Of a stretch of 64,000 nucleotides of DNA, positions 1 through 64,000 are shown in pieces (position 1 is the stretch's first letter; each line of letters starts with the position of its first letter). The stretch lies in assembly GCF_023702065.1 (NCBI RefSeq), contig NZ_QFDM01000003.1, positions 62,001-126,000 on the forward strand. The letters run 5' to 3'. This DNA comes from Methanoculleus oceani (GTDB lineage Archaea; Halobacteriota; Methanomicrobia; Methanomicrobiales; Methanoculleaceae). The notes beneath the pieces were generated by a model, which worked only from the letters and a program-made list of their open reading frames with translations, did no database searches and was not told the DNA's origin. The translations under genes and the position numbers were made by a program.

Positions 1-48
1 CCCGTCATCACCACATTCAAATAGAGTCGGCATGCATCCGGGTCGCGT

Positions 49-891
49 ATGGAGCGGACTATCCTCGTTACGGGTTCGACGGACGGGATCGGGAAGGCGA
101 CCGCACGCACCCTGGCCGGACAGGGCCACCGGGTGCTGCTCCACGGCAGGGACCGGCAGAAGGGCCAGAGAGTCCTCGCGGAACTGGAGGCGGCCACCGG
201 TTCCGACCGATTGAGCCTCTTCGTCGCCGATCTCGCGGTGCAGGATCGGGTCAGGGGTCTCGCGAGGGAGATCGGCGAGGCGTGCGACCGGCTCGACGTC
301 CTCGTCAACAACGCCGGCGTCTTCATGCCGGAGCAGGAGATTCTACCCGGCGGGATCGAGACGACGTTCGCCGTGAACTACCTCGCGCAGTTCCTGCTCA
401 CCCACGAACTTCTCCCGCTCTTCGAGCGAAGCACAGGGGCAAGGATCGTCAACGTCGCGTCGATCGCCCACCGGAGCGTGCGGTCGATCGACTGGGAGAA
501 CCTCCCGGACTTTCCGGACTACGACGCCTACGATGCCTACGCCGTATCGAAACTCGGGGTCGTCGCCTTCACCGCACGGCTCGCCCGGACCCTCGAAGGG
601 ACGGGGGTGACGGCAAACTGCCTCCACCCGGGGGTGATCGATACCAAACTCCTCCGGGCCTACATGGGCGGTCGGGGCGGCGCCCCGCCGGAGCAGGGAG
701 CGGAGGTGGAGGTGCACCTCGCCGTCTCGCCGGAAACCGGGGCGATGAACGGCGGCTACTTCGAGGAGAGCCGGTGGACCCGTCCGTCGTCACTCGCCCT
801 CGATGCAGGGGTGCAGGAGCGGTTCTGGGAGATGGGAAGCAGTCTCACCGGGGCGGTGCGGTGGGCCGACCCGAAAGCATATCCCCGATGA
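49..891 (+). CDS. SDR family NAD(P)-dependent oxidoreductase
   Basis: Short-chain dehydrogenase/reductase of 280 residues, a normal length for the classical family. The Rossmann glycine motif TGSTDGIG is at residues 8-15, NNAG at 87-90, the catalytic serine near 138 (NVASIA) and the YxxxK pair at Y164/K168. Family members transfer hydride between NAD(P)H and an alcohol or carbonyl in the cytoplasm; the substrate cannot be read from sequence. The layout resembles retinol-dehydrogenase/WW-oxidoreductase-like SDRs. No ribosome site is obvious upstream and the window begins only 48 bases earlier, so the start is less certain than the family. Confidence 0.9.
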   Translation: MERTILVTGSTDGIGKATARTLAGQGHRVLLHGRDRQKGQRVLAELEAATGSDRLSLFVADLAVQDRVRGLAREIGEACDRLDVLVNNAGVFMPEQEILPGGIETTFAVNYLAQFLLTHELLPLFERSTGARIVNVASIAHRSVRSIDWENLPDFPDYDAYDAYAVSKLGVVAFTARLARTLEGTGVTANCLHPGVIDTKLLRAYMGGRGGAPPEQGAEVEVHLAVSPETGAMNGGYFEESRWTRPSSLALDAGVQERFWEMGSSLTGAVRWADPKAYPR

Positions 892-921
892 GGGAGAGCG
901 GACACCCGGAGGAAGGATCAC

Positions 922-1098
922 ATGACAAAACGCAGCATAAAAGGCGAAGAGAAAGCGGAGACGAAGGAGTACTGGTGCGAGATCTGCGGAGCGGCCTGCG
1001 ACGAGATCACCGAAGAGAACTTCCCGGACCTCGAGAAGGCCCGGACGCTCTGCCCCGACTGCAAGAAGTCCTACGACGAGTCCTGCAGGATCAGGTGA
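922..1098 (+). CDS. small zinc-ribbon protein
   Basis: A 58-residue protein, 30 bases downstream of the SDR gene, preceded by GGAGGA about eight bases before ATG. It has two CxxC knuckles (C19/C22 and C44/C47) plus C26 and C55, so it probably folds round one zinc ion. The N-terminus is rich in lysine and glutamate. No specific function is recognised; such proteins are common in methanogens. It is read from the sequence directly and has good codon use for this genome. Confidence 0.75.
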   Translation: MTKRSIKGEEKAETKEYWCEICGAACDEITEENFPDLEKARTLCPDCKKSYDESCRIR

Positions 1099-1107
1099 CG
1101 GGAGGGA

Positions 1108-1419
1108 TCACTTCCCGGCCTTCAACTCCTCGATCATCTCCTCGACCTCCTCGTAGCCGTGCTGGTAGAATCCCTCTTCGACGGGGTCGAGTTCCCGCAG
1201 GAGGCGCAGGAATTCCCCTGCATGCTCCTTCTCCTCGTTCGCGATGTCGCGCATCACCTTCTGGACCAGCGGATCGTCGGTCGATTCGGCGATCTGGTCG
1301 TAGAACTGGATCGCCTCGTACTCGGCGGCAATCGAGAACCGGATCGTCCGGATGAGTTCTCCCCGGTCCAGTTTGCGTTCCATGTGGTTCCCGGCAAAGG
1401 GGTTTGTAAAATCGGGCAT
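1108..1419 (-). CDS. ferritin-like diiron protein (rubrerythrin/encapsulated-ferritin type)
   Basis: Ferritin-like protein of 103 residues with two predicted helices. The first carries a metal-ligand glutamate (E33 in AAEYEA) and the second an ExxH motif (E63-x-x-H66 in NEEKEHA). It most resembles the short encapsulin-associated and rubrerythrin-type proteins, which oxidise and store iron. No encapsulin gene is in the window, so a cargo role is only a possibility. The start at 1419 is preferred over an upstream ATG at 1443 because GGAGGT lies eight bases before it. Confidence 0.8.
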   Translation of the reverse strand: MPDFTNPFAGNHMERKLDRGELIRTIRFSIAAEYEAIQFYDQIAESTDDPLVQKVMRDIANEEKEHAGEFLRLLRELDPVEEGFYQHGYEEVEEMIEELKAGK

Positions 1420-1493
1420 GTCGGATGACCTCCGGGGGCTCATGCGGCGGGGCGTTATTTATAGGTTGGGCCCGCTGTGAACGGGGAACCCCT

Positions 1494-3200
1494 TCACGCG
1501 ATCATCGTGATCCTCGTCTCCGTCTTCGCGTCCACCGGCTCCGGAAGAGATCCCATGTATGCGACCAGTGCATCGACGTCGAACGGGCCGTTGACCGCAT
1601 TCGTCCCTTTCGTGAACGCGGTATACCCGTCGCCGCCGGTTGCGAGGAAATCGACCATTGCCGCCCTGTATTCCGCGTTCGGGTCCAGCGGGACGCCTTT
1701 CACCCGGATCTCGGTAATTTTGCTGCCCGCGGGTCTTTCGTCGTCGAACGTGTAGACTAGCCCGGAGACGGCGAGGTTGTGGGGCGGCAACGGGGTCTCC
1801 CACTGCTGTTCCAGCACATCCCTGATCCCGTCTCCCGTTATGGTCATCGAGAGCACGGTCGCAGAGAACGGCTGCACGGAGTAGAGGTCGCCCCACGTGA
1901 CGTTGCCCCCTGCTATGTCCGCCCGGAGCGAGCCGGTGGTGATGAACGCGATATCGGTATTCATCGCCGCCCGCTGGCCGTCGGCGACAAGGTTCCCGAG
2001 TGCGGATTCGCCAGCACCGGTCTCCTCGCGCGTGATATCCGCCGATGCAACCGCGACGAGCCGGTTCGTCAGCGGCCCGACCGCCTCTTCGCTCAGTTCA
2101 AGCAAGAGAGAGGCTTCCGGGTCGGGGCTGGTGCCGGGCGGCCGGTCACTGTATGCCGGGACGATCCGTGCCGATTTATGAGTGACCTCGCCGGTGACGG
2201 GATCGATGACGAGATCGACGTCGGCAAAAGCCCTGCTGTAACTGTATGCCTGCGTCACCAGCACCGGCTTTCCGCCGGCGTTCTCCAGGTAAGCGTTGGT
2301 GAATGCATGGGTATGGCCCGAGAGGACGACATCCACGTCCGCATCAAGGCCGGCGACGATCACGGCGACCCTGCCCGTCACGTTGCCCCCTTCCCGGGTC
2401 GGACCGTCGTAGGGGTCCTGCGAGCCGCCCTCGTGGAGGAGGACGACGATCGCATGCACCCCCTGCTGCTGGATCTCCGGGACGTACCGGTTGATCGATT
2501 CGGTCTCGTTCTCAAAGGCAACAAGTTCGATGTTGGCCGGCTTCTGGATCGAGGGCGTTTCGGTCGTGTCGGCACCGATGAACGCGATTCCTACACCGTT
2601 GACGTCGCGGATCGTGTAGGGGGCGGAAAGAAGGGTGCCGTTTGTCTTCCAGGCCACGTTCGAGGAGATGTATTCCGCTTCCGCACCCGGGTAGGGGTCC
2701 GCCAGGTGGGTGATGGTCGTCGCACCGTTTCCCCCGCGGACCATCCGCAACAGTTCGTCCGTGCCACGGTCGAACTCGTGGTTGCCGAAGGTTGCGATCA
2801 TCTCCGGGCAGTCGTCCGCGAGACTGTTGAAGAAGAGCAGGGTGGGTTCGTCCAGCAACAGCCCGGATTCCGGCGGCGACGCGCCGACGACGTCCCCGGG
2901 GAGCGCGATGAACGTGGTTGCCTCGCCGGCATCCGCCATCGCGCATTCGAGGTACGACGCAAGCACCGGTGCGCTCCCGGCCGGTTCGCCGTCGAGGTTC
3001 TGTCCAGCAGGCAATTGCCCGTGGAAGTCGTTGACCGCGAGGATCTTCACGTGTACCGGTTCGGGGTCCGGGGAGAGGTGCCCCGCGAGTGCGACGGGGG
3101 CGAGAACGACGATCAGGAGTACGAAAAAGCCGACGACCGCCTGCCGCCGGGGCGATCTGCCGTTCGGTGGTGAACCGGCTGTCATTAAAAGAACTCTCAT
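1494..3200 (-). CDS. secreted bifunctional metallophosphatase/5'-nucleotidase
   Basis: UshA/5'-nucleotidase family protein of 568 residues. A basic N-terminus and hydrophobic stretch at about 21-39 look like a signal peptide or anchor. The metallophosphatase domain follows, with DFHG near 58-61, GNHEFDRG and SGHTHAF as metal-binding motifs, then the C-terminal 5'-nucleotidase domain to the end. It should hydrolyse nucleotides or 2',3'-cyclic nucleotides outside the membrane to salvage phosphate or nucleoside. A second ATG at 3185 is an equally possible start; neither has a strong ribosome site. Confidence 0.9.
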   Translation of the reverse strand: MRVLLMTAGSPPNGRSPRRQAVVGFFVLLIVVLAPVALAGHLSPDPEPVHVKILAVNDFHGQLPAGQNLDGEPAGSAPVLASYLECAMADAGEATTFIALPGDVVGASPPESGLLLDEPTLLFFNSLADDCPEMIATFGNHEFDRGTDELLRMVRGGNGATTITHLADPYPGAEAEYISSNVAWKTNGTLLSAPYTIRDVNGVGIAFIGADTTETPSIQKPANIELVAFENETESINRYVPEIQQQGVHAIVVLLHEGGSQDPYDGPTREGGNVTGRVAVIVAGLDADVDVVLSGHTHAFTNAYLENAGGKPVLVTQAYSYSRAFADVDLVIDPVTGEVTHKSARIVPAYSDRPPGTSPDPEASLLLELSEEAVGPLTNRLVAVASADITREETGAGESALGNLVADGQRAAMNTDIAFITTGSLRADIAGGNVTWGDLYSVQPFSATVLSMTITGDGIRDVLEQQWETPLPPHNLAVSGLVYTFDDERPAGSKITEIRVKGVPLDPNAEYRAAMVDFLATGGDGYTAFTKGTNAVNGPFDVDALVAYMGSLPEPVDAKTETRITMIA

Positions 3201-3367
3201 CGGACGGCTAAATACCAGCCGGAATAGATCCGCAGGGGAAACGGGAGGATGGGGCGGATATCCGGCCGATACTGCATAAGCCCGGGTCGGGCGCTGCGGA
3301 TTTCCCGTTCGTGTTCACCGGGCAGCGGGCCGAACGGCTCCCTCGCGGTTCCGGGCAGGTGGGGCGC

Positions 3368-3805
3368 TCAGCCGTCCCGGGGAAGTATTGCTGCGACCGT
3401 GATCGCATAGGTGACCGTCTCGCCTGCAAGCGGGTGGTTTGCATCGACCGTAACGGTCTTATCGGTTTTGTCGACGACGGTCACCAGGCAGGGTTTTCCC
3501 ATCACCTCGACCCTGATGAACTCTCCGGGGACCGGTTCGTGGTCGAGTTCCAGCTTCTTGCGTTTTATCGTGACCACGAGTTGTTTGCGATAACTCCCGT
3601 AGGCCTTCTCCGGGGGCAGCACCACGGTCACCGTCTCGCCCCGGTTTCTGCCGATCAGCGCTCTCTCAAAAAGGGGATTGATCTGGTTCTTGCCGAGAGT
3701 TACCCGGACCGGTTCTCCCGTCCGGGTATCCTCGAAGACCTCGCCGTCGGGGCGGGTGCTGGTGAAGTGCAGGAGCAGGGTATCTCCTTCTGTCACGGGT
3801 GCCAT
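3368..3805 (-). CDS. FKBP-type peptidyl-prolyl isomerase (SlyD-like)
   Basis: A 145-residue SlyD-type FKBP. The N-terminal FKBP half has DTLLLHFTSTRPDGEVFEDT and a Y-G pair after PPEKAYG; the insert-in-flap region lies between about 75 and 120; the fold closes with VDANHPLAGETVTY. These proteins catalyse proline cis/trans isomerisation and act as chaperones in the cytoplasm. The length fits the short archaeal class. It lacks the C-terminal metal-binding histidine tail of bacterial SlyD. Confidence 0.9.
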   Translation of the reverse strand: MAPVTEGDTLLLHFTSTRPDGEVFEDTRTGEPVRVTLGKNQINPLFERALIGRNRGETVTVVLPPEKAYGSYRKQLVVTIKRKKLELDHEPVPGEFIRVEVMGKPCLVTVVDKTDKTVTVDANHPLAGETVTYAITVAAILPRDG

Positions 3806-4257
3806 AGGTACCTGATCGGTTTGTCGGGCAGGGGTTTAATTCATTGGGAATGCAGTGAAATTCGGAAATGCTCCTCTTTAAAAAATTAAAAATTACCAGA
3901 AATGACCGGTATTGGCGAAGAAGGATTTTATTCCAAATCAGTGAGAATATCTCCAATCTGTCGGTGCAGAATAAGTATTTCCACAGTCGCAAGAGTCCAG
4001 ATATATTTCAAATTCAAGAAGGGCAGAACTCTGGGCTTAATGGATCAATATTCTTCCACTGCCAATCGCCTCCGGGCTTCACCGATGATAATTCTTTACC
4101 ACCACAGGATATGAGATCTTGCCCGCAGAGGAGCCATGCCCTATTGTACTCCAGCCAAGAGGCGGTTATGCGCAACTCCGGGAGCAGATCTCACAATCGA
4201 GGAACAGGAGAACAGGGATATAAACGTTTACCCAAAGGTTCGAACCAGAAGAAAGCA
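3806..4257. other. intergenic region without a recognised gene
   Basis: About 450 bases between the FKBP gene and tRNA-Thr. It is AT-rich near 3870-4040. Translations in this stretch have no recognisable domain and poor codon use. It probably holds the FKBP promoter at its left end and the trailing region of the tRNA at its right end. Confidence 0.5.
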
Positions 4258-4330
<73 letters not shown>

Positions 4331-4359
4331 GTGACGCACCAATTATGTTAGAGTTTTTC

Positions 4360-4370
4360 CCTATAAAAGG
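4360..4370 (-). promoter_or_regulatory. TATA box (box A) of tRNA-Thr
   Basis: On the minus strand CCTTTTATAGG sits about 30-40 bases before the mature tRNA 5' end, the usual archaeal box A distance allowing a short leader. Confidence 0.6.
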
Positions 4371-4410
4371 TTACGGCCGAAACCGGGCGGGGAACCGGGC
4401 AGGACCGCCC

Positions 4411-5142
4411 TTATTCGCCCCGCGCGGCGGCATCGATCGCCTCCAGCGCGCCGATGCTGGCGGTCACCCCGTCGAAGGTCTCCACCTCGACGATGGGGAT
4501 GACGTTGCTCCGGCGCACGGCCTCCATCACGGCTGAGAAATCGATCGTCCCGGCCCCGACCGGGGAGTGCGTGTCCTCGTCACCGTTGTTGTCGTGCAGG
4601 TGGAAGTGCGCCGCCGGGTGGGCGAGGAAGCAGTCGAGGCACCCGTTCAGGTTCGCGTGGCCGACGTCGAGCGCAAGCCCGATCCCGTCGATGAGCGGCA
4701 GGTCCTCGCAGGAGCGCAGGAAGAAGTACTCCCAGTTCCCCATGTTCTCCACGAAGAACGCGACCGAGAGGTCTTCGGCCGCCGCCGTCAGTTCGGAAAG
4801 CGACTGCCGGAACTTCTCCACCGCCCGGTCCCGCTCCTCGCGCCACGCGTAGTAGCCCGGGTGGATGACCACGTCCGCCCCTACCTCGGCGGCGACGGCG
4901 AAGGTCTGCGTCAGGACCTCGACGCTCGCCCGCCGGATGGGCTCGAGGATGCTTGCGATGTTGACCCCCCGGGACGGCGCGTGGATGAAGTAGAGATACG
5001 AGTAACTCTCCAGCGGCTCCGCGCTTTCCAGGAAGTGCAGCCCTTCGTCCATCACCTCCACGCAATCGGTTATGGGAGCGAGGTTCTCGAGCGCGCGAGA
5101 GAGCGGCTCACGGTGAAGGCAGTAGGTGGAGACGCCGAACAT
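4411..5142 (-). CDS. sugar phosphate isomerase/epimerase family TIM-barrel protein
   Basis: Xylose-isomerase-like TIM barrel (AP endonuclease 2 superfamily) of about 243 residues from ATG 5142. Conserved strands include FGVSTYCL at the start, VVIHPGYY, FFVENMG, LALDVGHANL, HLHDNNG and PIVEVETF; the E, D, H, H and E of these form the family's metal site. Methanogen members are often annotated sugar phosphate isomerases without a known substrate. An in-frame ATG at 5199 would add 19 residues that do not fit the fold, so 5142 is preferred. Confidence 0.85.
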   Translation of the reverse strand: MFGVSTYCLHREPLSRALENLAPITDCVEVMDEGLHFLESAEPLESYSYLYFIHAPSRGVNIASILEPIRRASVEVLTQTFAVAAEVGADVVIHPGYYAWREERDRAVEKFRQSLSELTAAAEDLSVAFFVENMGNWEYFFLRSCEDLPLIDGIGLALDVGHANLNGCLDCFLAHPAAHFHLHDNNGDEDTHSPVGAGTIDFSAVMEAVRRSNVIPIVEVETFDGVTASIGALEAIDAAARGE

Positions 5143-5335
5143 ACAGAATGTTCCGGCCGGGACGATAAATAGGTTCGGAATAGGCACCCCCCGGCACATC
5201 GTGCCTCGCCGGGCCTGCCGGTCGAAAGACGCCCGGGACGCGGAGGGGCCTCCGGCTCAGCCCTCCTCCGGAAGGTCGTTGCAGACAGGTCAACCCTGAT
5301 GACTTCTCGTGCGGATAGTACTCAGGACAGACCCT

Positions 5336-6268
5336 ATGGCATACCGTCACCTCTTCGGCCCGGTCCCCTCCCGGCGCCTGGGCACCTCGCTCGGTATCGA
5401 CCTGGTGCCGCAGAAGACCTGCGCCTTCAACTGCGTCTACTGCGAGTGCGGCCGGACGACCGACCACACCTGCGAGCGGCGCGAGTACGTCCCGACGGAG
5501 CGGGTCATCGCGGAACTCGACGACTTCCTCGCACGAGCGCCGGACCTCGACTACGTCACGTTCGCAGGCTCCGGGGAACCGACGCTGCACTCGGGAATCG
5601 GCGAGGTCATCGCCTTCCTCAAGGGTCGGTATCCCCGCTACCGGGTCGCGGTGCTGACGGGGAGCGCGCTCCTTACCAACCCGGAGGTCCGGGCCGCCCT
5701 CATGCCGGCAGACCTCGTGGTGCCGTCGCTCGATGCGGTCTCCGAAGAGGTCTTTCTGGAGCTCAACCGCCCCTGCCCGGGCCTCACCGCCGGCCGGGTG
5801 CTTGAAGGGATAGTGACCTTTGCCCGGGAGTTTCCCGGCGAGATCTGGCTCGAGGTCTTCATCGTCCCGGGCATAAACGACGCGGAGGAGGAACTCCTCC
5901 GCCTGAAAGACGCCGTCGCGGCAATCAGCCCCGACCGCGTCCAGGTAAACACCCTCGATCGGCCCGGCACCGATATCCGGGTAAGACCTGCATCGCGTCC
6001 GGCTCTCGAGCGGATCGCGTCGATGCTGGGTGGGAATGCGGAGGTGATCGGGGCGGCGCGTACAGGCCAGGTGATGCCGCCGGAGATCGGGGAGGCCGGA
6101 GAGATCATCCTCGCGACCATCCGGCGGCGGCCCTGCACGCCCGGCGATCTCACCGCACTTCTCCGCATCCGTCCAACCGAGGTCGCGAAGCACCTCCGTG
6201 TCCTCGAAGCAGGGGGCCTGGTCGAACGGGTCCGGGAAAAAAGAGGAGTGTTTTACCGGGCGATCTAA
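5336..6268 (+). CDS. radical SAM protein with C-terminal winged helix
   Basis: A 310-residue protein. The CX3CX2C motif that binds the 4Fe-4S cluster is C29/C33/C36 (CAFNCVYC), followed by the SAM-binding GSGEPT. The core resembles COG0731, the TYW1-related radical SAM group, but without the other TYW1 parts. From about residue 240 there is an ArsR-like winged helix (RIRPTEVAKHLRVLEAGGLV), an unusual partner. The reaction is unknown. An upstream ATG at 5309 is possible; 5336 begins the conserved MAYRHLFGPVPSRRLG. Confidence 0.85.
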   Translation: MAYRHLFGPVPSRRLGTSLGIDLVPQKTCAFNCVYCECGRTTDHTCERREYVPTERVIAELDDFLARAPDLDYVTFAGSGEPTLHSGIGEVIAFLKGRYPRYRVAVLTGSALLTNPEVRAALMPADLVVPSLDAVSEEVFLELNRPCPGLTAGRVLEGIVTFAREFPGEIWLEVFIVPGINDAEEELLRLKDAVAAISPDRVQVNTLDRPGTDIRVRPASRPALERIASMLGGNAEVIGAARTGQVMPPEIGEAGEIILATIRRRPCTPGDLTALLRIRPTEVAKHLRVLEAGGLVERVREKRGVFYRAI

Positions 6269-7306
6269 TCAGTCCCGCATATGAACGTCCATCTGTGGGA
6301 ACGGGATCTCTATCCCCTCTTCTGTAAATCGCTCGCAGACGCGCGTGTTCACGTAGTCCTGGACGTCCCAGGCCATGTTGAAGGCCTGCGCCCAGATGAC
6401 GAGCATGAAGTCCATGCTCGACGCCCCGAACTCGAGGAAGTAGACGGTCGGCGCAGGGTCGGAGAGGACATATTTCGACCGGGCCGCCGCCTCGTCTGCG
6501 ATCTCGAGGAGGATCTCTTTTACGCGCTTGACGTCGCTGCCGTATGCGACCGAGATCGGAACCTTGATCTTTAACTTGACGTCCGGCATGGCGTAGTTGA
6601 CGATGACGCTGCTCGCGACCTTCGAGTTCGGGATGGTGACCATCTGGTAGTCCATTGTCTTGATCCGGGTGCTGCGGGGGCCGATGCTGATCACGTCCCC
6701 TAGGTAGGTGTCGATCTTGATGCGGTCGTTGACCGCAAACGGCCTGTCCATGAGGATCACCGCACCCCCGAAGAAGTTGGAGATGATATCCTGGGCCGCG
6801 AGCGCCACCGCCAGGCCGGCGATCCCGGCACCGGCGATGAGCGGCGTGATGTTCACCTCGAGCGTCTGGAGGACCATGAGGATGGCGACGAACCAGACCA
6901 CGTAGCGTGCCGAGACCTCGAACACCCGGATGATCCGGTCGTCGAGGTCGGTCTCGGTCTTCGACGCCATCCACCTGCCGTAGAGGTTGACGAAGCTGTA
7001 GGCAAATGAGGAAATCGCCCATGCCGCGATGAGGATTGCCACCGCGGTGAAGTACTGCCCGGAGAAGAGCCACGCGTACTCCCCGAGGAGGGCCTCAAGG
7101 TCGACGAAGAGCGTTACGGCGAGCCAGACGGAACCCAGGATTATGGCGATACAGAGGGGTTTATCGAGCGAGTAGAGTACAATGTCGTCCAGTCTGGATT
7201 CGGTGAGGTCGGCCTTCTTCTGCAGCCACCGGAACACCTCGTGCAAGACGAATGCGGCGACGATCCCACAGAGGACGATCGCGCTTCCATACAGGATGCT
7301 GTTCAT
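6269..7306 (-). CDS. MscS-family mechanosensitive ion channel
   Basis: Small-conductance mechanosensitive channel of 345 residues. There are about four N-terminal transmembrane segments. The pore helix PLIAGAGIAGLAVALAAQD is followed by the NFFGGAVILMDRPFAVND loop and the beta domain typical of MscS. The cytoplasmic alpha/beta domain runs to the C-terminus. It would release solutes during hypo-osmotic stress. The start at 7306 is chosen because longer readings run into divergent hypD. It sits head-to-head with hypD and shares an AT-rich spacer. Confidence 0.92.
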   Translation of the reverse strand: MNSILYGSAIVLCGIVAAFVLHEVFRWLQKKADLTESRLDDIVLYSLDKPLCIAIILGSVWLAVTLFVDLEALLGEYAWLFSGQYFTAVAILIAAWAISSFAYSFVNLYGRWMASKTETDLDDRIIRVFEVSARYVVWFVAILMVLQTLEVNITPLIAGAGIAGLAVALAAQDIISNFFGGAVILMDRPFAVNDRIKIDTYLGDVISIGPRSTRIKTMDYQMVTIPNSKVASSVIVNYAMPDVKLKIKVPISVAYGSDVKRVKEILLEIADEAAARSKYVLSDPAPTVYFLEFGASSMDFMLVIWAQAFNMAWDVQDYVNTRVCERFTEEGIEIPFPQMDVHMRD

Positions 7307-7330
7307 TCCGGTACTAATATGTGCTTTTAG

Positions 7331-7344
7331 TGAAATATAAATAT
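7331..7344 (-). promoter_or_regulatory. TATA box of the MscS gene
   Basis: ATATTTATATTTCA on the minus strand lies about 25-38 bases before the MscS start at 7306, the spacing expected for a short-leader archaeal transcript. It is too close to hypD on the other strand to serve it. Confidence 0.5.
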
Positions 7345-7352
7345 GAGAATTC

Positions 7353-8384
7353 ATGGCGGTTGGTAAGGAAATCCTCGATGCGCTCCACGCCCTTGTAGAC
7401 CGGGATATCACGCTCATGCACATCTGCGGCACCCACGAGGCGGCGATCGCGCGCGCCGGGCTCCGGAGCATCCTCCCCCGAAAGCTCAAGATCGTGATGG
7501 GGCCGGGCTGTCCTGTCTGCATCACGCCGCAGGGCGAGATCGACGCCGCGCTCGACCTGGTGGAGCAGGGCTGCACCATAGCCACCTACGGCGACCTGCT
7601 GCGCGTCCCGGGGTCGAAGGGGTCGCTCGAGTCGAGCGGCGGGGACATCCGGGTGGTGCAGGGCGTTCACAAGGCGGTGGAGATCGCACGGAGGGAGCCC
7701 GAACGGGAGGTCGTCTTCATATCGGTCGGCTTCGAGACCACCGCGCCGACGGTCGCCGCCACGATCCTCTCCCGCCCGCCCGAAAACTTCTCCATCCTCT
7801 CGTGCCACCGGCTCGTCCCGCCCGCGATGGCGTGGCTCCTCGCCCAGGGGGAGGCGTCGCTCGACGGGTTCCTCCTCCCCGGGCACGTCTGCGCGGTGAT
7901 GGGCTACGAGGAGTACGAACGGTTCCCCGTCCCCCAGGTCGTCGCGGGGTTCGAGCCGGAGGACATCCTCCTCGGCCTCCTGATGGCGGTGCGGCAGGTC
8001 CGCGAGGGCGTGCACCGGGTGGACAACGCCTACCCGCGCGTGGTCACCCGGGAGGGGAACGTCAAGGCAAAGCGCCTGATGTATGAGGTCTTCGAGCCGT
8101 TCGACGTCGAGTGGCGCGGCTTTCCCGTGATCCCGGCATCGGGCCTCCGCCTGAAACCGGAGTTCGAGGGCTACGACGCGCAGAAGAAGTTCGATATCGA
8201 GATCCGGCACGTGGACAAGCACTCAGCCTGCATCTGCGACAAAGTGCTGCGCGGCATCGCACGGCCCTCCGACTGCAAACTCTTCGGAAAGGCCTGCACC
8301 CCGCGCACTCCCGTCGGCCCCTGCATGGTCAGCCACGAAGGAGCGTGCAAGATCTGGCAGCTCTATGAGTCAAGGAGGGCCTGA
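7353..8384 (+). CDS. hypD: hydrogenase maturation protein HypD
   Basis: HypD of 343 residues, near the family's usual length. It carries the family motifs HICGTHE (C25), GPGCPVC (C53/C56) and SVGFETT, and a cysteine-rich C-terminal region with CDKVLRG and CMVSHEGAC that binds a 4Fe-4S cluster. With HypC it assembles the Fe(CN)2CO group of [NiFe]-hydrogenases, which methanogens need for hydrogen use. No other hyp gene is beside it here. No clear ribosome site precedes the ATG, so the message may have little leader. Confidence 0.97.
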   Translation: MAVGKEILDALHALVDRDITLMHICGTHEAAIARAGLRSILPRKLKIVMGPGCPVCITPQGEIDAALDLVEQGCTIATYGDLLRVPGSKGSLESSGGDIRVVQGVHKAVEIARREPEREVVFISVGFETTAPTVAATILSRPPENFSILSCHRLVPPAMAWLLAQGEASLDGFLLPGHVCAVMGYEEYERFPVPQVVAGFEPEDILLGLLMAVRQVREGVHRVDNAYPRVVTREGNVKAKRLMYEVFEPFDVEWRGFPVIPASGLRLKPEFEGYDAQKKFDIEIRHVDKHSACICDKVLRGIARPSDCKLFGKACTPRTPVGPCMVSHEGACKIWQLYESRRA

Positions 8385-8402
8385 AACCCTCCTCTCCGCT
8401 GG

Positions 8403-8413
8403 CCTTTTATACC
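8403..8413 (+). promoter_or_regulatory. TATA box of tRNA-Arg
   Basis: CCTTTTATACC lies about 25-34 bases before the tRNA-Arg 5' end, a normal archaeal box A position. Confidence 0.6.
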
Positions 8414-8436
8414 ATACAGAACAACATCATATCGCA

Positions 8437-8508
8437 GTCTCGGTAGGGTAGTGGATATCCTGAAAGCCTCCGGAGCTTTCGACCCGGGTTCGAATCCCGG
8501 CCGGGGCG
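8437..8508 (+). tRNA. tRNA-Arg(CCG)
   Basis: Acceptor arms GTCTCGG/CCGGGGC pair with two G-T wobbles. The anticodon stem AAAGC/GCTTT encloses CTCCGGA, giving anticodon CCG for CGG arginine codons. The T arm is CCGGG-TTCGAAT-CCCGG and the discriminator is G. CCA is not encoded. A T-rich tract (TTTCTTATTTT) follows at once and probably ends transcription. Confidence 0.93.
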
Positions 8509-8544
8509 TTTCTTATTTTGGTCGAATGTCCGTCAGGGCAGATC

Positions 8545-9669
8545 CTATTTCCATAAGCATAAAAACGCCTCCTCAGGGGGCTCCGCACCATCTCCATGCC
8601 TCCGCAGAAACTGCCTGACGTTCGCCGACTCGACCCATCCCCGGTCGAGCTCGGTGATGATCTCGTCAATCCGGCGTGACTGCTCGAGGATCTTCCCGGC
8701 AAACGGGTCGTCAAGCATCTCCGCATACCCGACGATCACCTGCAGCGGGTTCCGGATATGGTCCCCGAGAATGGCAAACTGCTCGATGTTTCTCCCGAGC
8801 TGCGCGTATGTCTCCTGTTTCATCTGATCGGTGTGGATCCGCCAGGTGATATCCATAACAATCAGCATGATACAGAGCGGCTGCCCGGCATCGTTCTGCA
8901 CGACGCTGCCCGAGACCTGGATATGAAACGGAGACCCGTTGTTTCGCAGCCCGATCGTCTCCTGCACGATCGCAGGGTTGTCGAGGAGATGGGCCGTAAC
9001 CTTCTCCCCGACGGTGGGGTCCGCAAAGAATGCCTCCAGGTTTCGCCCCGTGATTGCACCCCCCTCTCCGTACCCGAACATCGAGGCAAAACTCCGGTTG
9101 GCATACATGACGGCCCCGGTGAGATCGGCGATGAGGATGCCGTTTGTCGACGATTCGAGAGCACTCTCCTTTATCTTCAGATCCCGCTCGGTGCGAATCC
9201 GGTCGGTAATGTCCCGTGCAATCGCTACGATATACTGCTCGCCGCCGAAGGTGACCGACCGGACGGTGATCTCCATCGGGATCTCCGATCCGGCCCTTGA
9301 TACGAGCGACGCGGTGCAGGTCTGCCGGGATTCGGAGGGGAGATCGTCGTTTTTCCGGACGAAATCGACAAACCAGGCCCTCTGCTGCGGGGAGATCAGG
9401 TCGGCAAATGATGTTGCAAGCAGCTCCTTCTTCGAGTAGCCCAGGTACGCCCTCACGGCCGCGTTGACGTCCGCAAGCATCCCGGTCTTTGCACGGATGA
9501 GAAAGATCGCATCGTAGGTCTGATCAAGCAGCGCCCGGAACCGCTCGAGTTCCGCAAGCCGGCTCTGCAGTTCCGGGTAGTAACTCTTGTGCAGGGACGT
9601 CTCCCCAAGACCGATGATCTTCTCCCGGAGCGTATCCCGGCCGTTGGGAGGTTCAGAGTGCATGCTCAT
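8545..9669 (-). CDS. PAS-domain sensor protein lacking an ATPase domain
   Basis: A 374-residue cytoplasmic sensor with two PAS domains (about 46-165 and 166-290), each ending in a PAC-like ARDITDR or MDITWR segment. A HisKA-like helix follows with DHIRNPLQVIVGYAEML near 305-325, whose histidine sits in the H-box position. The protein stops about 50 residues later, so it has no HATPase domain and cannot phosphorylate itself. Its start overlaps the end of the ErcA-like gene by 17 bases, so the two are co-transcribed and probably functionally linked. Confidence 0.85.
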   Translation of the reverse strand: MSMHSEPPNGRDTLREKIIGLGETSLHKSYYPELQSRLAELERFRALLDQTYDAIFLIRAKTGMLADVNAAVRAYLGYSKKELLATSFADLISPQQRAWFVDFVRKNDDLPSESRQTCTASLVSRAGSEIPMEITVRSVTFGGEQYIVAIARDITDRIRTERDLKIKESALESSTNGILIADLTGAVMYANRSFASMFGYGEGGAITGRNLEAFFADPTVGEKVTAHLLDNPAIVQETIGLRNNGSPFHIQVSGSVVQNDAGQPLCIMLIVMDITWRIHTDQMKQETYAQLGRNIEQFAILGDHIRNPLQVIVGYAEMLDDPFAGKILEQSRRIDEIITELDRGWVESANVRQFLRRHGDGAEPPEEAFLCLWK

Positions 9670-10801
9670 AGATCCGTTCGATATCTTCGCAGGCGAGGTT
9701 GCGCGGGTTCGTTACCATGCAGGGGTCGGCGTACGCCCCATGGGCAAGGGCGGGGATCGCATCCTCCCGGACGCCGATTTCGGCGAGGGTCTCGGTAATG
9801 CCAAGCGTTTTCCTGAACGCCGCCACCCCCTCCGCCGGGGGTGTTCGTTCGTCCGGTCCATTCCCGAGGATCGCTCCTATCCGGTCGTACCGGTCCGCCG
9901 CCGCCTCGTAGTTGGCCGCGATCACGTGCTCGAGGAGCAGCGCGTTGCACCGCCCGTGCGCAAGGTCGTAGGCCCCTCCGAGACTGTGCGCCATCGCATG
10001 CACGGCCCCGAGGCTTGCGTTGGAGAACGCGAGTCCTGCGTGAAGGCTGGCAAGGAGGGTCGAGAACCGCAGGTTCAGGTCTTCCGGCTCTTCCAGGGCC
10101 GCAGGCAGTGCGCTTCTGACGAGCCGTATCGCCTCGAGGGCATGCACGTCGGTCATCGGGGAACTGGCGTTCGAGACGTAGGCCTCGATCGCGTGGCTCA
10201 AGGTGTCCATGCCGGTATCTACGGTCAGGTCCCGGGGCATCGTCGTCAGCGGTTCGGGATCGAGCAGAGAGATGTCGGGAACGAGTGCTTTACTGACGAT
10301 GGCGATTTTTCGTTTTCTCTCCTCGTCCGTGATGATGGCGAACTGGGAGACATCGGCGGAACTCCCGGCGGTCGTCGGGATGCAGATGAGAGGCGGCGCA
10401 GGCACCGGCACCCGGTCGACGCCCTCGAACGCGAGGATATCCTGCATGTTGGAGCTTGCTATCCCGATTCCCTTGGCGCAGTCCATCGGGCTTCCTCCAC
10501 CGACGGCGACGATGCCGGTGCATTCTTCGGACAGGTAAACCTCCTTACCCGACATCACCTGCCGGGAACGGGGATTTACAGAGATAGAGTCGAAAACGGT
10601 GAACGATATTCCTGCTTCAGTCAGGCTCTCCCCTACGGCCTCGGCCCAGCCTGCGGCCCGGACACCCGGGTCGGTGACGAGGAGTACCTGCTTCATCCCT
10701 AAATTGCGTGCATACCTGCCTGCAAGCTGCAGTGCCCCGTGCCCGCAGACAAACTCGGGAGCTACGAATTTTCTCAGGTCAAGCTGGCTTCTCTGGATCA
10801 T
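9653..10801 (-). CDS. ercA: iron-containing alcohol dehydrogenase, ErcA-like
   Basis: Group III iron-containing dehydrogenase of 382 residues. It has the nucleotide motif GGGSPMDCAKG, PTTAGSSAD, and the metal-binding run D(T)LSHAIEAYVS, MAHSLGG and LAHGRCNALLL. The length and the genetic link to a PAS sensor match ErcA, a dehydrogenase-like protein with a regulatory role reported in Pseudomonas ethanol oxidation. Whether it is an enzyme or regulator here is inferred. A TATA-like ATATATA near 10868 probably drives this two-gene operon. Confidence 0.8.
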   Translation of the reverse strand: MIQRSQLDLRKFVAPEFVCGHGALQLAGRYARNLGMKQVLLVTDPGVRAAGWAEAVGESLTEAGISFTVFDSISVNPRSRQVMSGKEVYLSEECTGIVAVGGGSPMDCAKGIGIASSNMQDILAFEGVDRVPVPAPPLICIPTTAGSSADVSQFAIITDEERKRKIAIVSKALVPDISLLDPEPLTTMPRDLTVDTGMDTLSHAIEAYVSNASSPMTDVHALEAIRLVRSALPAALEEPEDLNLRFSTLLASLHAGLAFSNASLGAVHAMAHSLGGAYDLAHGRCNALLLEHVIAANYEAAADRYDRIGAILGNGPDERTPPAEGVAAFRKTLGITETLAEIGVREDAIPALAHGAYADPCMVTNPRNLACEDIERIYEHAL

Positions 10802-11133
10802 GATTCAACCCGACGGTATTCTGGCGATTGAAGCGCGGCTCTACTCAACTATACGGAGCCGAATCCATATATACCTGGCGAACCGTCACAATTGACTAAT
10901 ATACATTCTGGTATTACATCCGGCGAATTCACGCCGTTAACTAAATTCTGCACAAAAAATGGACATGTCGCGTGGAAATCCCTGCGTCATCCCTGCCGTT
11001 ACCGCATCATACTTCCCGCCCCTCCGTGCCGGATCGCATGCAGGACAGTTTCATCGTCGGCGTTGCCGTCTCAGGCAGACCTGAAGGGAACCGGGACGGT
11101 TTTTGAACCGTCCGAAAAAATGAGTGATTGGTG
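10802..11133. other. intergenic region with promoter and terminator signals
   Basis: About 330 bases. The left part is AT-rich and contains CCATATATACC at about 10864-10874, a likely promoter for the ercA-PAS operon on the minus strand. The right part contains an inverted repeat and T-run following the transglutaminase gene. No coding sequence is convincing. Confidence 0.5.
11094..11120 (-). terminator. inverted repeat with T-run after the transglutaminase gene
   Basis: The arms GGACGGTT (11094-11101) and AACCGTCC (11106-11113) pair perfectly round a four-base loop. On the minus strand a six-T run (11115-11120) comes first, 14 bases after the stop codon. In archaea the T-run alone can end transcription. 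Confidence 0.5.
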
Positions 11134-12648
11134 TCAGTCGACGGCCGCAAGGCTGATACTGAAGAACTCCGAGGTGAAGAGATCCATATCGTCCTCTGCC
11201 GTATCGGAAACGATTGCCGGGGTCTGTCTGACCGCCCTGAAGACGACGGCATCGTCGGGGATGGCCGGGTCCATCGGGGCGTCGACGTTCTTCTGGATCA
11301 CGAGGCGTGTGGGATCGAGGTTCGCGGCGTAGTAGTCCTTGAATGCCGTCCGCTTCTCCTCAGGGATGGTGACCCAGTCGGCCATCTCGGCGACCGTTAC
11401 GTCGTTCGGGACCCAGCCGTAGCCGGGCAGGTAGTACTCCGCCCAGAAGTGGGTGCCGGGCGTCTCGGAAAGAAGCATCTGGTAGCCCCCGATGGCCCGG
11501 GCGGGAATCCCGAGCGACCGGCAGAATGCGGCAAAGAGCATGCTCTGGGTGCCGCAGTCGCCGTGACCGGTCTCGAACATGTAGGTGGACTCGGCGACCT
11601 TCGGGTCCCGGGTATCGAGCGAACCGTGCGGGACGTGGCTGTAGGGGTAGGTCTTGATGATGTGGTAGTAGATCATCTGTGCCCGGAGGTGCGGGTTCGT
11701 CTCGTTCCCGACGATCTCGAGCGCCTTCTCCCGGATCGCATCCGTTACTTCGATGTTCCTCTCCGATGCCGTGTAGAGCAGGTACTCGGGATCGCTCGTG
11801 TCGTACTCCCCGACCTTTGCCGGGTCGATATCCTCAAAGATCTGCTCGTAGGAGGTGAACCCGATATCCGCCGAGATGACCAGGTTCCCGTTGACCGCCC
11901 CGGCCGGGACCTCGTAGTAGACATAGCCGATAGCGCCGGTGGTGACCGGGCCGGCGACGATGAACTCGGGGCACGAGAGGTTCGTGACGGTGACGTTCCT
12001 CTGCGATTCCGTCTCGACCGGAAGCGGGAGCCAGATCTTCAAGACTCCCGACGAGGGAAGCGCCTCGAACGGGATCTCGAGCCGCTCGACGCCCTCGTAG
12101 CGCACCGGGTTCACGTACGGCCCGGTCTCTCCGGACCGGTTCTCCGACCAGGCATACCGGGCGATGTAGTCGAAGTCGAGCGTCGTCGCGGTCACCTTCC
12201 GCATCTCGTCGAAGTGGGCGTAGAGGTAGTCGCTGGAGACGTCGTAGAAGTAGAGCGTCTCGTTCTCCGAGACGATCTTCTGGGCGCGGTTCTCCAGCCA
12301 GTCAGTTATGTCCTCGTCGGTGATGCCGGGGACCTTCTCCCGCAGCGCCGCCTCTGCGGCCGCAGCGTCGAGGGGATACTCCATGTATGTCCTGTTCGCC
12401 CGGAACATAGCGTTCCTCGCGGCCTTAGCCTTATCCGGATCGCCGACGTCCGTGTAGAGGGCGAAGGCTTCCGCAAAGCGTTCTTCGGCGATGCGGTAGT
12501 TGGCGTTCGCGTACTCGGCCAGTCCCCGGGCATAGGCCTCGTCGGCCGGCGAGGGGATCTTTTCTTCTGTTGCGGCGGTGCATCCGGCCGCAAAGACAAG
12601 GAGGAGGGCGGATACAGCCAGGAGAGCGATGATCGCACGGTATCTCAT
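11134..12648 (-). CDS. transglutaminase-like lipoprotein
   Basis: A 504-residue exported protein. The N-terminus has a lipoprotein signal (LLLVFAAGC, lipobox cysteine near 23). A helical, TPR-like stretch (AEYANANYRIAEERFAEAF) follows. The transglutaminase core lies at about 380-450, with catalytic Cys in GHGDCGTQSM, His in GTHFWAEYYL and Asp in GWVPNDVT. Family members cleave or crosslink amide bonds; the substrate is unknown. The start at 12648 is chosen because it begins the signal peptide. Confidence 0.88.
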   Translation of the reverse strand: MRYRAIIALLAVSALLLVFAAGCTAATEEKIPSPADEAYARGLAEYANANYRIAEERFAEAFALYTDVGDPDKAKAARNAMFRANRTYMEYPLDAAAAEAALREKVPGITDEDITDWLENRAQKIVSENETLYFYDVSSDYLYAHFDEMRKVTATTLDFDYIARYAWSENRSGETGPYVNPVRYEGVERLEIPFEALPSSGVLKIWLPLPVETESQRNVTVTNLSCPEFIVAGPVTTGAIGYVYYEVPAGAVNGNLVISADIGFTSYEQIFEDIDPAKVGEYDTSDPEYLLYTASERNIEVTDAIREKALEIVGNETNPHLRAQMIYYHIIKTYPYSHVPHGSLDTRDPKVAESTYMFETGHGDCGTQSMLFAAFCRSLGIPARAIGGYQMLLSETPGTHFWAEYYLPGYGWVPNDVTVAEMADWVTIPEEKRTAFKDYYAANLDPTRLVIQKNVDAPMDPAIPDDAVVFRAVRQTPAIVSDTAEDDMDLFTSEFFSISLAAVD

Positions 12649-12856
12649 AATAGAGAGAACATGCGGAACAGTGAAAAATCTTTTTGTTTTGAGGGGTCTT
12701 TCTCCGGCGAGTATCAGGGATTTACACTCTTTTTGCAGGGAATATCCCCGGCATTCGTCGGTTGCGGCCCGTGCATCCGGGAACCGCGGAGGCCGGCAGG
12801 GCCGTCCGGCCCTTCTACATCTGCGGCGGGGCTTCGGGCACACCTGGTGCCGCTGA

Positions 12857-14641
12857 TTACCCCTCTCGGGCCTTTTTGAGCGTGAACCGGAACGCCGCCC
12901 CCGCATCCGTGGCGCCGGGTACCCGGTCTTCGACCCAGATCCGGCCGCCATAGCGCGTAACAAGCATACGTACGATGTAAAGGCCGAGACCCTTGCCGCT
13001 CTTCGAACTCTTCCCCTTCCGGAACCGGGAGAAGAGAATGGCCTTTGTCGCGTCGGGTATTCCCGGGCCCGTGTCTTCGATCGAGACCAGCACCTCGCCG
13101 TCTCGCTCCTCGACCCGGATCTCGATCGTGACGTCGGGCTCCCCGAACTTGATGCTGTTGCCGACGAGGTTGGTGAAGACTTCGGGGAGGAGGTCGTCGG
13201 CGAGGACTGCAACCGATCTCCCGGCGTACCTGATATCGGTCTCCGGGTGCTGCCGGATCTCGGCCCGGATCGCCGCGTCGAGGTCGACGGGTTTCAGCGG
13301 GGGGGTCGGCGGGCGGAGACGCCGGATCGTGGAGACGTTCTGGATGATCTCGATGCTCTGGCTGACGGCCGACCGGATCTTCTGCATCATATCCCGGTTC
13401 TTCCCTTCGAGGTCTTCACCGAGGATGTCGCTGTAACCGAGCGCTATGGTGTTGGCGTTGTTGATGTCGTGGACCATGATGTCGAGATACAGGTTCGCCT
13501 CTTCGTTCGCCGCCAGGATAGCCTCTTCCGCCTGTTTGCGTCCGGTGATGTCCGTGAACGTGACCACCGCCATGAACGGGTTGCCGCCCGCGTCGCGGAC
13601 CAGGGTGCCGCCGTAGTTGAATACACGCTGCCGCTCGGCCCCGATGCGCCGGGTACGCACCTCCACATCCTGGACCTGCTCCCCGCGCAGGATGCGGGAC
13701 AGGGGCCACTCCTCCACCGGAAGGACGGTCCCGTCCATCGTTGCAAGTTCGAAGATATCGCCGAGCTCGCTCACGTTCGCGGGGACCGTCTCAAGGCCCA
13801 GCAGTCCGAAGATCTCGGCGGCGGCACGGTTCCAGTGGAGCGGGTTGCCTTCGAGGTCGAAGACACCCAGCCCTTCGTTCAGGTTCTCGACGATCGTGCG
13901 GAGCTGGGCCTCGCTGCTCCGGAGCGCCCCCTCCGCCCGGATCCGGTCGGTGATGTCCTTCCCCGACCCGATGACCCCGGTGATGCGGCCGCCGTTGTCC
14001 CTCAGGATGGCCTCTTTCCAGATGAGCGTGCGCTCATCGCCGTCCTTCGTCACGATGACGTTCTCGTCCATATCGGGTATCGTGGAGACCCCGGATACCG
14101 CGTGTAAGAATTCCCGCCGGGCATCCTCCCTGTTGCGCTCCGGGATCGCTACGTCGAACCAGTTCTTCCCGACGAGTTCGTCCTCCCGGTACCCCAGAAG
14201 CTCGCAGCCGCGGCGGTTGATGAGGGCGACGGTCTGGTCCGCGTTGATGACGACGAGCAGGACGGCAGCCACGTCCAGGTAGCCCTGCGCCCGGTCACGT
14301 TCTTTCTCGGTGTCCTTCTGCTGCCTCTTCAGCCGCTCGGAGAGCCAGGCGATGACGAAGGCGACCACGACGAACATCAACGCACGCCCGTAGTCGTTGA
14401 AGGTCCCGACGTCGATCCTGAGGAGGAAGTGGCTGATCAGGACCAGCCCGCCGAGGAAGAACGCCACGCTGATGCCCCTTCTCCCCCACCAGAGCGCGGC
14501 GAGGATGATGGGTATGTAGAAGAAGTGGGAGAAGACCGCCCCTACGGAGAGGACTGCATGAAAGTAGTAGGTCAGGAAGACTGATATCCCGAGCAGGATG
14601 CCGATGATGAGTATACGGGTGGTCTCGGTCAGTGGTGCCAC
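12857..14641 (-). CDS. membrane PAS-domain sensor histidine kinase
   Basis: A 594-residue kinase. Four to five hydrophobic segments occupy residues 8-100. Two PAS/PAC domains follow (about 115-240 and 245-375, both closing with DITDR/DITGR). The H-box is VHDINNANTIALGYSDIL with the phospho-accepting histidine. The HATPase has N-box NLVGNSIKFG, D-box DTGPGI and G-box GKGLGLYIV. No response regulator is adjacent. The start is GTG with GGAGG about ten bases upstream. The N-terminal membrane domain may sense an envelope or small-molecule signal. Confidence 0.92.
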   Translation of the reverse strand: MAPLTETTRILIIGILLGISVFLTYYFHAVLSVGAVFSHFFYIPIILAALWWGRRGISVAFFLGGLVLISHFLLRIDVGTFNDYGRALMFVVVAFVIAWLSERLKRQQKDTEKERDRAQGYLDVAAVLLVVINADQTVALINRRGCELLGYREDELVGKNWFDVAIPERNREDARREFLHAVSGVSTIPDMDENVIVTKDGDERTLIWKEAILRDNGGRITGVIGSGKDITDRIRAEGALRSSEAQLRTIVENLNEGLGVFDLEGNPLHWNRAAAEIFGLLGLETVPANVSELGDIFELATMDGTVLPVEEWPLSRILRGEQVQDVEVRTRRIGAERQRVFNYGGTLVRDAGGNPFMAVVTFTDITGRKQAEEAILAANEEANLYLDIMVHDINNANTIALGYSDILGEDLEGKNRDMMQKIRSAVSQSIEIIQNVSTIRRLRPPTPPLKPVDLDAAIRAEIRQHPETDIRYAGRSVAVLADDLLPEVFTNLVGNSIKFGEPDVTIEIRVEERDGEVLVSIEDTGPGIPDATKAILFSRFRKGKSSKSGKGLGLYIVRMLVTRYGGRIWVEDRVPGATDAGAAFRFTLKKAREG

Positions 14642-14997
14642 AATAGGACCCTCCCCATGCAGGCCTTATTTTTATATTTTCCATGCAATAAATGTCACCG
14701 GAAGATGTTCCGGGCTGCTGTTTCCCGGGATGGTTGTCTGTTTGCGGACACCTGCTCATCGCCCCCGGCCTCCCCGGACCTGCCGTCAGGCACCACCGTG
14801 TGGATAACGGTATACGGGGAGATCGTGCGTGAGCGCGTTCCCGCCGGGACCACCCGGAAGCAGCGCAAAACTGCGTGAATAAATCAGGAGATTCCGAATT
14901 TCTCCTGGAAATAACGTTTGATCTTGAATTTCAGCCGTTATAATAGAGTAAGATATATACGTCAGAAGACAATTTATTAATTAAAGCGGAGGCTTTT
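14642..14997. other. divergent promoter region between kinase and PEGA protein genes
   Basis: About 355 bases. On the minus strand an AAATATAAAAATA box at about 14664-14678 is suitable for the kinase gene. On the plus side an AT-rich run from 14930 carries the PEGA gene promoter. The middle holds no recognised gene. Confidence 0.5.
14952..14959 (+). promoter_or_regulatory. TATA box of the PEGA-protein gene
   Basis: GATATATA about 40 bases before the ATG, followed by a GGAGG ribosome site at 14988-14992. Confidence 0.55.
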
Positions 14998-15687
14998 ATG
15001 CAGAGCGTTGTACGCAATATTCTGGTATTTTCTCTTGTTGCCTGTTGTCTTATCGTCCTTCCTTCGAGTGCTCAGCCACCCCTGGGCGGAGACAACGGAT
15101 GGTATGCAGTCAACTGTAACGTGGATGGAGCACAGGTATACTTCGACAACGAGTATAAGGGAGAGATCGAGGCCGGCGTGCTGTACGTCCCGGTCTACAC
15201 CACCGGAACGCCTTACCAGTCGTTCCGCGTCGAGAAAGACGGGTACACCACCTACTACGGGGACGTAACCTCCGTTCCCGGCAAGGGAGAGGTGTTCGAT
15301 CTCTACGCGACCATCAACCCGGTCCAGCCCACCCAGGCACCGCTGATCGGGGGAGACATCGGCTGGTATACCGTCCACTGCAACGTTGACGGCGCAACCG
15401 TCCAGTTCGACAACGAGGTCAAAGGGGTCACCAGCCAGGGAGTCCTCTCCGTGCAGGTCTACACGACCGGAACACCCTACCAGACCTACACCGTGACGAA
15501 GGAAGGCTACCAGACCTACACGGGCTCTATCGACCGGTACCCCGCCAAGGGTGAGACGGTCGACCTCTACGTGACGCTGAACCCCGTGCCGGTTCCCACG
15601 CAGCAGGCGCCCCTCTCTCCGGCCCTGGCCGGCGGTGCCCTGCTGATTGTCGGGCTGCTGCTGGTTGCGGGGAGAAAGCAGAACTAA
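14998..15687 (+). CDS. surface protein with two PEGA-like repeats
   Basis: A 229-residue secreted or anchored protein. A signal peptide covers about residues 1-25. Two repeats follow (about 30-108 and 115-200), each beginning GWY.V.CNVDGA, containing VYTTGTPYQ and ending GE..DLY.T.NPV. These resemble PEGA domains of archaeal surface proteins. A proline/glutamine linker leads to a C-terminal hydrophobic segment (ALLIVGLLLVAG) with a basic tail, typical of membrane anchoring. It probably forms part of the cell envelope. The promoter and ribosome site are clear. Confidence 0.85.
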   Translation: MQSVVRNILVFSLVACCLIVLPSSAQPPLGGDNGWYAVNCNVDGAQVYFDNEYKGEIEAGVLYVPVYTTGTPYQSFRVEKDGYTTYYGDVTSVPGKGEVFDLYATINPVQPTQAPLIGGDIGWYTVHCNVDGATVQFDNEVKGVTSQGVLSVQVYTTGTPYQTYTVTKEGYQTYTGSIDRYPAKGETVDLYVTLNPVPVPTQQAPLSPALAGGALLIVGLLLVAGRKQN

Positions 15688-15759
15688 CCCCCTTATTCTT
15701 TTTCGTGAATCCTGTCCGGCAGCAGCGGTCTTACCCTCGCAAGCTCCAGTTCTAATGAA

Positions 15760-15807
15760 CCGTTGGAACGTCGCAGTTCGAAAACGCTTCGCGTTTTCTC
15801 AAGCTCC
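15760..15807 (+). repeat. 48-base palindromic direct repeat, copy 1
   Basis: Identical to the segment at 15847-15894. It contains the hairpin GAAAACGC-TTC-GCGTTTTC flanked by GTCGCAG and TCAAGCTCC. It lies downstream of the PEGA gene. Related palindromes occur at 44893-44991 and about 53340-53410. Confidence 0.85.
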
Positions 15808-15846
15808 CTGCCGTTCCGGCAGTCGCACCCTTCGGCCCGTCGCATT

Positions 15847-15894
15847 CCGTTGGAACGTCGCAGTTCGAAAACGCTTCGCGTTTTCTCAAGCTCC
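15847..15894 (+). repeat. 48-base palindromic direct repeat, copy 2
   Basis: Exact second copy of the 15760-15807 repeat, 87 bases on. It overlaps the 3' end of the small membrane protein gene, whose stop codon (minus strand) lies inside it. Confidence 0.85.
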
Positions 15895-16068
15895 GGCCCT
15901 TCGGCCCGTCGCTCCTGCAACAACAATGAGATTACCGGCCGCCCCGCCGCCGAGAATGGGGATGAGCAGACCGAAATAACCCGTTCCCGCAAGCACGATC
16001 CCCGTGGCGATGATGACTCCCGCCCAGATGATCGCCGTTCCGAGGATTGCTGCATTCCATGCCTTCAT
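15886..16068 (-). CDS. small two-helix membrane protein
   Basis: A 60-residue protein with two hydrophobic helices (about 5-29 and 33-52) joined by a GTGYFG turn. GAAGGGA about five bases before ATG 16068 supports the start. The last codons and the stop lie in the palindromic repeat, so the C-terminus has probably been changed by repeat insertion. The family is not recognised. Confidence 0.6.
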   Translation of the reverse strand: MKAWNAAILGTAIIWAGVIIATGIVLAGTGYFGLLIPILGGGAAGNLIVVAGATGRRAGA

Positions 16069-16478
16069 CGTTATCCCTTCGTGGAGAGGACGGACGTCCA
16101 TAATAACCTTCCCGGAATGCGGGCGCACCCGCGGATTGGCGGAAGACCGCCCGGACTTCTGCCTCGCCGTACCTGATTTCACCGTCGGGGATCCGCATAC
16201 CGGACCGCGCACGGCTGCCGGGCGAGGCCGGTTCCCCGGAGGGCGAGGAACCTGCGCGAGAGAGAGGCCGTGGCCGGTGTTCCTGCCGACACCCGGCGGA
16301 ACAGTCCGTCCTTCTCCCGCGGCAGAACACCCTGTCGGTCGTCCTCACAGCAAAGCATTCTGCCGCCGTTATCCTGCCAGAGCAGATGGCAAATTCTTTC
16401 CCTTCCGGAGGAGGACAACTGCTGGATGAACAGGCAGAACCGGCATTCAGGCTCACGGCGAGCAGCGCGGGTGGACTC

Positions 16479-17396
16479 ATGAAACGTTATCGGTTCAAGA
16501 AGATCGATGCCTTTGCAGCCGCCGGATCGTCAGGGAATCCCGCGGGATACGTCCGCCTCTCTCCCGGGGAGGAGATCCCCGACGCCGATATGCAGCGGAT
16601 CGCCCGCGAACTGAAGGGTTTCGTCTCGGAAGTCGGCTTTCTCCGCGAGGGCACGCCGGGCGAGTGCGACCTCTCGATACGCTACTTCTCCTGCGAGCGG
16701 GAGGTCGACTTCTGCGGCCACGCGACGATAGCCGTCATGGACGACGTGGTGCGAAACGACGACCGGTTCCGTGACCGGGAGAGCCTGCTCCTCCGGACGA
16801 ACAAAGGTGTTGTCACGGTGCTGAACCGGACGGGCGAGGACGGCATGGTGTATATCCGGGCTCCCGAACCGGAGTTCTCCGGCGCACGCCCGGACGCTGC
16901 AGAGACCGCCGCCGCCCTCGGTCTCGGCATCCGGGATATCGATCCCGCGATACCCCCCGGCGTCGTGAACGCCGGCCTCGAAACCCTGCTCGTCCCCCTG
17001 GCCTCGCTCGACGCCTGCATCCGGTGCTCTCCCGACTACATGACGCTCCGTGCGTTCGCCCTCGCCCATTCCGTCGACGTGGTCGTCATCTATACCCGCG
17101 AGACGGCGTTTCCGGAGAACGACCTGCATGCCCGGGTCTTCGCCCCGACGTTCGGGTACCTGGAGGACCCGGCGACCGGCTCGGGGAACGCCGCCCTCGG
17201 AAACTTCCTCGTCCGGGAGAACCTCTGGACCAGCCGGACGCTCGTCATCGAGCAGGGGCCCGACCGGGAGAACCCGAACATCGTCCGCCTGCTCCGCCCC
17301 GAAGATGGGGGGCTCATGTTCGGCGGCCGGGGGCAGGTGCGGATCGACGGGGACTACGTCCTCTCTACAGAAGCTCCCCCGGGACAACCGGAATGA
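16479..17396 (+). CDS. PhzF family isomerase
   Basis: PhzF-like protein of 305 residues, the family's usual length. It has the catalytic glutamate in FVSEVGFL (E51), the conserved DFCGHAT and, in the second half, the EDPATGSGNAALGNFL motif. Members isomerise small hydroxy or amino acids; the methanogen substrate is unknown and a phenazine role is unlikely. The start ATG 16479 follows GGTGG and begins the conserved MKRYRFKKIDAF; an upstream in-frame ATG at 16386 lacks conservation. Confidence 0.9.
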   Translation: MKRYRFKKIDAFAAAGSSGNPAGYVRLSPGEEIPDADMQRIARELKGFVSEVGFLREGTPGECDLSIRYFSCEREVDFCGHATIAVMDDVVRNDDRFRDRESLLLRTNKGVVTVLNRTGEDGMVYIRAPEPEFSGARPDAAETAAALGLGIRDIDPAIPPGVVNAGLETLLVPLASLDACIRCSPDYMTLRAFALAHSVDVVVIYTRETAFPENDLHARVFAPTFGYLEDPATGSGNAALGNFLVRENLWTSRTLVIEQGPDRENPNIVRLLRPEDGGLMFGGRGQVRIDGDYVLSTEAPPGQPE

Positions 17397-17472
17397 CCCT
17401 GCCGCCGACCTGTACACCGTGAGCAGGTTATCGTAGACGGGGCGCTGTCCACCCGGCAACAATGAAAAAAGG

Positions 17473-17712
17473 TTACATTCCCGCCCGGGAGAGGATGGTG
17501 TCGGCCACCTGTCCGGGGCTTGTGAAGGGGAAGTCCTCAGGCTTTAGAAGGGTGCCGGCTTCACCGGCGGTCATCTCCACATCGCCTGCTTTGCACCTGG
17601 TCGCCGCTCCCGCCGGGAATGCGGCAAGGAGCTCTTCGGGCGTCCTGATCGGGAACTTCGCGCCGACGAGGGCGCCGGCAATCTGGGCACGGATCTCTTC
17701 TTTAACGTTCAT
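17473..17712 (-). CDS. MTH865-family small protein
   Basis: A 79-residue protein matching the small methanogen family named after Methanothermobacter MTH865: [32 protein letters not shown], and a C-terminal [17 protein letters not shown]. The family folds as a helical bundle of unknown role. GGAGG lies eight bases before the ATG at 17712. A degraded relative is at 26915-26990. Confidence 0.88.
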
Positions 17713-17969
17713 TTCTTTGCCTCCAGCATCTCGGCGATGTCCCCGGCGGCCTTTGCCGTGATCGGCATAACCGAAACGTGCGCCCTTACAGGCCGCTTGC
17801 CTGCTCTGCGTTCTCATCCGGTACGAACGCTCCGGCGCGACGCCGTTCGGGAACGTGTTTCGCCGATCCTCCCGTTGGACGGTTATAATAATATAGATGC
17901 TCGTCATTAAACTATACAAGAATCTCGTGCTACACTCTCATAACCGTAACAGTACGGTATTGATCGACG

Positions 17970-18722
17970 ATGGAGGATCCAATGACTGACGGGACAGAAC
18001 GCTACGGCCGGGAGATTAAAGAAGTCCAGTCCGAGATTGCGGCACTCAGGAGCGAACTCCGGCGGTTCATCGAGTACGCGAACAGGCAGCACGTCGATAC
18101 GGCCATCGACGGGCTCCGCAGGGAGTACGCGGGGGTCTTCGTTGAGCAGCACCTCTCCGACGCGGACCAGAGGCTCCGGGAGCGGATGATCCGGGATTGC
18201 CCGATGCGGGATCGGTGTTATGCCGCATTCTACGAGTTTCTCAAGAGTTCTGCAGAGCATATCCGGGACGGCGAAGTAAGCGAAGCGGTCGTCCGGTCAT
18301 ACCGCGACCGGCTCGCGGCGATGCGGAAGGGCGGGAAGTTCGAGAGCTGCTCCACCTGTTTTGCCGAGACGAACCGCCTCTTTGAGAAACAGATCGAGCT
18401 GATGCGCTCGCTCGGGATCTACCGGTGTGATCAAGAGGCATCTTCGTCCATCGCGGATCTCTCGGACGAGATCCTGGTCAGGGACATACTCGAACCGCTT
18501 GCAAACCGGCACCGTTTCCGGATCGTGCAGTCGCTTGCCGCCGGGACACAGACGTTCTCGGCTCTCTCGAACCTGACCGGTCTAAGGGGGGGCAACCTGC
18601 TCTTTCACCTCAAGAAACTCCAGGATGCCGGGATGATCCTGCAGCGGCACGAGCGGGGGGATTATATCATCACCGAGAAGGGCTATAAGACGCTCAAGGG
18701 CATCGGTGCCCTGCAGCCGTAG
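17970..18722 (+). CDS. winged-helix regulator with cysteine-rich sensor region
   Basis: A 250-residue predicted transcription regulator. A helical N-terminus (residues 8-45) leads to a region with cysteines in CPMRDRC, CSTC and YRC that could bind a metal or Fe-S cluster. The C-terminal ArsR-like winged helix (about 165-245) carries HRFRIVQSLAAGTQTFSAL and HLKKLQDAGMIL. It would bind DNA and respond to redox or metal state, but this is inference from the cysteine pattern. An alternative start is ATG 17982. Confidence 0.8.
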   Translation: MEDPMTDGTERYGREIKEVQSEIAALRSELRRFIEYANRQHVDTAIDGLRREYAGVFVEQHLSDADQRLRERMIRDCPMRDRCYAAFYEFLKSSAEHIRDGEVSEAVVRSYRDRLAAMRKGGKFESCSTCFAETNRLFEKQIELMRSLGIYRCDQEASSSIADLSDEILVRDILEPLANRHRFRIVQSLAAGTQTFSALSNLTGLRGGNLLFHLKKLQDAGMILQRHERGDYIITEKGYKTLKGIGALQP

Positions 18723-18874
18723 AGTGCCTTCCCGTCCCAGCAACCGCTGCCGCATTTACGGTTCCGTACAACGGCGAATCACGCGATCGGTGAGCCGCTG
18801 CTCTCCTCTCATACGGCATGAACAGAAACATATTTGATGCATGGCACCAGTCAGGAGCCTCCTGGGGAGGAGGT

Positions 18875-19327
18875 ATGGAACAGCCTGAGGAACTGAACAG
18901 GCTCAAGGACCGGTTCGTGGGAGATTGGGACCTGGATATAACCATACGTATGCCGGACGGCAACGCCCTGGCGGGCCGGGGTACGGCCATCGTCCGGGAG
19001 GTCTCCGCGGGTTACGGCATCGAGAGCGTTCTCGCGTACACCCTCGGCGATATGCCTTACGAAGAGACCGATCTCTGGAGCTACGACCGCTGGAGCGAGA
19101 CGATGCATATGTTCGGGGTGGGGTCAGACGGAAGCGTACACGACCACACCGGCAGGTGGAAGGATGCCGACACCCTGGAGATGCACTGGAGCGGTCCGGG
19201 GGAGGCCGAAGAGACGATCACGGCGACCTGGGAGTCCGCCGATACCGTTCGCATCCGCTCGGAGTCGACCTCAGGGGGAAAGCCCGGGCCTGCCATGGAC
19301 TCCGTGGGGAGAAAGCGGAAGGGATGA
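18875..19327 (+). CDS. DUF1579-like lipocalin-type protein
   Basis: About 150 residues resembling DUF1579: FVGDWDLDITIRM at the start, then beta strands with YDRWSETMHMFG, DHTGRWKDADTLEMHWSG and TATWESADTVRIRSES. The fold suggests a small beta-barrel that holds a ligand; function is unknown. The start at 18875 follows GGGGAGG closely; an earlier ATG at 18818 has no ribosome site and would add an unconserved extension. Confidence 0.75.
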   Translation: MEQPEELNRLKDRFVGDWDLDITIRMPDGNALAGRGTAIVREVSAGYGIESVLAYTLGDMPYEETDLWSYDRWSETMHMFGVGSDGSVHDHTGRWKDADTLEMHWSGPGEAEETITATWESADTVRIRSESTSGGKPGPAMDSVGRKRKG

Positions 19328-19412
19328 GGGGGTTGGGGGTCCGTATCGCCCCTGTCGAGGGTGCCGGCTTCCGGCCGACTCGTCAAAAAAAGTTTCCGGG
19401 GAGGAGCGGCCG

Positions 19413-20990
19413 TCAGGCAGCCTCGGCCCCTTTCTCCGCGGGCACCTCATGCCGGTCGAGCACCCACCCGATCAGCAGTGCGGCCGTCGAGAGGGGAAGG
19501 GCGATGACGAGCGGATCCACGACCTGCCACGGCGCGGAAAGGACCGCCGGAACCCCGAAGAGGAGGTTGGAGAGCCCGAGCGCCGCCGACTCCTTGACGT
19601 GGACGAAGGCGGTCCACGCGAACCAGGCGGCAGCTCCGGCGACGAGGCTCATCTTCGCCGCTCGGAGCGACGGCCTGCTGCTGTACATGGCGTGGGCGTA
19701 GGCGGGCAGGAACGCTGAAGCACAGAGGCCCATGAACATCGCCGTCGCCCGGGCGATGATGCTGCCGGGCAGGATGAAGGCCAGGACGACGCTTACGACG
19801 ATCATGACGACAGTTGCCACCCGGATCGGCCGCATCGCCGCTTTCTCGTGACCGGTGCGCCGCACGACGTCGAACCCGAGCGACGTTCCCATGACGTGAA
19901 AGAGGGAACTGAGCGTGGACATTGCGGCGGCAAGGAGCGCCAGCATGAAGATGACGACGAAGAGGTCCGGCATCGATGCGTTGATGAAGTTCGGTATGAT
20001 CGTGTCGACGTTCCCTTCGGTGGCCGCCTGCAGGGCGATCACTCCCTGGGTCTGGTAGAAGTAGACGTTCGTGAGCGCGCCGACCGTGAAGGCGACGCCG
20101 GTCATCATCAGGATGAATGGTCCGCCGACGAGGACCGCCCGGTTCAGCGACCGGCTGTCCTTGACGGTCATGAACCGGACCACGAGTTGAGGCTGCGCCA
20201 GCACCCCGATGCCCACCCCGAGAACGAGCGTCGTCACCAGCGTGAGCCAGATGGACGAGCCGAGTGCCGGCATGGAAGCCCACCCGGTCATCCCTCCGGC
20301 GGCAAGCGCCTGCGGGACGAGGTCCGACATCGCGGCAAGAGCGGTGTGCGCCTCGATAACGCCCCCGAGCTGGATGTAGGTGAGCGCGAGAAGGATGGTC
20401 ATGCCGACGAGCATGATCCCGCCCTGCAGCGCGTCGGTGTACATGACGGCGATGAGCCCGCCGAGTACCACGTAGAGGGCGACGATCGCGGCAAACGCGA
20501 TGAGCGCGGTGGTATACGGGATCTGCAGCGTGCTCGTGATGAACTGGGCGCCGCCGATCAGGATCGCCGCCGTATACAGCGGCATGGCGATGACGATGAC
20601 GAGCCCCGCGGCATACTGCATGAACGGCGACCCGTAGCACTTCCCCATCAGGTCGGGGAAGGTCACGGCACGGAGTTTATTCCCTATGCTGCGGGTCCGT
20701 TTTCCGAAGACGACAAATGCGATGAGAATCCCGAGCCCGATATTGAGGACGGTCAGCCAGATCAGCCCCATGCCGAGCTGCGCCGCAACGCCCCCGAACC
20801 CGACGATGGCGGACGTGCTGATGAACGTCGCTCCGTAGGAGAGGGCAAGGATCACGGGATGGATCTTCCTGCCGGCGACCATGTAGTCGTCGCTCTCTTT
20901 TGTCTGGCGGTAGCCGAGATAGCCGAGACCGATGATGATGACGAGATACGCCAGCGTTATCGCGACGAAGAGCCCTGTATCAACTGCCAT
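19413..20990 (-). CDS. sodium:solute symporter
   Basis: SSS-family transporter of 525 residues with about 13 membrane helices. Characteristic segments include DDYMVAGRKIHP, YGATFISTSAIVGFGG, FPDLMGKCYGSPFMQ and VLGGLIAVMYTDALQGGIM. It would import an unidentified organic solute with Na+. Its ATG lies within the end of an upstream 42-residue gene, so translation is coupled. Confidence 0.93.
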   Translation of the reverse strand: MAVDTGLFVAITLAYLVIIIGLGYLGYRQTKESDDYMVAGRKIHPVILALSYGATFISTSAIVGFGGVAAQLGMGLIWLTVLNIGLGILIAFVVFGKRTRSIGNKLRAVTFPDLMGKCYGSPFMQYAAGLVIVIAMPLYTAAILIGGAQFITSTLQIPYTTALIAFAAIVALYVVLGGLIAVMYTDALQGGIMLVGMTILLALTYIQLGGVIEAHTALAAMSDLVPQALAAGGMTGWASMPALGSSIWLTLVTTLVLGVGIGVLAQPQLVVRFMTVKDSRSLNRAVLVGGPFILMMTGVAFTVGALTNVYFYQTQGVIALQAATEGNVDTIIPNFINASMPDLFVVIFMLALLAAAMSTLSSLFHVMGTSLGFDVVRRTGHEKAAMRPIRVATVVMIVVSVVLAFILPGSIIARATAMFMGLCASAFLPAYAHAMYSSRPSLRAAKMSLVAGAAAWFAWTAFVHVKESAALGLSNLLFGVPAVLSAPWQVVDPLVIALPLSTAALLIGWVLDRHEVPAEKGAEAA

Positions 20991-21108
20991 CCCGTTGCTC
21001 CTCCGCGCCGTTATTCCAGTTCCACAGGCCGTACACTAAGCATGCGAGCGTAAAGACGAGCGCAAGCAGATATCCAACCCAGATCGAGGGATCAGTAATG
21101 CCAAACAT
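20980..21108 (-). CDS. symporter small accessory protein
   Basis: A 42-residue protein: MFGITDPSIW, one membrane helix (VGYLLALVFTLACLVYGLW), then a charged tail. GGTGG precedes the ATG by about eight bases. It overlaps the symporter start by 11 bases. Small one-helix proteins of this kind are known partners of SSS symporters in archaea and bacteria; a role in assembling or stabilising the transporter is the likely one. Confidence 0.85.
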   Translation of the reverse strand: MFGITDPSIWVGYLLALVFTLACLVYGLWNWNNGAEEQRDGS

Positions 21109-21491
21109 AACAAACCACCTGGCGGTAACGGGAAAACCGTTACATTACACGGGAACTCAGCAAAGGGCCGGTTCCCTACCTAAAGAAGAATGCGCTCTGC
21201 ACCTGCGTGCAGTGGTAGGACTCTAAATCGTTGCCAATCATCGAGTACCTAAACACCTTCTAGATCCATTGTATTTAAACCATACGATCTTTTTGCCACT
21301 CAAGCGAAGGGAGATTGCATCGCTGCCGGATTCTTCCCATATTAAAGCCCCGTTTGCAGTACTGGCCCGGGTAACGGCAGCCGATCGTGCTCCCGGGCAT
21401 CCAGAACGGTGATATGCACGGACGGCGTACCGGATGTTGTTTCGGGGCGAAGTCCCGGAGAGCGGCCCGCCGGGCCGTAAGGTGATGGATC
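21109..21491. other. divergent intergenic region
   Basis: About 380 bases between the symporter operon and the nucleoside-recognition gene. It contains GTATTTAAACCAT near 21268-21280, a possible TATA element. No gene or RNA is recognised. Confidence 0.4.
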
Positions 21492-22451
21492 ATGGACAGC
21501 ACGGTAGAGATCGTTTCAGCGACACTGGGCCTCTCGTTCGAGCTCCTGCTCCGGACGGTTCCGATCGTCGTCATCGGCGTGCTGCTCGCCGAGGTCCTGA
21601 TTGCTCTCCGGATCACCGACAGGATCGCGAGTGTTGCCTACCCGGTCACGACGTTCTCCCACCTGCCCCGCGAGTGCGGGACGAGTTTTCTCCTGGCGTT
21701 CATCTCGCCGCAGGCGGCGGACGCGATGCTCGTCGATTACTACAACAAGGGGATGATCGGGAGAGTCGAACTCGTCGTCGCAGCGCTCATCAACTCCTTC
21801 CCGTCCGTCGTCATGCACTGGCGCTACCTCATTCCCGTCTACGTGCCGCTGCTCGGGGTCTTCGGGATGATCTACTTCGCCATACTGATGGGGATCGGGT
21901 TTCTCAAGACCGGCATCGTCATGGTGGCCGGGAGGATGCTTCTTCCCGGGGTTCCGGCGTCCGGGCCGCCGGAGAGACCCCCGGGGAAGACTCTGTCGCT
22001 GCGGGAAGCGCTCTCTGCCGCAACCGGACCGACCGCAAAAACCCTCCGCCGGATCCTCGGGATCATGATCCCGACGATCGTCGCCGTGGCGTTTCTCATC
22101 GAAGCGGGCTTCTTCGATGCCGTTGCCGCCTACCTGGAGGGCGCGAGCAGGCTCTTCCCCATACCGCCCGAGGGGCTCGCGATCATCGCCGCGAAGTTCG
22201 GGTCGTACGTCGCCGCGGCAAGCCTTGCGTCCGGACTGCTCGCGGCGGGCGATATCTCCGGCAGGGATATCGTCATCACGCTGCTCGTGGCGAACCTGCT
22301 CACCAGCCTCACCACCTACCTGCGATGGCTCGGGTCGTTCTACATCGCGATCTTCGGGCCAAGGCGGGGCACCGAGATCATGGTCATCTCCGTCATTCTC
22401 CAGGACGGCCTTCTCCTGATAGCCATCTTCCTGCTGGCCCGGTTCTGGTAA
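21492..22451 (+). CDS. nucleoside recognition (Gate) domain membrane protein
   Basis: A 319-residue integral membrane protein with about eight helices. It contains two Gate-like halves: the first with LPRECGTSFLLAFISPQAADAM and the second with FGSYVAAASLASGLLAAGDIS. Gate domains occur in nucleoside transporters, FeoB and sporulation proteins. The substrate is unknown. AAGGTGAT lies just before ATG 21492. Confidence 0.85.
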   Translation: MDSTVEIVSATLGLSFELLLRTVPIVVIGVLLAEVLIALRITDRIASVAYPVTTFSHLPRECGTSFLLAFISPQAADAMLVDYYNKGMIGRVELVVAALINSFPSVVMHWRYLIPVYVPLLGVFGMIYFAILMGIGFLKTGIVMVAGRMLLPGVPASGPPERPPGKTLSLREALSAATGPTAKTLRRILGIMIPTIVAVAFLIEAGFFDAVAAYLEGASRLFPIPPEGLAIIAAKFGSYVAAASLASGLLAAGDISGRDIVITLLVANLLTSLTTYLRWLGSFYIAIFGPRRGTEIMVISVILQDGLLLIAIFLLARFW

Positions 22452-22675
22452 GGAAGGCAAAGGAGATCTCCGGGCGTTCGCCCGTCGTAGTGCCCTGCAC
22501 GATTGAGGCCCTTATCGGAGAACGTGAGCCTGCACAAGGGGCATACGGCGAAAACACTGTATTTAGTGAGGTATTTCTCCGGTTTGCCGTCATCATATCT
22601 GTTTTCACCGGTGCACCCGCAACGGGAAAGTTTTTCATGGAGAAACGATGAAGCCCGGGAAAATCGGAGGGAGAT

Positions 22676-23170
22676 ATGATGGAAGAAACAAGTATCACCG
22701 CTGAACCGGGCAAGCAGGAGATCGTCATCTCGCGGGTCTTCGACGCGCCGCCGGACCTCGTGTTCAAGGCGTGCACGGACCCGGAGCTGATATCGCGGTG
22801 GTGGGCGCCGGAGAGCATCACGACCACGGTCGAGAAGATGGACACGAGGCCCGGCGGGATGTGGCGCGTCACCCAGCGCGATGCCGAGGGCAACGAGTAC
22901 GCGTTCCACGGCGTATACCACGAGGTTACGCCCGAGCGGATCGTCGACACCTTCGAGTACGAGGCCATGCCGGGCCATGTTCTGCTCGAGACGGAGACGA
23001 TCGAAGACCTCGGCGGCGGCAGGACAAAGATGACCGACCACCTGATCTTCCAGTCGGTCGAGGACCGCGACGGGATGCTCCAGTCGGGCATGGAGGAAGA
23101 GATGACCGGCCCCATGGAGCGCCTCGCGGAACTCCTGCAGTCGCTGAAACAGGCGGCGCCGGCACGATGA
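22676..23170 (+). CDS. SRPBCC (Aha1-like) domain protein
   Basis: A 164-residue START/Aha1-type protein with VFDAPPDLVFKACTDPELISRWW, RPGGMWR, NEYAFHGVYHEV and a C-terminal helix. The fold makes a hydrophobic pocket for a small ligand. It is closely similar to the second half of the next gene, so the two derive from a tandem duplication. The start may also be ATG 22679. Confidence 0.88.
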   Translation: MMEETSITAEPGKQEIVISRVFDAPPDLVFKACTDPELISRWWAPESITTTVEKMDTRPGGMWRVTQRDAEGNEYAFHGVYHEVTPERIVDTFEYEAMPGHVLLETETIEDLGGGRTKMTDHLIFQSVEDRDGMLQSGMEEEMTGPMERLAELLQSLKQAAPAR

Positions 23171-23341
23171 ACGTGGAGCAGCCGGCCTCAACCCGACTTT
23201 TTTCATGCAGGGATCCTGCCGCGGCCCTCCGGTGCCGGGCAGCCGCCCGGGAAGGGGACCTGCGGCAACCTCGTCAGGAGTATTTGCCGATGGGTTAATA
23301 ACCACCCGGCCGTTATAGGAGCGCTCTAAGGTGAGCACTCC

Positions 23342-24310
23342 ATGGAAGAGGCACAGCAGATCAGGTCGGAAATTCTCATCGAACGCGTCTTCGACGCACC
23401 GCGCGAACTCGTCTGGAAGGCGTGGACAGAGCCCGGGTATGTCAAACGCTGGTGGGGGGCGAAGGGCTTCACTGAGCCGGTCATCAGGATCGACCTCCGC
23501 GAGGAAGGCAGGTACCTGTTTGGCATGCGATCGCCCGAAGGCCAGGATTTCTGGAGCACGGGTGAGTACCGCGAGATCGCCCCCGCGGAACGGCTCGTCT
23601 TCACCGACTCGTTCTCGGACGCAGAAGGCAACGTCGTCCCGGCCTCGTACTACGGGATGACCGGGGACTGGCCGCTGGAACTGGTGGCGACGGTGACGTT
23701 CGAGGACGCCGACGGCGGGACAAAGGTGACCATACGGGAGCCCGGCGTCCCGGCGGACGAGGACCGCGATATGGCCGTAGTCGGCTGGAACGAGTCCCTC
23801 GACAAACTCGCAGACGTCCTGAAAGGAGCCGCGAAGACGCATCTTACCGCCGAGCCGGGCAAACAGGACGTCGTCATAACGAGGGTCTTCGACGCGCCGC
23901 GGGATGCCGTCTTCGGGATCTTCGCGAACCCGGACCTCATACCCCGGTGGTGGGGGCCGGCGAACCTCACGACGACGGTCGAGGAGATGGAGGTGCGGCC
24001 GGGCGGCACCTGGCGGTATGTCCAGCGCGACGCCGATGGGAACGAATACGCGTTCCACGGGGTGTATCACGACATTACCCCGCCTGAGCGGCTCGTCGGC
24101 ACCTCCGAGTTCGAGGGCGAGCCGGGCCGCGTCACGCTCGAGACGGTGACATTCGAAGACCTGGGCAGCAGGACGAGGGTGACGGACCGGACGGTCTTTT
24201 CGACGGTCGAGGATCGCGACGCGGCGCTCGCCTCGGGCATGAGGGAGGGGGCGGTCGAGAGCATGGACCGGTTCGCCAGGCTCCTCGAAGAGACGCAGCG
24301 AGGCGCTTGA
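23342..24310 (+). CDS. double-domain SRPBCC (Aha1-like) protein
   Basis: A 322-residue fusion of two SRPBCC domains (about 8-160 and 168-320). The first half has VFDAPRELVWKAWTEPGYVKRWWG; the second VFDAPRDAVFGIFANPDLIPRWWG and is nearest to the single-domain gene upstream. Each half is a normal domain length. Function is unknown; hydrolase genes follow in the same direction. Confidence 0.88.
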   Translation: MEEAQQIRSEILIERVFDAPRELVWKAWTEPGYVKRWWGAKGFTEPVIRIDLREEGRYLFGMRSPEGQDFWSTGEYREIAPAERLVFTDSFSDAEGNVVPASYYGMTGDWPLELVATVTFEDADGGTKVTIREPGVPADEDRDMAVVGWNESLDKLADVLKGAAKTHLTAEPGKQDVVITRVFDAPRDAVFGIFANPDLIPRWWGPANLTTTVEEMEVRPGGTWRYVQRDADGNEYAFHGVYHDITPPERLVGTSEFEGEPGRVTLETVTFEDLGSRTRVTDRTVFSTVEDRDAALASGMREGAVESMDRFARLLEETQRGA

Positions 24311-24391
24311 AGACCCGGGTTCAACCGGGTGCAAGGCCCGGGATGCCGGCGTGGAACGGCGAGGTCGCCAACCGGCACGACCGAGAGGAGC

Positions 24392-25384
24392 GTGAACTCA
24401 TTGGCTGACCTCCCGATCGTTCTCATCCTGCTCGGTATCGCCGTCGCGGGGGTGGCGGTCGCGGTGCGCTACCGGAGCGATATGCGTGCCGCCCGGGAGC
24501 GTATCGAGAGGTCGGGGAGCCGGGTGGCCCGGACGGACTATGGGAGCATCGAATACGCCCGGGTGGGATCCGGGTATCCGGTGCTGGTCGTCCACGGCAA
24601 CGCGGGCGGGTTCGACCAGGGACTGATGCTCGCCGGCCGGACCATCGACCCGCGGTTCCAGGTCATCGCGCCCTCAAGGTTCGGCTACCCCGGCTCGCCC
24701 ATGCCGCCGGCAGCGAGCGTCGCCATGCAGGCGGATGCTTTTGCCTGCCTGCTGGATGCCCTTGCGATCGAGCAGGCCGCCGTCGTCGGCTACTCGGCGG
24801 GATCCGCATCGGCGATCCAGTTTGCCCTGCGCTACCCGGAGCGTGTCTCGGCCCTCGTCCTTGTCGAGCCCGTCGCCCCGGGAAAGGGGCCGGTCATGCC
24901 GAAGTCCATCTTCACCATCTTCTTCACGAACAACTTCATCTACTGGGCAACGGTCACCTATTTCCAGCCGATCGTGGGAGGAGCATGGGCCGGCGTGCCC
25001 CGGGGAAAGCGGCTCACCCCAAAAGATAAGGCCGAGGTCAGGATGCTGCTTTCAAGCCTCCTGCCGGTCAGCGCCCGGATAGACGGAAGTTCTTTTGACA
25101 TCTACGTATCAACCCCCGGACTGCTCAACGACCAGGAGGGCAACGATTATCCGTTCGGCACCATCAGGGCCCCCACGCTGGTGGTCAGCGCCGTGGACGA
25201 TCCGCTGGCGCTCCACGAGAATGCACGTGCCCTTGTGCGGAAGATCCCGGGCGCTCGTCTCCTTGCCGTACCGGGGGGCGGTCACATGCTCCTCGGGCAT
25301 GACGAAGAAGTCAGGCAGGGGATCACGGAGTTCCTGTACGACAACGGCATTCCCGGTCCCTCTACAAACCAGAAGGAGAAATGA
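24392..25384 (+). CDS. membrane-anchored alpha/beta hydrolase
   Basis: About 330 residues. A single N-terminal membrane helix (LPIVLILLGIAVAGVAVAV) anchors an alpha/beta hydrolase facing either side. VLVVHGNAGG is the oxyanion-hole region, the nucleophile serine is in VGYSAGSA, and the acid and histidine are in VVSAVDDP and GGGHMLLGH. No ATG fits; GTG 24392 or TTG 24401, both after GAGAGGAG, are the candidates. It overlaps the next hydrolase gene by four bases (ATGA) if that starts at 25381. Confidence 0.82.
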   Translation: MNSLADLPIVLILLGIAVAGVAVAVRYRSDMRAARERIERSGSRVARTDYGSIEYARVGSGYPVLVVHGNAGGFDQGLMLAGRTIDPRFQVIAPSRFGYPGSPMPPAASVAMQADAFACLLDALAIEQAAVVGYSAGSASAIQFALRYPERVSALVLVEPVAPGKGPVMPKSIFTIFFTNNFIYWATVTYFQPIVGGAWAGVPRGKRLTPKDKAEVRMLLSSLLPVSARIDGSSFDIYVSTPGLLNDQEGNDYPFGTIRAPTLVVSAVDDPLALHENARALVRKIPGARLLAVPGGGHMLLGHDEEVRQGITEFLYDNGIPGPSTNQKEK

Positions 25385-25386
25385 TC

Positions 25387-26214
25387 ATGGTAACAAATGA
25401 GATTGCACCCGCGGCCCCGGGCCGCTACGCGGCCATAAACGGGCTTTCGATGTATTACGAGATTCACGGCACCGGCCGACCGCTGGTGCTCCTTCACGGG
25501 GCGCTCACGACGATCGAGGGCTCGTTTCAGAGGATGCTGCCGACGCTCGCCGCGAACCGGCAGGTCATCGCCGTCGAGCAGCAGGCTCACGGCCGTACCG
25601 CCGATATCGACCGCCCGCTGACCTACGAGGGGATGGGAAAGGATACCGCCGAACTCCTCCGGCAGATCGGGGTCAAAGAAGCCGACATCTTCGGCTACAG
25701 CATGGGGGCCGCCATCGCCCTCGAGATCACCGTCCGGCACCCCGAACTCGTGCACAAACTCGTCCTCGTCTCGCCGAGTTACACGAGAGAAGGGGCCTAC
25801 CCCGAGATGTACGAGGGGGAAGAGAACCTGAAGCCCGAGGATCTGGCCGGAACCCCGTTCGCGGAAGAGTACGCCCGGACAGCCCCGAATCCGGATGACT
25901 GGCCCGGGCTTATCGAGAAGGTGAAGCAGCTGGACCGGGAGTTTCAGGGCTGGACGCCTGGGGAGATCCGGTCGATCCGGGCGCCCACGCTCGTCATCAT
26001 CGGCGACTCCGACGTCGTTCGCCCCGAGCATGCGGTGGAGTTCTTCCGGCTGCTCGGCGGCGGCGTCCCGGGGGATCTCGTCGGGCTTCCCCGCTCCCGG
26101 CTCGCGGTCCTCCCCGGCACGACTCATATCACGCTCATCGATCGCACCGACTGGCTGCTCTCGATGATTGGAGAGTTCCTCGATGCGCCCGTGCCGGAGG
26201 GTGGGGGAGTGTGA
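25387..26214 (+). CDS. alpha/beta hydrolase
   Basis: A 275-residue soluble hydrolase: LVLLHGAL, nucleophile motif FGYSMGAA, acid in IIGDSDVV and histidine in LPGTTHITL. AGGAG lies eight bases before ATG 25387, which is preferred over ATG 25381. It may form an operon with the anchored hydrolase upstream. The substrate, probably an ester or amide, is unknown. Confidence 0.88.
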   Translation: MVTNEIAPAAPGRYAAINGLSMYYEIHGTGRPLVLLHGALTTIEGSFQRMLPTLAANRQVIAVEQQAHGRTADIDRPLTYEGMGKDTAELLRQIGVKEADIFGYSMGAAIALEITVRHPELVHKLVLVSPSYTREGAYPEMYEGEENLKPEDLAGTPFAEEYARTAPNPDDWPGLIEKVKQLDREFQGWTPGEIRSIRAPTLVIIGDSDVVRPEHAVEFFRLLGGGVPGDLVGLPRSRLAVLPGTTHITLIDRTDWLLSMIGEFLDAPVPEGGGV

Positions 26215-26501
26215 CCGGCGGTCTGAGCAGCGGGGCAGTCCCTCTCCACGGTCACGTTGCGGGTCCTCATCGTCTGGCTCTACAATACTACGACCCGGCC
26301 GTCACCGGGGGCGATCACAGCGGTGATCGCCGTAGTCGTGACGCTCCTCTGGGGGCCGGAGACGCTGGCCCGATTCGTATGCCCGCCGGTTCTGACATCC
26401 AGACCTCGACGGCACGGGCCCGGGGCAGTCCGGCAGGCCCTTCTCAGCTGCCATAAGAGACCCGCGAAAATTTAAAGAGGTCAATCGTCCATTGGCCTCC
26501 C
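26215..26501. other. intergenic region
   Basis: About 290 bases with no recognised gene. The end carries AAATTTAAAG at 26467-26476, a TATA-like box about 30 bases before the excalibur lipoprotein gene. Confidence 0.45.
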
Positions 26502-26906
26502 ATGGTAGACCTGCGTTTGTCGAAGAGGAGCGTAATCGTCGGGATCATTTTCATCTTCTGCCTGGCGATCTTTGTATCGGGCTGCACTTCACGGGCCGCT
26601 ACCAAGAGTCAACCGGCAGCATCGACAACGATCGCGGAAGAGACACAACCGCCGCCGACTTCTCTCCCCGCAACGGCACCTACGGATACACCGACCACCG
26701 TGCCGACCACGAAACCGACAACCCAGAAACCGGCGCCGACGTCCTGCGAAGTATGCAGTTGCTCGGGTGACCGCTACAACTGTGGCGACTTCAAGACTCA
26801 GAGTGAAGCGCAAGCATGCTATGACTACTGCCGGTCGAAAGGAATTGGCGATGTTCACAAACTTGACGCTGACGAGGACGGTATCGCCTGCGAGAGCCTG
26901 AAGTAG
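26502..26906 (+). CDS. lipoprotein with excalibur calcium-binding domain
   Basis: A 134-residue exported lipoprotein. The signal peptide ends in FVSGC (lipobox cysteine near 28). A threonine/proline-rich linker (about 35-80) leads to a C-terminal domain with four to five cysteines and [13 protein letters not shown], the DxDxDGxxCE signature of excalibur domains that bind calcium. It probably sits on the outer face of the membrane. The TATA box about 30 bases upstream suggests a very short leader. Confidence 0.85.
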
Positions 26907-26914
26907 ACGGTGAG

Positions 26915-26990
26915 GCGAGCAGGAATGCGACAAGGAGGTCTTCGGGCGTCTTGATGGGGAGTCTCGCGCCGGCGGGGGCGCCTGTAATCC
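26915..26990 (-). pseudogene. fragment of an MTH865-family gene
   Basis: On the minus strand this reads ITGAPAGARLPIKTPEDLLVAF, matching [22 protein letters not shown] of the intact gene at 17473-17712. Neither end of the family is present and no start is seen. It is a relic. Confidence 0.65.
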
Positions 26991-27112
26991 GGCATATATA
27001 TTTTTATCTCGTTAAAGATAGGATGGCCCGGCGCTCCCCACAGAACCGGACACGGTCCCGAACCCTATCGGCGTCGAGATGCGGGGAGTTGCAGCAACAG
27101 GAGGAATTGAGG

Positions 27113-27529
27113 ATGTCAGGTGAACTGTTAGGTGAGTCCCGGGGGAAGATCATCGGCACGAGAATTGTCGAACTTCTCGAAACCAGCCCGAAGATCGAGA
27201 CGACAGACCAGTCGACCGGTAAACTGCTTGATATCGATATGCAGGATATCTCAACTGCCCGGAGCGTGTGGCGCTCTCCGGATACCTTCTACGCGGAGGG
27301 TATCGGAGTAGTAACATCAACAAGCGGTGAGGTAGCCATGTACACCGGAACCGGGATGGGTAAAGGAAGTCTGTGGAGCCCTGAGACTCTCTTCCACGGG
27401 ATTCTCCTCTTCCGCTCGTCCACCCCGCAATGGAGCCGCCTCAATGGGATCGTGGCCGTGGTCGAATATACCGTTGATGCCGAAGGCAATAGCCATTCGA
27501 GGATCTGGGAGTGGAAGGGACGGCCATAA
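27113..27529 (+). CDS. conserved protein of unknown function
   Basis: A 138-residue protein with SGELLGESRGKIIGTRIVE, GIGVVTSTSGEVAMYTGTGMGK and SRLNGIVAVVEYTVDAEGNS. The glycine-rich beta pattern suggests a small beta-barrel. CAGGAGG about eleven bases before ATG 27113 supports this start. No function is recognised. Confidence 0.7.
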   Translation: MSGELLGESRGKIIGTRIVELLETSPKIETTDQSTGKLLDIDMQDISTARSVWRSPDTFYAEGIGVVTSTSGEVAMYTGTGMGKGSLWSPETLFHGILLFRSSTPQWSRLNGIVAVVEYTVDAEGNSHSRIWEWKGRP

Positions 27530-27642
27530 CGAGCATAGTGATCGTCTCAAGGCTCCTCGGCGAGGAGCCCAAAACCCGGGTAGACCGTCATCGTGCCGGT
27601 GCTTGCCCGATCCACCGTCACTCACGCCCTGATGCGCCGTCG

Positions 27643-28266
27643 ATGATCCTCGAACCGTTCAGCCCGGAAAAGCACCCCGTTAGAGAGGTTGCCGGCCTCA
27701 TCTACGATACCGAGCAGGTGTATTTCTCTCTCGTCTTTGGCAGGGACCGCACAGTAGCCCTCCGGAGGATCGAAAAACTGATCCTGGCGGGCGGCAACGC
27801 CTTCGGGCACGAGAACATCACCTGCGCTGTCCGGGCAGGCAGGGTCGTCGGGATCCTGGTCATGCAGACCCCTCACTCGCCGGGGCTTGCGGAGGAATTT
27901 TTTGTCATCGCCCGTGCGGCCGGCCCCGTCACCGCCGCCAGGTTCCTTCTCGCCGAATGGCTGATCTTTGCACCGAACTACCTGAAGAGAGCGCCGGAAC
28001 CCGGATACTACATCTCCAGCCTCTCGGTCGTCCCGGCCGAGAGGGGCCGGGGGGTCGGCGCTGCCCTGCTCGAAGGTGCCGTCCGGAAGGTCCGGTCCCG
28101 CGGGGGCGGAACAATAGCCCTGAACGTCATCGCCCCCAACCCGGCAGCGGTGCGGTTGTACGAGAGGGCGGGGTTTCGCACCGTATCCACCCATAGAGCG
28201 TGGGTGCCGCATCGGACCCTCAGCGTCCTGACCATGGTCTACGATACGGGAAAGACGGGTCCGTAG
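27643..28266 (+). CDS. GNAT family N-acetyltransferase
   Basis: A 207-residue acetyltransferase. The acetyl-CoA motif is VVPAERGRGVGAALLEGA (R/QxxGxG/A), followed by LNVIAPNPAAVRLYERAGFR. It would transfer acetyl from acetyl-CoA to an amine of unknown substrate. Longer in-frame readings extend upstream but without conservation; ATG 27643 is chosen. Confidence 0.85.
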   Translation: MILEPFSPEKHPVREVAGLIYDTEQVYFSLVFGRDRTVALRRIEKLILAGGNAFGHENITCAVRAGRVVGILVMQTPHSPGLAEEFFVIARAAGPVTAARFLLAEWLIFAPNYLKRAPEPGYYISSLSVVPAERGRGVGAALLEGAVRKVRSRGGGTIALNVIAPNPAAVRLYERAGFRTVSTHRAWVPHRTLSVLTMVYDTGKTGP

Positions 28267-28323
28267 AGCCCTGCCGGGAACGGTTCGATACCGAGATGTC
28301 TGTTGAGAACAGAGAGGACTTAC

Positions 28324-28797
28324 ATGGAACCAATCGAGCACGAGATCTACCCGATGATGCTCTTTCCCACCCTCGAGGTCCGGGATGTCGAGGCGTCCGT
28401 GGATTGGTACACCCGGGTCCTGGGCTTCGCCCTGGTCTACCGGATGCAGGACCCTGAGGGGAGGACGCACCTTGCCCATCTCCGGCGGCTGAAGCACCAG
28501 GATATCCTGCTCGTGCCCCGCCGCGACGACCGCGCCGAACCGTGCCCCGGCGTCACCATCACGCTCGCGTTCGCCGCTGAGGCGGTCGACAGGATCCCCG
28601 CTCTCGACGCCTTCGCCGCACGGGTTGCAGATGCCGGGGCCGTCATCGAAGGGCCGGTGGACCGGCCCTGGAATACCCGGGACGTCGTGGTTCGCGATCC
28701 CGACGGCTACCGTCTGGTCTTCACCACGCCGGACTTTGCACGCATGCGCGATTTCGAGACGACGATGCGAGATGTCCGGAAGGGACCCGGGAAGTAA
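28324..28797 (+). CDS. VOC (glyoxalase-like) family protein
   Basis: A 157-residue vicinal-oxygen-chelate fold protein: FPTLEVRDVEASVDWYTRVLGF, then VTITLAF and VVVRDPDGYRLVFTTPD, which give the paired beta-alpha-beta-beta units. It may be a metal-dependent dioxygenase or lyase or a binding protein. AGAGGA lies upstream of ATG 28324; an earlier ATG at 28303 is less likely. Confidence 0.85.
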   Translation: MEPIEHEIYPMMLFPTLEVRDVEASVDWYTRVLGFALVYRMQDPEGRTHLAHLRRLKHQDILLVPRRDDRAEPCPGVTITLAFAAEAVDRIPALDAFAARVADAGAVIEGPVDRPWNTRDVVVRDPDGYRLVFTTPDFARMRDFETTMRDVRKGPGK

Positions 28798-28829
28798 CTA
28801 TCTCAGGCTCGCATTCCGGCCAAAGCGGA

Positions 28830-30173
28830 TCAGGGTGCCGGCACGAGCCGGTAGACCCTGCCCGTCTCTCCGGTAGGTCCCCTGCTCTCCGCGGTCAGGA
28901 CGTAGAGTTCGTGATCCGCGTCCTCCCCGAACGCGAGGATGTACGCCCCGACGGTCCGGTTTTCCGTCCCGCCCGCGGCCACCTCGACCTCGGTAAACTC
29001 CCACATCTTTTCCGGGTCTTCCGGCGGCGTGGCTGCAAAAATGATCCCGTCGCCCTCGGCGCCCGCCCGGTTCCATTCGCCGAAGATGTAGCGCCCGGCA
29101 AGCGCAGGGAGTGCACTGCCGCGGTAGACGTATCCGCCGATCACGACCTGCCCGATGCCGCCGGGCTGGTCGGCGTTCGGGTACTCGATGATCGCGTCGA
29201 CCAGGGGCTCGCCGCGGCGGCCGACCCGGGGCACGTCCTCCGGCGACTCGCGGGGGTTCTCGGGGTCGAAGGCGTGGTTGCCTTCCCGGAGGTTCCAGCC
29301 GTGGTTGCCGCCCGGGATGATGATCTTCACCGACTCCCAGAGGTACTGCCCGGCGTCGGCGGCGAAGAGGCGGTGCTCCCCCCCGGCGTCGAAGGCCGTG
29401 CGCCAGGGGTTGCGGAGGCCGTAGGCGTAGATCTCGTCCCGCCCCTCTCTTCCGACAAACGGGTTGTCTGCCGGGATGCCATAGGGCTTCGGGCCGTCGA
29501 TGTCGATCCGCAGAATGCTCCCGAGCAGCGTGGTGATATCCTGCCCGTTTCCTCCCGGCGGGTGGCCTCTCCCGACGTCGCGTGCGCCGCCGCCGTCGCC
29601 GAGCGGGATGTAAAGGTAGCCGTCGGGGCCGAAGACGATCGAGCCGCCGTTGTGGTTCGACTGCGGCTGGTCGACCTCCAGGACCACCCGCTCGGAGCCG
29701 GGATCCGCCCGATTGTTGTCTGTCGAGACGGCAAACTCCGATATTCGGCTCGTGTGGTCCCAGCCCCCCGGCGCCCCGGCTCTCGGCGGAGCGCTGTAGT
29801 AGACGAAGAACCTGCCGTTCTCCGCGAACCGGGGGTGAAACGCAAGACCGAGCAGTCCGCGCTCGTCGTAGCCGGACCGCAGCCTGACGACCCGGTCGGT
29901 GATATCCAGGAACGGCTCATCAAGCAGGCGACCGTCGGCGCCGATGACCCGGATGACGCCCGGGAGGTCCGCGACGAAGAGCCGCCCGGTCCCGTCGCCG
30001 GGAGACGCAAGCGCGACAGGCATGGTGAATCCCGCGGCGACCGCCTCAAGGCCCACTCTTTCCGGGGCGACCCGGGGAAGAACAACATCCGGCACGATCT
30101 CCACATCCGGGAGGATGGATCGGGCAGAAGCACTTAAAGGTACCGGGCTATGGAGGTCTACCCGTCGCTTCAT
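28830..30173 (-). CDS. PQQ-dependent sugar dehydrogenase-like protein
   Basis: About 447 residues forming a six-bladed propeller of the soluble glucose dehydrogenase/HHIP-like type. Typical segments are GLLGLAFHPRF, QSNHNGGSIVFGPDGYLYIPLGDGG, NPWRTAFD and GNHGWNLREG. Family enzymes oxidise aldoses with PQQ; methanogens do not make PQQ as far as known, so substrate and cofactor are doubtful. No signal peptide is visible. The start is uncertain: ATG 30173 or further upstream. Confidence 0.82.
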   Translation of the reverse strand: MKRRVDLHSPVPLSASARSILPDVEIVPDVVLPRVAPERVGLEAVAAGFTMPVALASPGDGTGRLFVADLPGVIRVIGADGRLLDEPFLDITDRVVRLRSGYDERGLLGLAFHPRFAENGRFFVYYSAPPRAGAPGGWDHTSRISEFAVSTDNNRADPGSERVVLEVDQPQSNHNGGSIVFGPDGYLYIPLGDGGGARDVGRGHPPGGNGQDITTLLGSILRIDIDGPKPYGIPADNPFVGREGRDEIYAYGLRNPWRTAFDAGGEHRLFAADAGQYLWESVKIIIPGGNHGWNLREGNHAFDPENPRESPEDVPRVGRRGEPLVDAIIEYPNADQPGGIGQVVIGGYVYRGSALPALAGRYIFGEWNRAGAEGDGIIFAATPPEDPEKMWEFTEVEVAAGGTENRTVGAYILAFGEDADHELYVLTAESRGPTGETGRVYRLVPAP

Positions 30174-30317
30174 CTGCGGCATGCGGGGACCCCGATGTCT
30201 CCGCCGGCGAAAGCGACGGCAAGTGCCGTGGCGAACCGGGTCCCGCACTCTTCGCGAGAAAGAGGGGACCGTCGGTGAGGCGGCAGCAAGGGGGACCGAT
30301 GTGGCCTCCGTTCCGGG

Positions 30318-30560
30318 TCAACCCGGGCCTCTTTCCTCTTCCATCCTCTTCGCCTTCATCTCCTTCGCCCGGTCGATGAGGTACTCCAGTTCGACCAGTT
30401 CGCCGGCAGTCCCGCAGGCGCCTCTGCTGCACGCCTCGTCGTGCAGCCTCCAGCACTCCTGCTCGATGCGTTTGAGGTCGTCCATCGAATAGAGGTGGTA
30501 TCGGGCAAGGATCTCTCCATGCTCACGGACGAACGCAGCGATCTCCTCAAGGAGAGCCAT
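30318..30560 (-). CDS. hypothetical protein
   Basis: A helical 80-residue protein with acidic and basic runs and two cysteines (CSRGAC). No family is recognised. The start at 30560 is chosen because residues upstream look like shadow translation. Confidence 0.5.
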   Translation of the reverse strand: MALLEEIAAFVREHGEILARYHLYSMDDLKRIEQECWRLHDEACSRGACGTAGELVELEYLIDRAKEMKAKRMEEERGPG

Positions 30561-30739
30561 TCGATCCGCTCTTGCCGTCTTTTCCGGCGATCCTGCAGTG
30601 CACCGGCCTGCCCCGGAAGTGATGCGCTCCATACTACGCCCTCACCGCACGAGAAGTTAGCCTTTCCGAAACGACGGTAACCCGCTTCACCGGCAGGAAT
30701 GCGGCTCGATTCCGGCATGCGCCCCAAAGACTGCACCGG

Positions 30740-31126
30740 TCATTCCCGGCTGATCCGCGAAAAGATTTCCTTCACGCTTCCCGAAACGATGAAGGCGACA
30801 CCCCGCACCCAGACCGTAAAGAAATCCAGGGCAACGGAGAGAAGTGTCTCTTCAGGGAACATACGGTTGCGCACGTTCCGGAGCGAAAAGCACGCGAGCA
30901 GCATCCATACGGTTGCAACGAGCCCCTGGCCGACCATCGAGATCCAGAGCCCGAGGGTGGCGAAGACCAGCGCCATGCTGTAGCCGAGGATGCTCGTGAA
31001 GAGCGCCGAGAAGAAGTTCAGCACCGCGCCGCGCGACAGCACGTCGCGGAGCTGCGGCAGGAGCATGACCGCGAAGAGTATCGTGATGCCGGTTATTGCA
31101 AGGTCCTGCCAGCTCGTTTTGATCAC
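30740..31126 (-). CDS. hypothetical three-helix membrane protein
   Basis: About 128 residues with three hydrophobic segments (ITGITILFAVMLL, ALFTSILGYSMALVFATLGLWISMV and AFIVSGSV). The start may be GTG 31126 or TTG 31165; no strong ribosome site separates them. Function is unknown. Confidence 0.6.
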   Translation of the reverse strand: MIKTSWQDLAITGITILFAVMLLPQLRDVLSRGAVLNFFSALFTSILGYSMALVFATLGLWISMVGQGLVATVWMLLACFSLRNVRNRMFPEETLLSVALDFFTVWVRGVAFIVSGSVKEIFSRISRE

Positions 31127-31245
31127 TTCAGCCCGTGCACGCGCGGTGCAACGTAGAGATATCAACCTGTGGACATATCAGTTCACCATATTCGCGCCCG
31201 TGTGGGCGGCCGGGTGCGCGGCGTTTCCCCGGCCAGCCGTCCCGT

Positions 31246-33429
31246 TCAGAGCACCGCCGTCTTCAGGTAGTCGTTCTCCGCGGCGATCGCCCTCTCCCGC
31301 CACTCGACGGGGAGCGTCGCGTACCTCTCGTCGAACCCCGGCGAGACAAAAAGCCCGGTGCCGCCGTTCTCGAGCGTCCAGACCTCCTGTCCCGGCGTGA
31401 ACGTGCCGTCGATCTCGTTCTCCACCGCGTGATGGACGATCGCGTCGATCCTTTTTACCACCGACGCGGCGACGAGGTTCGGGGCGAGGTAGGACTGGTC
31501 GGTATCCTCGCCGATGAGGTAGACGTCACCGGTCTCCCGGACGGCATCAACGATCCCGGTGTTTCCGGAGCCTGCGATCATCAGGATGACGTCGACACCC
31601 TCTGCACGGAGGCCGCGGGCGAGCTCCCCCGCACGCTCCGGCATGCCGAACCCCTCGAAACTCTCGCCGACGTAAGCCACCGTCACGTTCACGGATGCGT
31701 CGTGCGCTTTCGCCCCCGCCCGGAACCCTTCGACGAACGGATCGATGACGGAGACCGGAGCACCGGCAACCGCACCGATCCGGCCCGTCTCCGTCATATC
31801 CGTCGCCATCACGCCCGCGAGGTAGGACGCCCCGTAGGGGACCATCACGACGTCGCACGCGTTCGGGAGAGCAAAGTCCGCCTGCTCGAGGGTGAAGAAC
31901 CGGATGTCGGGGTTCTTCTCCGCCCACGCCCGGGAGGCGTCGGTGAACTGGAACCCCTCGGTGATCACGAGGTCGGGCTTCTCGGTGAAGTTCCCGGCAG
32001 AGAATACGGCGTCGAGGAGCGCCAGATCGTCGTACGAACACTCCCGCTTGGTGAAGTCAAACGACTCCTGCGCCCGGAAGAGGCCGCGGTACGCCGAGTC
32101 GGCGAACGACCGGTCGCCCTTCGCCAGCGGGTAGACCATCCAGATCACCGGCTCATCGCCGGTGCCGGCCGCCGGGTCGTAGGAGAGGCCGGGGAGGGCC
32201 ACCGATACGTCTGCGGAAGGTATCGGAGTGCCCTCCGAGAACGCTCCGCCTTCAACCCCCCAGCGGGTGTAGTATCCGACGATCGGGCCTGCCGAGGGGG
32301 TTTCGGAGAACCGGAGGGGGCCCGAGGCGCCGGTGACGGCGGGGTGAGCGCCCGTACGGATCATCGCCGCGGCTTCGCTCGCCTCCTGGGGGTCCCAGCC
32401 TTTGGCGGTGCCGTCGCCGGAGACGACCCACCGGAGGGATTTTGCGAGCGGTTCTGCCGGGACCGCCTCCTGCCGTGCCGCGGTGTAGACGGCAAGGAGA
32501 AGAGCGTCGTAAGTCTGTGCGGCAAACGGCGGCGGTGCCTCGCCGAAGATCTCCTCGTAGGCGACAGCGTACCCGGTCGAGGGGTCGGGGGAGAGCGACG
32601 TGCCCCGGATGCCCTCCGCCCGCTGCCCGAGGCTCGCGAGCAGGTAGGGCGAGCGGCCGGCATCGGTCAGGAAGAGGCCGGCGGGGGAGCCTGCGGCGGA
32701 GAGCGCATCGGAAAGCCGGACCGCCTCCTCCGGGTACACGGCGGCAACGACCACCTCAGGCTCTTCCTCCCCGATCCGTGCGGCAATCTCCGTGAAATTA
32801 TCCGACGCGTTGAGGGATACCGCTCCGGCGATCCGGACCCCGTTCATCGCGGCCGCTGCCGGGGCAAGCCGTGCAAACGTCTCCCCGTAGGGCGTGCTCG
32901 CGGTCACGAGCGAGACGGTTTTGACGCCGTCTTCCCGGAGGAGCCGGAAGACTGCCTCCACCTGCCGGCCGTCGGCGGGACAGGTCCTCCAGAAGAGGTC
33001 ATTATCTTTGAACTCGGCCGTGACGAGTCCCGTCGTGACGCTCGAGGAGATGAGGAGTTTGCCCCGTCCGGTGACGATGGGAGCAGCCTGCACGAGTTCC
33101 GCGCTTGTCGCGGGGCCGATGATGATATCGATATCGTCGCGCCCGGCGAGTTCCTCCGCGTATGCGGAGGCGTTGCCGGTGCTCGTGTCCCGGTATACGA
33201 GCTCGATCGTGCGGCCGCCCTGCCGGCTCATCGCATCCGCCGCCCAGGCGAGTGCGTCCGGCGAGTGCATGGCAAGCGGTCCGCTCCCGGGCAGCAGGAC
33301 GCCGATACGGACGGGACCGGGATCGGCCGCGGCGGTGCATCCTGCAAAATAGACTCCTAGCGTGACCATGCAGAAGAACGTGAGGATCAGAATAAGGGCG
33401 ATTCCAGGGAACGATGGTCGTGCAGTCAT
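31246..33429 (-). CDS. fused LivJ-type and BMP-type substrate-binding lipoprotein
   Basis: A 727-residue lipoprotein (signal with VYFAGC, cysteine near 31). Residues about 40-370 are a type I periplasmic binding protein of the branched-chain amino acid/LivJ class (RIGVLLPGSGPLA, IIIGPATSAELVQAAPI). Residues about 420-720 are a BMP/PnrA-type nucleoside-binding domain (DLVITEGFQF, YLAGVMATDM, IGAVAGAPV). Each half is the usual length of a separate protein. No ABC permease lies near, so the partner is unknown; it could also be a sensor. Confidence 0.85.
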   Translation of the reverse strand: MTARPSFPGIALILILTFFCMVTLGVYFAGCTAAADPGPVRIGVLLPGSGPLAMHSPDALAWAADAMSRQGGRTIELVYRDTSTGNASAYAEELAGRDDIDIIIGPATSAELVQAAPIVTGRGKLLISSSVTTGLVTAEFKDNDLFWRTCPADGRQVEAVFRLLREDGVKTVSLVTASTPYGETFARLAPAAAAMNGVRIAGAVSLNASDNFTEIAARIGEEEPEVVVAAVYPEEAVRLSDALSAAGSPAGLFLTDAGRSPYLLASLGQRAEGIRGTSLSPDPSTGYAVAYEEIFGEAPPPFAAQTYDALLLAVYTAARQEAVPAEPLAKSLRWVVSGDGTAKGWDPQEASEAAAMIRTGAHPAVTGASGPLRFSETPSAGPIVGYYTRWGVEGGAFSEGTPIPSADVSVALPGLSYDPAAGTGDEPVIWMVYPLAKGDRSFADSAYRGLFRAQESFDFTKRECSYDDLALLDAVFSAGNFTEKPDLVITEGFQFTDASRAWAEKNPDIRFFTLEQADFALPNACDVVMVPYGASYLAGVMATDMTETGRIGAVAGAPVSVIDPFVEGFRAGAKAHDASVNVTVAYVGESFEGFGMPERAGELARGLRAEGVDVILMIAGSGNTGIVDAVRETGDVYLIGEDTDQSYLAPNLVAASVVKRIDAIVHHAVENEIDGTFTPGQEVWTLENGGTGLFVSPGFDERYATLPVEWRERAIAAENDYLKTAVL

Positions 33430-33833
33430 GGTAACGTCCGGGCGCCTGTGATCGGTATACTTCGCCGGCGGTTCAAATATGGTTTTTTATTCGTTTCCGG
33501 CGACGGATGCAGCGGGATCGGATCCTGCCGAATAACGTTGAGTAATGTAATGCCGGGCTGTCTTCCGCTACTGCCGGCGGGCAGATCCAATCCCTGCCGC
33601 CGCAAAATAGCGTTATTGTCTCCCGGTAAACGTGAGCGAATCCGGTACGTCCGGTGGACGCCTGTCTGTCCGGGGCGGAACTTCAAGCGCACCCGTGTGC
33701 TCCGGGTCTTCTGCCGCGGAAACCGGAAGGCCCGGCGTCCTGCCCGGTCAGGCAGCGGAATACTCCACCGGAATGCTGATGCAATACCATCGGGATGCGC
33801 CGGGTATATATCTTAAAAATGACAGGGATGACC
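33430..33833. other. divergent intergenic region
   Basis: About 400 bases. TATATA at 33805-33810 lies 24 bases before the DUF4405 start at 33834, suggesting a leaderless or near-leaderless transcript. An AT-rich stretch at about 33470-33495 could be the promoter for the binding-protein gene. No gene is recognised between. Confidence 0.5.
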
Positions 33834-34136
33834 ATGAAACAGATCACCATCAACGCGCTCGTCGACATCGGGTGCCTGATCACGTTTATTCCCTCGGTCA
33901 TTTCCGGACTCGTGCTCTATCTTGTCCTGCCTTCCGGAGGAGGGGCGGGCAGCGGATGGGAATTATTCCTCGACATCCCCCGCAGCCAGTGGGTCGTCAT
34001 GCACGACAATTCAAGTCTCGTGTTTGCCGCCCTGATAATCGTCCACCTGCTCCTGCACTGGAAGTTCTTCCGGCATATCGACAGGTACCTTACCCGAAAT
34101 AAAACGAGCAATGCACAACCGCCGGGCGACCAATAA
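33834..34136 (+). CDS. DUF4405-like membrane protein
   Basis: About 100 residues. There are three hydrophobic segments: LVDIGCLITFIPSVISGLVLYLVL, SSLVFAALIIVHLLLHWKFF and a loop with WVVMHDNSS. Conserved histidines (VVMHD, IIVHLLLHW) resemble haem-binding cytochrome b-like DUF4405 proteins. A redox membrane role is plausible. The start may be ATG 33828 or 33834. Confidence 0.7.
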   Translation: MKQITINALVDIGCLITFIPSVISGLVLYLVLPSGGGAGSGWELFLDIPRSQWVVMHDNSSLVFAALIIVHLLLHWKFFRHIDRYLTRNKTSNAQPPGDQ

Positions 34137-34162
34137 CGTGAAGGGGCTCCGGAGTATACGGC

Positions 34163-34647
34163 CTATCGGTCTTCATCCAGGGTCTTTGTCATCGCGTAGT
34201 AGTCCAGTCGTTTCCCATTCCGGACGGGAATATACGCCGCGCATTCCGTTGTGTAGCCCAGCACGTCGTAGAACCGTTTCGACGGAAGCGAAGCGGAGAG
34301 ATCGACTCTTCTGACACCGCGATCGAGTGCCTCCCTCTCCAGGGCCTGCATCAGGAGGGCGCCGTATCCCTGCGCTGGCGGGAGGGGTGCACGAAGACCC
34401 GTTTGATCGTCGTGCCGAGCAGGGTTCCGGTGCCGACGATCCGGCCGCCGGGTTCGAGGACGAAGGTGCAGCCCCGATCTGCGTTCTCCATGATCTGTTC
34501 TACGGTGTGGTATTCGAGGAAGAAGTCAATCGCCTCCCGCGGGTATACCGGCGCATACGAAGCCTCTATCGTCCCGGTGACGAGCCGGCTCACGTCCTCT
34601 AAGTCCCGGGGGCGGAATCTCCGGAGGGGGACATCCTGCTCGGCCAT
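34163..34647 (-). pseudogene. frameshifted GNAT acetyltransferase
   Basis: The first half (34647 down to about 34370) reads MAEQDVPLRRFRPRDLEDVS through TIKRVFVHPSRQ, then stops. The second half, in another frame, continues GYGALLMQALEREAL and SKRFYDVLGYT, the rest of the acetyl-CoA site and C-terminus. One missing base near 34370-34380 explains it. It is either a recent pseudogene or an assembly error. Confidence 0.8.
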
Positions 34648-34707
34648 GATCCTCGCGAGAGAGATGGTGCTTCTTGCGGGATAATCGTTCCGGGGAATCC
34701 GTTCCCG

Positions 34708-35295
34708 CTATTCCCCGGGCAGGGTTATCGACGCGAGCCAGGCATGGTGTCCTTCGGCCTGGATGCTATTCTCGAAGACCGCCGGCCGGATGTAATTGAC
34801 GGACCACCCGTCCCGGAAGGTATCCCGTATCTCACTCTTCGCGATCCTCCTTGGAAGAGGGTATTCGCCGGGATTTTGGTCGCTGAAGCAGAGCATGAAG
34901 TAGTTCCCGCCGGGGGCGAGAACGGCCGCGAGGCTCTCCACGAAGACCGGCCGGTCTTCGTCGGAGAGGGTATGGAAGAGGCCGGAATCGATGACGGTAT
35001 CGAACTTCCTGTTGAGTCCGGGGAGGTCCAGTGCGTTCCAGACAAGGAAGTGCGCCTGCAGCCCTCTTCCGGCCGCCTTCTCTTCAGCTTTCCTGATCGC
35101 AAGAGAGGCGGTGTCGATCCCGAACGCCTCATGCCCTTCTTCCGCAAAAAAGAGAACGTGATCCCCTGTTCCGCACCCTACGTCCAGGACGGAGCCGGTA
35201 ACCTCTCCCGCACGGGCGAGCTCGACGAACGCCTGCTGGGGGCGGCCGATGTCCCAGGGAGGGGTGCCCCGGTAGACCGAATCGAAGATATCCAT
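34708..35295 (-). CDS. class I SAM-dependent methyltransferase
   Basis: A 195-residue methyltransferase with SAM motif I VLDVGCGTGDH, acidic motif II FGIDTAS, and motif IV-like FDTVIDSGLFHTL. The N-terminal TPPWDIGRPQ resembles thiopurine/halide-type small-molecule methyltransferases. The substrate is unknown. Confidence 0.88.
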   Translation of the reverse strand: MDIFDSVYRGTPPWDIGRPQQAFVELARAGEVTGSVLDVGCGTGDHVLFFAEEGHEAFGIDTASLAIRKAEEKAAGRGLQAHFLVWNALDLPGLNRKFDTVIDSGLFHTLSDEDRPVFVESLAAVLAPGGNYFMLCFSDQNPGEYPLPRRIAKSEIRDTFRDGWSVNYIRPAVFENSIQAEGHHAWLASITLPGE

Positions 35296-35409
35296 AGGTT
35301 ATATTGATCCGGGGGCGATTTAACCGGTTCTGCAGTATTCAAGCGGGCAGAACCGGATATCGGATCGGAAGCGGGGTTCGCGAACGCTCACGGCAGAGAG
35401 ATCCGGCCT

Positions 35410-36165
35410 TTATCTCTCCCCCTCAACTCCCGAAAACGCCGGGCACCCGGTGACGCAGAGGCTGCACCGGATCGTTGCCGTCCTGGCGATCAACGGCGCA
35501 AGCGGGGCCACACTCCTGAGCAGCAACTGCCGCCGGAGCAGCCACTTCACGACCGGGACAACCGGGGGCGGGATCCATGCACGCACGGTCCGGCACCGGA
35601 ACGCGTCGACACCGTCCGGGCCGATCGCCCCTTCCGGGCATGCCCGGATGCAGGCTCCGCATCCGGTACAGAGCGGCGCAGGGTTTTCTCCTGCCACGCC
35701 GCCAATTCCTGCTTCCTGGACCGGGGCTCCGGTCGCGACACCGCTCATCAACAGTCGCGGACCGAAGCGGGGAGTGAGGAGAACGGTGTTTTTCCCGATC
35801 TCCCCAAGCCCCCCGGCCGCTGCAACATGCTTCAGCCGGACGACTCCCTGCACCCTCCCGTCGACAATCCGCACGGGCAGGTAGAGCGGGATAGGACGGG
35901 ACGGGATATGCTCCGCATCCAGGCAGCCGGCGAGCCGTACGGCAGCGTTGTCCAGGCTCTCTGCAATCCGGAGCATCTCGCGGGTCTTCTCCTTTTGCGG
36001 CATCCGGTACACCGGGACCGGGACTTCCTTCCCGAAGACGATCACGGACCGGGCGGCCGGGAAGAACTCCAGGACCGATGCCCTGTCCGCATCGGTGAGA
36101 TCCTCGATGCCGACCCGGGCGAAGACGTCGACTCCCTCATCTCTAAAGAACGTCGCAAGATCCAT
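35410..36165 (-). CDS. 4Fe-4S protein of the epoxyqueuosine-reductase type
   Basis: About 251 residues. It shares the QueG-like core (SVIVFGKEVPV, GEIGKNTVLLTPRFGPRL) and two ferredoxin clusters: CTGCGACIRACP and CSLCVTGCP. It lacks the HEAT-like C-terminus and cobalamin region of true QueG, so the product may be a reductase of another corrinoid or a relative. The start ATG 36165 is chosen over 36204. Confidence 0.8.
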   Translation of the reverse strand: MDLATFFRDEGVDVFARVGIEDLTDADRASVLEFFPAARSVIVFGKEVPVPVYRMPQKEKTREMLRIAESLDNAAVRLAGCLDAEHIPSRPIPLYLPVRIVDGRVQGVVRLKHVAAAGGLGEIGKNTVLLTPRFGPRLLMSGVATGAPVQEAGIGGVAGENPAPLCTGCGACIRACPEGAIGPDGVDAFRCRTVRAWIPPPVVPVVKWLLRRQLLLRSVAPLAPLIARTATIRCSLCVTGCPAFSGVEGER

Positions 36166-36225
36166 CCCGGCACTTCCTGGAATGCATGGGTGTGAATGCC
36201 TCATCAGGGTATTGGTGAGGCTGTC

Positions 36226-36553
36226 ATGGAATTGTTTTCCTCGCTATATTCTGGGGTGGAGATGGCGGCGAGGTTGCTTTTCTTCCCCGGAGGCACCCCC
36301 CGCACGACGCGGAAATGCAGCGGCCCGAAGTCCGGAACCCGGGCACGTTCCCGCCGTCCTGGTCGTCGCAGTCGCCACGAACCTCGTCGACAGGCTCGGC
36401 ACGCCGTACGGGGGATATCCGCCCCTCGCACAGGCGGTGGGGCTGGCGCTCGTCCTCGGCACCCCGATCTTCGCCGTCGCGGTATCCCGGGTATTCGGAG
36501 GCGGGCCCGGTACGGACGGCGTCCCGCAGGCCGAACAGGCGGCCGGGGACTGA
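36226..36553 (+). pseudogene. possible frameshifted small membrane protein gene
   Basis: ATG 36226 follows GGTGAGG and reads MELFSSLYSGVEMAARLLFFPGG before losing coding character. A second frame continues with two hydrophobic stretches (VPAVLVVAVATNLV and LAQAVGLALVLGTPIFAVAV) to a stop at 36553. A frameshift near 36340 would join them. This is weak evidence. Confidence 0.35.
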
Positions 36554-36630
36554 TACCGCCGCACGACGGCCGTGATCGGCAGGAGATACCGGCAGAGCTC
36601 CGGGACGCCTGGACAGACAAACGGTCGATC

Positions 36631-37947
36631 TCAACCGGCGCCGAGCAGCCATTTCCAGAGCGGGACATACCGGACCGCCCCCTCTCTCTTCTCCGTATCC
36701 TTCGTGAGAATGGTGCACTCCCGCACCCCGGAGCCGTGGAGGTCTGCAAACTCGAGCAGTGCTTTCTCCTCCCGGGTGGAGAGAGCGTCCGTATACGAGA
36801 CGTTGATGGCCGAGAGCGACCGGTCGGGATTTTTAACGACGAGATCGACCTCACCCTGTTTCTTCCAGTAGTAGACCTCACGACCCTGTTTCTTAAGCTC
36901 GATGAAGACGAGGTTCTCCGCAAGCTTTCCCTCGTCTTCCGAGAACCGGAACGATACGGCGTTCCTGAGACCGTTGTCGATGCAGTAGATCTTTTTGTTG
37001 TTCCGGCTCTGGGTCTTGAGCGAGTAACTGAAGTACTGGACCTCAAAGAGGATCTTCGCCTTCTCCGCGTAGTAGAGGTACTCCCTGACGGTCTCGAAAT
37101 CGATGCCGAGCACCTCCCGGAGGTTCCGGTAGGAGTAGGGCGAGGTTACGTTCGTCATGCAGTATACGAGCAGATCTCCGAGCGCCTTCTGGTTCCGCAC
37201 CTCGTTGACCCGCACGATGTCGCGATAGACGATGCTGTCGTAGTATGCCTTCAGCTGGTCCCGCCGGACCGCTTCGTCGTCCTGGAGGACGACCTGCGGA
37301 AAGCCCCCTTCCCTGAGATACTCGCCGAGCAGGTGCAGGAGCCGGTACTTCGCCGCCGCGAGCGTGACGGGATCGTGCGGCAGGTCCTCGCCCGAGAAGA
37401 TTATGTATTCCGCAAAGTCGAGCGGGTAGACGTGAACCGGGAGGTACCGCCCGGCAATGAGCGTCGAGAGGTTTGAATCGAGGAGATACGACGTCGAGCC
37501 GGATATGACAAGGGTGAACTGCTTCCGGTCGTAGAGTGATTTCACCCACCGCTCCCACCCCTCGATTGTCTGGATCTCGTCGAGGATGAGGTAGACCGCA
37601 TCGCCGCCGTACACGTCCCTGCGGTAGGTCTCAAGCAGGGTCTCAAGCGGGTTTTCGAGGCGGGCAATCTCCGGCTCGTCGCAGTTCACGAAGAGTATCG
37701 ACCGCGGATCGACCCGGCGGTTGCGGATAAGGTCGTCGATGATCTGGAAGAGGAGCGTCGTCTTGCCCGAACGGCGCACTCCCGTAAGGACGACGATCTC
37801 CCCGGTCTCAAGGTATTTCTGTATCTTCGTGAAGTACTTCTCCCGCCGTATACCCGCTTCGAAGGGTCTGCCGCTCCACCAGGGGTTGAGGGCGGTCAGG
37901 AGGTCGAGAACCGAGGGCATATGGTTTGTTGGACTATACTCCGGCAT
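36631..37947 (-). CDS. AAA ATPase with DUF4143-like C-terminus
   Basis: A 438-residue ATPase of the archaeal/bacterial COG1373 type. Walker A is GVRRSGKTTLLFQ, Walker B is YLILDEIQ, sensor-like LVISGSTSYLLDS follows, and the C-terminal DUF4143 domain has YRDIVRVNEVRN and a nuclease-like segment ending VYYWKKQGEVDLVVKN. Function is unknown; such proteins are abundant in archaeal genomes and may be mobile. A TATA-like GATTATACCCC at about 37968-37978 suggests a near-leaderless message. ATG 37920 is an alternative start. Confidence 0.85.
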   Translation of the reverse strand: MPEYSPTNHMPSVLDLLTALNPWWSGRPFEAGIRREKYFTKIQKYLETGEIVVLTGVRRSGKTTLLFQIIDDLIRNRRVDPRSILFVNCDEPEIARLENPLETLLETYRRDVYGGDAVYLILDEIQTIEGWERWVKSLYDRKQFTLVISGSTSYLLDSNLSTLIAGRYLPVHVYPLDFAEYIIFSGEDLPHDPVTLAAAKYRLLHLLGEYLREGGFPQVVLQDDEAVRRDQLKAYYDSIVYRDIVRVNEVRNQKALGDLLVYCMTNVTSPYSYRNLREVLGIDFETVREYLYYAEKAKILFEVQYFSYSLKTQSRNNKKIYCIDNGLRNAVSFRFSEDEGKLAENLVFIELKKQGREVYYWKKQGEVDLVVKNPDRSLSAINVSYTDALSTREEKALLEFADLHGSGVRECTILTKDTEKREGAVRYVPLWKWLLGAG

Positions 37948-38146
37948 AAATGTTTGTTTTCACTGGGGTATAATCGAGCTAAATAGGTGATCCCCGGGGC
38001 CTTCTCTCAAAGGCATGCCGGGATACCATCACCGTCCCGGCGCTTCCGGGGTGCGTCACCTCCGGGGAGAGCGGTGAAAGGGCGCCGGCACGAAAGACCT
38101 CGCCCGCACCCGGGCCGGACCCCATACGCCCTCAAACCGGTAGAAC

Positions 38147-39805
38147 CTAAATCCCCGGCACCAGATCCTCCGACTTCGTGATCGCCCGGACAATCCCGGC
38201 AACGACCGCTCTCTCTTCCGGCTGCAGTCTCGTGTAATACAGCCTCGTATCGCTCGCCTCGACGATCTCTACGGCATCCGTGACCGGCTTTAAGAACCCC
38301 TCAAGCACGACACCCCCGGACGCGATGATCTCACGAACGGCGCTTTTGATCACGGAGACCTGCCCCTTCCCGACGATCTCTTTCAGGAAACCCGCTGTAA
38401 TCCGCTGCACCGTGTCCGGGTCCAGGTGCTCCGCGTGCCTGTACGCTTCACCAATCAGGGAGAGGCCGTTCGTCTCGTTTCCGTCCAGGAGCGCCTCCCG
38501 TGCGAGATCGAGCGCGAGCTGCATTAATTGCGCTGCCTCGTCCGGGTCTCCCGGCTGCGCCTTCCCGATCGCCGCCAGCGCATCGGCTCGTTCCCCGGCG
38601 GTATACGAGGCCGACGGCTCCTGCAGGGGTTCGCCCTCCATGACCCCCGGGAACTCCTCGGGGACCGCCGGCCGCTCGTGCCAGGCTTCTAAAAACTCGA
38701 TGAAGGTTCCTATCCTGTCCCGGCCGGCCGATCTGCGCATCGCCCGCCAGAGCCAGAAGAGGCGATCCCGGACTTCATACGACGTCCTCTTCTTCATCGG
38801 GCGGGAGACTACGTACCCGTCCGCCTCCAGCCTCCGGAGCTGCGCGTTCACCGTCGCCGGGTTCAGCCGGGCGCGCTCCGCGATATCCTTCGGCGTAATG
38901 GGGGTATCCGCGCTGAGAACGGTATCGAAGATGATCCTCCGCTGCCCGGGAAGCCTCCGGAAGACCTCCCGGTAGTAGGGCGTGTGCTCGTCCATCAGCC
39001 TGAAGAAGACAGCCCCCATATCATCGGTCCCGGCTCTCGAGGCGGTCTCGTACACCTGGACGGCCAGCCGCGGGCTGCCGCCGACGAGGTGCAGCAGTCC
39101 CTCGATACCGGGCTCGGAATCGGAGAAGTTCTCGATGAAGGCGGTGTTGCCGTCCAGCCGTGCGACCCTCTTCATGAGTTCCTTCGCTTCGGCGAGTTCG
39201 AGTCCCCGGAGGTGAAAGACCCGGAAGAAATTGTAGAAGGGCTCGTCGTGATCCGATATCCCGGGGAAGATCGACGTTGCCGACGCGACCACCGAAAAGA
39301 GATCGCTCCGCTGGAATATCGATCGCAGCGCCCGGATCTCACTCTTATCCATCTGGTTGAAGAGTTCGTGCACGTTATCGGCGAATATCGCGATCCGTCT
39401 TCCTCCGGCCGCTTTAGCGAGCGTATCGACCGCGGCGTCGCGGATCAGGGGGTCGTCGTTGAGCGCGACGATCTCCGAAGTATCGACCCCCGTCTCCTCG
39501 AGCACCCTCAAGAAGAAGTCCGACGCTCTGAATATCGAATACTCCTCCTCCGCGAGTTTCACGGGGATTATCCGCCCGGAGAGGTCGTCGCGAACCCTGT
39601 GGTAGAGCAGGCTCAGCAGGTGCGATTTTCCGGCGCCGTGGGAGCCGGCCAGGAGGAAGAACCGCGGCGTTCCGCTATGGGATGCCTGATCCAGTTCTTC
39701 CAGCATGCCCTCCAGGAGCTTCTCCCGGCCGACGAGGAGGTACCGGAGCGTTTCCCGGTCCAGGGCCGCGGGGAAGTAACGGTAACAGCTACCAGGTGCC
39801 GGCAT
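38147..39805 (-). CDS. STAND/Orc-like ATPase with winged helix
   Basis: A 552-residue protein. The ATPase domain (about 25-270) has Walker A LLAGSHGAGKSHLL and a B-like IAIFADNVHELF. A winged helix lies at about 300-350 (TPKDIAERARLNPATVNAQLRRLEADGYVV). The helical C-terminal part may be a repeat-like sensor. Its start overlaps the end of the upstream ATPase gene by 17 bases, so the two form a coupled pair. Function is unknown; a switch-like role in defence or regulation is possible. Confidence 0.8.
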   Translation of the reverse strand: MPAPGSCYRYFPAALDRETLRYLLVGREKLLEGMLEELDQASHSGTPRFFLLAGSHGAGKSHLLSLLYHRVRDDLSGRIIPVKLAEEEYSIFRASDFFLRVLEETGVDTSEIVALNDDPLIRDAAVDTLAKAAGGRRIAIFADNVHELFNQMDKSEIRALRSIFQRSDLFSVVASATSIFPGISDHDEPFYNFFRVFHLRGLELAEAKELMKRVARLDGNTAFIENFSDSEPGIEGLLHLVGGSPRLAVQVYETASRAGTDDMGAVFFRLMDEHTPYYREVFRRLPGQRRIIFDTVLSADTPITPKDIAERARLNPATVNAQLRRLEADGYVVSRPMKKRTSYEVRDRLFWLWRAMRRSAGRDRIGTFIEFLEAWHERPAVPEEFPGVMEGEPLQEPSASYTAGERADALAAIGKAQPGDPDEAAQLMQLALDLAREALLDGNETNGLSLIGEAYRHAEHLDPDTVQRITAGFLKEIVGKGQVSVIKSAVREIIASGGVVLEGFLKPVTDAVEIVEASDTRLYYTRLQPEERAVVAGIVRAITKSEDLVPGI

Positions 39806-40976
39806 GGTAAATCCTCCACCAGTCTCTTAACATCTTCGAGTAAAACCGCAACTCGCCGGGAGTATCCGAGGTGACGTAAAAATCGTGGTTCAACTGCGCC
39901 AGCAGCGCTAAGAACGCATCTTCGCTCTCTGATGCGGTGCTCCGCCTGAAGATATCGTATGCGATGACCGCAGGCAGGGATTCTGCGGCACTCACCGCGC
40001 TTAAGATGGCGCGTGCGGCTTTTGCTTCCGCATCAGAGTAGGTGATCTGGAGACGGCGCGAATAATGCTCGAAGTAGTGGCGCCCCTCGCTGCCGAGGAT
40101 TCTTTTGTTGTAGACCTGATCAACCAGCGCCGGGGAGGGCGCCCCTCCGGAGATGTCGACCTCCTCCTTCAGGCCGGAGAGGACGATCATGAGGAAGTAT
40201 GGGATGCAGGGGTCGCCCACGCAGTCGAGGACGGCCCGCCCGATCTCCGGAGAATACTCCCAGCCTTCTCCCCGGAAAACCTGTTCGACGACGGACAGGG
40301 CGACGTCCTCTTCGAACCCGTCGATGCTGACCCTCCGGAAGTCGTTGATGACCGGGGTTCCGCCGACGTCGTAGACGACGTGGTCGATGCTGACCGAGCC
40401 CCCGACGATGAACCTCACCCCGGGCGAGACCTGCCGCAGCCGCCGGAACCAGTGCAGGAACTTCCGTGCGTCGTCGGCCTCCATATTCTGTATTGCAACC
40501 GGAAACTCGTCTAAGATGATGCAGACCGGCCCGTCGACCTCTGCAAAGATGGCGTCCAGGTTCTTCGTCTTCTCGTGCCAGTCGTCCGAGAACTCCGCTC
40601 TCAGGCGGCTGCGGAGTTTTGCCCTGAAGACCGGGGTCTCGATCTCGTCGATGCTCTCCTGCAGCCGGGCGAACGCCTTCCCGAGAGCGGAGAAGAACCG
40701 GGTCTTATGGTTTGCTCCCCCGCACTCGATCAGCGCCGTAACGAGATCGGTGATGAACTCCCCCGGCGAGTTCACGCTCTCGACCTCGAGGAAGACGCAC
40801 GGCTTATGTCTGCTCGCGAGGTCTCTCTCGATCTTTCGCATGATCGAGGTCTTGCCGAACCGCCGGGGGGCGACGAGCATGACGTGGTCTTTCTCGATCG
40901 TATCCAGGATGAACGCGGTCTCGCGTTCGCGGTCGATGAAGTCGTCTCCCGTTGCGGGACTACCTACAGGCAACAT
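39789..40976 (-). CDS. archaeal AAA/STAND-type ATPase
   Basis: About 395 residues. DDFIDRERETAFI is typical of archaeal STAND ATPases, Walker A is VAPRRFGKTSIMRK, Walker B is CIILDEFPVAIQ and a sensor-like IVGGSVSIDH follows. The C-terminus has helical and winged-helix-like segments. Start ATG 40976 follows AGGTG; an earlier ATG at 41006 lies in the promoter region. It precedes and overlaps the partner ATPase gene. Confidence 0.82.
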   Translation of the reverse strand: MLPVGSPATGDDFIDRERETAFILDTIEKDHVMLVAPRRFGKTSIMRKIERDLASRHKPCVFLEVESVNSPGEFITDLVTALIECGGANHKTRFFSALGKAFARLQESIDEIETPVFRAKLRSRLRAEFSDDWHEKTKNLDAIFAEVDGPVCIILDEFPVAIQNMEADDARKFLHWFRRLRQVSPGVRFIVGGSVSIDHVVYDVGGTPVINDFRRVSIDGFEEDVALSVVEQVFRGEGWEYSPEIGRAVLDCVGDPCIPYFLMIVLSGLKEEVDISGGAPSPALVDQVYNKRILGSEGRHYFEHYSRRLQITYSDAEAKAARAILSAVSAAESLPAVIAYDIFRRSTASESEDAFLALLAQLNHDFYVTSDTPGELRFYSKMLRDWWRIYHAGTW

Positions 40977-41010
40977 GTAGCACCTAATGAAGATGTTGTA
41001 TAACATATCT

Positions 41011-41020
41011 GTTATATAAC
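41011..41020 (-). promoter_or_regulatory. TATA/operator-like palindrome of the ATPase pair
   Basis: GTTATATAAC is a perfect palindrome about 35-44 bases before ATG 40976. A related GTATAAC lies beside it. It is probably the TATA box and may bind a regulator. Confidence 0.5.
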
Positions 41021-41145
41021 GATTTTGTTATGTTTTGTGTTCCGGGGGGTGGGGGATCAGATCATACAATGCTGCACGCGGGCAACCCGGTGGAAAATAG
41101 AGAAGTTCCACCGGTTCTGGAGATGGCTGCCTCCAATGAAATACC

Positions 41146-41538
41146 TTATTTCGGCATCGTTTGAATCTGAATGAGATTGCCGCAGGTGTCGTCGAAGACC
41201 GCTATGGTCACCCGGCCGACAACTTCTGTCGGCTCCATCGTGAACTTCACGCCCCGTTCTTTCAGCCTTTCATATTCCGCATGGGTGTCTTCAACACCAA
41301 AGGACGCGGCAGGGATGCCCTGTTCAAATATTCCTTTCTGGTATGCCTGTGCTACCGGATTGCTGTTCGGCTCAAGCAAAAGCTCGGTCCCGTTCTGGTC
41401 GTCGGGAGAAACGACGGTAAGCCACCTGTACTCTCCGGCGGAAACATCGCTCTTCTTCACAAAGCCCAGCACTTCGGTGTAGAATTTCAGAGCCCTGTCC
41501 TGATCGTCTACAAATACACTGGTCAGTATGATCTTCAT
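41146..41538 (-). CDS. VOC (glyoxalase-like) family protein
   Basis: A 130-residue VOC protein: SVFVDDQDRALKFYTEVLGF, FGVEDTHAEYERLKERGV and VAVFDDTCGNLIQIQ. It is a typical single-domain length for dimeric VOC proteins, which often bind metals or antibiotics. The substrate is unknown. Confidence 0.88.
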   Translation of the reverse strand: MKIILTSVFVDDQDRALKFYTEVLGFVKKSDVSAGEYRWLTVVSPDDQNGTELLLEPNSNPVAQAYQKGIFEQGIPAASFGVEDTHAEYERLKERGVKFTMEPTEVVGRVTIAVFDDTCGNLIQIQTMPK

Positions 41539-41611
41539 AGTCGACCATATTCGGAGAACTATATGTCTGTTTCGGCAACTAATCAGTCCGAATTATCCCC
41601 GGAACGAGCCG

Positions 41612-42286
41612 CTACTCCAGCTTATCCCCCGCACATATCACCGACTGTCTGAAGCGTGTTCCTGCAGGTATGCGACAGCCAGTTCGTATGCCGAATATAC
41701 CTTCTCTCTCAACCTTCGGCACGCCGCATGCCACAATGTGCACCATCTTTGTGGCGAGGGTAATCTTTGTTGCATCCGAGTCACGGTACGGATAGATGGC
41801 GACGATCGCGTCTTCATCTGTCAGGATAACCTGGTTCTTATGGAGAATGACGGGTGTTGCCATCCCGATGCCGAGGAACTCTTCATCCTCTTCTGCAAAC
41901 CTCATGGAGAGACTCCCGCCCAGAGTATCGGCATCGAAAGCGGCAATGGGTATGCCTGTCCGGACCGAGGCCAGATTATAGGCATCTACCGCGGTGTTGA
42001 TCGTCGGGAGCATCTTCCCGGCCAGGATCCTTCTCACCAGCGCTTCCGAGGCGGGCCGTGTTTTGGTTGGATCGACGCCCACCCTCCAGAAGAAGTCCCT
42101 GTACGCCCTGAAAATAGGTTCATCTCTGACCTGCTCAAGCGTATACTGTTCTCTTACCGAGCGGACGATCTCGTCTTTCAGGGCTTTTAGGGGCGGGCTC
42201 TTCTCTTGAATTGACAGCGGTCCGACATCACCTTCTGCAACCGACAGACCGGGGAAGGTGGCAAGAATCTCCTTATGAATCTCCAT
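41612..42286 (-). CDS. B3/B4 tRNA-binding domain protein
   Basis: A 224-residue stand-alone relative of the B3/B4 domain of phenylalanyl-tRNA synthetase beta chain, with PIFRAYRDFFWRVGVDPTKTRPASEALVRRIL, NTAVDAYNLASVRTGIPI and GGSLSMRFAEEDE. The family may edit or bind misacylated tRNAs or amino acids. The start lies 12 bases after the RelE-like toxin gene, so it is probably co-transcribed with it. Confidence 0.82.
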   Translation of the reverse strand: MEIHKEILATFPGLSVAEGDVGPLSIQEKSPPLKALKDEIVRSVREQYTLEQVRDEPIFRAYRDFFWRVGVDPTKTRPASEALVRRILAGKMLPTINTAVDAYNLASVRTGIPIAAFDADTLGGSLSMRFAEEDEEFLGIGMATPVILHKNQVILTDEDAIVAIYPYRDSDATKITLATKMVHIVACGVPKVEREGIFGIRTGCRIPAGTRFRQSVICAGDKLE

Positions 42287-42298
42287 GACCCGCCCTCC

Positions 42299-42580
42299 TC
42301 ACCTGCGGGAGTACTCTTTATGGGCCTTCTCGATCGTCATGATCTTCTCGATCTTGACGATGCTCTCCTCATGCTCGATGATATAAAATACCGTGAAAGA
42401 CCTGCCGATATGCAGGCGATAGACTGCAGGAGGGTTAGGGTACTCGAGTTTTTCCTTGTTTCCTCCCGGAAACGGGTCTTCCTTGAGTTCCAGGATCTTT
42501 TCGACGATGATGCGCCGGGTTTTTAGAGGGAGCCTTTTTACGAACTCTCGTGCCCTTCGCTCGATGACAATAGCAAACAC
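42299..42580 (-). CDS. RelE/ParE-family toxin
   Basis: A 93-residue toxin of the RelE superfamily: RRAREFVKRLPLKTRRIIVEKI, YRLHIGRSFTVFYIIEHEE and IEKIMTIEKAHKEY. RelE proteins cut mRNA on the ribosome; ParE relatives poison gyrase. It follows its antitoxin by 21 bases and is similar to the toxin at 43079-43369. Confidence 0.88.
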   Translation of the reverse strand: MFAIVIERRAREFVKRLPLKTRRIIVEKILELKEDPFPGGNKEKLEYPNPPAVYRLHIGRSFTVFYIIEHEESIVKIEKIMTIEKAHKEYSRR

Positions 42581-42601
42581 GCTCTCCTGCTCCCCGGTGC
42601 G

Positions 42602-42829
42602 TCAGTCGTCCTGCAGGATATCGTCCGGGTCAAAGGCTACGAACTCGCCGGTCTCATCAATCTCGGCGATCATCTGCCAGTCCCGGTAATCCTGCTCGCG
42701 CCGGATCATCCCGGCAAGCAGTTCATCGTAACTCTGCCCGGCTTCCTTGAGGTTGTGCAGGTCCCTCCAGGTGGGCTCTTTCACGGGAATACGCTTGATA
42801 TTGCCGGCTCCACTCGTGCTGGAAGACAT
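42602..42829 (-). CDS. antitoxin of the RelE-type pair
   Basis: A 75-residue acidic protein: IKRIPVKEPTWRDLHNLKEAGQSYDELLAGMI, then an acidic tail that would bind the toxin. The N-terminus resembles ribbon-helix-helix/VapB-like antitoxins. A TATA-like element (TTATAAATATC on the minus strand, near 42852-42862) lies about 25 bases upstream, suggesting a leaderless mRNA. Confidence 0.82.
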   Translation of the reverse strand: MSSSTSGAGNIKRIPVKEPTWRDLHNLKEAGQSYDELLAGMIRREQDYRDWQMIAEIDETGEFVAFDPDDILQDD

Positions 42830-42866
42830 GTATCTGAGTTTGGGTCCGCGTGATATTTATAATTGT

Positions 42867-42886
42867 GCACATTTGCCACAATGTGC
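42867..42886. promoter_or_regulatory. inverted repeat, candidate TA operator
   Basis: GCACAT (42867-42872) and ATGTGC (42881-42886) form an imperfect palindrome just upstream of the antitoxin TATA box. Antitoxins usually repress their own operon at such sites. Confidence 0.45.
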
Positions 42887-43078
42887 CATATGATCATCCG
42901 GGTGCCGTCCACGGAAAGCGCCGCTATTTCGAGACCGGAGAGCAGATAACGGTTCGGTTCCCGGTCGAGCTCCGGGTTGATCCTGCGGCATAATGTCCCG
43001 TTGCCGCCGATCGTGACAGGGACGGAGCACAGCGTTAGCGGGGCAGCATTGGGTGACAGTAATAAGAGTGGAGATACG

Positions 43079-43369
43079 TCAGAACCATCCATACCGTTTG
43101 TGCGCCTGCTCGATCGACATCACGGCAAGAACATGGACTTCCTTTTCGGGTTCATGGATGCGATAGAATGCCGTGAAGGTCCGGCTGATATGAAGTCTAT
43201 AGGTGTCTTCGCGCCCGTGCACGTGCAGGCGCTCCTTATCGCTTCCGCTGCCGGGATACGGGTCTTCCTGCAGGGTTTTCAGGTTCTCCATGACTATCCG
43301 CCGACTCTTTTCGCTGAGGCTCCGGATGCTCTCAAGGGCCTTGCGATTAATCAGTATCCGGAACGTCAA
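43079..43369 (-). CDS. RelE-family toxin, second copy
   Basis: A 96-residue toxin: LTFRILINRKALESI, SEKSRRIVMENLKTLQEDPYPG, YRLHISRTFTAFYRIHEPE and VMSIEQAHKRYGWF, similar throughout to the toxin at 42299-42580. The best start is TTG 43369, inside the antitoxin gene and after GGAGCTGGAG; it gives the normal family length and a 23-base overlap. Confidence 0.8.
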   Translation of the reverse strand: MTFRILINRKALESIRSLSEKSRRIVMENLKTLQEDPYPGSGSDKERLHVHGREDTYRLHISRTFTAFYRIHEPEKEVHVLAVMSIEQAHKRYGWF

Positions 43370-43550
43370 ACTCCAGCTCCACGAAATCCCCTTCGGCCTC
43401 GATGCGGTCCATATCCTCGATGAACCGGCGCTTCTTCTCCTGCTCCACCATGGAGGAGAGGAGGTCATCGAAGGTCTGGCCGGGGTGCTTCAGCTCGGAG
43501 ATCTCCGCCCATACCCCTTCCGAGACGGGAATCCTCTTGGTTGCAGTCAT
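43347..43550 (-). CDS. antitoxin, second copy
   Basis: About 67 residues from ATG 43550: KRIPVSEGVWAEISELKHPGQTFDDLLSSMVEQE and an acidic tail ending FVELEFDVPDTD. It is similar to the antitoxin at 42602-42829. TAAATATGG on the minus strand about 20-28 bases upstream supports ATG 43550, with a leaderless mRNA, over ATG 43574. Confidence 0.8.
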   Translation of the reverse strand: MTATKRIPVSEGVWAEISELKHPGQTFDDLLSSMVEQEKKRRFIEDMDRIEAEGDFVELEFDVPDTD

Positions 43551-43556
43551 GATAGT

Positions 43557-43583
43557 ATTGTAAGTGCTTACCATATTTACAAT
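43557..43583. promoter_or_regulatory. inverted repeat upstream of the second antitoxin
   Basis: ATTGTAA (43557-43563) and TTACAAT (43577-43583) flank the TATA-like element, placing a likely autoregulatory operator over the promoter. Confidence 0.5.
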
Positions 43584-43798
43584 GTCGCACGCGAGTGAGC
43601 CGATGGAAAAATGAGTGAGTTCTGACGGTTCGGGAGACGTCTGCCCGCTATCAGGAGCGAAGAGCCTCAGGTATGCCTGTTATGCAGATTGGGGCGTTAC
43701 CATTGCGGATATGGGCACGGTGGACCTGAACTTCCGGCGCTCACGGCGCAGAACGTCATCTGGATTCTGGAAAAGAAGGTGCCGGTGATCGAGGGGGC

Positions 43799-44017
43799 TC
43801 ACCCTCTACCGACCGCTACGTAGATAGCTGAAGACCGTGACGGCGGAATAGGGAATCCATCCTCCTTGAGACCCTCGATGTGGAGTTCGATCGCCTCGTG
43901 CATCCGCTCTTCCACTTCCTCACGGGTCGCTCCGGTCGCCACGCACCCCGGAAGGTCCGGGGAGTACGCCGAGTAGTTGCCGTCGGTCTGCTCGACGATG
44001 ACAAGAAATCGATACAT
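43799..44017 (-). CDS. HicB-family antitoxin
   Basis: A 72-residue HicB partial-RNase-H-fold protein: YRFLVIVEQTDGNYSAYSPDLPGCVATGATREEVEERMHEAIELHIEGLKEDG. It lacks a DNA-binding tail, as do many short HicB proteins. ATG overlaps the stop of the upstream hicA remnant (TAATG). Confidence 0.88.
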   Translation of the reverse strand: MYRFLVIVEQTDGNYSAYSPDLPGCVATGATREEVEERMHEAIELHIEGLKEDGFPIPPSRSSAIYVAVGRG

Positions 44018-44157
44018 TATTCATTCCTCCCTTTCAGCCCTGCCTGTTTGAGAGCGCTGTTCAGCGTTCCAGGAGCAAGATCGTCTGCCGGATGCCCGGC
44101 GAGGGTAATCCTACCAGACTTTGACGGATGCTTATACTGCCGGTGGCTGCCCCTGGT
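44017..44157 (-). pseudogene. hicA toxin missing its N-terminus
   Basis: This stretch reads RGSHRQYKHPSKSGRIT, LAGHPADDLAPGTLNSALKQAGLK, the normal HicA double-stranded-RNA-binding-like core with the catalytic His in GSHRQ. The usual first 18-20 residues are not found in any frame before it; an unrelated reading continues to 44265. It is probably truncated, or starts in an unusual way. The duplicated module begins about 120 bases away. Confidence 0.65.
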
Positions 44158-44620
44158 TGCCCCGTGTAAAAATACTGTATGAGGATGCTCATGTTTCTTG
44201 CGTTCTGTTCCGACCTCCCACCCCTGAAAGCCGAAGAAACCCACATCCGGTTCCTCAAGGCTCAACGTCGGAGGGCTGCTCCCGGTATCGTCCTTGCCGG
44301 TGAGCCCGCGAGCAGGAAGAACCGGCTTTCTGGAGAGAAAAGGCGTGAAACGATCCGCGAAGAGAGATGTTGTTATCGTACCAGGGCTTGCACTGTGGTC
44401 GCCTGCGGGTGGCCGAACAATTCCGGATTAATGATCACCCCGGCTCCGGCCCCCGATTGGAAATCCCGTGGCAGTCCCCCGGTTTCACATCCTCGCGATA
44501 AAGCAACGCATATATGGAGCCTGTCGTTCCGTTCAGGGCCATTGGCTCACCCTTTTAACCTCCGGTTCCCGAGGATGATGCATGCGCCGGGAACCATCCC
44601 GGTGAGTGAGGTACAGAACC
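44158..44620. other. region upstream of the first module copy
   Basis: About 460 bases. From 44276 it matches 49497 onward almost base for base and contains a TATA box, so it is a leader/promoter region conserved between two copies. It may also include an RNA: the conserved leader is long and its sequence is kept although it has no good reading frame. Confidence 0.5.
44508..44517 (+). promoter_or_regulatory. TATA box within the module leader
   Basis: GCATATATGG is kept in both module copies (44508-44517 and 49729-49738), about 105 bases before the gene. This leaves a leader RNA of about 80 bases, long for this genome. Confidence 0.5.
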
Positions 44621-44884
44621 ATGCAGCAGAGAACAGACGATAGAGAGACCGAACAGAAAACCAGCGGCGGCAGCCCGGACCAGAAGTGTGACCGCACCGT
44701 CGGCCAGGCCGCCACTGGTACATCTTCACCGGAAGAGATAAGCGTGCCCCCGGTGCCGCTTTTCCTCGTCCCGCGAGCGGTGGCGGACGAGATCCGGCGG
44801 CACGGCCGGGCGGTGCGGGAGATCAACGTCCGCCGGACCCGGAACCACCAGTACGCGATCAGCGTCGAGCGGGGGCGGGGATGA
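44621..44884 (+). CDS. module gene A, copy 1, unknown function
   Basis: An 87-residue protein with a polar, low-complexity N-terminus (TEQKTSGGSPDQKCDR) and a basic C-terminal half (VPLFLVPRAVADEIRRHGRAV, REINVRRTRNHQYAIS). GAGGT eight bases before ATG 44621 fixes the start. It is near-identical to the protein at 49842-50105. Its stop overlaps the start of gene B by ATGA, so they are translationally coupled. No family is recognised; the basic half could bind nucleic acid. Confidence 0.7.
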   Translation: MQQRTDDRETEQKTSGGSPDQKCDRTVGQAATGTSSPEEISVPPVPLFLVPRAVADEIRRHGRAVREINVRRTRNHQYAISVERGRG

Positions 44885-45348
44885 CCCGGGAGTCGAAGCC
44901 TTCGGCTTCTTCCGCTCCGCTCCTGATGGAGCATCGCAACCCGAAAACCTTCGGTTTTCTCCCGCTCCGGTCCGATAGAACCATCGCGCAGGGGACCCTC
45001 GCCTGTACGGCGGCCGGCGGGCTCATCGTCGATGTGGAGGGAGAACGCTACCGGATCGAGGCCGGGGATGTAAAGGGACTGATCTTTTCCGGCCGGCCGG
45101 CGCCGGTCATGCGGGAGCGGTGCGAGGGTGTGACCGGGTTGACGATCGAGGGGCATGCGGCGGTGCACCCCGCCGGGAGAGCGGTGGTGATCCGGACCCG
45201 GGCGGGGGCCTGGATCGTCCCGCTCGCCTCGTTCCAGCGGGTGGCGTGTGGGGAGGAGGTGAGGGCGCCGGTTTTGGGGCTTGTTTCGGAGAGTGACCGA
45301 TTATTGAGTGAGAGTTTGAGCACCTATCTGAGGGATTCAACTCCCTAA
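44881..45348 (+). CDS. module gene B, copy 1, expanded by a palindromic repeat
   Basis: A 155-residue protein. Residues 1-4 and about 38-140 match the 104-residue partner at 50102-50416 (YRIEAGD, IEGHAAV, GRAVVIRTRAGAWIVPL, SFQRVA). Residues about 5-37 are encoded by an inserted palindromic repeat whose length keeps the frame. The C-terminus also differs. It may still be functional. No family is recognised; the core is a small beta-rich domain. Confidence 0.65.
   Translation: MTRESKPSASSAPLLMEHRNPKTFGFLPLRSDRTIAQGTLACTAAGGLIVDVEGERYRIEAGDVKGLIFSGRPAPVMRERCEGVTGLTIEGHAAVHPAGRAVVIRTRAGAWIVPLASFQRVACGEEVRAPVLGLVSESDRLLSESLSTYLRDSTP
44893..44991 (+). repeat. palindromic repeat inserted in gene B
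   Basis: It contains hairpins GAAGCC-TTC-GGCTTC (44895-44909) and GAAAACC-TTC-GGTTTTC (44943-44959), with shared flanks ATCGCA and GCTCCGGTCC. It matches the plan of the repeats at 15760-15894 and near 53340-53410 and is absent from gene B copy 2. Confidence 0.75.
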
Positions 45349-45410
45349 GACTGCACAGGAATCGAACCCGCGGCCTCTACTATGCCAAGGTGCTACCCCC
45401 TTTACAGTCT
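45348..45410 (-). pseudogene. degenerate tRNA or tRNA-like element
   Basis: On the minus strand acceptor arms AGACTGT/GCAGTCT pair over seven bases, and a T arm with GGGTTCGATTCC is present. The total is only 63 bases, and the anticodon arm cannot be folded normally. It starts at the stop of gene B and marks the change from GC-rich to AT-rich DNA, as expected for an old integration site. Confidence 0.5.
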
Positions 45411-45619
45411 CTAATTAATAAATTCGCGGAATATATTGCCGTGATAGTGTCACGGGAAGACGTTTCGTACTGCTTGCTCTACTGAATTGCTTCAAATATT
45501 TCTGGACACAGCGTGTAAATGGATCACTCCTCCCATTTTTAAAATCCCGTGACTCTCGCATAGGAAAAAATTCGTAAATCTTATCCCTTCTCATAGATAT
45601 CTGATTTTTAGGTTGTACA

Positions 45620-47536
45620 ATGTTCGAGAGATTCATAGGTGGGCGGAAGAAGAGTAATAATCCGTTTGACGAGTTTAACGATCCTTACTCAAAATTAATT
45701 CAGGCAATTGAGGATACACAATACTATATCAATAGAGGGAATACCTCCGCAGCCATTTCTGCATTTAAGAAAGCCGGAGAAAAATTTAGTGAAAGCTATG
45801 AGTTAATCACCGATCTTATAAACTATCAAATAGAAGACGGAGAGTTACAAATCGCATTAGACTCTCTGGTAAATATTCAGGATACATACAGTACTTATTA
45901 TGATCTTGCGGAATACTTTTCCATCGATTTACGTGAATATAAGCAATTGATATTCGCATATCTCGAGATCCTCAAGGGCTTATTATTAATCGATATGGGG
46001 AAGCATCGGGTGGCGATAAAAGCGTTCGATAATGCTCTTGAACTTGATGATGGTAACAGTACCGCTTGGGTCTGGAAAGGCCAAGCATTACTCGCTTTGG
46101 AGAACTCCCAAGCGGCACTTGGCGCATTTGAAGCCGCATTAAGAACAGACTGGCATTCTGCCGATGCATGGGCCGGAAAGGGCGACGCTCTCTTAGCGCT
46201 TGAAAGAGCAGATGAAGCGATTGAAGCGTATAGCACGGCATTGGAACTGAACGACACAGAGGCCGAACTATATTTTAAGCAACTTGTATGTCTGATCGCA
46301 CTTGAAAGATACGAAGATGCACTGAAATCTCTCAATGAGATCTTAAAATTCAATGAAGATAACGCTGTAGCGTGGTATACAAAGTACATTATTTTAGATC
46401 TACTCGGAGAGGAGCAGAGTTCGCTTATTGCACAGAATAAAGCTTTAAAGATCGATCCAAATGTTGTTAGCGATCCATTTATTGAAGAATTAAATAATGC
46501 CATCAATACGATCGAAGAGAATAGTGAGGACAGTCCTCAAACAGATACTGGTTATGGGTTCTCTGACGCCACTGTATCAAGTAGCAATACAGAAAGAACT
46601 CCCACATCAATAAATCCGTCTTCAGATGCCGCCGTACCAACAAATACCAGTGACTTAACTGTTGAAGAATCTAAAATTTCACCTAAACCAAAGAAACCTA
46701 TCCCCTACAGGAAAGGTTCCGGCGAGAACATGGGTGAAGCTCCCAAAGGTTTTGCGTGTGTCGCCGGAATGGAAGAACTGAAGGAGAGATTAATACGGGA
46801 TGTCATTCAGCCTCTCAAGAATCCCGAAAAATACAAGAAATTCAAAGTTTCCATTCCAAATGGGATTCTATTCTACGGCCCTCCTGGTTGTGGCAAGACC
46901 TTTATCGTCCGGAAACTGGCTGAAGAGCTCGGCTTCACTTTCATCGAAGTACACCACTCAAGCATTGGCTCCTCATACATGCATGGAACAGCGCAGAATA
47001 TCGCAACCAAGTTTCAGGAAGCAATTGATCATGCGCCGACCATTCTCTTCTTCGATGAAATTGAAGGGATGGTTCCAAAACGGGAGAACCTTTCTTCTTC
47101 GGACAGTCACCGACAGGAAGAGATCAACGAATTCTTAACACAGCTGAATAACGCGAGTAAGCATAGCGTGCTGGTTATTGGTGCTACAAATCAACCCGAT
47201 CTGATTGACTCCGCAATCATGCGTTCTGGCCGAATGGATAAACGCGTATACATCCCTCCGCCTGACCATGACGCAAGAAAAGCCCTCTTCAGGAATGGTT
47301 TAACTGACCGACCGTGCGCATCAGATATTGATCTGGATGAATTAGCACGGCTAACGGAAAACTATGCCAGTTCAGATATCGCCCTCATTGCCGAAGAGGC
47401 TGCTCGGGCTGCTGTCGATCTCGACCGCGATGAGATTGACATGGAAATACTCCTGTGGAAGGTTGAGGAGATCAAACCTTCGCTAGTAAAGTCACAGATA
47501 GCGAAGTATAGGCAATTTGAGCATCTTGAAAGGTGA
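45620..47536 (+). CDS. TPR-AAA+ ATPase
   Basis: A 638-residue fusion. Residues about 30-285 contain several TPR-like repeats (AFDNALELDDGNSTAWVWKGQAL; AYSTALELNDTEAELYF). A serine/threonine-rich linker covers 300-360. The AAA+ domain (375-625) is CDC48/PAN-like: Walker A YGPPGCGKT (419-427), Walker B ILFFDE (475-480), then GATNQPDLID and RSGRMDKRVY with the arginine fingers. It would remodel or unfold a partner recognised by the TPRs. The gene is AT-rich compared with its left neighbours. Confidence 0.9.
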   Translation: MFERFIGGRKKSNNPFDEFNDPYSKLIQAIEDTQYYINRGNTSAAISAFKKAGEKFSESYELITDLINYQIEDGELQIALDSLVNIQDTYSTYYDLAEYFSIDLREYKQLIFAYLEILKGLLLIDMGKHRVAIKAFDNALELDDGNSTAWVWKGQALLALENSQAALGAFEAALRTDWHSADAWAGKGDALLALERADEAIEAYSTALELNDTEAELYFKQLVCLIALERYEDALKSLNEILKFNEDNAVAWYTKYIILDLLGEEQSSLIAQNKALKIDPNVVSDPFIEELNNAINTIEENSEDSPQTDTGYGFSDATVSSSNTERTPTSINPSSDAAVPTNTSDLTVEESKISPKPKKPIPYRKGSGENMGEAPKGFACVAGMEELKERLIRDVIQPLKNPEKYKKFKVSIPNGILFYGPPGCGKTFIVRKLAEELGFTFIEVHHSSIGSSYMHGTAQNIATKFQEAIDHAPTILFFDEIEGMVPKRENLSSSDSHRQEEINEFLTQLNNASKHSVLVIGATNQPDLIDSAIMRSGRMDKRVYIPPPDHDARKALFRNGLTDRPCASDIDLDELARLTENYASSDIALIAEEAARAAVDLDRDEIDMEILLWKVEEIKPSLVKSQIAKYRQFEHLER

Positions 47537-47669
47537 ATCTCAACTTTCGTAGGGGTATTTTGAGAAGAGATATGCTTCTCGATATATCTCAGCCAGCAGA
47601 GTGACACCTGCACGAATACCCTTTATACGTCATCGGGTAATGTATTATCACGAGCAGGGGTGCAATCTG

Positions 47670-47903
47670 ATGAGAAGCCTGAATTACCGTATCCTCCTCC
47701 GGAAGGAGCCGGAAGGCGGGTATACCGTTATTGTGCCGACCCTTCCCGGCTGTGTCACCTTCGGAGAGACCGTCGATGAAGCTATTGCGATGGCACGGGA
47801 GGCCATTGAACTCTACATTGAGGGCATGCTAGCGAGAGGTGAGGAAATCCCCACCGAGGAAGGACTGCTGGAATACACCCTCACCGTCGAAGCCCATGCC
47901 TAA
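47670..47903 (+). CDS. HicB-family antitoxin
   Basis: A 77-residue HicB: YRILLRKEPEGGYTVIVPTLPGCVTFGETVDEAIAMAREAIELYIEGM. AGGGGTG eight bases before ATG 47670 fixes the start. It overlaps the hicA gene by eight bases. Confidence 0.88.
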   Translation: MRSLNYRILLRKEPEGGYTVIVPTLPGCVTFGETVDEAIAMAREAIELYIEGMLARGEEIPTEEGLLEYTLTVEAHA

Positions 47904-48120
47904 ACTTCCGGTACTCACGGCCCAGAAGATCATCAAGATTCTAGGAAAGAAGGGATTTGTGCTGGACCGGGTGAAGGGAAGTCATCACCTCTTCTATCAC
48001 CCGGAGACGAAGCGCCAGGTCGTCGTCCCGGTGCACGGGCGGGACCTCCCGACCGGCACGCTCCTGGAGATCCTCAAGCAGGCCGGGATTGAGCGGGAGG
48101 AGATTGAGGATCTTTTGTAA
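47896..48120 (+). CDS. HicA-family toxin
   Basis: A 74-residue HicA: LTAQKIIKILGKKGFVLDRVKGSHHLFYHPETKR, then VPVHGRDLPTGTLLEILKQAG. The catalytic histidine is in KGSHH. HicA cleaves mRNA in translation; the HicB encoded just before blocks it. A truncated relative of its C-terminal part is at 52204-52341. Confidence 0.9.
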   Translation: MPKLPVLTAQKIIKILGKKGFVLDRVKGSHHLFYHPETKRQVVVPVHGRDLPTGTLLEILKQAGIEREEIEDLL

Positions 48121-48182
48121 AACGTTAACCGGGTATACGGGACAGGTTCAGCGCAGCCTGCGGCCAGCCGAGAAGGCCCCTC

Positions 48183-48413
48183 TCAAAGATACCGGGCAAA
48201 ATCCTCAGGATCGATCTTCGCCAGCTTCAGGACACTGCGAAGTGTACCGAGCTTCAACTCGTTGTGCAACGGAACGACCGTACCTACCTTTCCATCGGGC
48301 GTCGCCTTCGAAAGGCGAACATGGCTCCCGGATTGCCCGCTTACGACGAATCCGTACTGTTTCGAGAGTATCTTGATCACCGTCTCGCCCGAGGTGGGTT
48401 TAAGCCCGGGCAC
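48183..48413 (-). CDS. HicA-family toxin
   Basis: A 76-residue HicA: SGETVIKILSKQYGFVVSGQSGSHVRLSK, then TVVPLHNELKLGTLRSVLKLAKI. The catalytic histidine is in GSHVRL. It overlaps the end of its hicB by 14 bases and belongs to a different HicA subgroup from 47896-48120. Confidence 0.88.
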   Translation of the reverse strand: MPGLKPTSGETVIKILSKQYGFVVSGQSGSHVRLSKATPDGKVGTVVPLHNELKLGTLRSVLKLAKIDPEDFARYL

Positions 48414-48612
48414 CCTCGGCCACCTCGAACGTTGTGATGATCGGCTTTCTCCCGTCTTCCAGCGGGAATTCCTCTAAGTACAGCTCCGTAGCCTCTTTGA
48501 GGTTGGCCACCGCCTCTTCAACCGTCCTGCCCTGGCTGACGGTGCCGACCTCCGGGCACTCCGCGACATACATATCCTCTTCCCTGTAAAGCACGGCCGT
48601 GAACGTCCTCAT
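48400..48612 (-). CDS. HicB-family antitoxin
   Basis: A 70-residue HicB: FTAVLYREEDMYVAECPEVGTVSQGRTVEEAVANLKEATELYLEEF. GGTGAG a few bases before ATG 48612 supports this start; longer readings upstream are unconserved. Confidence 0.85.
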   Translation of the reverse strand: MRTFTAVLYREEDMYVAECPEVGTVSQGRTVEEAVANLKEATELYLEEFPLEDGRKPIITTFEVAEGARA

Positions 48613-48743
48613 AATCTCACCGATAGAATAGCATCTCTCTTTGTCGTGATAATACTTGACCAACATATCCTGGCCAGCCATCTCGTCTGTTATGAGTGTG
48701 CACACGATGCCGCGGGAAAGTCTCTGAAAATTTCTCGAAACGA

Positions 48744-49442
48744 CTATCCGGCGGGTAATTCCTTTAGGGCCTTGCGTGCAGCATCCATCTCGGCTCGCTT
48801 TTTGGTGCAACCGATACCCTGCGCAAGTTCTTTCCCGTTAAGACAGACAGCCGCTTTCCACACCTTCTTGTGGTCGGGGCCCTCGGAGAAAGGCTGGTAT
48901 TTTAATTCCCCCAATGGGTGCCGTTCAACATACTCTTTAAGTCTGCCTGCATAGTTGCCCTCAGGATCGAAGGTCTTGATCTCTTCAGCAAATATGCCAA
49001 GGATAACCTCCCGCGCCTTTTCTATCCCTTCAGCATAATAAATTGCTCCAATAAACGCTTCAAATGCATTGGCAGTCATCTTCATCGTCGGCTTCCTGCA
49101 TCCCCGGAAGCGTATCGCGTCGTCGATCTTGAGATTATTTCTCACGACGACATCTGCCAGATTTGCATTCGCGGTTATTTTCATCCGTTTGTTCATCTCT
49201 TTGGGATCATACAGGTTAAAGTCATGCAGATATCCGGCAATTACAAAATCGAGGAGATAATTGCCGAAGAACTCTAATTTCTCATTATCTTCGCAGGGGA
49301 TGTTCTCCTGTTTCCTCTCGTTGGAGAATGAGCTGTGTGTGAGTGCTGTATCGTAAAGAGCGAGGGAATCTTCGTGAGGTTCTATCCTGAAATACGGACC
49401 ACGGAGAATATCGAGTATTTTCGCCTTCTGGGACTCTTCCAT
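48744..49442 (-). CDS. RNase III homologue with altered catalytic residues
   Basis: A 232-residue protein with an RNase III domain (about 5-150) and a dsRNA-binding domain (about 160-230). The signature reads NEKLEFFGNYLLDFV: E54 and E57 are kept but the usual aspartate is N61. The second metal site reads TANAFEAFIGAIYY: the aspartate is N125 while E128 is kept. Cleavage is therefore doubtful; it may bind dsRNA only, or act as half of a complex. RNase III is uncommon in archaea, which with the TA neighbours suggests horizontal gain. Confidence 0.88.
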   Translation of the reverse strand: MEESQKAKILDILRGPYFRIEPHEDSLALYDTALTHSSFSNERKQENIPCEDNEKLEFFGNYLLDFVIAGYLHDFNLYDPKEMNKRMKITANANLADVVVRNNLKIDDAIRFRGCRKPTMKMTANAFEAFIGAIYYAEGIEKAREVILGIFAEEIKTFDPEGNYAGRLKEYVERHPLGELKYQPFSEGPDHKKVWKAAVCLNGKELAQGIGCTKKRAEMDAARKALKELPAG

Positions 49443-49841
49443 AGATGTCGATGCACCTATGGCGATTTAACCATTGGTTTTCTGCTCTCCATGCTTCTGC
49501 TCCCGGTATCGTCCTTGCCGGTGAGCCCGCGAGCAGGAAGAACCGGTTTTCCGGAGAGAAAAGGCGTGAAGTGATCCGCGAAAAGAGACGTTATTATCGT
49601 ACCAGGGCTTGCAATGTGGTCGCCTGCGGGTGGCCGAACAATTCCGGATTAGTGATCCTCCCGGCTCCTGCCCCCGATTGGAAATCCCGGGCCGGTCCCC
49701 CGGTTTCACATCCTCGCAATAAAGAAACGCATATATGGAGCCTGTCGTTCCGTTCAGGGCCATTGGCTCACCCTTTTAACCCCCGGTTCCCGAGGATGAT
49801 GCATGCGCCGGGAACCATCCCGGTGCGTGAGGTACAGAACC
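49443..49841. other. region upstream of the second module copy
   Basis: About 400 bases. From 49497 it is the duplicate of 44276 onward, containing the same TATA box (49729-49738) and long leader. No other gene is recognised. Confidence 0.5.
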
Positions 49842-50110
49842 ATGCAGCAGAGAACAGTCGATAGAGAGACCGAACAGAAAACCAGCGGCGGCAGCCCGGA
49901 CCAGAAGTGTGACCGCACCGTCGGCCAGGCCGCCACTGGTACATCTTCACCGGAAGAGATAAACGTCTCCCCGGTGCCGCTCTTCCTCGTCCCGCGAGCG
50001 GTGGCGGACGAGATCCGGCGGCACGGCCGGGCGGTGCGGGAGATCAACGTCCGCCGGACCCGGAACCACCAGTACGCGATCAGCGTCGAGCGGGGGCGGC
50101 CATGATCCCG
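49497..50110 (+). repeat. duplicated module, copy 2 (near-identical part)
   Basis: Second copy of 44276-44889, ending just inside gene B. The left boundary is sharp: bases before 49497 lie in the RNase III gene leader and do not match copy 1. Confidence 0.88.
49842..50105 (+). CDS. module gene A, copy 2, unknown function
   Basis: An 87-residue protein differing from the copy at 44621-44884 at only a few positions (for example EEINVSP for EEISVPP). The same GAGGT ribosome site and ATGA overlap with gene B are present. Confidence 0.7.
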   Translation: MQQRTVDRETEQKTSGGSPDQKCDRTVGQAATGTSSPEEINVSPVPLFLVPRAVADEIRRHGRAVREINVRRTRNHQYAISVERGRP

Positions 50111-50416
50111 GAGCCGGGCACGCTCAGCCACAGTGCCGGCGGAGCGCTCCGGATCTCCGTCGAGGCGGAGCGCTACCTGATCGAGGCCGGAGATCTCAGG
50201 AACCTCCTCTTCTACGGCCGGGTGATCCCGATCACGCAGGCGGCCCCCGGCGGGACCGCCATCAAGGGGCACGCGGCGATGAACGCTTCCGGCAAGGCGG
50301 TGATGCTCCATACCCGCGTCGGCTCTTACATCATCCCGCTCGTCAGTTTCCAGCGGGTCGCCCGCGGGGAGGCCGTCTCCGCCCCGCTCTTCCCCCTCGT
50401 GCCGGGGGCTGCCTGA
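50102..50416 (+). CDS. module gene B, copy 2, unknown function
   Basis: A 104-residue protein, the uninterrupted form of gene B: ISVEAERYLIEAGDLRNLLFYGRV, IKGHAAMNASGKAVMLHTRVGSYIIPLVSFQRVARGEAV. The copy at 44881-45348 carries an insert near its start. The alternating hydrophobic pattern suggests a small beta-barrel. It is coupled to gene A by ATGA. Confidence 0.65.
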   Translation: MIPEPGTLSHSAGGALRISVEAERYLIEAGDLRNLLFYGRVIPITQAAPGGTAIKGHAAMNASGKAVMLHTRVGSYIIPLVSFQRVARGEAVSAPLFPLVPGAA

Positions 50417-50651
50417 TGCGCGGTGACGTTCGCCGGGCGATCGAGGTCCTCGCCGGCGGCGGATACATGATGTGATATGGTAGCGCGACGATACCCCTCT
50501 CGCGAGAGGATGCCGCGATCGACCGGCATTAGATTCTTCTTCACTCCCGAGAGAATACTCAGAAAGAAATCAGAGGCATACAGAGGGGAGGCATGGCAGT
50601 CGGAAAGATCGGCGCTCGGACTCGTTTGGGCGCATCTATAAGAGCAGCAGC

Positions 50652-52100
50652 ATGAACCCCGTCCGCATCTTCATCAGCAGCGTGCAGAAGGAGTTCGCCG
50701 ACGAGCGGGCGGCTCTCCGCGACTACCTGCGGGGCGACGCACTGATGCGGCGTTTCTTTGAGGTCTTCCTCTTTGAGGAACTCCCCGCCGCCGACCGCCG
50801 CACCGACGTCGCATACCTCGACGAAGTCCGGCGCTGCGACATCTATGTCGGGCTGTTCGGGAACGACTACGGTTCCGAGAACACCGGAGGGCTCTCCCCG
50901 ACCGAGCGGGAGTTCGACCTCGCCACCGCCGAGGGGAAGTACCGGCTCATTTACGTCAGGGGCACGGACGACGCCGCACGCCACCCGAAGATGCGTGCGC
51001 TTGTTCACAGGGCAGAGGGCGGGCTGATCCGGAAGCGGTTCAACACCCCCTCGGAACTGGTCGCCAGGCTGTATGCGGCGCTCGTTGAGTACCTGGAGGA
51101 GAAGCAGCTCATCCGTTCCGGCCCCTTCGACGCGGCCCCGTGCACGAAGGCGACGCTCGACGACCTAGATCCCGAACGGATGGCGTGGTTCATCCGCACG
51201 GCCAGAGCGACCCGCCGGTTCCCCCTCGCCGGGGATGCCTCTCCCGCTGAACTGCTGGAGCACCTGAATCTGCTTGACGACGGCCGGGTGACGAACGCCG
51301 CGGTTCTCCTCTTCGGGAAAAAACCGCAACGATATCTCCTCTCTTCCGAGATCAAGTGTGCCCACTTCCACGGCACCGAGGTAGCCAAACCGATCCCCTC
51401 CTACCAGGTCTACAAGGGCACCGTCTTCGATCTCGTGGACGCGGCGGTGGACTTCGTCCTCAGCAAGATCGCCCTCTCGGTAGGCACCCGCGAGGCCGGG
51501 CCGCAGGCGCCGGTGCGCTACGAGATCCCGAAGGAGGTGGTGGCGGAGGCGATCGTGAACGCCGTCGCCCACCGCGACTACACCAGCAACGGCAGCGTCC
51601 AGGTGATGCTCTTTGCCAACCGCCTGGAGGTCTGGAACCCGGGCACCCTCCCGCCGTCCCTGACGCTCGAGAAACTCCGGCAGGCCCACGGCTCGGTGCC
51701 GGCGAACCCCCTCCTCGCCGAGCCGATGTACCTCGCCGGCTACATCGAGCGGATGGGCACGGGGACGCGGGACATGATCCGCCGCTGCTCCGAAGCAGGT
51801 CTGCCGGAGCCGGAGTTTGCCGTCAGTGATGGGTTCCGGACGATCGTTCGCCGGGTCCAGGGAGGGGAAGAACCTTCGGGGAAAACTTCGGGGAAAACTT
51901 CGGGGAAAACTTCGGGGTTAATCCTGGACATGATCCGGCGACAGCCAGAGATCACCATACCGGAGATGGCCGAAGCACTGGGCAAGAGCACCCGGGCTAT
52001 AGAGATGCAACTCGCAAAACTCAAACAGTCCGGAAAGGTGCAACGCATCGGCCCGGCAAAAGGTGGCCGCTGGGAGATTACTGAAGGCGGAGATGAGTAG
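50652..52100 (+). CDS. DUF4062 protein with RecG-like ATP-binding domain
   Basis: A 482-residue protein. The N-terminal DUF4062 (about 3-90) begins VRIFISSVQKEFADERAAL and has CDIYVGLFGNDYG, a TIR/SEFIR-like fold seen in signalling and defence proteins. The middle has a divergent HATPase-like domain of the RecG-related transcription-regulator type (EVVAEAIVNAVAHRDYTSNGS; NPLLAEPMYLAGYIERMGTGTRDMI). A repeat-encoded SGKT linker follows, then a winged helix (ITIPEMAEALGKSTRAIEMQLAKL). It may sense DNA or protein damage and act as a regulator or defence effector. Confidence 0.85.
   Translation: MNPVRIFISSVQKEFADERAALRDYLRGDALMRRFFEVFLFEELPAADRRTDVAYLDEVRRCDIYVGLFGNDYGSENTGGLSPTEREFDLATAEGKYRLIYVRGTDDAARHPKMRALVHRAEGGLIRKRFNTPSELVARLYAALVEYLEEKQLIRSGPFDAAPCTKATLDDLDPERMAWFIRTARATRRFPLAGDASPAELLEHLNLLDDGRVTNAAVLLFGKKPQRYLLSSEIKCAHFHGTEVAKPIPSYQVYKGTVFDLVDAAVDFVLSKIALSVGTREAGPQAPVRYEIPKEVVAEAIVNAVAHRDYTSNGSVQVMLFANRLEVWNPGTLPPSLTLEKLRQAHGSVPANPLLAEPMYLAGYIERMGTGTRDMIRRCSEAGLPEPEFAVSDGFRTIVRRVQGGEEPSGKTSGKTSGKTSGLILDMIRRQPEITIPEMAEALGKSTRAIEMQLAKLKQSGKVQRIGPAKGGRWEITEGGDE
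51874..51917 (+). repeat. 12-base tandem repeat in the DUF4062 gene
   Basis: CTTCGGGGAAAA is repeated 3.7 times. It encodes (SGKT)n in the linker before the winged helix. The unit is a multiple of three, so copy-number changes would alter linker length without a frameshift. Confidence 0.85.
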
Positions 52101-52203
52101 CGTCGGTGAGCGTGGGATTTTCGCGCAGATGCTGGTCGTCGTCTCCTTCCAGGGGATGCGTGAAGGCAGGCTGAAAGAGGTGGCAAAAGATCAGGTGCAA
52201 GTT

Positions 52204-52341
52204 CACCACCTCTTTTATCACCCGGAGACAAAGCGCCGGGCCGTCGTCCCGGTGCACGGGCGGGATCTTCCGGCCGGCACGCTCCTGGAGATCCTCAAGC
52301 AGGCCGGGATTGAGCGGGAAGAGATTGGGGATCTTTTGTAA
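52204..52341 (+). pseudogene. C-terminal fragment of a hicA gene
   Basis: It reads HHLFYHPETKRRAVVPVHGR then DLPAGTLLEILKQAG, almost identical to the last 45 residues of the HicA at 47896-48120, including the DNA. The N-terminal half, with KGSH, is missing and unrelated DNA precedes it. Confidence 0.8.
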
Positions 52342-52514
52342 CGCATCTCAGTGCTTTGAAATTTGTTTATCTCTGCTCTCTGATCGATCCTTCTTTGTTC
52401 GCCGAGATACCTTCTGTCTGTCTCCTCCTCGCGCTCGATACATTACCATGAGAAAAAGTAATGCCGCCTCATCCCCCAGTACCCCATTAGCGCCCTGATG
52501 TGAGGCTGTCGGTC

Positions 52515-53282
52515 ATGAAGAACCAATACTTCGGCGATTATCGAGACCTGTTCAAATACGACTTGATTCAGCAGATCATGCAACAGTGCCCAAGCCTCAA
52601 GCAGTTTTCCTTTATTCCCATGCTCACGGCAAACGATAACCGAACCGACGGTAACAAACGGGGTTTTGATGAGCGTATGAAGGGTCGTCCGGGATCAGAG
52701 AATGATGAACTGGTGGAGTACCTTCAGTACCTTCATAAATATCATCGGATTGCGCCGGAAGACAGAGATTTTACAGAGATTAGGTACTTTTTCGAAAAGA
52801 AGGGAGTCCAAACGGAGATCTATAATCCACCTGATCACTCTCTGGAAGAATACTTTACGCACAGAAAACGGTATGAATACTTCTCTAATGTCCCCAATAG
52901 TCTTTTAAAATCAGCGCTGGTTTTTGTCGATCCGGACAACGGCCTGGAGGTGAAAAAGTCATCCCACAAGCACACCCTGTACTCGGAAGTCAGGTCACTG
53001 CTTGAGCGCATGAGCGATGATTCTCTCCTGATGATCTACCAGCACTTTCCCCGCAAGGAACATAACGACTATATCGACTGGAGAGTGCAACAGTTCCGAA
53101 ACGAGACGAATTCAGATCCGTTGTGGATTTCAGACAACGAAATCGTCTTCTTCTTTGTGGTAAAAAGCGGTGGGGATCATGCCAAGCTGAAAACGTTGCT
53201 GTCAGAGTATTCAAAACCATATAAGAAATGCTGGGTAACCGGCGATAGGCTACCATCGAATCTTGAAAATCCCAAAGGGTAG
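52515..53282 (+). CDS. KNQYFGD-family protein of unknown function
   Basis: A 255-residue protein beginning MKNQYFGDYRDLFKYDLI. It has FIPMLTANDNRTDGNKRG, SALVFVDPDNGLEVKKSS and LLMIYQHFPRKEHNDYIDW. Proteins of this kind recur in bacterial accessory regions, without an assigned function. The conserved DPDNGxE could be a catalytic or metal site. ATG 52500 is an alternative start. Confidence 0.7.
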   Translation: MKNQYFGDYRDLFKYDLIQQIMQQCPSLKQFSFIPMLTANDNRTDGNKRGFDERMKGRPGSENDELVEYLQYLHKYHRIAPEDRDFTEIRYFFEKKGVQTEIYNPPDHSLEEYFTHRKRYEYFSNVPNSLLKSALVFVDPDNGLEVKKSSHKHTLYSEVRSLLERMSDDSLLMIYQHFPRKEHNDYIDWRVQQFRNETNSDPLWISDNEIVFFFVVKSGGDHAKLKTLLSEYSKPYKKCWVTGDRLPSNLENPKG

Positions 53283-53339
53283 CATGAGTGAAACTACCAG
53301 GAAGGTTATCCGCATCGAGAACGAGCTTGCCCGGGCTCT

Positions 53340-53410
53340 GTGCATGAAGGTGCGAGGTGCGACGGTTCGCAGGACCGGAGCATGAGCACCGAAGGTGCGA
53401 GGGGTGTTAT
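53340..53410 (-). repeat. palindromic repeat of the same family beside the Cas1 relic
   Basis: Read on the minus strand it has TCGCACC-TTC-GGTGC, then GCTCCGGTCC and GAACCGTCGC, the same scaffold as the repeat at 44893-44991. It sits where the Cas1 N-terminal domain would be expected. Confidence 0.6.
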
Positions 53411-53449
53411 GCCCGGCTGGCGCGGGAGGGGAATGGGGGTGGGGGTGAG

Positions 53450-53788
53450 GTGGACTACATGAACTGTATGCTGAACTACGGCTACTCGCTGCTGGAGGTC
53501 GAATGTTTGCGGGTTATCAACAGCGTGGGGCTCGGTGCGCATGTAGGATACCTCCACGAGATGCAGGCGGGCAAAAACAGTCTGGCCTACGATATCCAGG
53601 AGTTGTTCCGGTTCCTTGTGAATCTGGCGGTTATCAACCTTGCTGAAAAAAGTGCGATGAACGCGAAGGACTTCGTGAGGACAGAGATCTACGCGCTGCG
53701 GCTGCGGTCAACTGGTGCGCGGAAGATGACGGAGGAGATTAACGCTGGGTTCAATAAGTGTGGATCAACAGCTGATCTTGAAGATTGA
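53450..53788 (+). pseudogene. cas1: Cas1 C-terminal domain relic
   Basis: It reads LNYGYSLLEVECLRVINSVG, VGYLHEMQAGKNSLAYDIQE and FVRTEIYALRLRSTGARKM, the metal-binding integrase domain of Cas1. The catalytic Glu (VEC), His (LHEM) and Asp (AYDIQ) positions are still present. The N-terminal beta domain is absent and a palindromic repeat lies just upstream. No cas2 or CRISPR array is in the window. A 100-residue product could still be made, but it is unlikely to integrate DNA. Confidence 0.82.
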
Positions 53789-54002
53789 TCTACTTCTGTA
53801 GGACGAATTTAATTTCGCTAGATTTAATGTCAACGAAATGAAAGATAGGAATATATAGCGGATTCCCCGGGAGCAGTGGAACAAGCAACAATCTCAAAGT
53901 GGAATCGATCGGCACCTTTTCGTGACCTTTGAGATTCTTGACGTAGGTAAGTGGACGTTTAAGCCGTATACAATTGTGTGAGAGCAGAAGATTGTTGGTA
54001 GT

Positions 54003-55190
54003 ATGATTGAGACAATTGGCAAATCAAAAGATAACAAAATCATGAATCTTTTAGCCGAAGTGACTGGCGGTATGAGTTACAAGGCACACAAATATGCTCT
54101 TGACCACTTGGAACGGCCTTCGGTGGATTATGGCCCTAGTGAGATTGTTTGGAAACGAAGAGCTGAGACTACCCCGCATAGAACCTACATAGATTTATCT
54201 GAGAGGTGTAAGACGCTCGCCGGTCAGGATGATCAGATTTTGAGCTATTTCTTGGACGGTTCGCGCAGGATTTTTAAAGTTGATGATATGGCTTACACAC
54301 ACTCGGGTGGTCGAGGTGTGATTTATCCTGTAGTGGCCGGGCAGATAGGAATCGGATGTTGCCGTCGTATTGACAAAAGGGTGGTTCCGGCTAGGTTCAA
54401 ACGCGAGTTTGTATTGTCCATGCCTGATGTGGCAGATGCTGACGGAAAATCAGGATTTTGGCCAGCGACAGTAAAAAAACTTAATGAGTGTGCTGAATTA
54501 AAAAGACTCGGAATTGATTTCTCGACTATTCTTCCGTATAAGACATCTAAAAACGATGATAAAAAATACGAGGATCGAGCCACGGCTTCTATCCAAGATA
54601 GAATGATTGAACGTGAGAAAGAATTAGTAGCAGAACTCGTCCGCGAGGGCATGTTGAATCAAGATAACTACTTAGTTAAGGATGGGTCTTTGGAATATCG
54701 TCCTACTAAGGAAGATAAATCTGATAAGAGGAAATATCAGACCTTCAAGAACAACTACAACTGGGTTATTGGTGCATCAAAAAATTTTAATCCGGAAGTC
54801 TGTATGGATGTTTATGGCAAGCCAAACCCCAAATTTATTGCAGATTTGCCACTTTACCATCGTACACCTGTGGCGGAATATGAGAATGATATGCTAGGTG
54901 ATATTAAATTTGCAGTATGGTATATTCGATTGCGGGATAAAAACCAGACGCGAACTCCGTTCGATGGTATTCTTAAAGTGGAAAAAATTCTCGTGACAGA
55001 GGAGGAGAATGAGCACGGGATAGAAAGCGAACTCGTTGATACGGTGAGCGCTTATCTAATAAACGAAAGGAATCCTGTTTGTTATGGCTCAGATCTCCGT
55101 TGGGCGAATCACATATACCCTATCCATCTGACAGAGTCTTTTGTGAAATCTCGGTATTTGAGTACGGAAAGTTTTCTACATTTATTCTAA
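54003..55190 (+). CDS. NurA-like nuclease
   Basis: A 395-residue protein with NurA features: LDGSRRIF (D85-G-S), a later VKDGSL (D227) after a charged helix, and NWVIGASKNFN followed by a beta-rich end (KFAVWYIRLR, GILKVEKIL). NurA nucleases trim DNA ends with the HerA translocase in archaeal repair, and NurA-HerA pairs also serve in antiviral defence. Twelve bases separate it from the HerA-like gene. It is first in a four-gene operon and AT-rich. It is too divergent to be the housekeeping copy. Confidence 0.75.
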   Translation: MIETIGKSKDNKIMNLLAEVTGGMSYKAHKYALDHLERPSVDYGPSEIVWKRRAETTPHRTYIDLSERCKTLAGQDDQILSYFLDGSRRIFKVDDMAYTHSGGRGVIYPVVAGQIGIGCCRRIDKRVVPARFKREFVLSMPDVADADGKSGFWPATVKKLNECAELKRLGIDFSTILPYKTSKNDDKKYEDRATASIQDRMIEREKELVAELVREGMLNQDNYLVKDGSLEYRPTKEDKSDKRKYQTFKNNYNWVIGASKNFNPEVCMDVYGKPNPKFIADLPLYHRTPVAEYENDMLGDIKFAVWYIRLRDKNQTRTPFDGILKVEKILVTEEENEHGIESELVDTVSAYLINERNPVCYGSDLRWANHIYPIHLTESFVKSRYLSTESFLHLF

Positions 55191-55202
55191 AGGAGAGACG
55201 AT

Positions 55203-56885
55203 ATGAGTAAACTAATTGGACGGATTTTGGCAACTGAAAAAAACCCTACTACAATCGATGAATTTAATTTTTGGACGAATTCGGACTTGAAACTCAGTGC
55301 GTTTGATATAGTCAAGGTTGAGCATATCGACGGGTCTTACACTTTTGGGATGATCGAGAACATCTCCCACATCACGGACGCCCAGAGTTTTCTGACCAAC
55401 TTCATTTCCAGTGATTTCGGTGATGTAAATATTAATGAACCAACCTTGCGAGTTGGCATGAACTATGCTAAAGCCAAAGTTTCCTTCAACAGCGGGAATC
55501 TGTACACCCCGGTACATAACAACGCTAAGGTGTATCTTGCCAGCGCAGAAGAGATCACGATGGCTTTGGGCCTTGACAGGATTCAAAATCCGCTGGTTTG
55601 TGGGTCTTTAAGAATGTATGAAGGGACTCCAGAGGAGGTAACAGTCCCCGTACGTTTGAACTCGAAATTTATCCTAGGCCCAGAAGGTGCGCACCTGAAC
55701 ATCTCTGGCATTTCCGGGCTCGCAGCGAAGACATCGTATGCTATGTTTCTCATGAAAGCCATCCAGGATCGATACCAGAGCGACGATATGGACGACAGCG
55801 TGGCCTTTGTTATCTTTAACGTTAAGGGAAAGGACCTGATGGCGATTGATAAGCCGAATGACTTTTCATCAGATAACCCTGATGAAAAAGAGCGAACTCT
55901 TGCGGAGTACGAAGCACTGGGTTTGTCCACCGACCCGTTTAAAAATGTGAAATATTACATTCCCTTCACAGATCCAAAATCTGCCAAACAGAGCACATAT
56001 TTGACCAAAGGGGAAATTAAGAACAATATCGACGCCGGTCAGCTGAAGAAGTTCAAGTACATCTACTCGGACGATAAGGAGAACATCGAAATGATGTTTG
56101 CGGACATTGACGACCCGACCCAAACTATGGAGTCAATAATTAGCAAAATCATTGATAAAGAGGACAACGATTTCGGGGGTCTTTCAACCTGGAAAGACTT
56201 CATGGATAAAGTCACGGAAAAAACCCAAAAAGGCTCTCCCGGGGATAAGGGAGACATTTCCGTATTGAGTTGGCGAAAATTTAAACGGGTAATTCGCAAG
56301 GCCCTTCAGGACGAGATGTTTGCTAACAGGGTCAATAATCATGGAGCGGAATGCCGTTTAGCTGATGAATTGAAGCAAATCAGGAAGAACGAGGTGTATG
56401 TCGTCGACATTGCCAAGTTACCCGAAGACAAACAAGCATTTGTCTTTGGTGACGCCGTACGCACGATCTATAATTTAAAGCTCGGAGAGTATGACGCCGA
56501 GTCAATCGATCCTCCGTCCAGAATCATCATTTTCATCGACGAACTGAACAAATACGCTTCAAAAGATGTCCCGAAGACGTCACCAATTCTGCGTGAAATA
56601 CTGGACGTGACCGAACGTGGACGGTCATTAGGCGTTGTTCTCTTTGCCGCCGAACAATTCCGCTCTGCTATCCATGCCCGTGTAACTGGCAACTGCGCCA
56701 CACATGCCTATGGAAGAACAAACTCCATCGAAACCTCGGCTAAGGATTATAGCAGCCTTCCGAGTACTTACAAAAACATGCTGACACGGTTGGAACAGGG
56801 GGATTATCTAGTTCAAAACCCGATCTTCCGTTCCATCTTAAAAATAAATTTCCCGAAACCCATCTACAAGCAGTTTAAACAATGA
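55203..56885 (+). CDS. HerA-like ATPase
   Basis: A 560-residue FtsK/HerA-superfamily ATPase. The N-terminal HAS-barrel-like part is residues 1-130, Walker A GISGLAAKTS is at 169-178 and Walker B IIIFIDEL at 441-448, with the arginine-finger region ERGRSLGVVLFAAEQFRSAI. A long insert (about 220-380) lies between them. It would form a hexamer and pump DNA to the NurA-like partner. AGGAGAG before ATG 55203 is a good ribosome site. Confidence 0.88.
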   Translation: MSKLIGRILATEKNPTTIDEFNFWTNSDLKLSAFDIVKVEHIDGSYTFGMIENISHITDAQSFLTNFISSDFGDVNINEPTLRVGMNYAKAKVSFNSGNLYTPVHNNAKVYLASAEEITMALGLDRIQNPLVCGSLRMYEGTPEEVTVPVRLNSKFILGPEGAHLNISGISGLAAKTSYAMFLMKAIQDRYQSDDMDDSVAFVIFNVKGKDLMAIDKPNDFSSDNPDEKERTLAEYEALGLSTDPFKNVKYYIPFTDPKSAKQSTYLTKGEIKNNIDAGQLKKFKYIYSDDKENIEMMFADIDDPTQTMESIISKIIDKEDNDFGGLSTWKDFMDKVTEKTQKGSPGDKGDISVLSWRKFKRVIRKALQDEMFANRVNNHGAECRLADELKQIRKNEVYVVDIAKLPEDKQAFVFGDAVRTIYNLKLGEYDAESIDPPSRIIIFIDELNKYASKDVPKTSPILREILDVTERGRSLGVVLFAAEQFRSAIHARVTGNCATHAYGRTNSIETSAKDYSSLPSTYKNMLTRLEQGDYLVQNPIFRSILKINFPKPIYKQFKQ

Positions 56886-56896
56886 TGTGATGTATT

Positions 56897-58447
56897 ATGA
56901 AGGATGTTATCTTTGGGGCACATATTCTAGAAATTCTCACAACGGGAATGTATCAAGACTCAAAAGTAATCTATCGTGAGTACATCCAAAATTCCTCTGA
57001 TCAGATTGATAAAGCTATCAGAGACGGGATCCTAAAACAAGGTGAAGGCTCTATCAAAATATGGCTGGATCGTGAGAAGCGCACCATTGCCATCGAAGAT
57101 AACGCCACAGGTATTTCCGCGGAGGAGTTTCAAAGCACTCTATTAAATATTGCTGACTCGGACAAGAAAATCGGCGAAAATAAAGGTTTCCGGGGCATTG
57201 GAAGACTGTGTGGTTTGGCTTATTGCAAACAGCTTGTTATTACGTCATCATCCAAGGGGGAAAATATAGTATCAATTTTGGTGTGCGATGCACAGAAAAT
57301 GCGAAGGTTCATCGACGAGCATGCGCGTGGCAAGAAGCACACTGCAAACGAAGTGCTTCAGTCTATCTGCCGATTTGAGCAGAAGGAAGAAAAAAATATT
57401 GACTCACATTTCTTTAAAGTAGATCTTATCGATATTAACAGTGAGAATACTGATCTTCTCGATTTTCAGCAAGTTAAGGATTATCTTTCATTTGTTGCTC
57501 CTGCACCCTACCAGAGCAGCTTTAATTATCGTAAAAAAATCTATAAGCATGCTAACGACCTGGGCACCATAATAGACGAGTATAATATCACTCTCAACGG
57601 TGAGCCAATTTTTAAAAAATATACAACTGTGCTGAAAGACGTAACAGACACCAAATACGACGAAATCTTCGACGTGCATTTTAAGGATTTCTTTGATGCA
57701 GATGATAGGTTGTTCGCGTGGATGTGGGTCGGCCTTTCGCAGTTTAAAAAAGCCATTCCGCCAAAAAACAACCCGATGCGTGGCCTGCGGTTGCGTAAGG
57801 AGAATATACAAATTGGGGGAGAAGATTCACTCCAAAAACTCTTCAAAGAAAGCCGCGGAAACAGCTATTTTGTTGGTGAAGTTTTTGCCGTAGACAAGGG
57901 GTTAATCCCTAATTCGCAGCGTGATTATTTCAATGAAAACAGAGCCCGGATAGACTTTGAACGCGAGCTTAAAAAATATTTTAACGAAGAACTACAAAAA
58001 GTATATTACGCCGGATCTGAGATTAATAGTGCCTATAGGAAAATTGACTCATTTGAGAAAAAAGAGACTGATTTCAAAGCAAAAGACGCTAATAGCACCT
58101 TTATCGATAGTGCTCACCGCAAACACGAGCTAAAATCTGTTCAAGACTCAGAGAAAGAAGCTGAGGCCGCCCAAATAAAAATCGAAAAAGCGAAGGGCAA
58201 AGCCGACAGCCTAACACAAAGAGTTATTTCTCAAATAGAGGCTGAGCGGGCTAAGTCAGTTGCCAAATCCGTATCACCTAAATCAAAGGCTCTCGAAAGT
58301 GCCAAACTTTCTCGCCAAAGAGACAAACTTTCAAAGTACAGCAAAAATGAACGTAATCTAATTTCAAAAATATTCCGTATCATTTCAGCCGCAGTTGATG
58401 CTGAAACTGCTGACAAAATCACCAAGAAGATAGAGGAAGAACTCTAA
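56897..58447 (+). CDS. GHKL (Hsp90-like) ATPase with coiled-coil tail
   Basis: A 516-residue protein. GHKL motifs are REYIQNSSDQID (27-38), IEDNATGIS (67-74) and GFRGIG (97-102), giving the Bergerat ATP site. The middle part resembles Hsp90/MutL-type transducer domains; residues about 400-516 are charged, lysine/glutamate-rich helices that may form a coiled coil. It starts 11 bases after the HerA-like gene and shares one base with the radical SAM gene. ATP-driven dimer opening and closing is the likely activity. Confidence 0.85.
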   Translation: MKDVIFGAHILEILTTGMYQDSKVIYREYIQNSSDQIDKAIRDGILKQGEGSIKIWLDREKRTIAIEDNATGISAEEFQSTLLNIADSDKKIGENKGFRGIGRLCGLAYCKQLVITSSSKGENIVSILVCDAQKMRRFIDEHARGKKHTANEVLQSICRFEQKEEKNIDSHFFKVDLIDINSENTDLLDFQQVKDYLSFVAPAPYQSSFNYRKKIYKHANDLGTIIDEYNITLNGEPIFKKYTTVLKDVTDTKYDEIFDVHFKDFFDADDRLFAWMWVGLSQFKKAIPPKNNPMRGLRLRKENIQIGGEDSLQKLFKESRGNSYFVGEVFAVDKGLIPNSQRDYFNENRARIDFERELKKYFNEELQKVYYAGSEINSAYRKIDSFEKKETDFKAKDANSTFIDSAHRKHELKSVQDSEKEAEAAQIKIEKAKGKADSLTQRVISQIEAERAKSVAKSVSPKSKALESAKLSRQRDKLSKYSKNERNLISKIFRIISAAVDAETADKITKKIEEEL

Positions 58448-60261
58448 TGAGTCGAAAAATTCTCTTGATTGAGCCAAATTATAGGAATAAATACCCCCCA
58501 ATGGGCCTTATGAAGCTGGCGACTTATTACCGCAACCGAGGTGATGATGTACGCTTCTTCAAAGGCGATCTGAGATATTTCGCAGCTCATTTGCTATGTG
58601 AAGAATTTCTTTCTGAAGTGAATGAACCCAAACTGGGAAAGCATGTGCCTAAACTCATTGAGCATATAAAGACAGGAAAGTATGCTCCGCTCGATACAAT
58701 TCCGGACTTCAGGAACAGCGCACAAGAGACGCTTCTAAAAGAATATCGTCTTCGTTATCGGGACGGTGATTTCCCTCAGTTCGACATTATTCACATCACT
58801 ACTCTTTTTACCTTTTATTGGAGTATAACAATCGATACTATTAACTTTGCAAAAAAGTTCTGTTCAAAAACTGGCAGAATATTTGTTGGTGGAATAGCTT
58901 CAACCATACTTCATGAGCGAATTCTTCAAGAAACTGGAATTGACCCCATCCAAGGGCTATTAGACAAGCCCGGGATGCTGGACGCTGATAGTGTTGACAT
59001 CATCGACGAGATGCCTTTAGATTACTCGATCTTGGAGGAAATCGACTATCAATATCCGGCAAAAAACGCCTATTTTGCTTATATGACGCGAGGCTGCCCG
59101 AGAAAATGCCCCTTTTGTGCCGTTCCTCGTTTGGAGCCAGTGTATATTGACTACATAAGTTTGGTAAAGCAAATCAAACAAGCTGCAGAGCGATTTGGTC
59201 CGCAAAAGGATCTGCTTCTAATGGACAACAATATCTTAGCATCCAAACATTTTGATAAAATTATAGATGAAATTAAAAAATGTGGGTTTAAGCGCGGCGC
59301 CAAGTGCAATCCCGTAAGCGATTATGACATTGCGATGAAAAACATACGCGTTGGATACAATGTGAGGGCATATACAAGAAAAATCATCAGACTATACGAT
59401 CAAATCTCCGAAAAACTTCCAGAATCTGAACAAGCGGATTTTTATATAACACGTGAAGAACAGAATCTTCTTTATGCCGAAGTGGCAAGTCTTGAGGCGA
59501 TCATTAAGTTCGATAACATAGCGCGGCCACTCTATGAGAAGTATATCCAGCGGTTTAAGCGCCCCTCAATGCGCATTATTGATTTCAACCAGGGCGTGGA
59601 TGCTCGCCTTGTAACTGAAAAGAAAATGAAGAAATTGGCTGAGATCAACATTCGACCGCTGCGTATCGCTTTTGACTATTATTCAATGAAAGACAAATAT
59701 GAGTCTGCAATACGGATTGCAGCCAAGAATGGTATAACCGACTTATCCAACTATCTGCTTTATAATTTCGAAGACACGCCTGATGAGTTGTACTATCGGA
59801 TGAAACTTAACGTGGATCTATGTGACGATCTTGGTGTGAATATTTTCTCTTTCCCCATGAAATATCACCCTATTGACGACCCAGAATATTATGATAATCG
59901 AGAGTACATTGGCAAACATTGGAATCGCAAATTTATTCGATCAGTTCAGGCTGTTCTTAACGCTACTAAGGGAAAGATAGGTCGCGGAAAGTCGTTCTTC
60001 GAAGAGGCTTTCGGAAAAAATATAGACGAATTTTACAAGATTTTATGGATGCCGGAAGCGTTTATCATTCACCGTTTTAAATACAAAGAAAATCTGACTG
60101 CTGATTGGTGGAATCTGTATAAACAACTTGATGAAATGCAGCTGATTCAATTACATGAGATAGTGGCTAAAAATCAATTTGAGGAAAAAATCATAACGGG
60201 AGACAATGCCATTGATAGCGTGTTAAAATATTATTATATCCAACGCGATAGATCGTCATAG
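58447..60261 (+). CDS. radical SAM protein with B12-binding-like N-terminus
   Basis: A 604-residue radical SAM protein. Residues 1-200 resemble the Rossmann-like cobalamin-binding domain found before many radical SAM cores (KILLIEPNYRNKYPPMGLMKLA), but no clear DxHxxG cobalamin ligand is seen. C217/C221/C224 (RGCPRKCPFC) bind the 4Fe-4S cluster. A large helical insert (about 290-370) splits the barrel. Its ATG overlaps the stop of the GHKL gene, so it belongs to the same operon. The substrate is unknown. Confidence 0.85.
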   Translation: MSRKILLIEPNYRNKYPPMGLMKLATYYRNRGDDVRFFKGDLRYFAAHLLCEEFLSEVNEPKLGKHVPKLIEHIKTGKYAPLDTIPDFRNSAQETLLKEYRLRYRDGDFPQFDIIHITTLFTFYWSITIDTINFAKKFCSKTGRIFVGGIASTILHERILQETGIDPIQGLLDKPGMLDADSVDIIDEMPLDYSILEEIDYQYPAKNAYFAYMTRGCPRKCPFCAVPRLEPVYIDYISLVKQIKQAAERFGPQKDLLLMDNNILASKHFDKIIDEIKKCGFKRGAKCNPVSDYDIAMKNIRVGYNVRAYTRKIIRLYDQISEKLPESEQADFYITREEQNLLYAEVASLEAIIKFDNIARPLYEKYIQRFKRPSMRIIDFNQGVDARLVTEKKMKKLAEINIRPLRIAFDYYSMKDKYESAIRIAAKNGITDLSNYLLYNFEDTPDELYYRMKLNVDLCDDLGVNIFSFPMKYHPIDDPEYYDNREYIGKHWNRKFIRSVQAVLNATKGKIGRGKSFFEEAFGKNIDEFYKILWMPEAFIIHRFKYKENLTADWWNLYKQLDEMQLIQLHEIVAKNQFEEKIITGDNAIDSVLKYYYIQRDRSS

Positions 60262-60422
60262 CATTCATAGCATTGCCATTGTCTTGGAGCGTACCAATAG
60301 AGGTACTTCCCAATCACATCAAATGAAATGAGATCGGAATTTCCGAAGAAGTCGAAAGCGGAATTCATTTGTTGCATTATTCATTTAACTGATTGGAAAG
60401 AGCACGAAAAAAGCGAAATGTA

Positions 60423-62399
60423 TTAGCGATGAATCTTGAAGGGAACAGTCACAGAGTATTGATTAGGTCTTAAAAATCTCTCTTCAAGTTCGCTAGCCTC
60501 AATACATCTGACATATGGTTTCGTTTTCACTTGGAAGACGAAGTAATAGTAATAATTTGGCTGCAGATCCCGGCTTTTCTGAAGCTCATTCGAGGATAGG
60601 TAAAATCTGGCGAATCTCTTATGTGGTCGGACTGCCTTAACCTCAATATATCGTTTTGAACCGTCCTCATTGAAAGATGCAATATCGTAACCGAGACGAG
60701 GATCATTTGACACAGACTTAGCGGCATCAGCGAGGTCTTCCCGCCCCGCGTGCCGAAGCCTCTCTTTTTCGCACCTCAGCGCTTCATCCTCTGCAAGCTT
60801 GCCGAAATACTCATTCAACCTCTGTTTCTCCCCGTAATCAACACCAGATGATTGTCCATTTTCCAACTCCTCGTCGCTATCGTTGGAGAACATCGAAGGA
60901 GGCAGAACTTCAACTGAATGATCGATAATAAGCGGTTCAACTGTGGCGGCTGGGGGAATTTCCTGCTGGCTGTCACTGACCAGGTGTGAAATCATCCAGC
61001 AGAATGAATGAGCATCAAGCAGTGATACGTCCTCTAAGCCCTCCCCTTCCAGGGCCTTAAGTACCTGCTTCAGGACTTGGTTGTACGAGCGGTAGTTCTC
61101 CCAAGAACACCTTCTATTCGTTTTAAGAGGTACATCGAGTAAAGTAAGGGCTTTATCGAGCTGCTGAGGTGCAATGGGAGTGTATTCTTCCCGGTCTTTC
61201 AGGAAAAACAGGTACGCAAGAAGGTTGTATCGCCTTCCCATAAGGTTCGCAAAGGCATCAAAAGCGCTTTCCGGAGCGATGATATCCCTATAAAAATCGA
61301 ATAGTGCCGACTCAAATGCTTCGCAGCGCTTGCTATCCTCCAGTGCTTGGTAAAGGGAGTGTTGTGCACGTGCCGTTTCCCCCCAGCGGTTTTCCCACCT
61401 GACGAGGTTGTTTCGTAACTTAGTAGCCTTGATGTCGATCTCAATCGCGTAAATTACGCATTTGAGTAGGTGTCCCGTACCTATCTGTTCTTTCACCCAA
61501 TTTCTAAAGTTTAGCCTACTCCGCCCTTCTTCATAGATGTCTTGCTTATAACTTTCCCATTCCGATGGCAGCCCCTCGTTAAAAGAGACAAACTCCTTTC
61601 CGGACTTTTGTTTCACTGCTTCCTGAAACTGAATAAACCGCTGGTGGAAGATCCACAGAGGTAGATCAGTCTCCTGAGAGAGAGATGAATTATCCGCCCG
61701 GCGAGTTTTCCCCTCCAGTTGACGCTCTTGAGCAGCCATATCAAAACTCACGATGTACTCATCCTGTGCAGCAGTCCGTTCAAATTGCATGCATGGCGCA
61801 TCAGTTACCTTATCTTCTTCGTGGCGAAATAGGTCATAAATTGAGGGGAATGCTGCCCTCAGTTCGGAGCTAAAATCAGTCTTCCAGATCAATCGCGACC
61901 GGGAGGAGTCATGTTTTGTCATCTCAATATCAGCAAAGTACGCTATACCATCAAAAAATAACTTGACTGACCGTTTTTCGCCTGCGTTGAGGTCTTCTAT
62001 CCCAAAAAAGGAACGCATTTCGAAGGGAATCACTGTACCATGATGGAGGAAAACAGATTTATCCATTCGTTTAAGCGCATTATTGTCTGAAGTTACTGTC
62101 CATGAGTAAGAATTTGTGGGGTATCGGGTATCATCCTCTTTTTCCACAATTTCGAACCCGAGCAATCGTAATCTTTTATTAGTCTCTTCTCCGCCGGAAA
62201 ACTTTGACACATTGAAAAGTTCCCCATTGGCAAATTCATTTGCCAGACTGATGACATACTTCGGGGGATAACGCTTTCCGAGGTAGATTAGGTCATATTT
62301 TGTAGACTTGTTGTGGGGAGGGCATCCCTGCTCTTTTATTTCAGTTATTGCTCTAAGGATATGCTCTCGTTGAATATTTGAGGGAATCTGGGCTCTCAT
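60423..62399 (-). CDS. predicted restriction-like nuclease with DUF3883 end
   Basis: A 658-residue protein. The N-terminus (IQREHILRAITEIKEQGCP, YDLIYLGKRYPPKYVISLANEFANG) resembles the ScoMcrA-type head of modification-dependent enzymes. The C-terminal DUF3883/NOV domain has GYD (D572) and IEVK (E586/K588), a PD-(D/E)xK pattern, then YYYYFVFQV. A helical middle (about 245-470) is of unknown fold. It may cut modified or foreign DNA. It follows the GHKL-peptidase gene by 111 bases in the same direction. Confidence 0.78.
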   Translation of the reverse strand: MRAQIPSNIQREHILRAITEIKEQGCPPHNKSTKYDLIYLGKRYPPKYVISLANEFANGELFNVSKFSGGEETNKRLRLLGFEIVEKEDDTRYPTNSYSWTVTSDNNALKRMDKSVFLHHGTVIPFEMRSFFGIEDLNAGEKRSVKLFFDGIAYFADIEMTKHDSSRSRLIWKTDFSSELRAAFPSIYDLFRHEEDKVTDAPCMQFERTAAQDEYIVSFDMAAQERQLEGKTRRADNSSLSQETDLPLWIFHQRFIQFQEAVKQKSGKEFVSFNEGLPSEWESYKQDIYEEGRSRLNFRNWVKEQIGTGHLLKCVIYAIEIDIKATKLRNNLVRWENRWGETARAQHSLYQALEDSKRCEAFESALFDFYRDIIAPESAFDAFANLMGRRYNLLAYLFFLKDREEYTPIAPQQLDKALTLLDVPLKTNRRCSWENYRSYNQVLKQVLKALEGEGLEDVSLLDAHSFCWMISHLVSDSQQEIPPAATVEPLIIDHSVEVLPPSMFSNDSDEELENGQSSGVDYGEKQRLNEYFGKLAEDEALRCEKERLRHAGREDLADAAKSVSNDPRLGYDIASFNEDGSKRYIEVKAVRPHKRFARFYLSSNELQKSRDLQPNYYYYFVFQVKTKPYVRCIEASELEERFLRPNQYSVTVPFKIHR

Positions 62400-62510
62400 A
62401 ACACCACAATTGAGTGATAGATGAAGAGATTATTTAACCCTGCTGAAAGGGTTCGGTGCAGTGGTTGCTTGTCTTTTAGCATTTCTTTGCCTCTGCACCA
62501 ACAAAGTCCA

Positions 62511-63905
62511 TCATTTTCTAATTGCTTTTTCCGCCACAAGTCCCAGATACCTGGTTAATTCATTCTCAAAACTACGGGATACATCAGATGCGTCACTTGT
62601 AGCGTGAGCAACTTCGTGAAGTAAGATACCTGCATAATTCTGGATGTCTTTCAGTTGGTCTCGTTTTATTATGATCCTATTTTCAGAAGCCTCCCACAAC
62701 CCCCCTACTTCCAGATATGAATCTGGATCGAGTCGCATTGTTTTTGAAATCAGGATTTCTTTCACACATTCAGGCCGGCCTCCAACGAAGTCCAATATTT
62801 GTCCAGTTTGTTCAAAAACCTGTTTTTCCTTTGCGGTAAACTGCCTCTCAGACACAAAAGAGAACTTCAAACTATTATTCCAATCTCTGCTGAATTGCTC
62901 TACGTCCCTGATCGGATTGCCCGAGACGTCTACTGCGCCTTGTAATTTACCTTTAATCTTCTGGGGAACAATTATGACGTCATATTTATCATTTCTGACC
63001 CTATCAACAAGATTCGGTGCGGACATGGCCTCGTCGGAGGTGAAGAATACAACCTTAGAACGATCATTGAGTAATCGGCATGCATGAACAGACACCTCTG
63101 ACCAGCCTAACTCGTCATGGTGCTCCCCGGCATCATAGTTGGCCAGATCATTTACTAATTCGTGCGCAACTTCCTGACTTTCGCATGCAGTAAGGATCTT
63201 TTGAACCCTGTCAGCGTAAGCCGTTCTACCGACATTCGTACGCTCACGATTCAATGCCTTTTGTATAGCTTTGTTGAGGGCCGTAATATTGTATGAAAAG
63301 AGGAAGTTTTCTTCTTCCGCAACCTGAACCCCGTTAACATATATTTTTGCGGGATCAGATTTCTTTTTAATAACCTGACCTAATGATGTGGTTTCTAACA
63401 CTTTTTCACCAGAAAAACGCAGGAACAGATCCTTCGCTCTTGAAATATCACTGTCTGAACAGTTTTTAAGGATAAACTCTGTTCCTTGGAAGTTATTATC
63501 AGAAGGGGGAGAAATTTGTGCGTGCAATGTGATAATATCATCAAAACCGTGTTTTTTTGTTCTTTCTAAGGTAATATCTTCATGCTTTGATTTTATCGAG
63601 ACCTGGACGCCCTTTCGATTGAATGTTGCAAGAGCATCTTTCAACCCGATACCAAATTTTCCAATGACATGAGGGTTTTTAAGTTTCTCATCGTTTTCTT
63701 TTTGTGTCAAGTGTTGATGATTAAGTCCTCTTCCATAATCGCGGATGTGCCAGCAATTCGCTTTATCTTTAAATATCTCAATTTTCTTGGTCTTGGTGAG
63801 TAGTTCTTCATCAATAGCATTGGCAATAATCTCTCTGACTGCGTGGTAGACTTCCCAATCTTCTAATATCTTCTCGACATTGAGATCAAACTTGTTAAAG
63901 GTCAT
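62511..63905 (-). CDS. GHKL ATPase fused to an HEXXH peptidase-like domain
   Basis: A 464-residue protein. The N-terminal GHKL domain has REIIANAIDEEL (N-box), IRDYGRGL (D-box) and GKFGIGLKDALA (G-box). The C-terminus has LLHEVAHATSD with HEXXH at 430-434 and possible third zinc ligands E447 or E449 in FENELTRYLG, as in gluzincins. The middle part (150-380) is not recognised. ATP binding could control proteolysis. The left start ATG 63905 lies 95 bases from the window end; its promoter is not wholly visible. Confidence 0.8.
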   Translation of the reverse strand: MTFNKFDLNVEKILEDWEVYHAVREIIANAIDEELLTKTKKIEIFKDKANCWHIRDYGRGLNHQHLTQKENDEKLKNPHVIGKFGIGLKDALATFNRKGVQVSIKSKHEDITLERTKKHGFDDIITLHAQISPPSDNNFQGTEFILKNCSDSDISRAKDLFLRFSGEKVLETTSLGQVIKKKSDPAKIYVNGVQVAEEENFLFSYNITALNKAIQKALNRERTNVGRTAYADRVQKILTACESQEVAHELVNDLANYDAGEHHDELGWSEVSVHACRLLNDRSKVVFFTSDEAMSAPNLVDRVRNDKYDVIIVPQKIKGKLQGAVDVSGNPIRDVEQFSRDWNNSLKFSFVSERQFTAKEKQVFEQTGQILDFVGGRPECVKEILISKTMRLDPDSYLEVGGLWEASENRIIIKRDQLKDIQNYAGILLHEVAHATSDASDVSRSFENELTRYLGLVAEKAIRK

Positions 63906-64000
63906 GATATCCCCGGCATTGAATAACTGTTAACAATTGTCCAGGGAGAAAAACATTTTGAAATCGTCTTTAAAACATCTGTTCTTCATCCTGACCGTTA

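What the first reader, a model, noticed from the sequence alone, without database searches (positions are those of the whole stretch)
54003..60261. Four-gene NurA, HerA, GHKL ATPase and radical SAM operon
Seen: four same-strand genes with gaps of 12 and 11 bases and a one-base overlap, all AT-rich compared with the backbone. Known: NurA-HerA is a DNA-end-processing pair used in repair and in several antiviral systems; GHKL ATPases and radical SAM enzymes (for example viperins) occur in defence. Inference: the set is one defence or DNA-processing system, in which the GHKL protein could act as a switch and the radical SAM enzyme makes a modified nucleotide, signal or protein. I know of no described system with this exact set.
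Basis: partly seen in the sequence, partly recalled or inferred. Interest (0 to 1): 0.85.

Follow-up and report, generated by a model that had tools for sequence, protein, structure and literature searches.

The report
Undescribed NurA-HerA-GHKL-radical SAM defence operon
Four genes in a methanogen genome (a DNA-shredding nuclease, its DNA pump, an Hsp90-like ATPase and a radical SAM enzyme) turn out to be a fixed set shared, in the same order, by at least 56 loci from several distant phyla, usually beside known antiviral genes, so they are probably an undescribed defence system against viruses or plasmids.

Summary
They are a real unit. A genome scan found 161 relatives of the NurA-like protein; 80 loci were fetched, and 56 loci in all hold all four genes in the same order, tightly coupled, in Bacillota, Chlorobiota, Planctomycetota, Synergistota, Chloroflexota, Cloacimonadota and Methanomicrobiales. 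The four gene histories agree (r 0.86-0.93). NurA was confirmed by predicted structure (Pfam misses it); HerA matches Deinococcus HerA; GHKL is Hsp90-like; the radical SAM enzyme is of the B12-binding (TsrM/AprD4/MiaB) class, not viperin. Active-site residues are invariant. Flanks are rich in defence genes (type I restriction, AbiE, AbiL, LmuB); a control from the same genomes is not. Only 1 of 35 congeners has it. GHKL+radical SAM is a separable core: plasmids carry DGQHR-radical SAM-GHKL, and HNH can replace GHKL. Best reading: HerA-NurA degrades invader DNA, GHKL gates it, and the radical SAM enzyme probably makes a DNA mark or other self signal (inferred). No description was found in the open literature searched or in PADLOC 2023.

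The parts
54003..55190 (+). NurA-like nuclease, 395 aa; motifs FLDGSRR (D85) and YLVKDGSLEY (D227)
   Evidence: ORF; AlphaFold model matches 7f6d_G and 2ygk; D85, E205, D227, H370 invariant in 50 sequences
55191..55197 (+). probable ribosome-binding site of the HerA gene (AGGAGAG)
   Evidence: sequence read; no test of function
55203..56885 (+). HerA-like hexameric DNA-translocase ATPase, 560 aa, HAS-barrel N-terminus, P-loop GISGLAAKTS, Walker B IIIFIDE
   Evidence: profile matches Deinococcus HerA 7f6d_B E 8e-50 including the same unusual P-loop; K176, T177, D446, E447 invariant in 41 sequences
56897..58447 (+). GHKL (Hsp90/HtpG-like) ATPase, 516 aa, with a variable helical C-terminal part
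   Evidence: PF13589 E 5.6e-10; PDB HtpG E 1e-10; N-box E28/N32, D68xxxG72 and G97-G102 invariant in 41 sequences
58447..60261 (+). radical SAM enzyme, 604 aa, B12-binding-like N-terminal Rossmann region, CxxxCxxC at C217/C221/C224
   Evidence: PF04055 E 1.4e-7; AlphaFold pLDDT 90, nearest folds TsrM, AprD4, MiaB; three cysteines invariant in 43 sequences

Best explanation
This is an undescribed mobile defence system against viruses or other invading DNA. HerA forms a ring that pumps double-stranded DNA into NurA, which degrades it, as in the Deinococcus and archaeal HerA-NurA complexes. The Hsp90-like GHKL protein is an ATP-driven clamp or switch that licenses the nuclease, and an HNH nuclease can take its place. 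The B12-type radical SAM enzyme does the self/non-self chemistry, most likely by putting a mark on DNA that shields the host or by acting on the invader's DNA. SHOWN here: the four genes are one conserved, co-inherited, horizontally moving unit with intact active sites, in defence-rich surroundings. INFERRED: that it defends, that HerA-NurA is the effector, that GHKL is the switch. MOST SPECULATIVE: the DNA target of the radical SAM enzyme, which rests on its relatives' pairing with DGQHR/DpdB-like proteins.
For: 56 complete loci, same order, median junctions +12, +11, -1 bases. Gene-tree distance correlations 0.86-0.93, permutation maximum 0.20. Cassette nested among Bacillota and Chlorobiota in the tree, and two separate lineages within Methanomicrobiales. 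Patchy: NurA in 4 of 295 phylum genomes, one of them a broken remnant; this HerA and this GHKL in 1 of 35 congeners. The radical SAM protein scores over 900 bits only in the 3 of 99 class genomes that hold the cassette. Flanking proteins match 271 PADLOC models, control proteins 13; named neighbours are type I restriction enzyme E 0, AbiEii 1e-118, AbiLi 4e-92, LmuB 1e-232, HEC-06 1e-79, type IV REase 5e-52. HerA-NurA degrades dsDNA and is proposed to be antiviral (PMC12977600). DGQHR-radical SAM pairing in methanogens and alphaproteobacterial plasmids; DpdB is a DGQHR protein that helps insert a modified base into DNA (PMC12839542).
Against: No phage, plasmid or biochemical test exists. In some Selenomonadaceae and Synergistales loci the flanks are housekeeping genes. 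Relatives of this HerA with a probable NurA sit beside SbcC/SbcD on plasmids, a repair-like set. No known DNA-modifying radical SAM family matches, and no sequence-recognition domain was found. PADLOC counts are inflated by redundant models, and the flank and control sets were not length-matched.
Confidence: 0.5

Rival explanations
1. A DNA-repair cassette of anaerobes: NurA-HerA resects broken ends, GHKL acts like MutL, and the radical SAM enzyme reverses a DNA lesion in the manner of spore photoproduct lyase.
For: HerA-NurA works in end processing in Deinococcus (PMC12977600 and references there); relatives of this HerA lie beside SbcCD; a Pol IV gene flanks L016; most hosts are anaerobes; some loci lie among housekeeping genes.
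Against: Very patchy (1 of 35 congeners), decayed or IS-interrupted copies, surroundings rich in defence genes, carriage on putative viral contigs and next to mobile-element genes. Its fold neighbours are TsrM, AprD4 and MiaB; spore photoproduct lyase is not among the listed matches.
Confidence: 0.2
2. Weapon or exclusion module of mobile elements: it serves phages, ICEs or plasmids against competing elements rather than serving the host.
For: Marinitoga camini virus 1 encodes NurA-HerA with a convergent short radical SAM gene; cassettes lie on two IMG/VR contigs and beside relaxase or recombinase genes; the DGQHR-radical SAM-GHKL relative is on large plasmids, several of them conjugative.
Against: Most copies are chromosomal, beside restriction and abortive-infection systems; defence systems often ride on such elements, so the two readings overlap.
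Confidence: 0.17
3. The radical SAM enzyme makes a chain-terminating nucleotide or signal, like viperin, and the other proteins respond to it.
For: Viperins show that radical SAM enzymes can be antiviral (established knowledge).
Against: No PADLOC hit, no PDB sequence match, B12-type architecture and TsrM/AprD4/MiaB folds, partners are DNA-handling proteins.
Confidence: 0.05
4. The radical SAM enzyme modifies a protein of the complex (for example HerA, NurA or GHKL) or a tRNA and so arms or silences it.
For: The B12/MiaB-like class includes enzymes acting on proteins and tRNA; tight translation coupling to GHKL.
Against: Related enzymes also occur with DGQHR proteins and without NurA-HerA, so a fixed NurA or HerA substrate is unlikely.
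Confidence: 0.15

Closest known systems
Deinococcus radiodurans HerA-NurA complex (PDB 7f6d)
   Same: NurA then HerA in one operon; HerA profile match E 8e-50 with the same unusual P-loop; NurA fold match E 2e-11
   Different: No GHKL or radical SAM gene is described as part of that complex; the Deinococcus pair is described as DNA end-resection machinery
HerA-Sir2 (Nezha) and HerA-DUF4297 antiphage systems
   Same: HerA ATPase plus a nuclease or other effector; defence surroundings
   Different: Effector is NurA, not Sir2 or DUF4297; HerA is only remotely alike (8xau E 2e-4); two further genes, GHKL and radical SAM
Archaeal mre11-rad50-herA-nurA repair operon
   Same: NurA-HerA pair
   Different: Here no Mre11/Rad50; the host has a separate NurA elsewhere on its chromosome
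DGQHR-radical SAM-GHKL operon of alphaproteobacterial plasmids (unnamed)
   Same: Homologous radical SAM (profile E about 1e-136) and GHKL (E about 1e-90) encoded next to each other
   Different: DGQHR protein instead of NurA-HerA; radical SAM protein shorter (about 540 aa)
Dpd (7-deazaguanine DNA modification) and Dnd systems
   Same: Relatives of this radical SAM enzyme pair with DGQHR proteins of the DpdB/DndB kind
   Different: The window cassette itself has no DGQHR, TGT, DndA/C/D/E or other modification gene
Viperins
   Same: Radical SAM enzymes tied to defence
   Different: Different radical SAM class; no detectable relation

Membership tests
NurA nuclease | NurA fold | tested here: met
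   Foldseek 7f6d_G E 2e-11, probability 1.00; 2ygk E 4e-8
NurA nuclease | Pfam PF09376 profile match | tested here: not met
   no hit; the PF09376 search of the own genome finds only another gene on contig C2
NurA nuclease | conserved catalytic acidic residues | tested here: inconclusive
   D85, E205 and D227 invariant in 50 sequences, but profile alignment to chromosomal NurA was too weak to map them all
HerA translocase | HAS barrel, P-loop and Walker B of HerA | tested here: met
HerA-Sir2 / HerA-DUF4297 defence systems | Sir2 or DUF4297 partner | tested here: not met
   partners are NurA, GHKL and radical SAM
Mads (PADLOC mad8) | full mad1-mad8 gene set | tested here: not met
   only a P-loop-level mad8 match to HerA (E 7e-11); mad8 also matches control proteins
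mre11-rad50-herA-nurA repair operon | Mre11 and Rad50 genes alongside | tested here: not met
Viperin | viperin sequence family or fold | tested here: not met
B12-binding-domain radical SAM superfamily | CxxxCxxC and N-terminal B12-binding-type domain | tested here: met
   actual cobalamin binding not testable
GHKL ATPases (Hsp90/MutL/gyrase B) | Bergerat ATP-binding motifs | tested here: met
HtpG/Hsp90 chaperone | middle and C-terminal Hsp90 domains | tested here: not met
   NCBIfam HtpG 40 bits against cut-off 371, N-terminal part only
DGQHR / Dpd-Dnd DNA modification systems | DGQHR protein in the operon | tested here: not met
   absent from the window cassette; present with relatives of the radical SAM enzyme
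antiviral defence system | protects cells from phage or plasmid | not testable with these tools
   neighbourhood and distribution only

The most novel reading that the evidence does not exclude
The GHKL-radical SAM pair is a new kind of immune core: an oxygen-sensitive, B12-type radical SAM enzyme lays down (or reads and alters) an unknown DNA modification, and the pair is plugged into interchangeable DNA-handling modules (NurA-HerA, HNH, DGQHR), forming a radical-chemistry counterpart of restriction-modification across bacteria and archaea.
Probability: 0.3. Interest if true: 0.93.

Novelty: new variant of a known kind. Interest (0 to 1): 0.8.

Why it matters
HerA paired with a nuclease or other effector is an established theme in bacterial immunity, but here it is tied to an Hsp90-like ATPase and a B12-type radical SAM enzyme in a fixed four-gene set found from Clostridia to methanogens, including human gut and pathogen-related species. 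If it defends, it adds chemistry (radical SAM) seen so far in immunity only in viperins, and its relatives' link to DGQHR proteins makes an unknown DNA modification directly testable. It also offers a natural setting for the long-open question of what NurA-HerA does.

Tried and rejected
Pfam, NCBIfam and PADLOC for NurA: no hit. Profile-profile comparison of the cassette NurA with chromosomal NurA of the same order: no significant match, only the second DGS-like motif aligned; structure settled it. Plasmid search with NurA: nothing. Viperin: rejected. Mads: rejected, the mad8 model is a generic P-loop match that also rings in controls. Chance clustering: rejected. CRISPR link suggested by the Cas1 fragment upstream: only a C-terminal Cas1 piece and no repeat array in 49-64 kb. 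Literature: searches combining HerA, NurA, radical SAM, GHKL, Hsp90, defence islands, anti-phage and DGQHR gave no description; most subscription papers and all bioRxiv preprints outside PMC were not searchable. A phylum-level AlphaFold DB comparison was not available.

Full report
OBSERVATION. Their GC is 40-45% against 63% for the first 38 kb. They lie in an AT-rich island that runs from about 41 kb to the end of the GHKL-zincin gene near 63.9 kb; beyond that, in L011, ordinary metabolic genes resume.

IDENTITY OF THE PARTS. ORF1 has no match in Pfam, NCBIfam or PADLOC. An AlphaFold model from 50 homologues (pLDDT 88.5) matches Deinococcus NurA (7f6d_G, E 2e-11) and Sulfolobus NurA (2ygk, E 4e-8), with nothing else under 0.001. 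The ORF2 profile matches Deinococcus HerA at E 8e-50, including the same unusual P-loop (GISGxAxKTS), far better than the antiviral HerA of the Sir2/DUF4297 kind (8xau, E 2e-4). ORF3 is a GHKL ATPase; only its ATP-binding domain resembles HtpG. ORF4 is a radical SAM enzyme with a B12-binding-like N-terminus; its model (pLDDT 90) matches TsrM, AprD4 and MiaB. The key residues are invariant: NurA D85, E205, D227 in 50 sequences; HerA K176, T177, D446, E447 in 41; GHKL E28, N32, D68, G97-G102 in 41; radical SAM C217, C221, C224 in 43. Which NurA residues bind metal is inferred.

ONE SYSTEM. A scan of 84,980 species genomes with the NurA alignment found 161 relatives; 80 loci were kept. Nearly every locus not cut by a contig end or an insertion carries NurA, HerA, GHKL and radical SAM in that order on one strand. 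56 loci (54 of the 80, or fewer, plus one order relative and two IMG/VR contigs) have all four intact genes, with median junctions of +12, +11 and -1 bases. Distance matrices of the four proteins correlate at 0.86-0.93, against at most 0.20 in 500 label permutations; shared descent alone raises such values, but it does show co-inheritance. In 99 genomes of the class, the radical SAM protein scores above 900 bits only in the three that hold the cassette. In 20 bacterial genomes with the NurA gene, 17 hold one cassette-type radical SAM gene each, and the three exceptions have degenerate or interrupted loci.

MOBILITY AND SURROUNDINGS. The concatenated tree puts the window and HGW-Methanomicrobiales-3 among Bacillota and Chlorobiota, and the second methanogen lineage (G164) elsewhere. 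MAG binning errors are possible for single rows. In the phylum sample 4 of 295 genomes ring, one of them a broken remnant in the same genus; in the genus 1 of 35 genomes has this HerA and this GHKL. Copies are lost by IS insertion and decay (L035, L042, L067). 113 flanking proteins match 271 PADLOC models at 1e-8; 113 proteins from distant parts of ten of the host contigs match 13, several of them generic. The models are redundant and the sets are not length-matched, so this is a qualitative contrast. Named neighbours include a type I restriction enzyme (L027, E 0), AbiEii (L028, 1e-118), AbiLi/AbiLii (L047, 4e-92 and 5e-29), LmuB (L093, 1e-232), HEC-06 (L019, 1e-79) and a type IV restriction-like helicase (L018, 5e-52). 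In the window the neighbours are a NO VEIN protein related to PD-T4-1 and TmtA (60423-62399), a GHKL-zincin protein (62511-63905), a HicA-like gene, a DUF4062-HATPase gene and a Cas1 fragment. In some Selenomonadaceae and Synergistales loci the neighbours are housekeeping genes.

MODULARITY. (a) In L036 and L025 an HNH endonuclease stands in the place of GHKL; in L082 HNH-NurA-HerA lies apart from a GHKL-radical SAM pair on another contig of the same genome. (b) Among 72,556 plasmids, relatives of the radical SAM and GHKL proteins fall in the same 12 alphaproteobacterial records; in the four examined they form a DGQHR-radical SAM-GHKL operon (profile E about 1e-136 and 1e-90). (c) The nearest other radical SAM proteins in methanogens (about 360 aa) are directly followed by a DGQHR protein in six of seven loci; the DGQHR call is over the curated cut-off (TIGR03187 E 3e-20 to 3e-27). 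(d) Marinitoga camini virus 1 has NurA-HerA with a convergent 360-aa radical SAM gene and no GHKL. So the window cassette is two modules, NurA-HerA and GHKL-radical SAM, each met elsewhere with other partners.

MECHANISM. HerA-NurA complexes pump dsDNA into NurA and degrade both strands, and have been proposed to act against viruses (PMC12977600); HerA with other nucleases or Sir2 is antiphage (PMC11291478). That makes HerA-NurA the likely effector here. GHKL proteins are ATP-driven clamps (general knowledge), so a gate is likely. The target of the radical SAM enzyme is open. DGQHR proteins belong to DNA-modification systems: DpdB is a ParB-like ATPase used to insert dPreQ0 into DNA (PMC12839542), and DndB belongs to phosphorothioation (PMC10853773). 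That its relatives keep company with DGQHR proteins is the main reason to favour DNA as the target, and the weakest link in the model.

KNOWN OR NEW. No paper in the open library combines these genes as a system, and PADLOC 2023 has no model for NurA, GHKL or radical SAM of this set. HerA-nuclease defence is a known kind, so I file this as a new variant of it, while the GHKL-radical SAM core may prove to be a kind of its own. Newer defence catalogues and preprints were not searchable, so an existing name cannot be ruled out.

Noticed in passing
L172:7071-9568, L173:7276-9749, L174:6255-8764, L175:7175-9712, L176:5464-7982, L177:5503-8024: A short (about 360 aa) radical SAM gene directly coupled to a DGQHR (DndB/DpdB-like) gene with an N-terminal zinc-ribbon-like segment in six methanogen genomes, with helicase or SMC-type genes near: a second, apparently unnamed module.
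   Followed up: partly
L168:8977-13200, L169:6941-11218, L170:6800-11041, L171:6838-10978: DGQHR-radical SAM-GHKL operon on alphaproteobacterial plasmids, with ParB-N/DEAD helicase genes and a PIN-like plus second-GHKL pair nearby.
   Followed up: partly
L167:5933-9759 (Marinitoga camini virus 1): A phage encodes NurA-HerA of this family plus a convergent short radical SAM gene annotated as hypothetical.
   Followed up: partly
L036:12867-13706, L025:3328-4050, L082:9173-9970: HNH endonuclease with a shared N-terminal domain replaces GHKL, or precedes NurA, in variant cassettes.
   Followed up: partly
window 43077-52341 against L175 and L174: Congeners G228 and G080 share the accessory genes upstream of the cassette (75-93% identity) but carry radical SAM-DGQHR in place of the four genes: same island family, exchanged contents.
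   Followed up: partly
L052, L054, L057, L063, downstream of the radical SAM gene: A 254-260 aa ORF and a second GHKL gene follow the cassette in several gut Clostridia/Lachnospiraceae: a recurrent six-gene extension.
   Followed up: no
window 53357-53788: C-terminal fragment of Cas1 (PF01867 E 1e-25) just upstream of the cassette, apparently a CRISPR relic.
   Followed up: no
window 60423-63905: Two minus-strand genes facing the cassette: a NO VEIN (DUF3883-type) protein like PD-T4-1/TmtA and a GHKL-zincin protein; a shorter NO VEIN gene also lies next to the cassette in L013.
   Followed up: partly
L183:4482-11020, L184:3909-11149, L185:3801-10963: Relatives of this HerA beside SbcD and SbcC-like genes on Streptomyces, Chloroflexota and cyanobacterial plasmids, often with an ImmA/IrrE gene.
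   Followed up: no
L095:8361-11611: IMG/VR contig with a 540-aa radical SAM relative next to a 521-aa ParB-like (VVLDGNRR) protein and no NurA-HerA or GHKL.
   Followed up: no
L007 (MT836743.1): Deposited as an unverified bacteriophage from human faeces, but the 8.9 kb hold the four-gene cassette plus an AlbA-like gene and no phage gene was seen; probably bacterial DNA.
   Followed up: no
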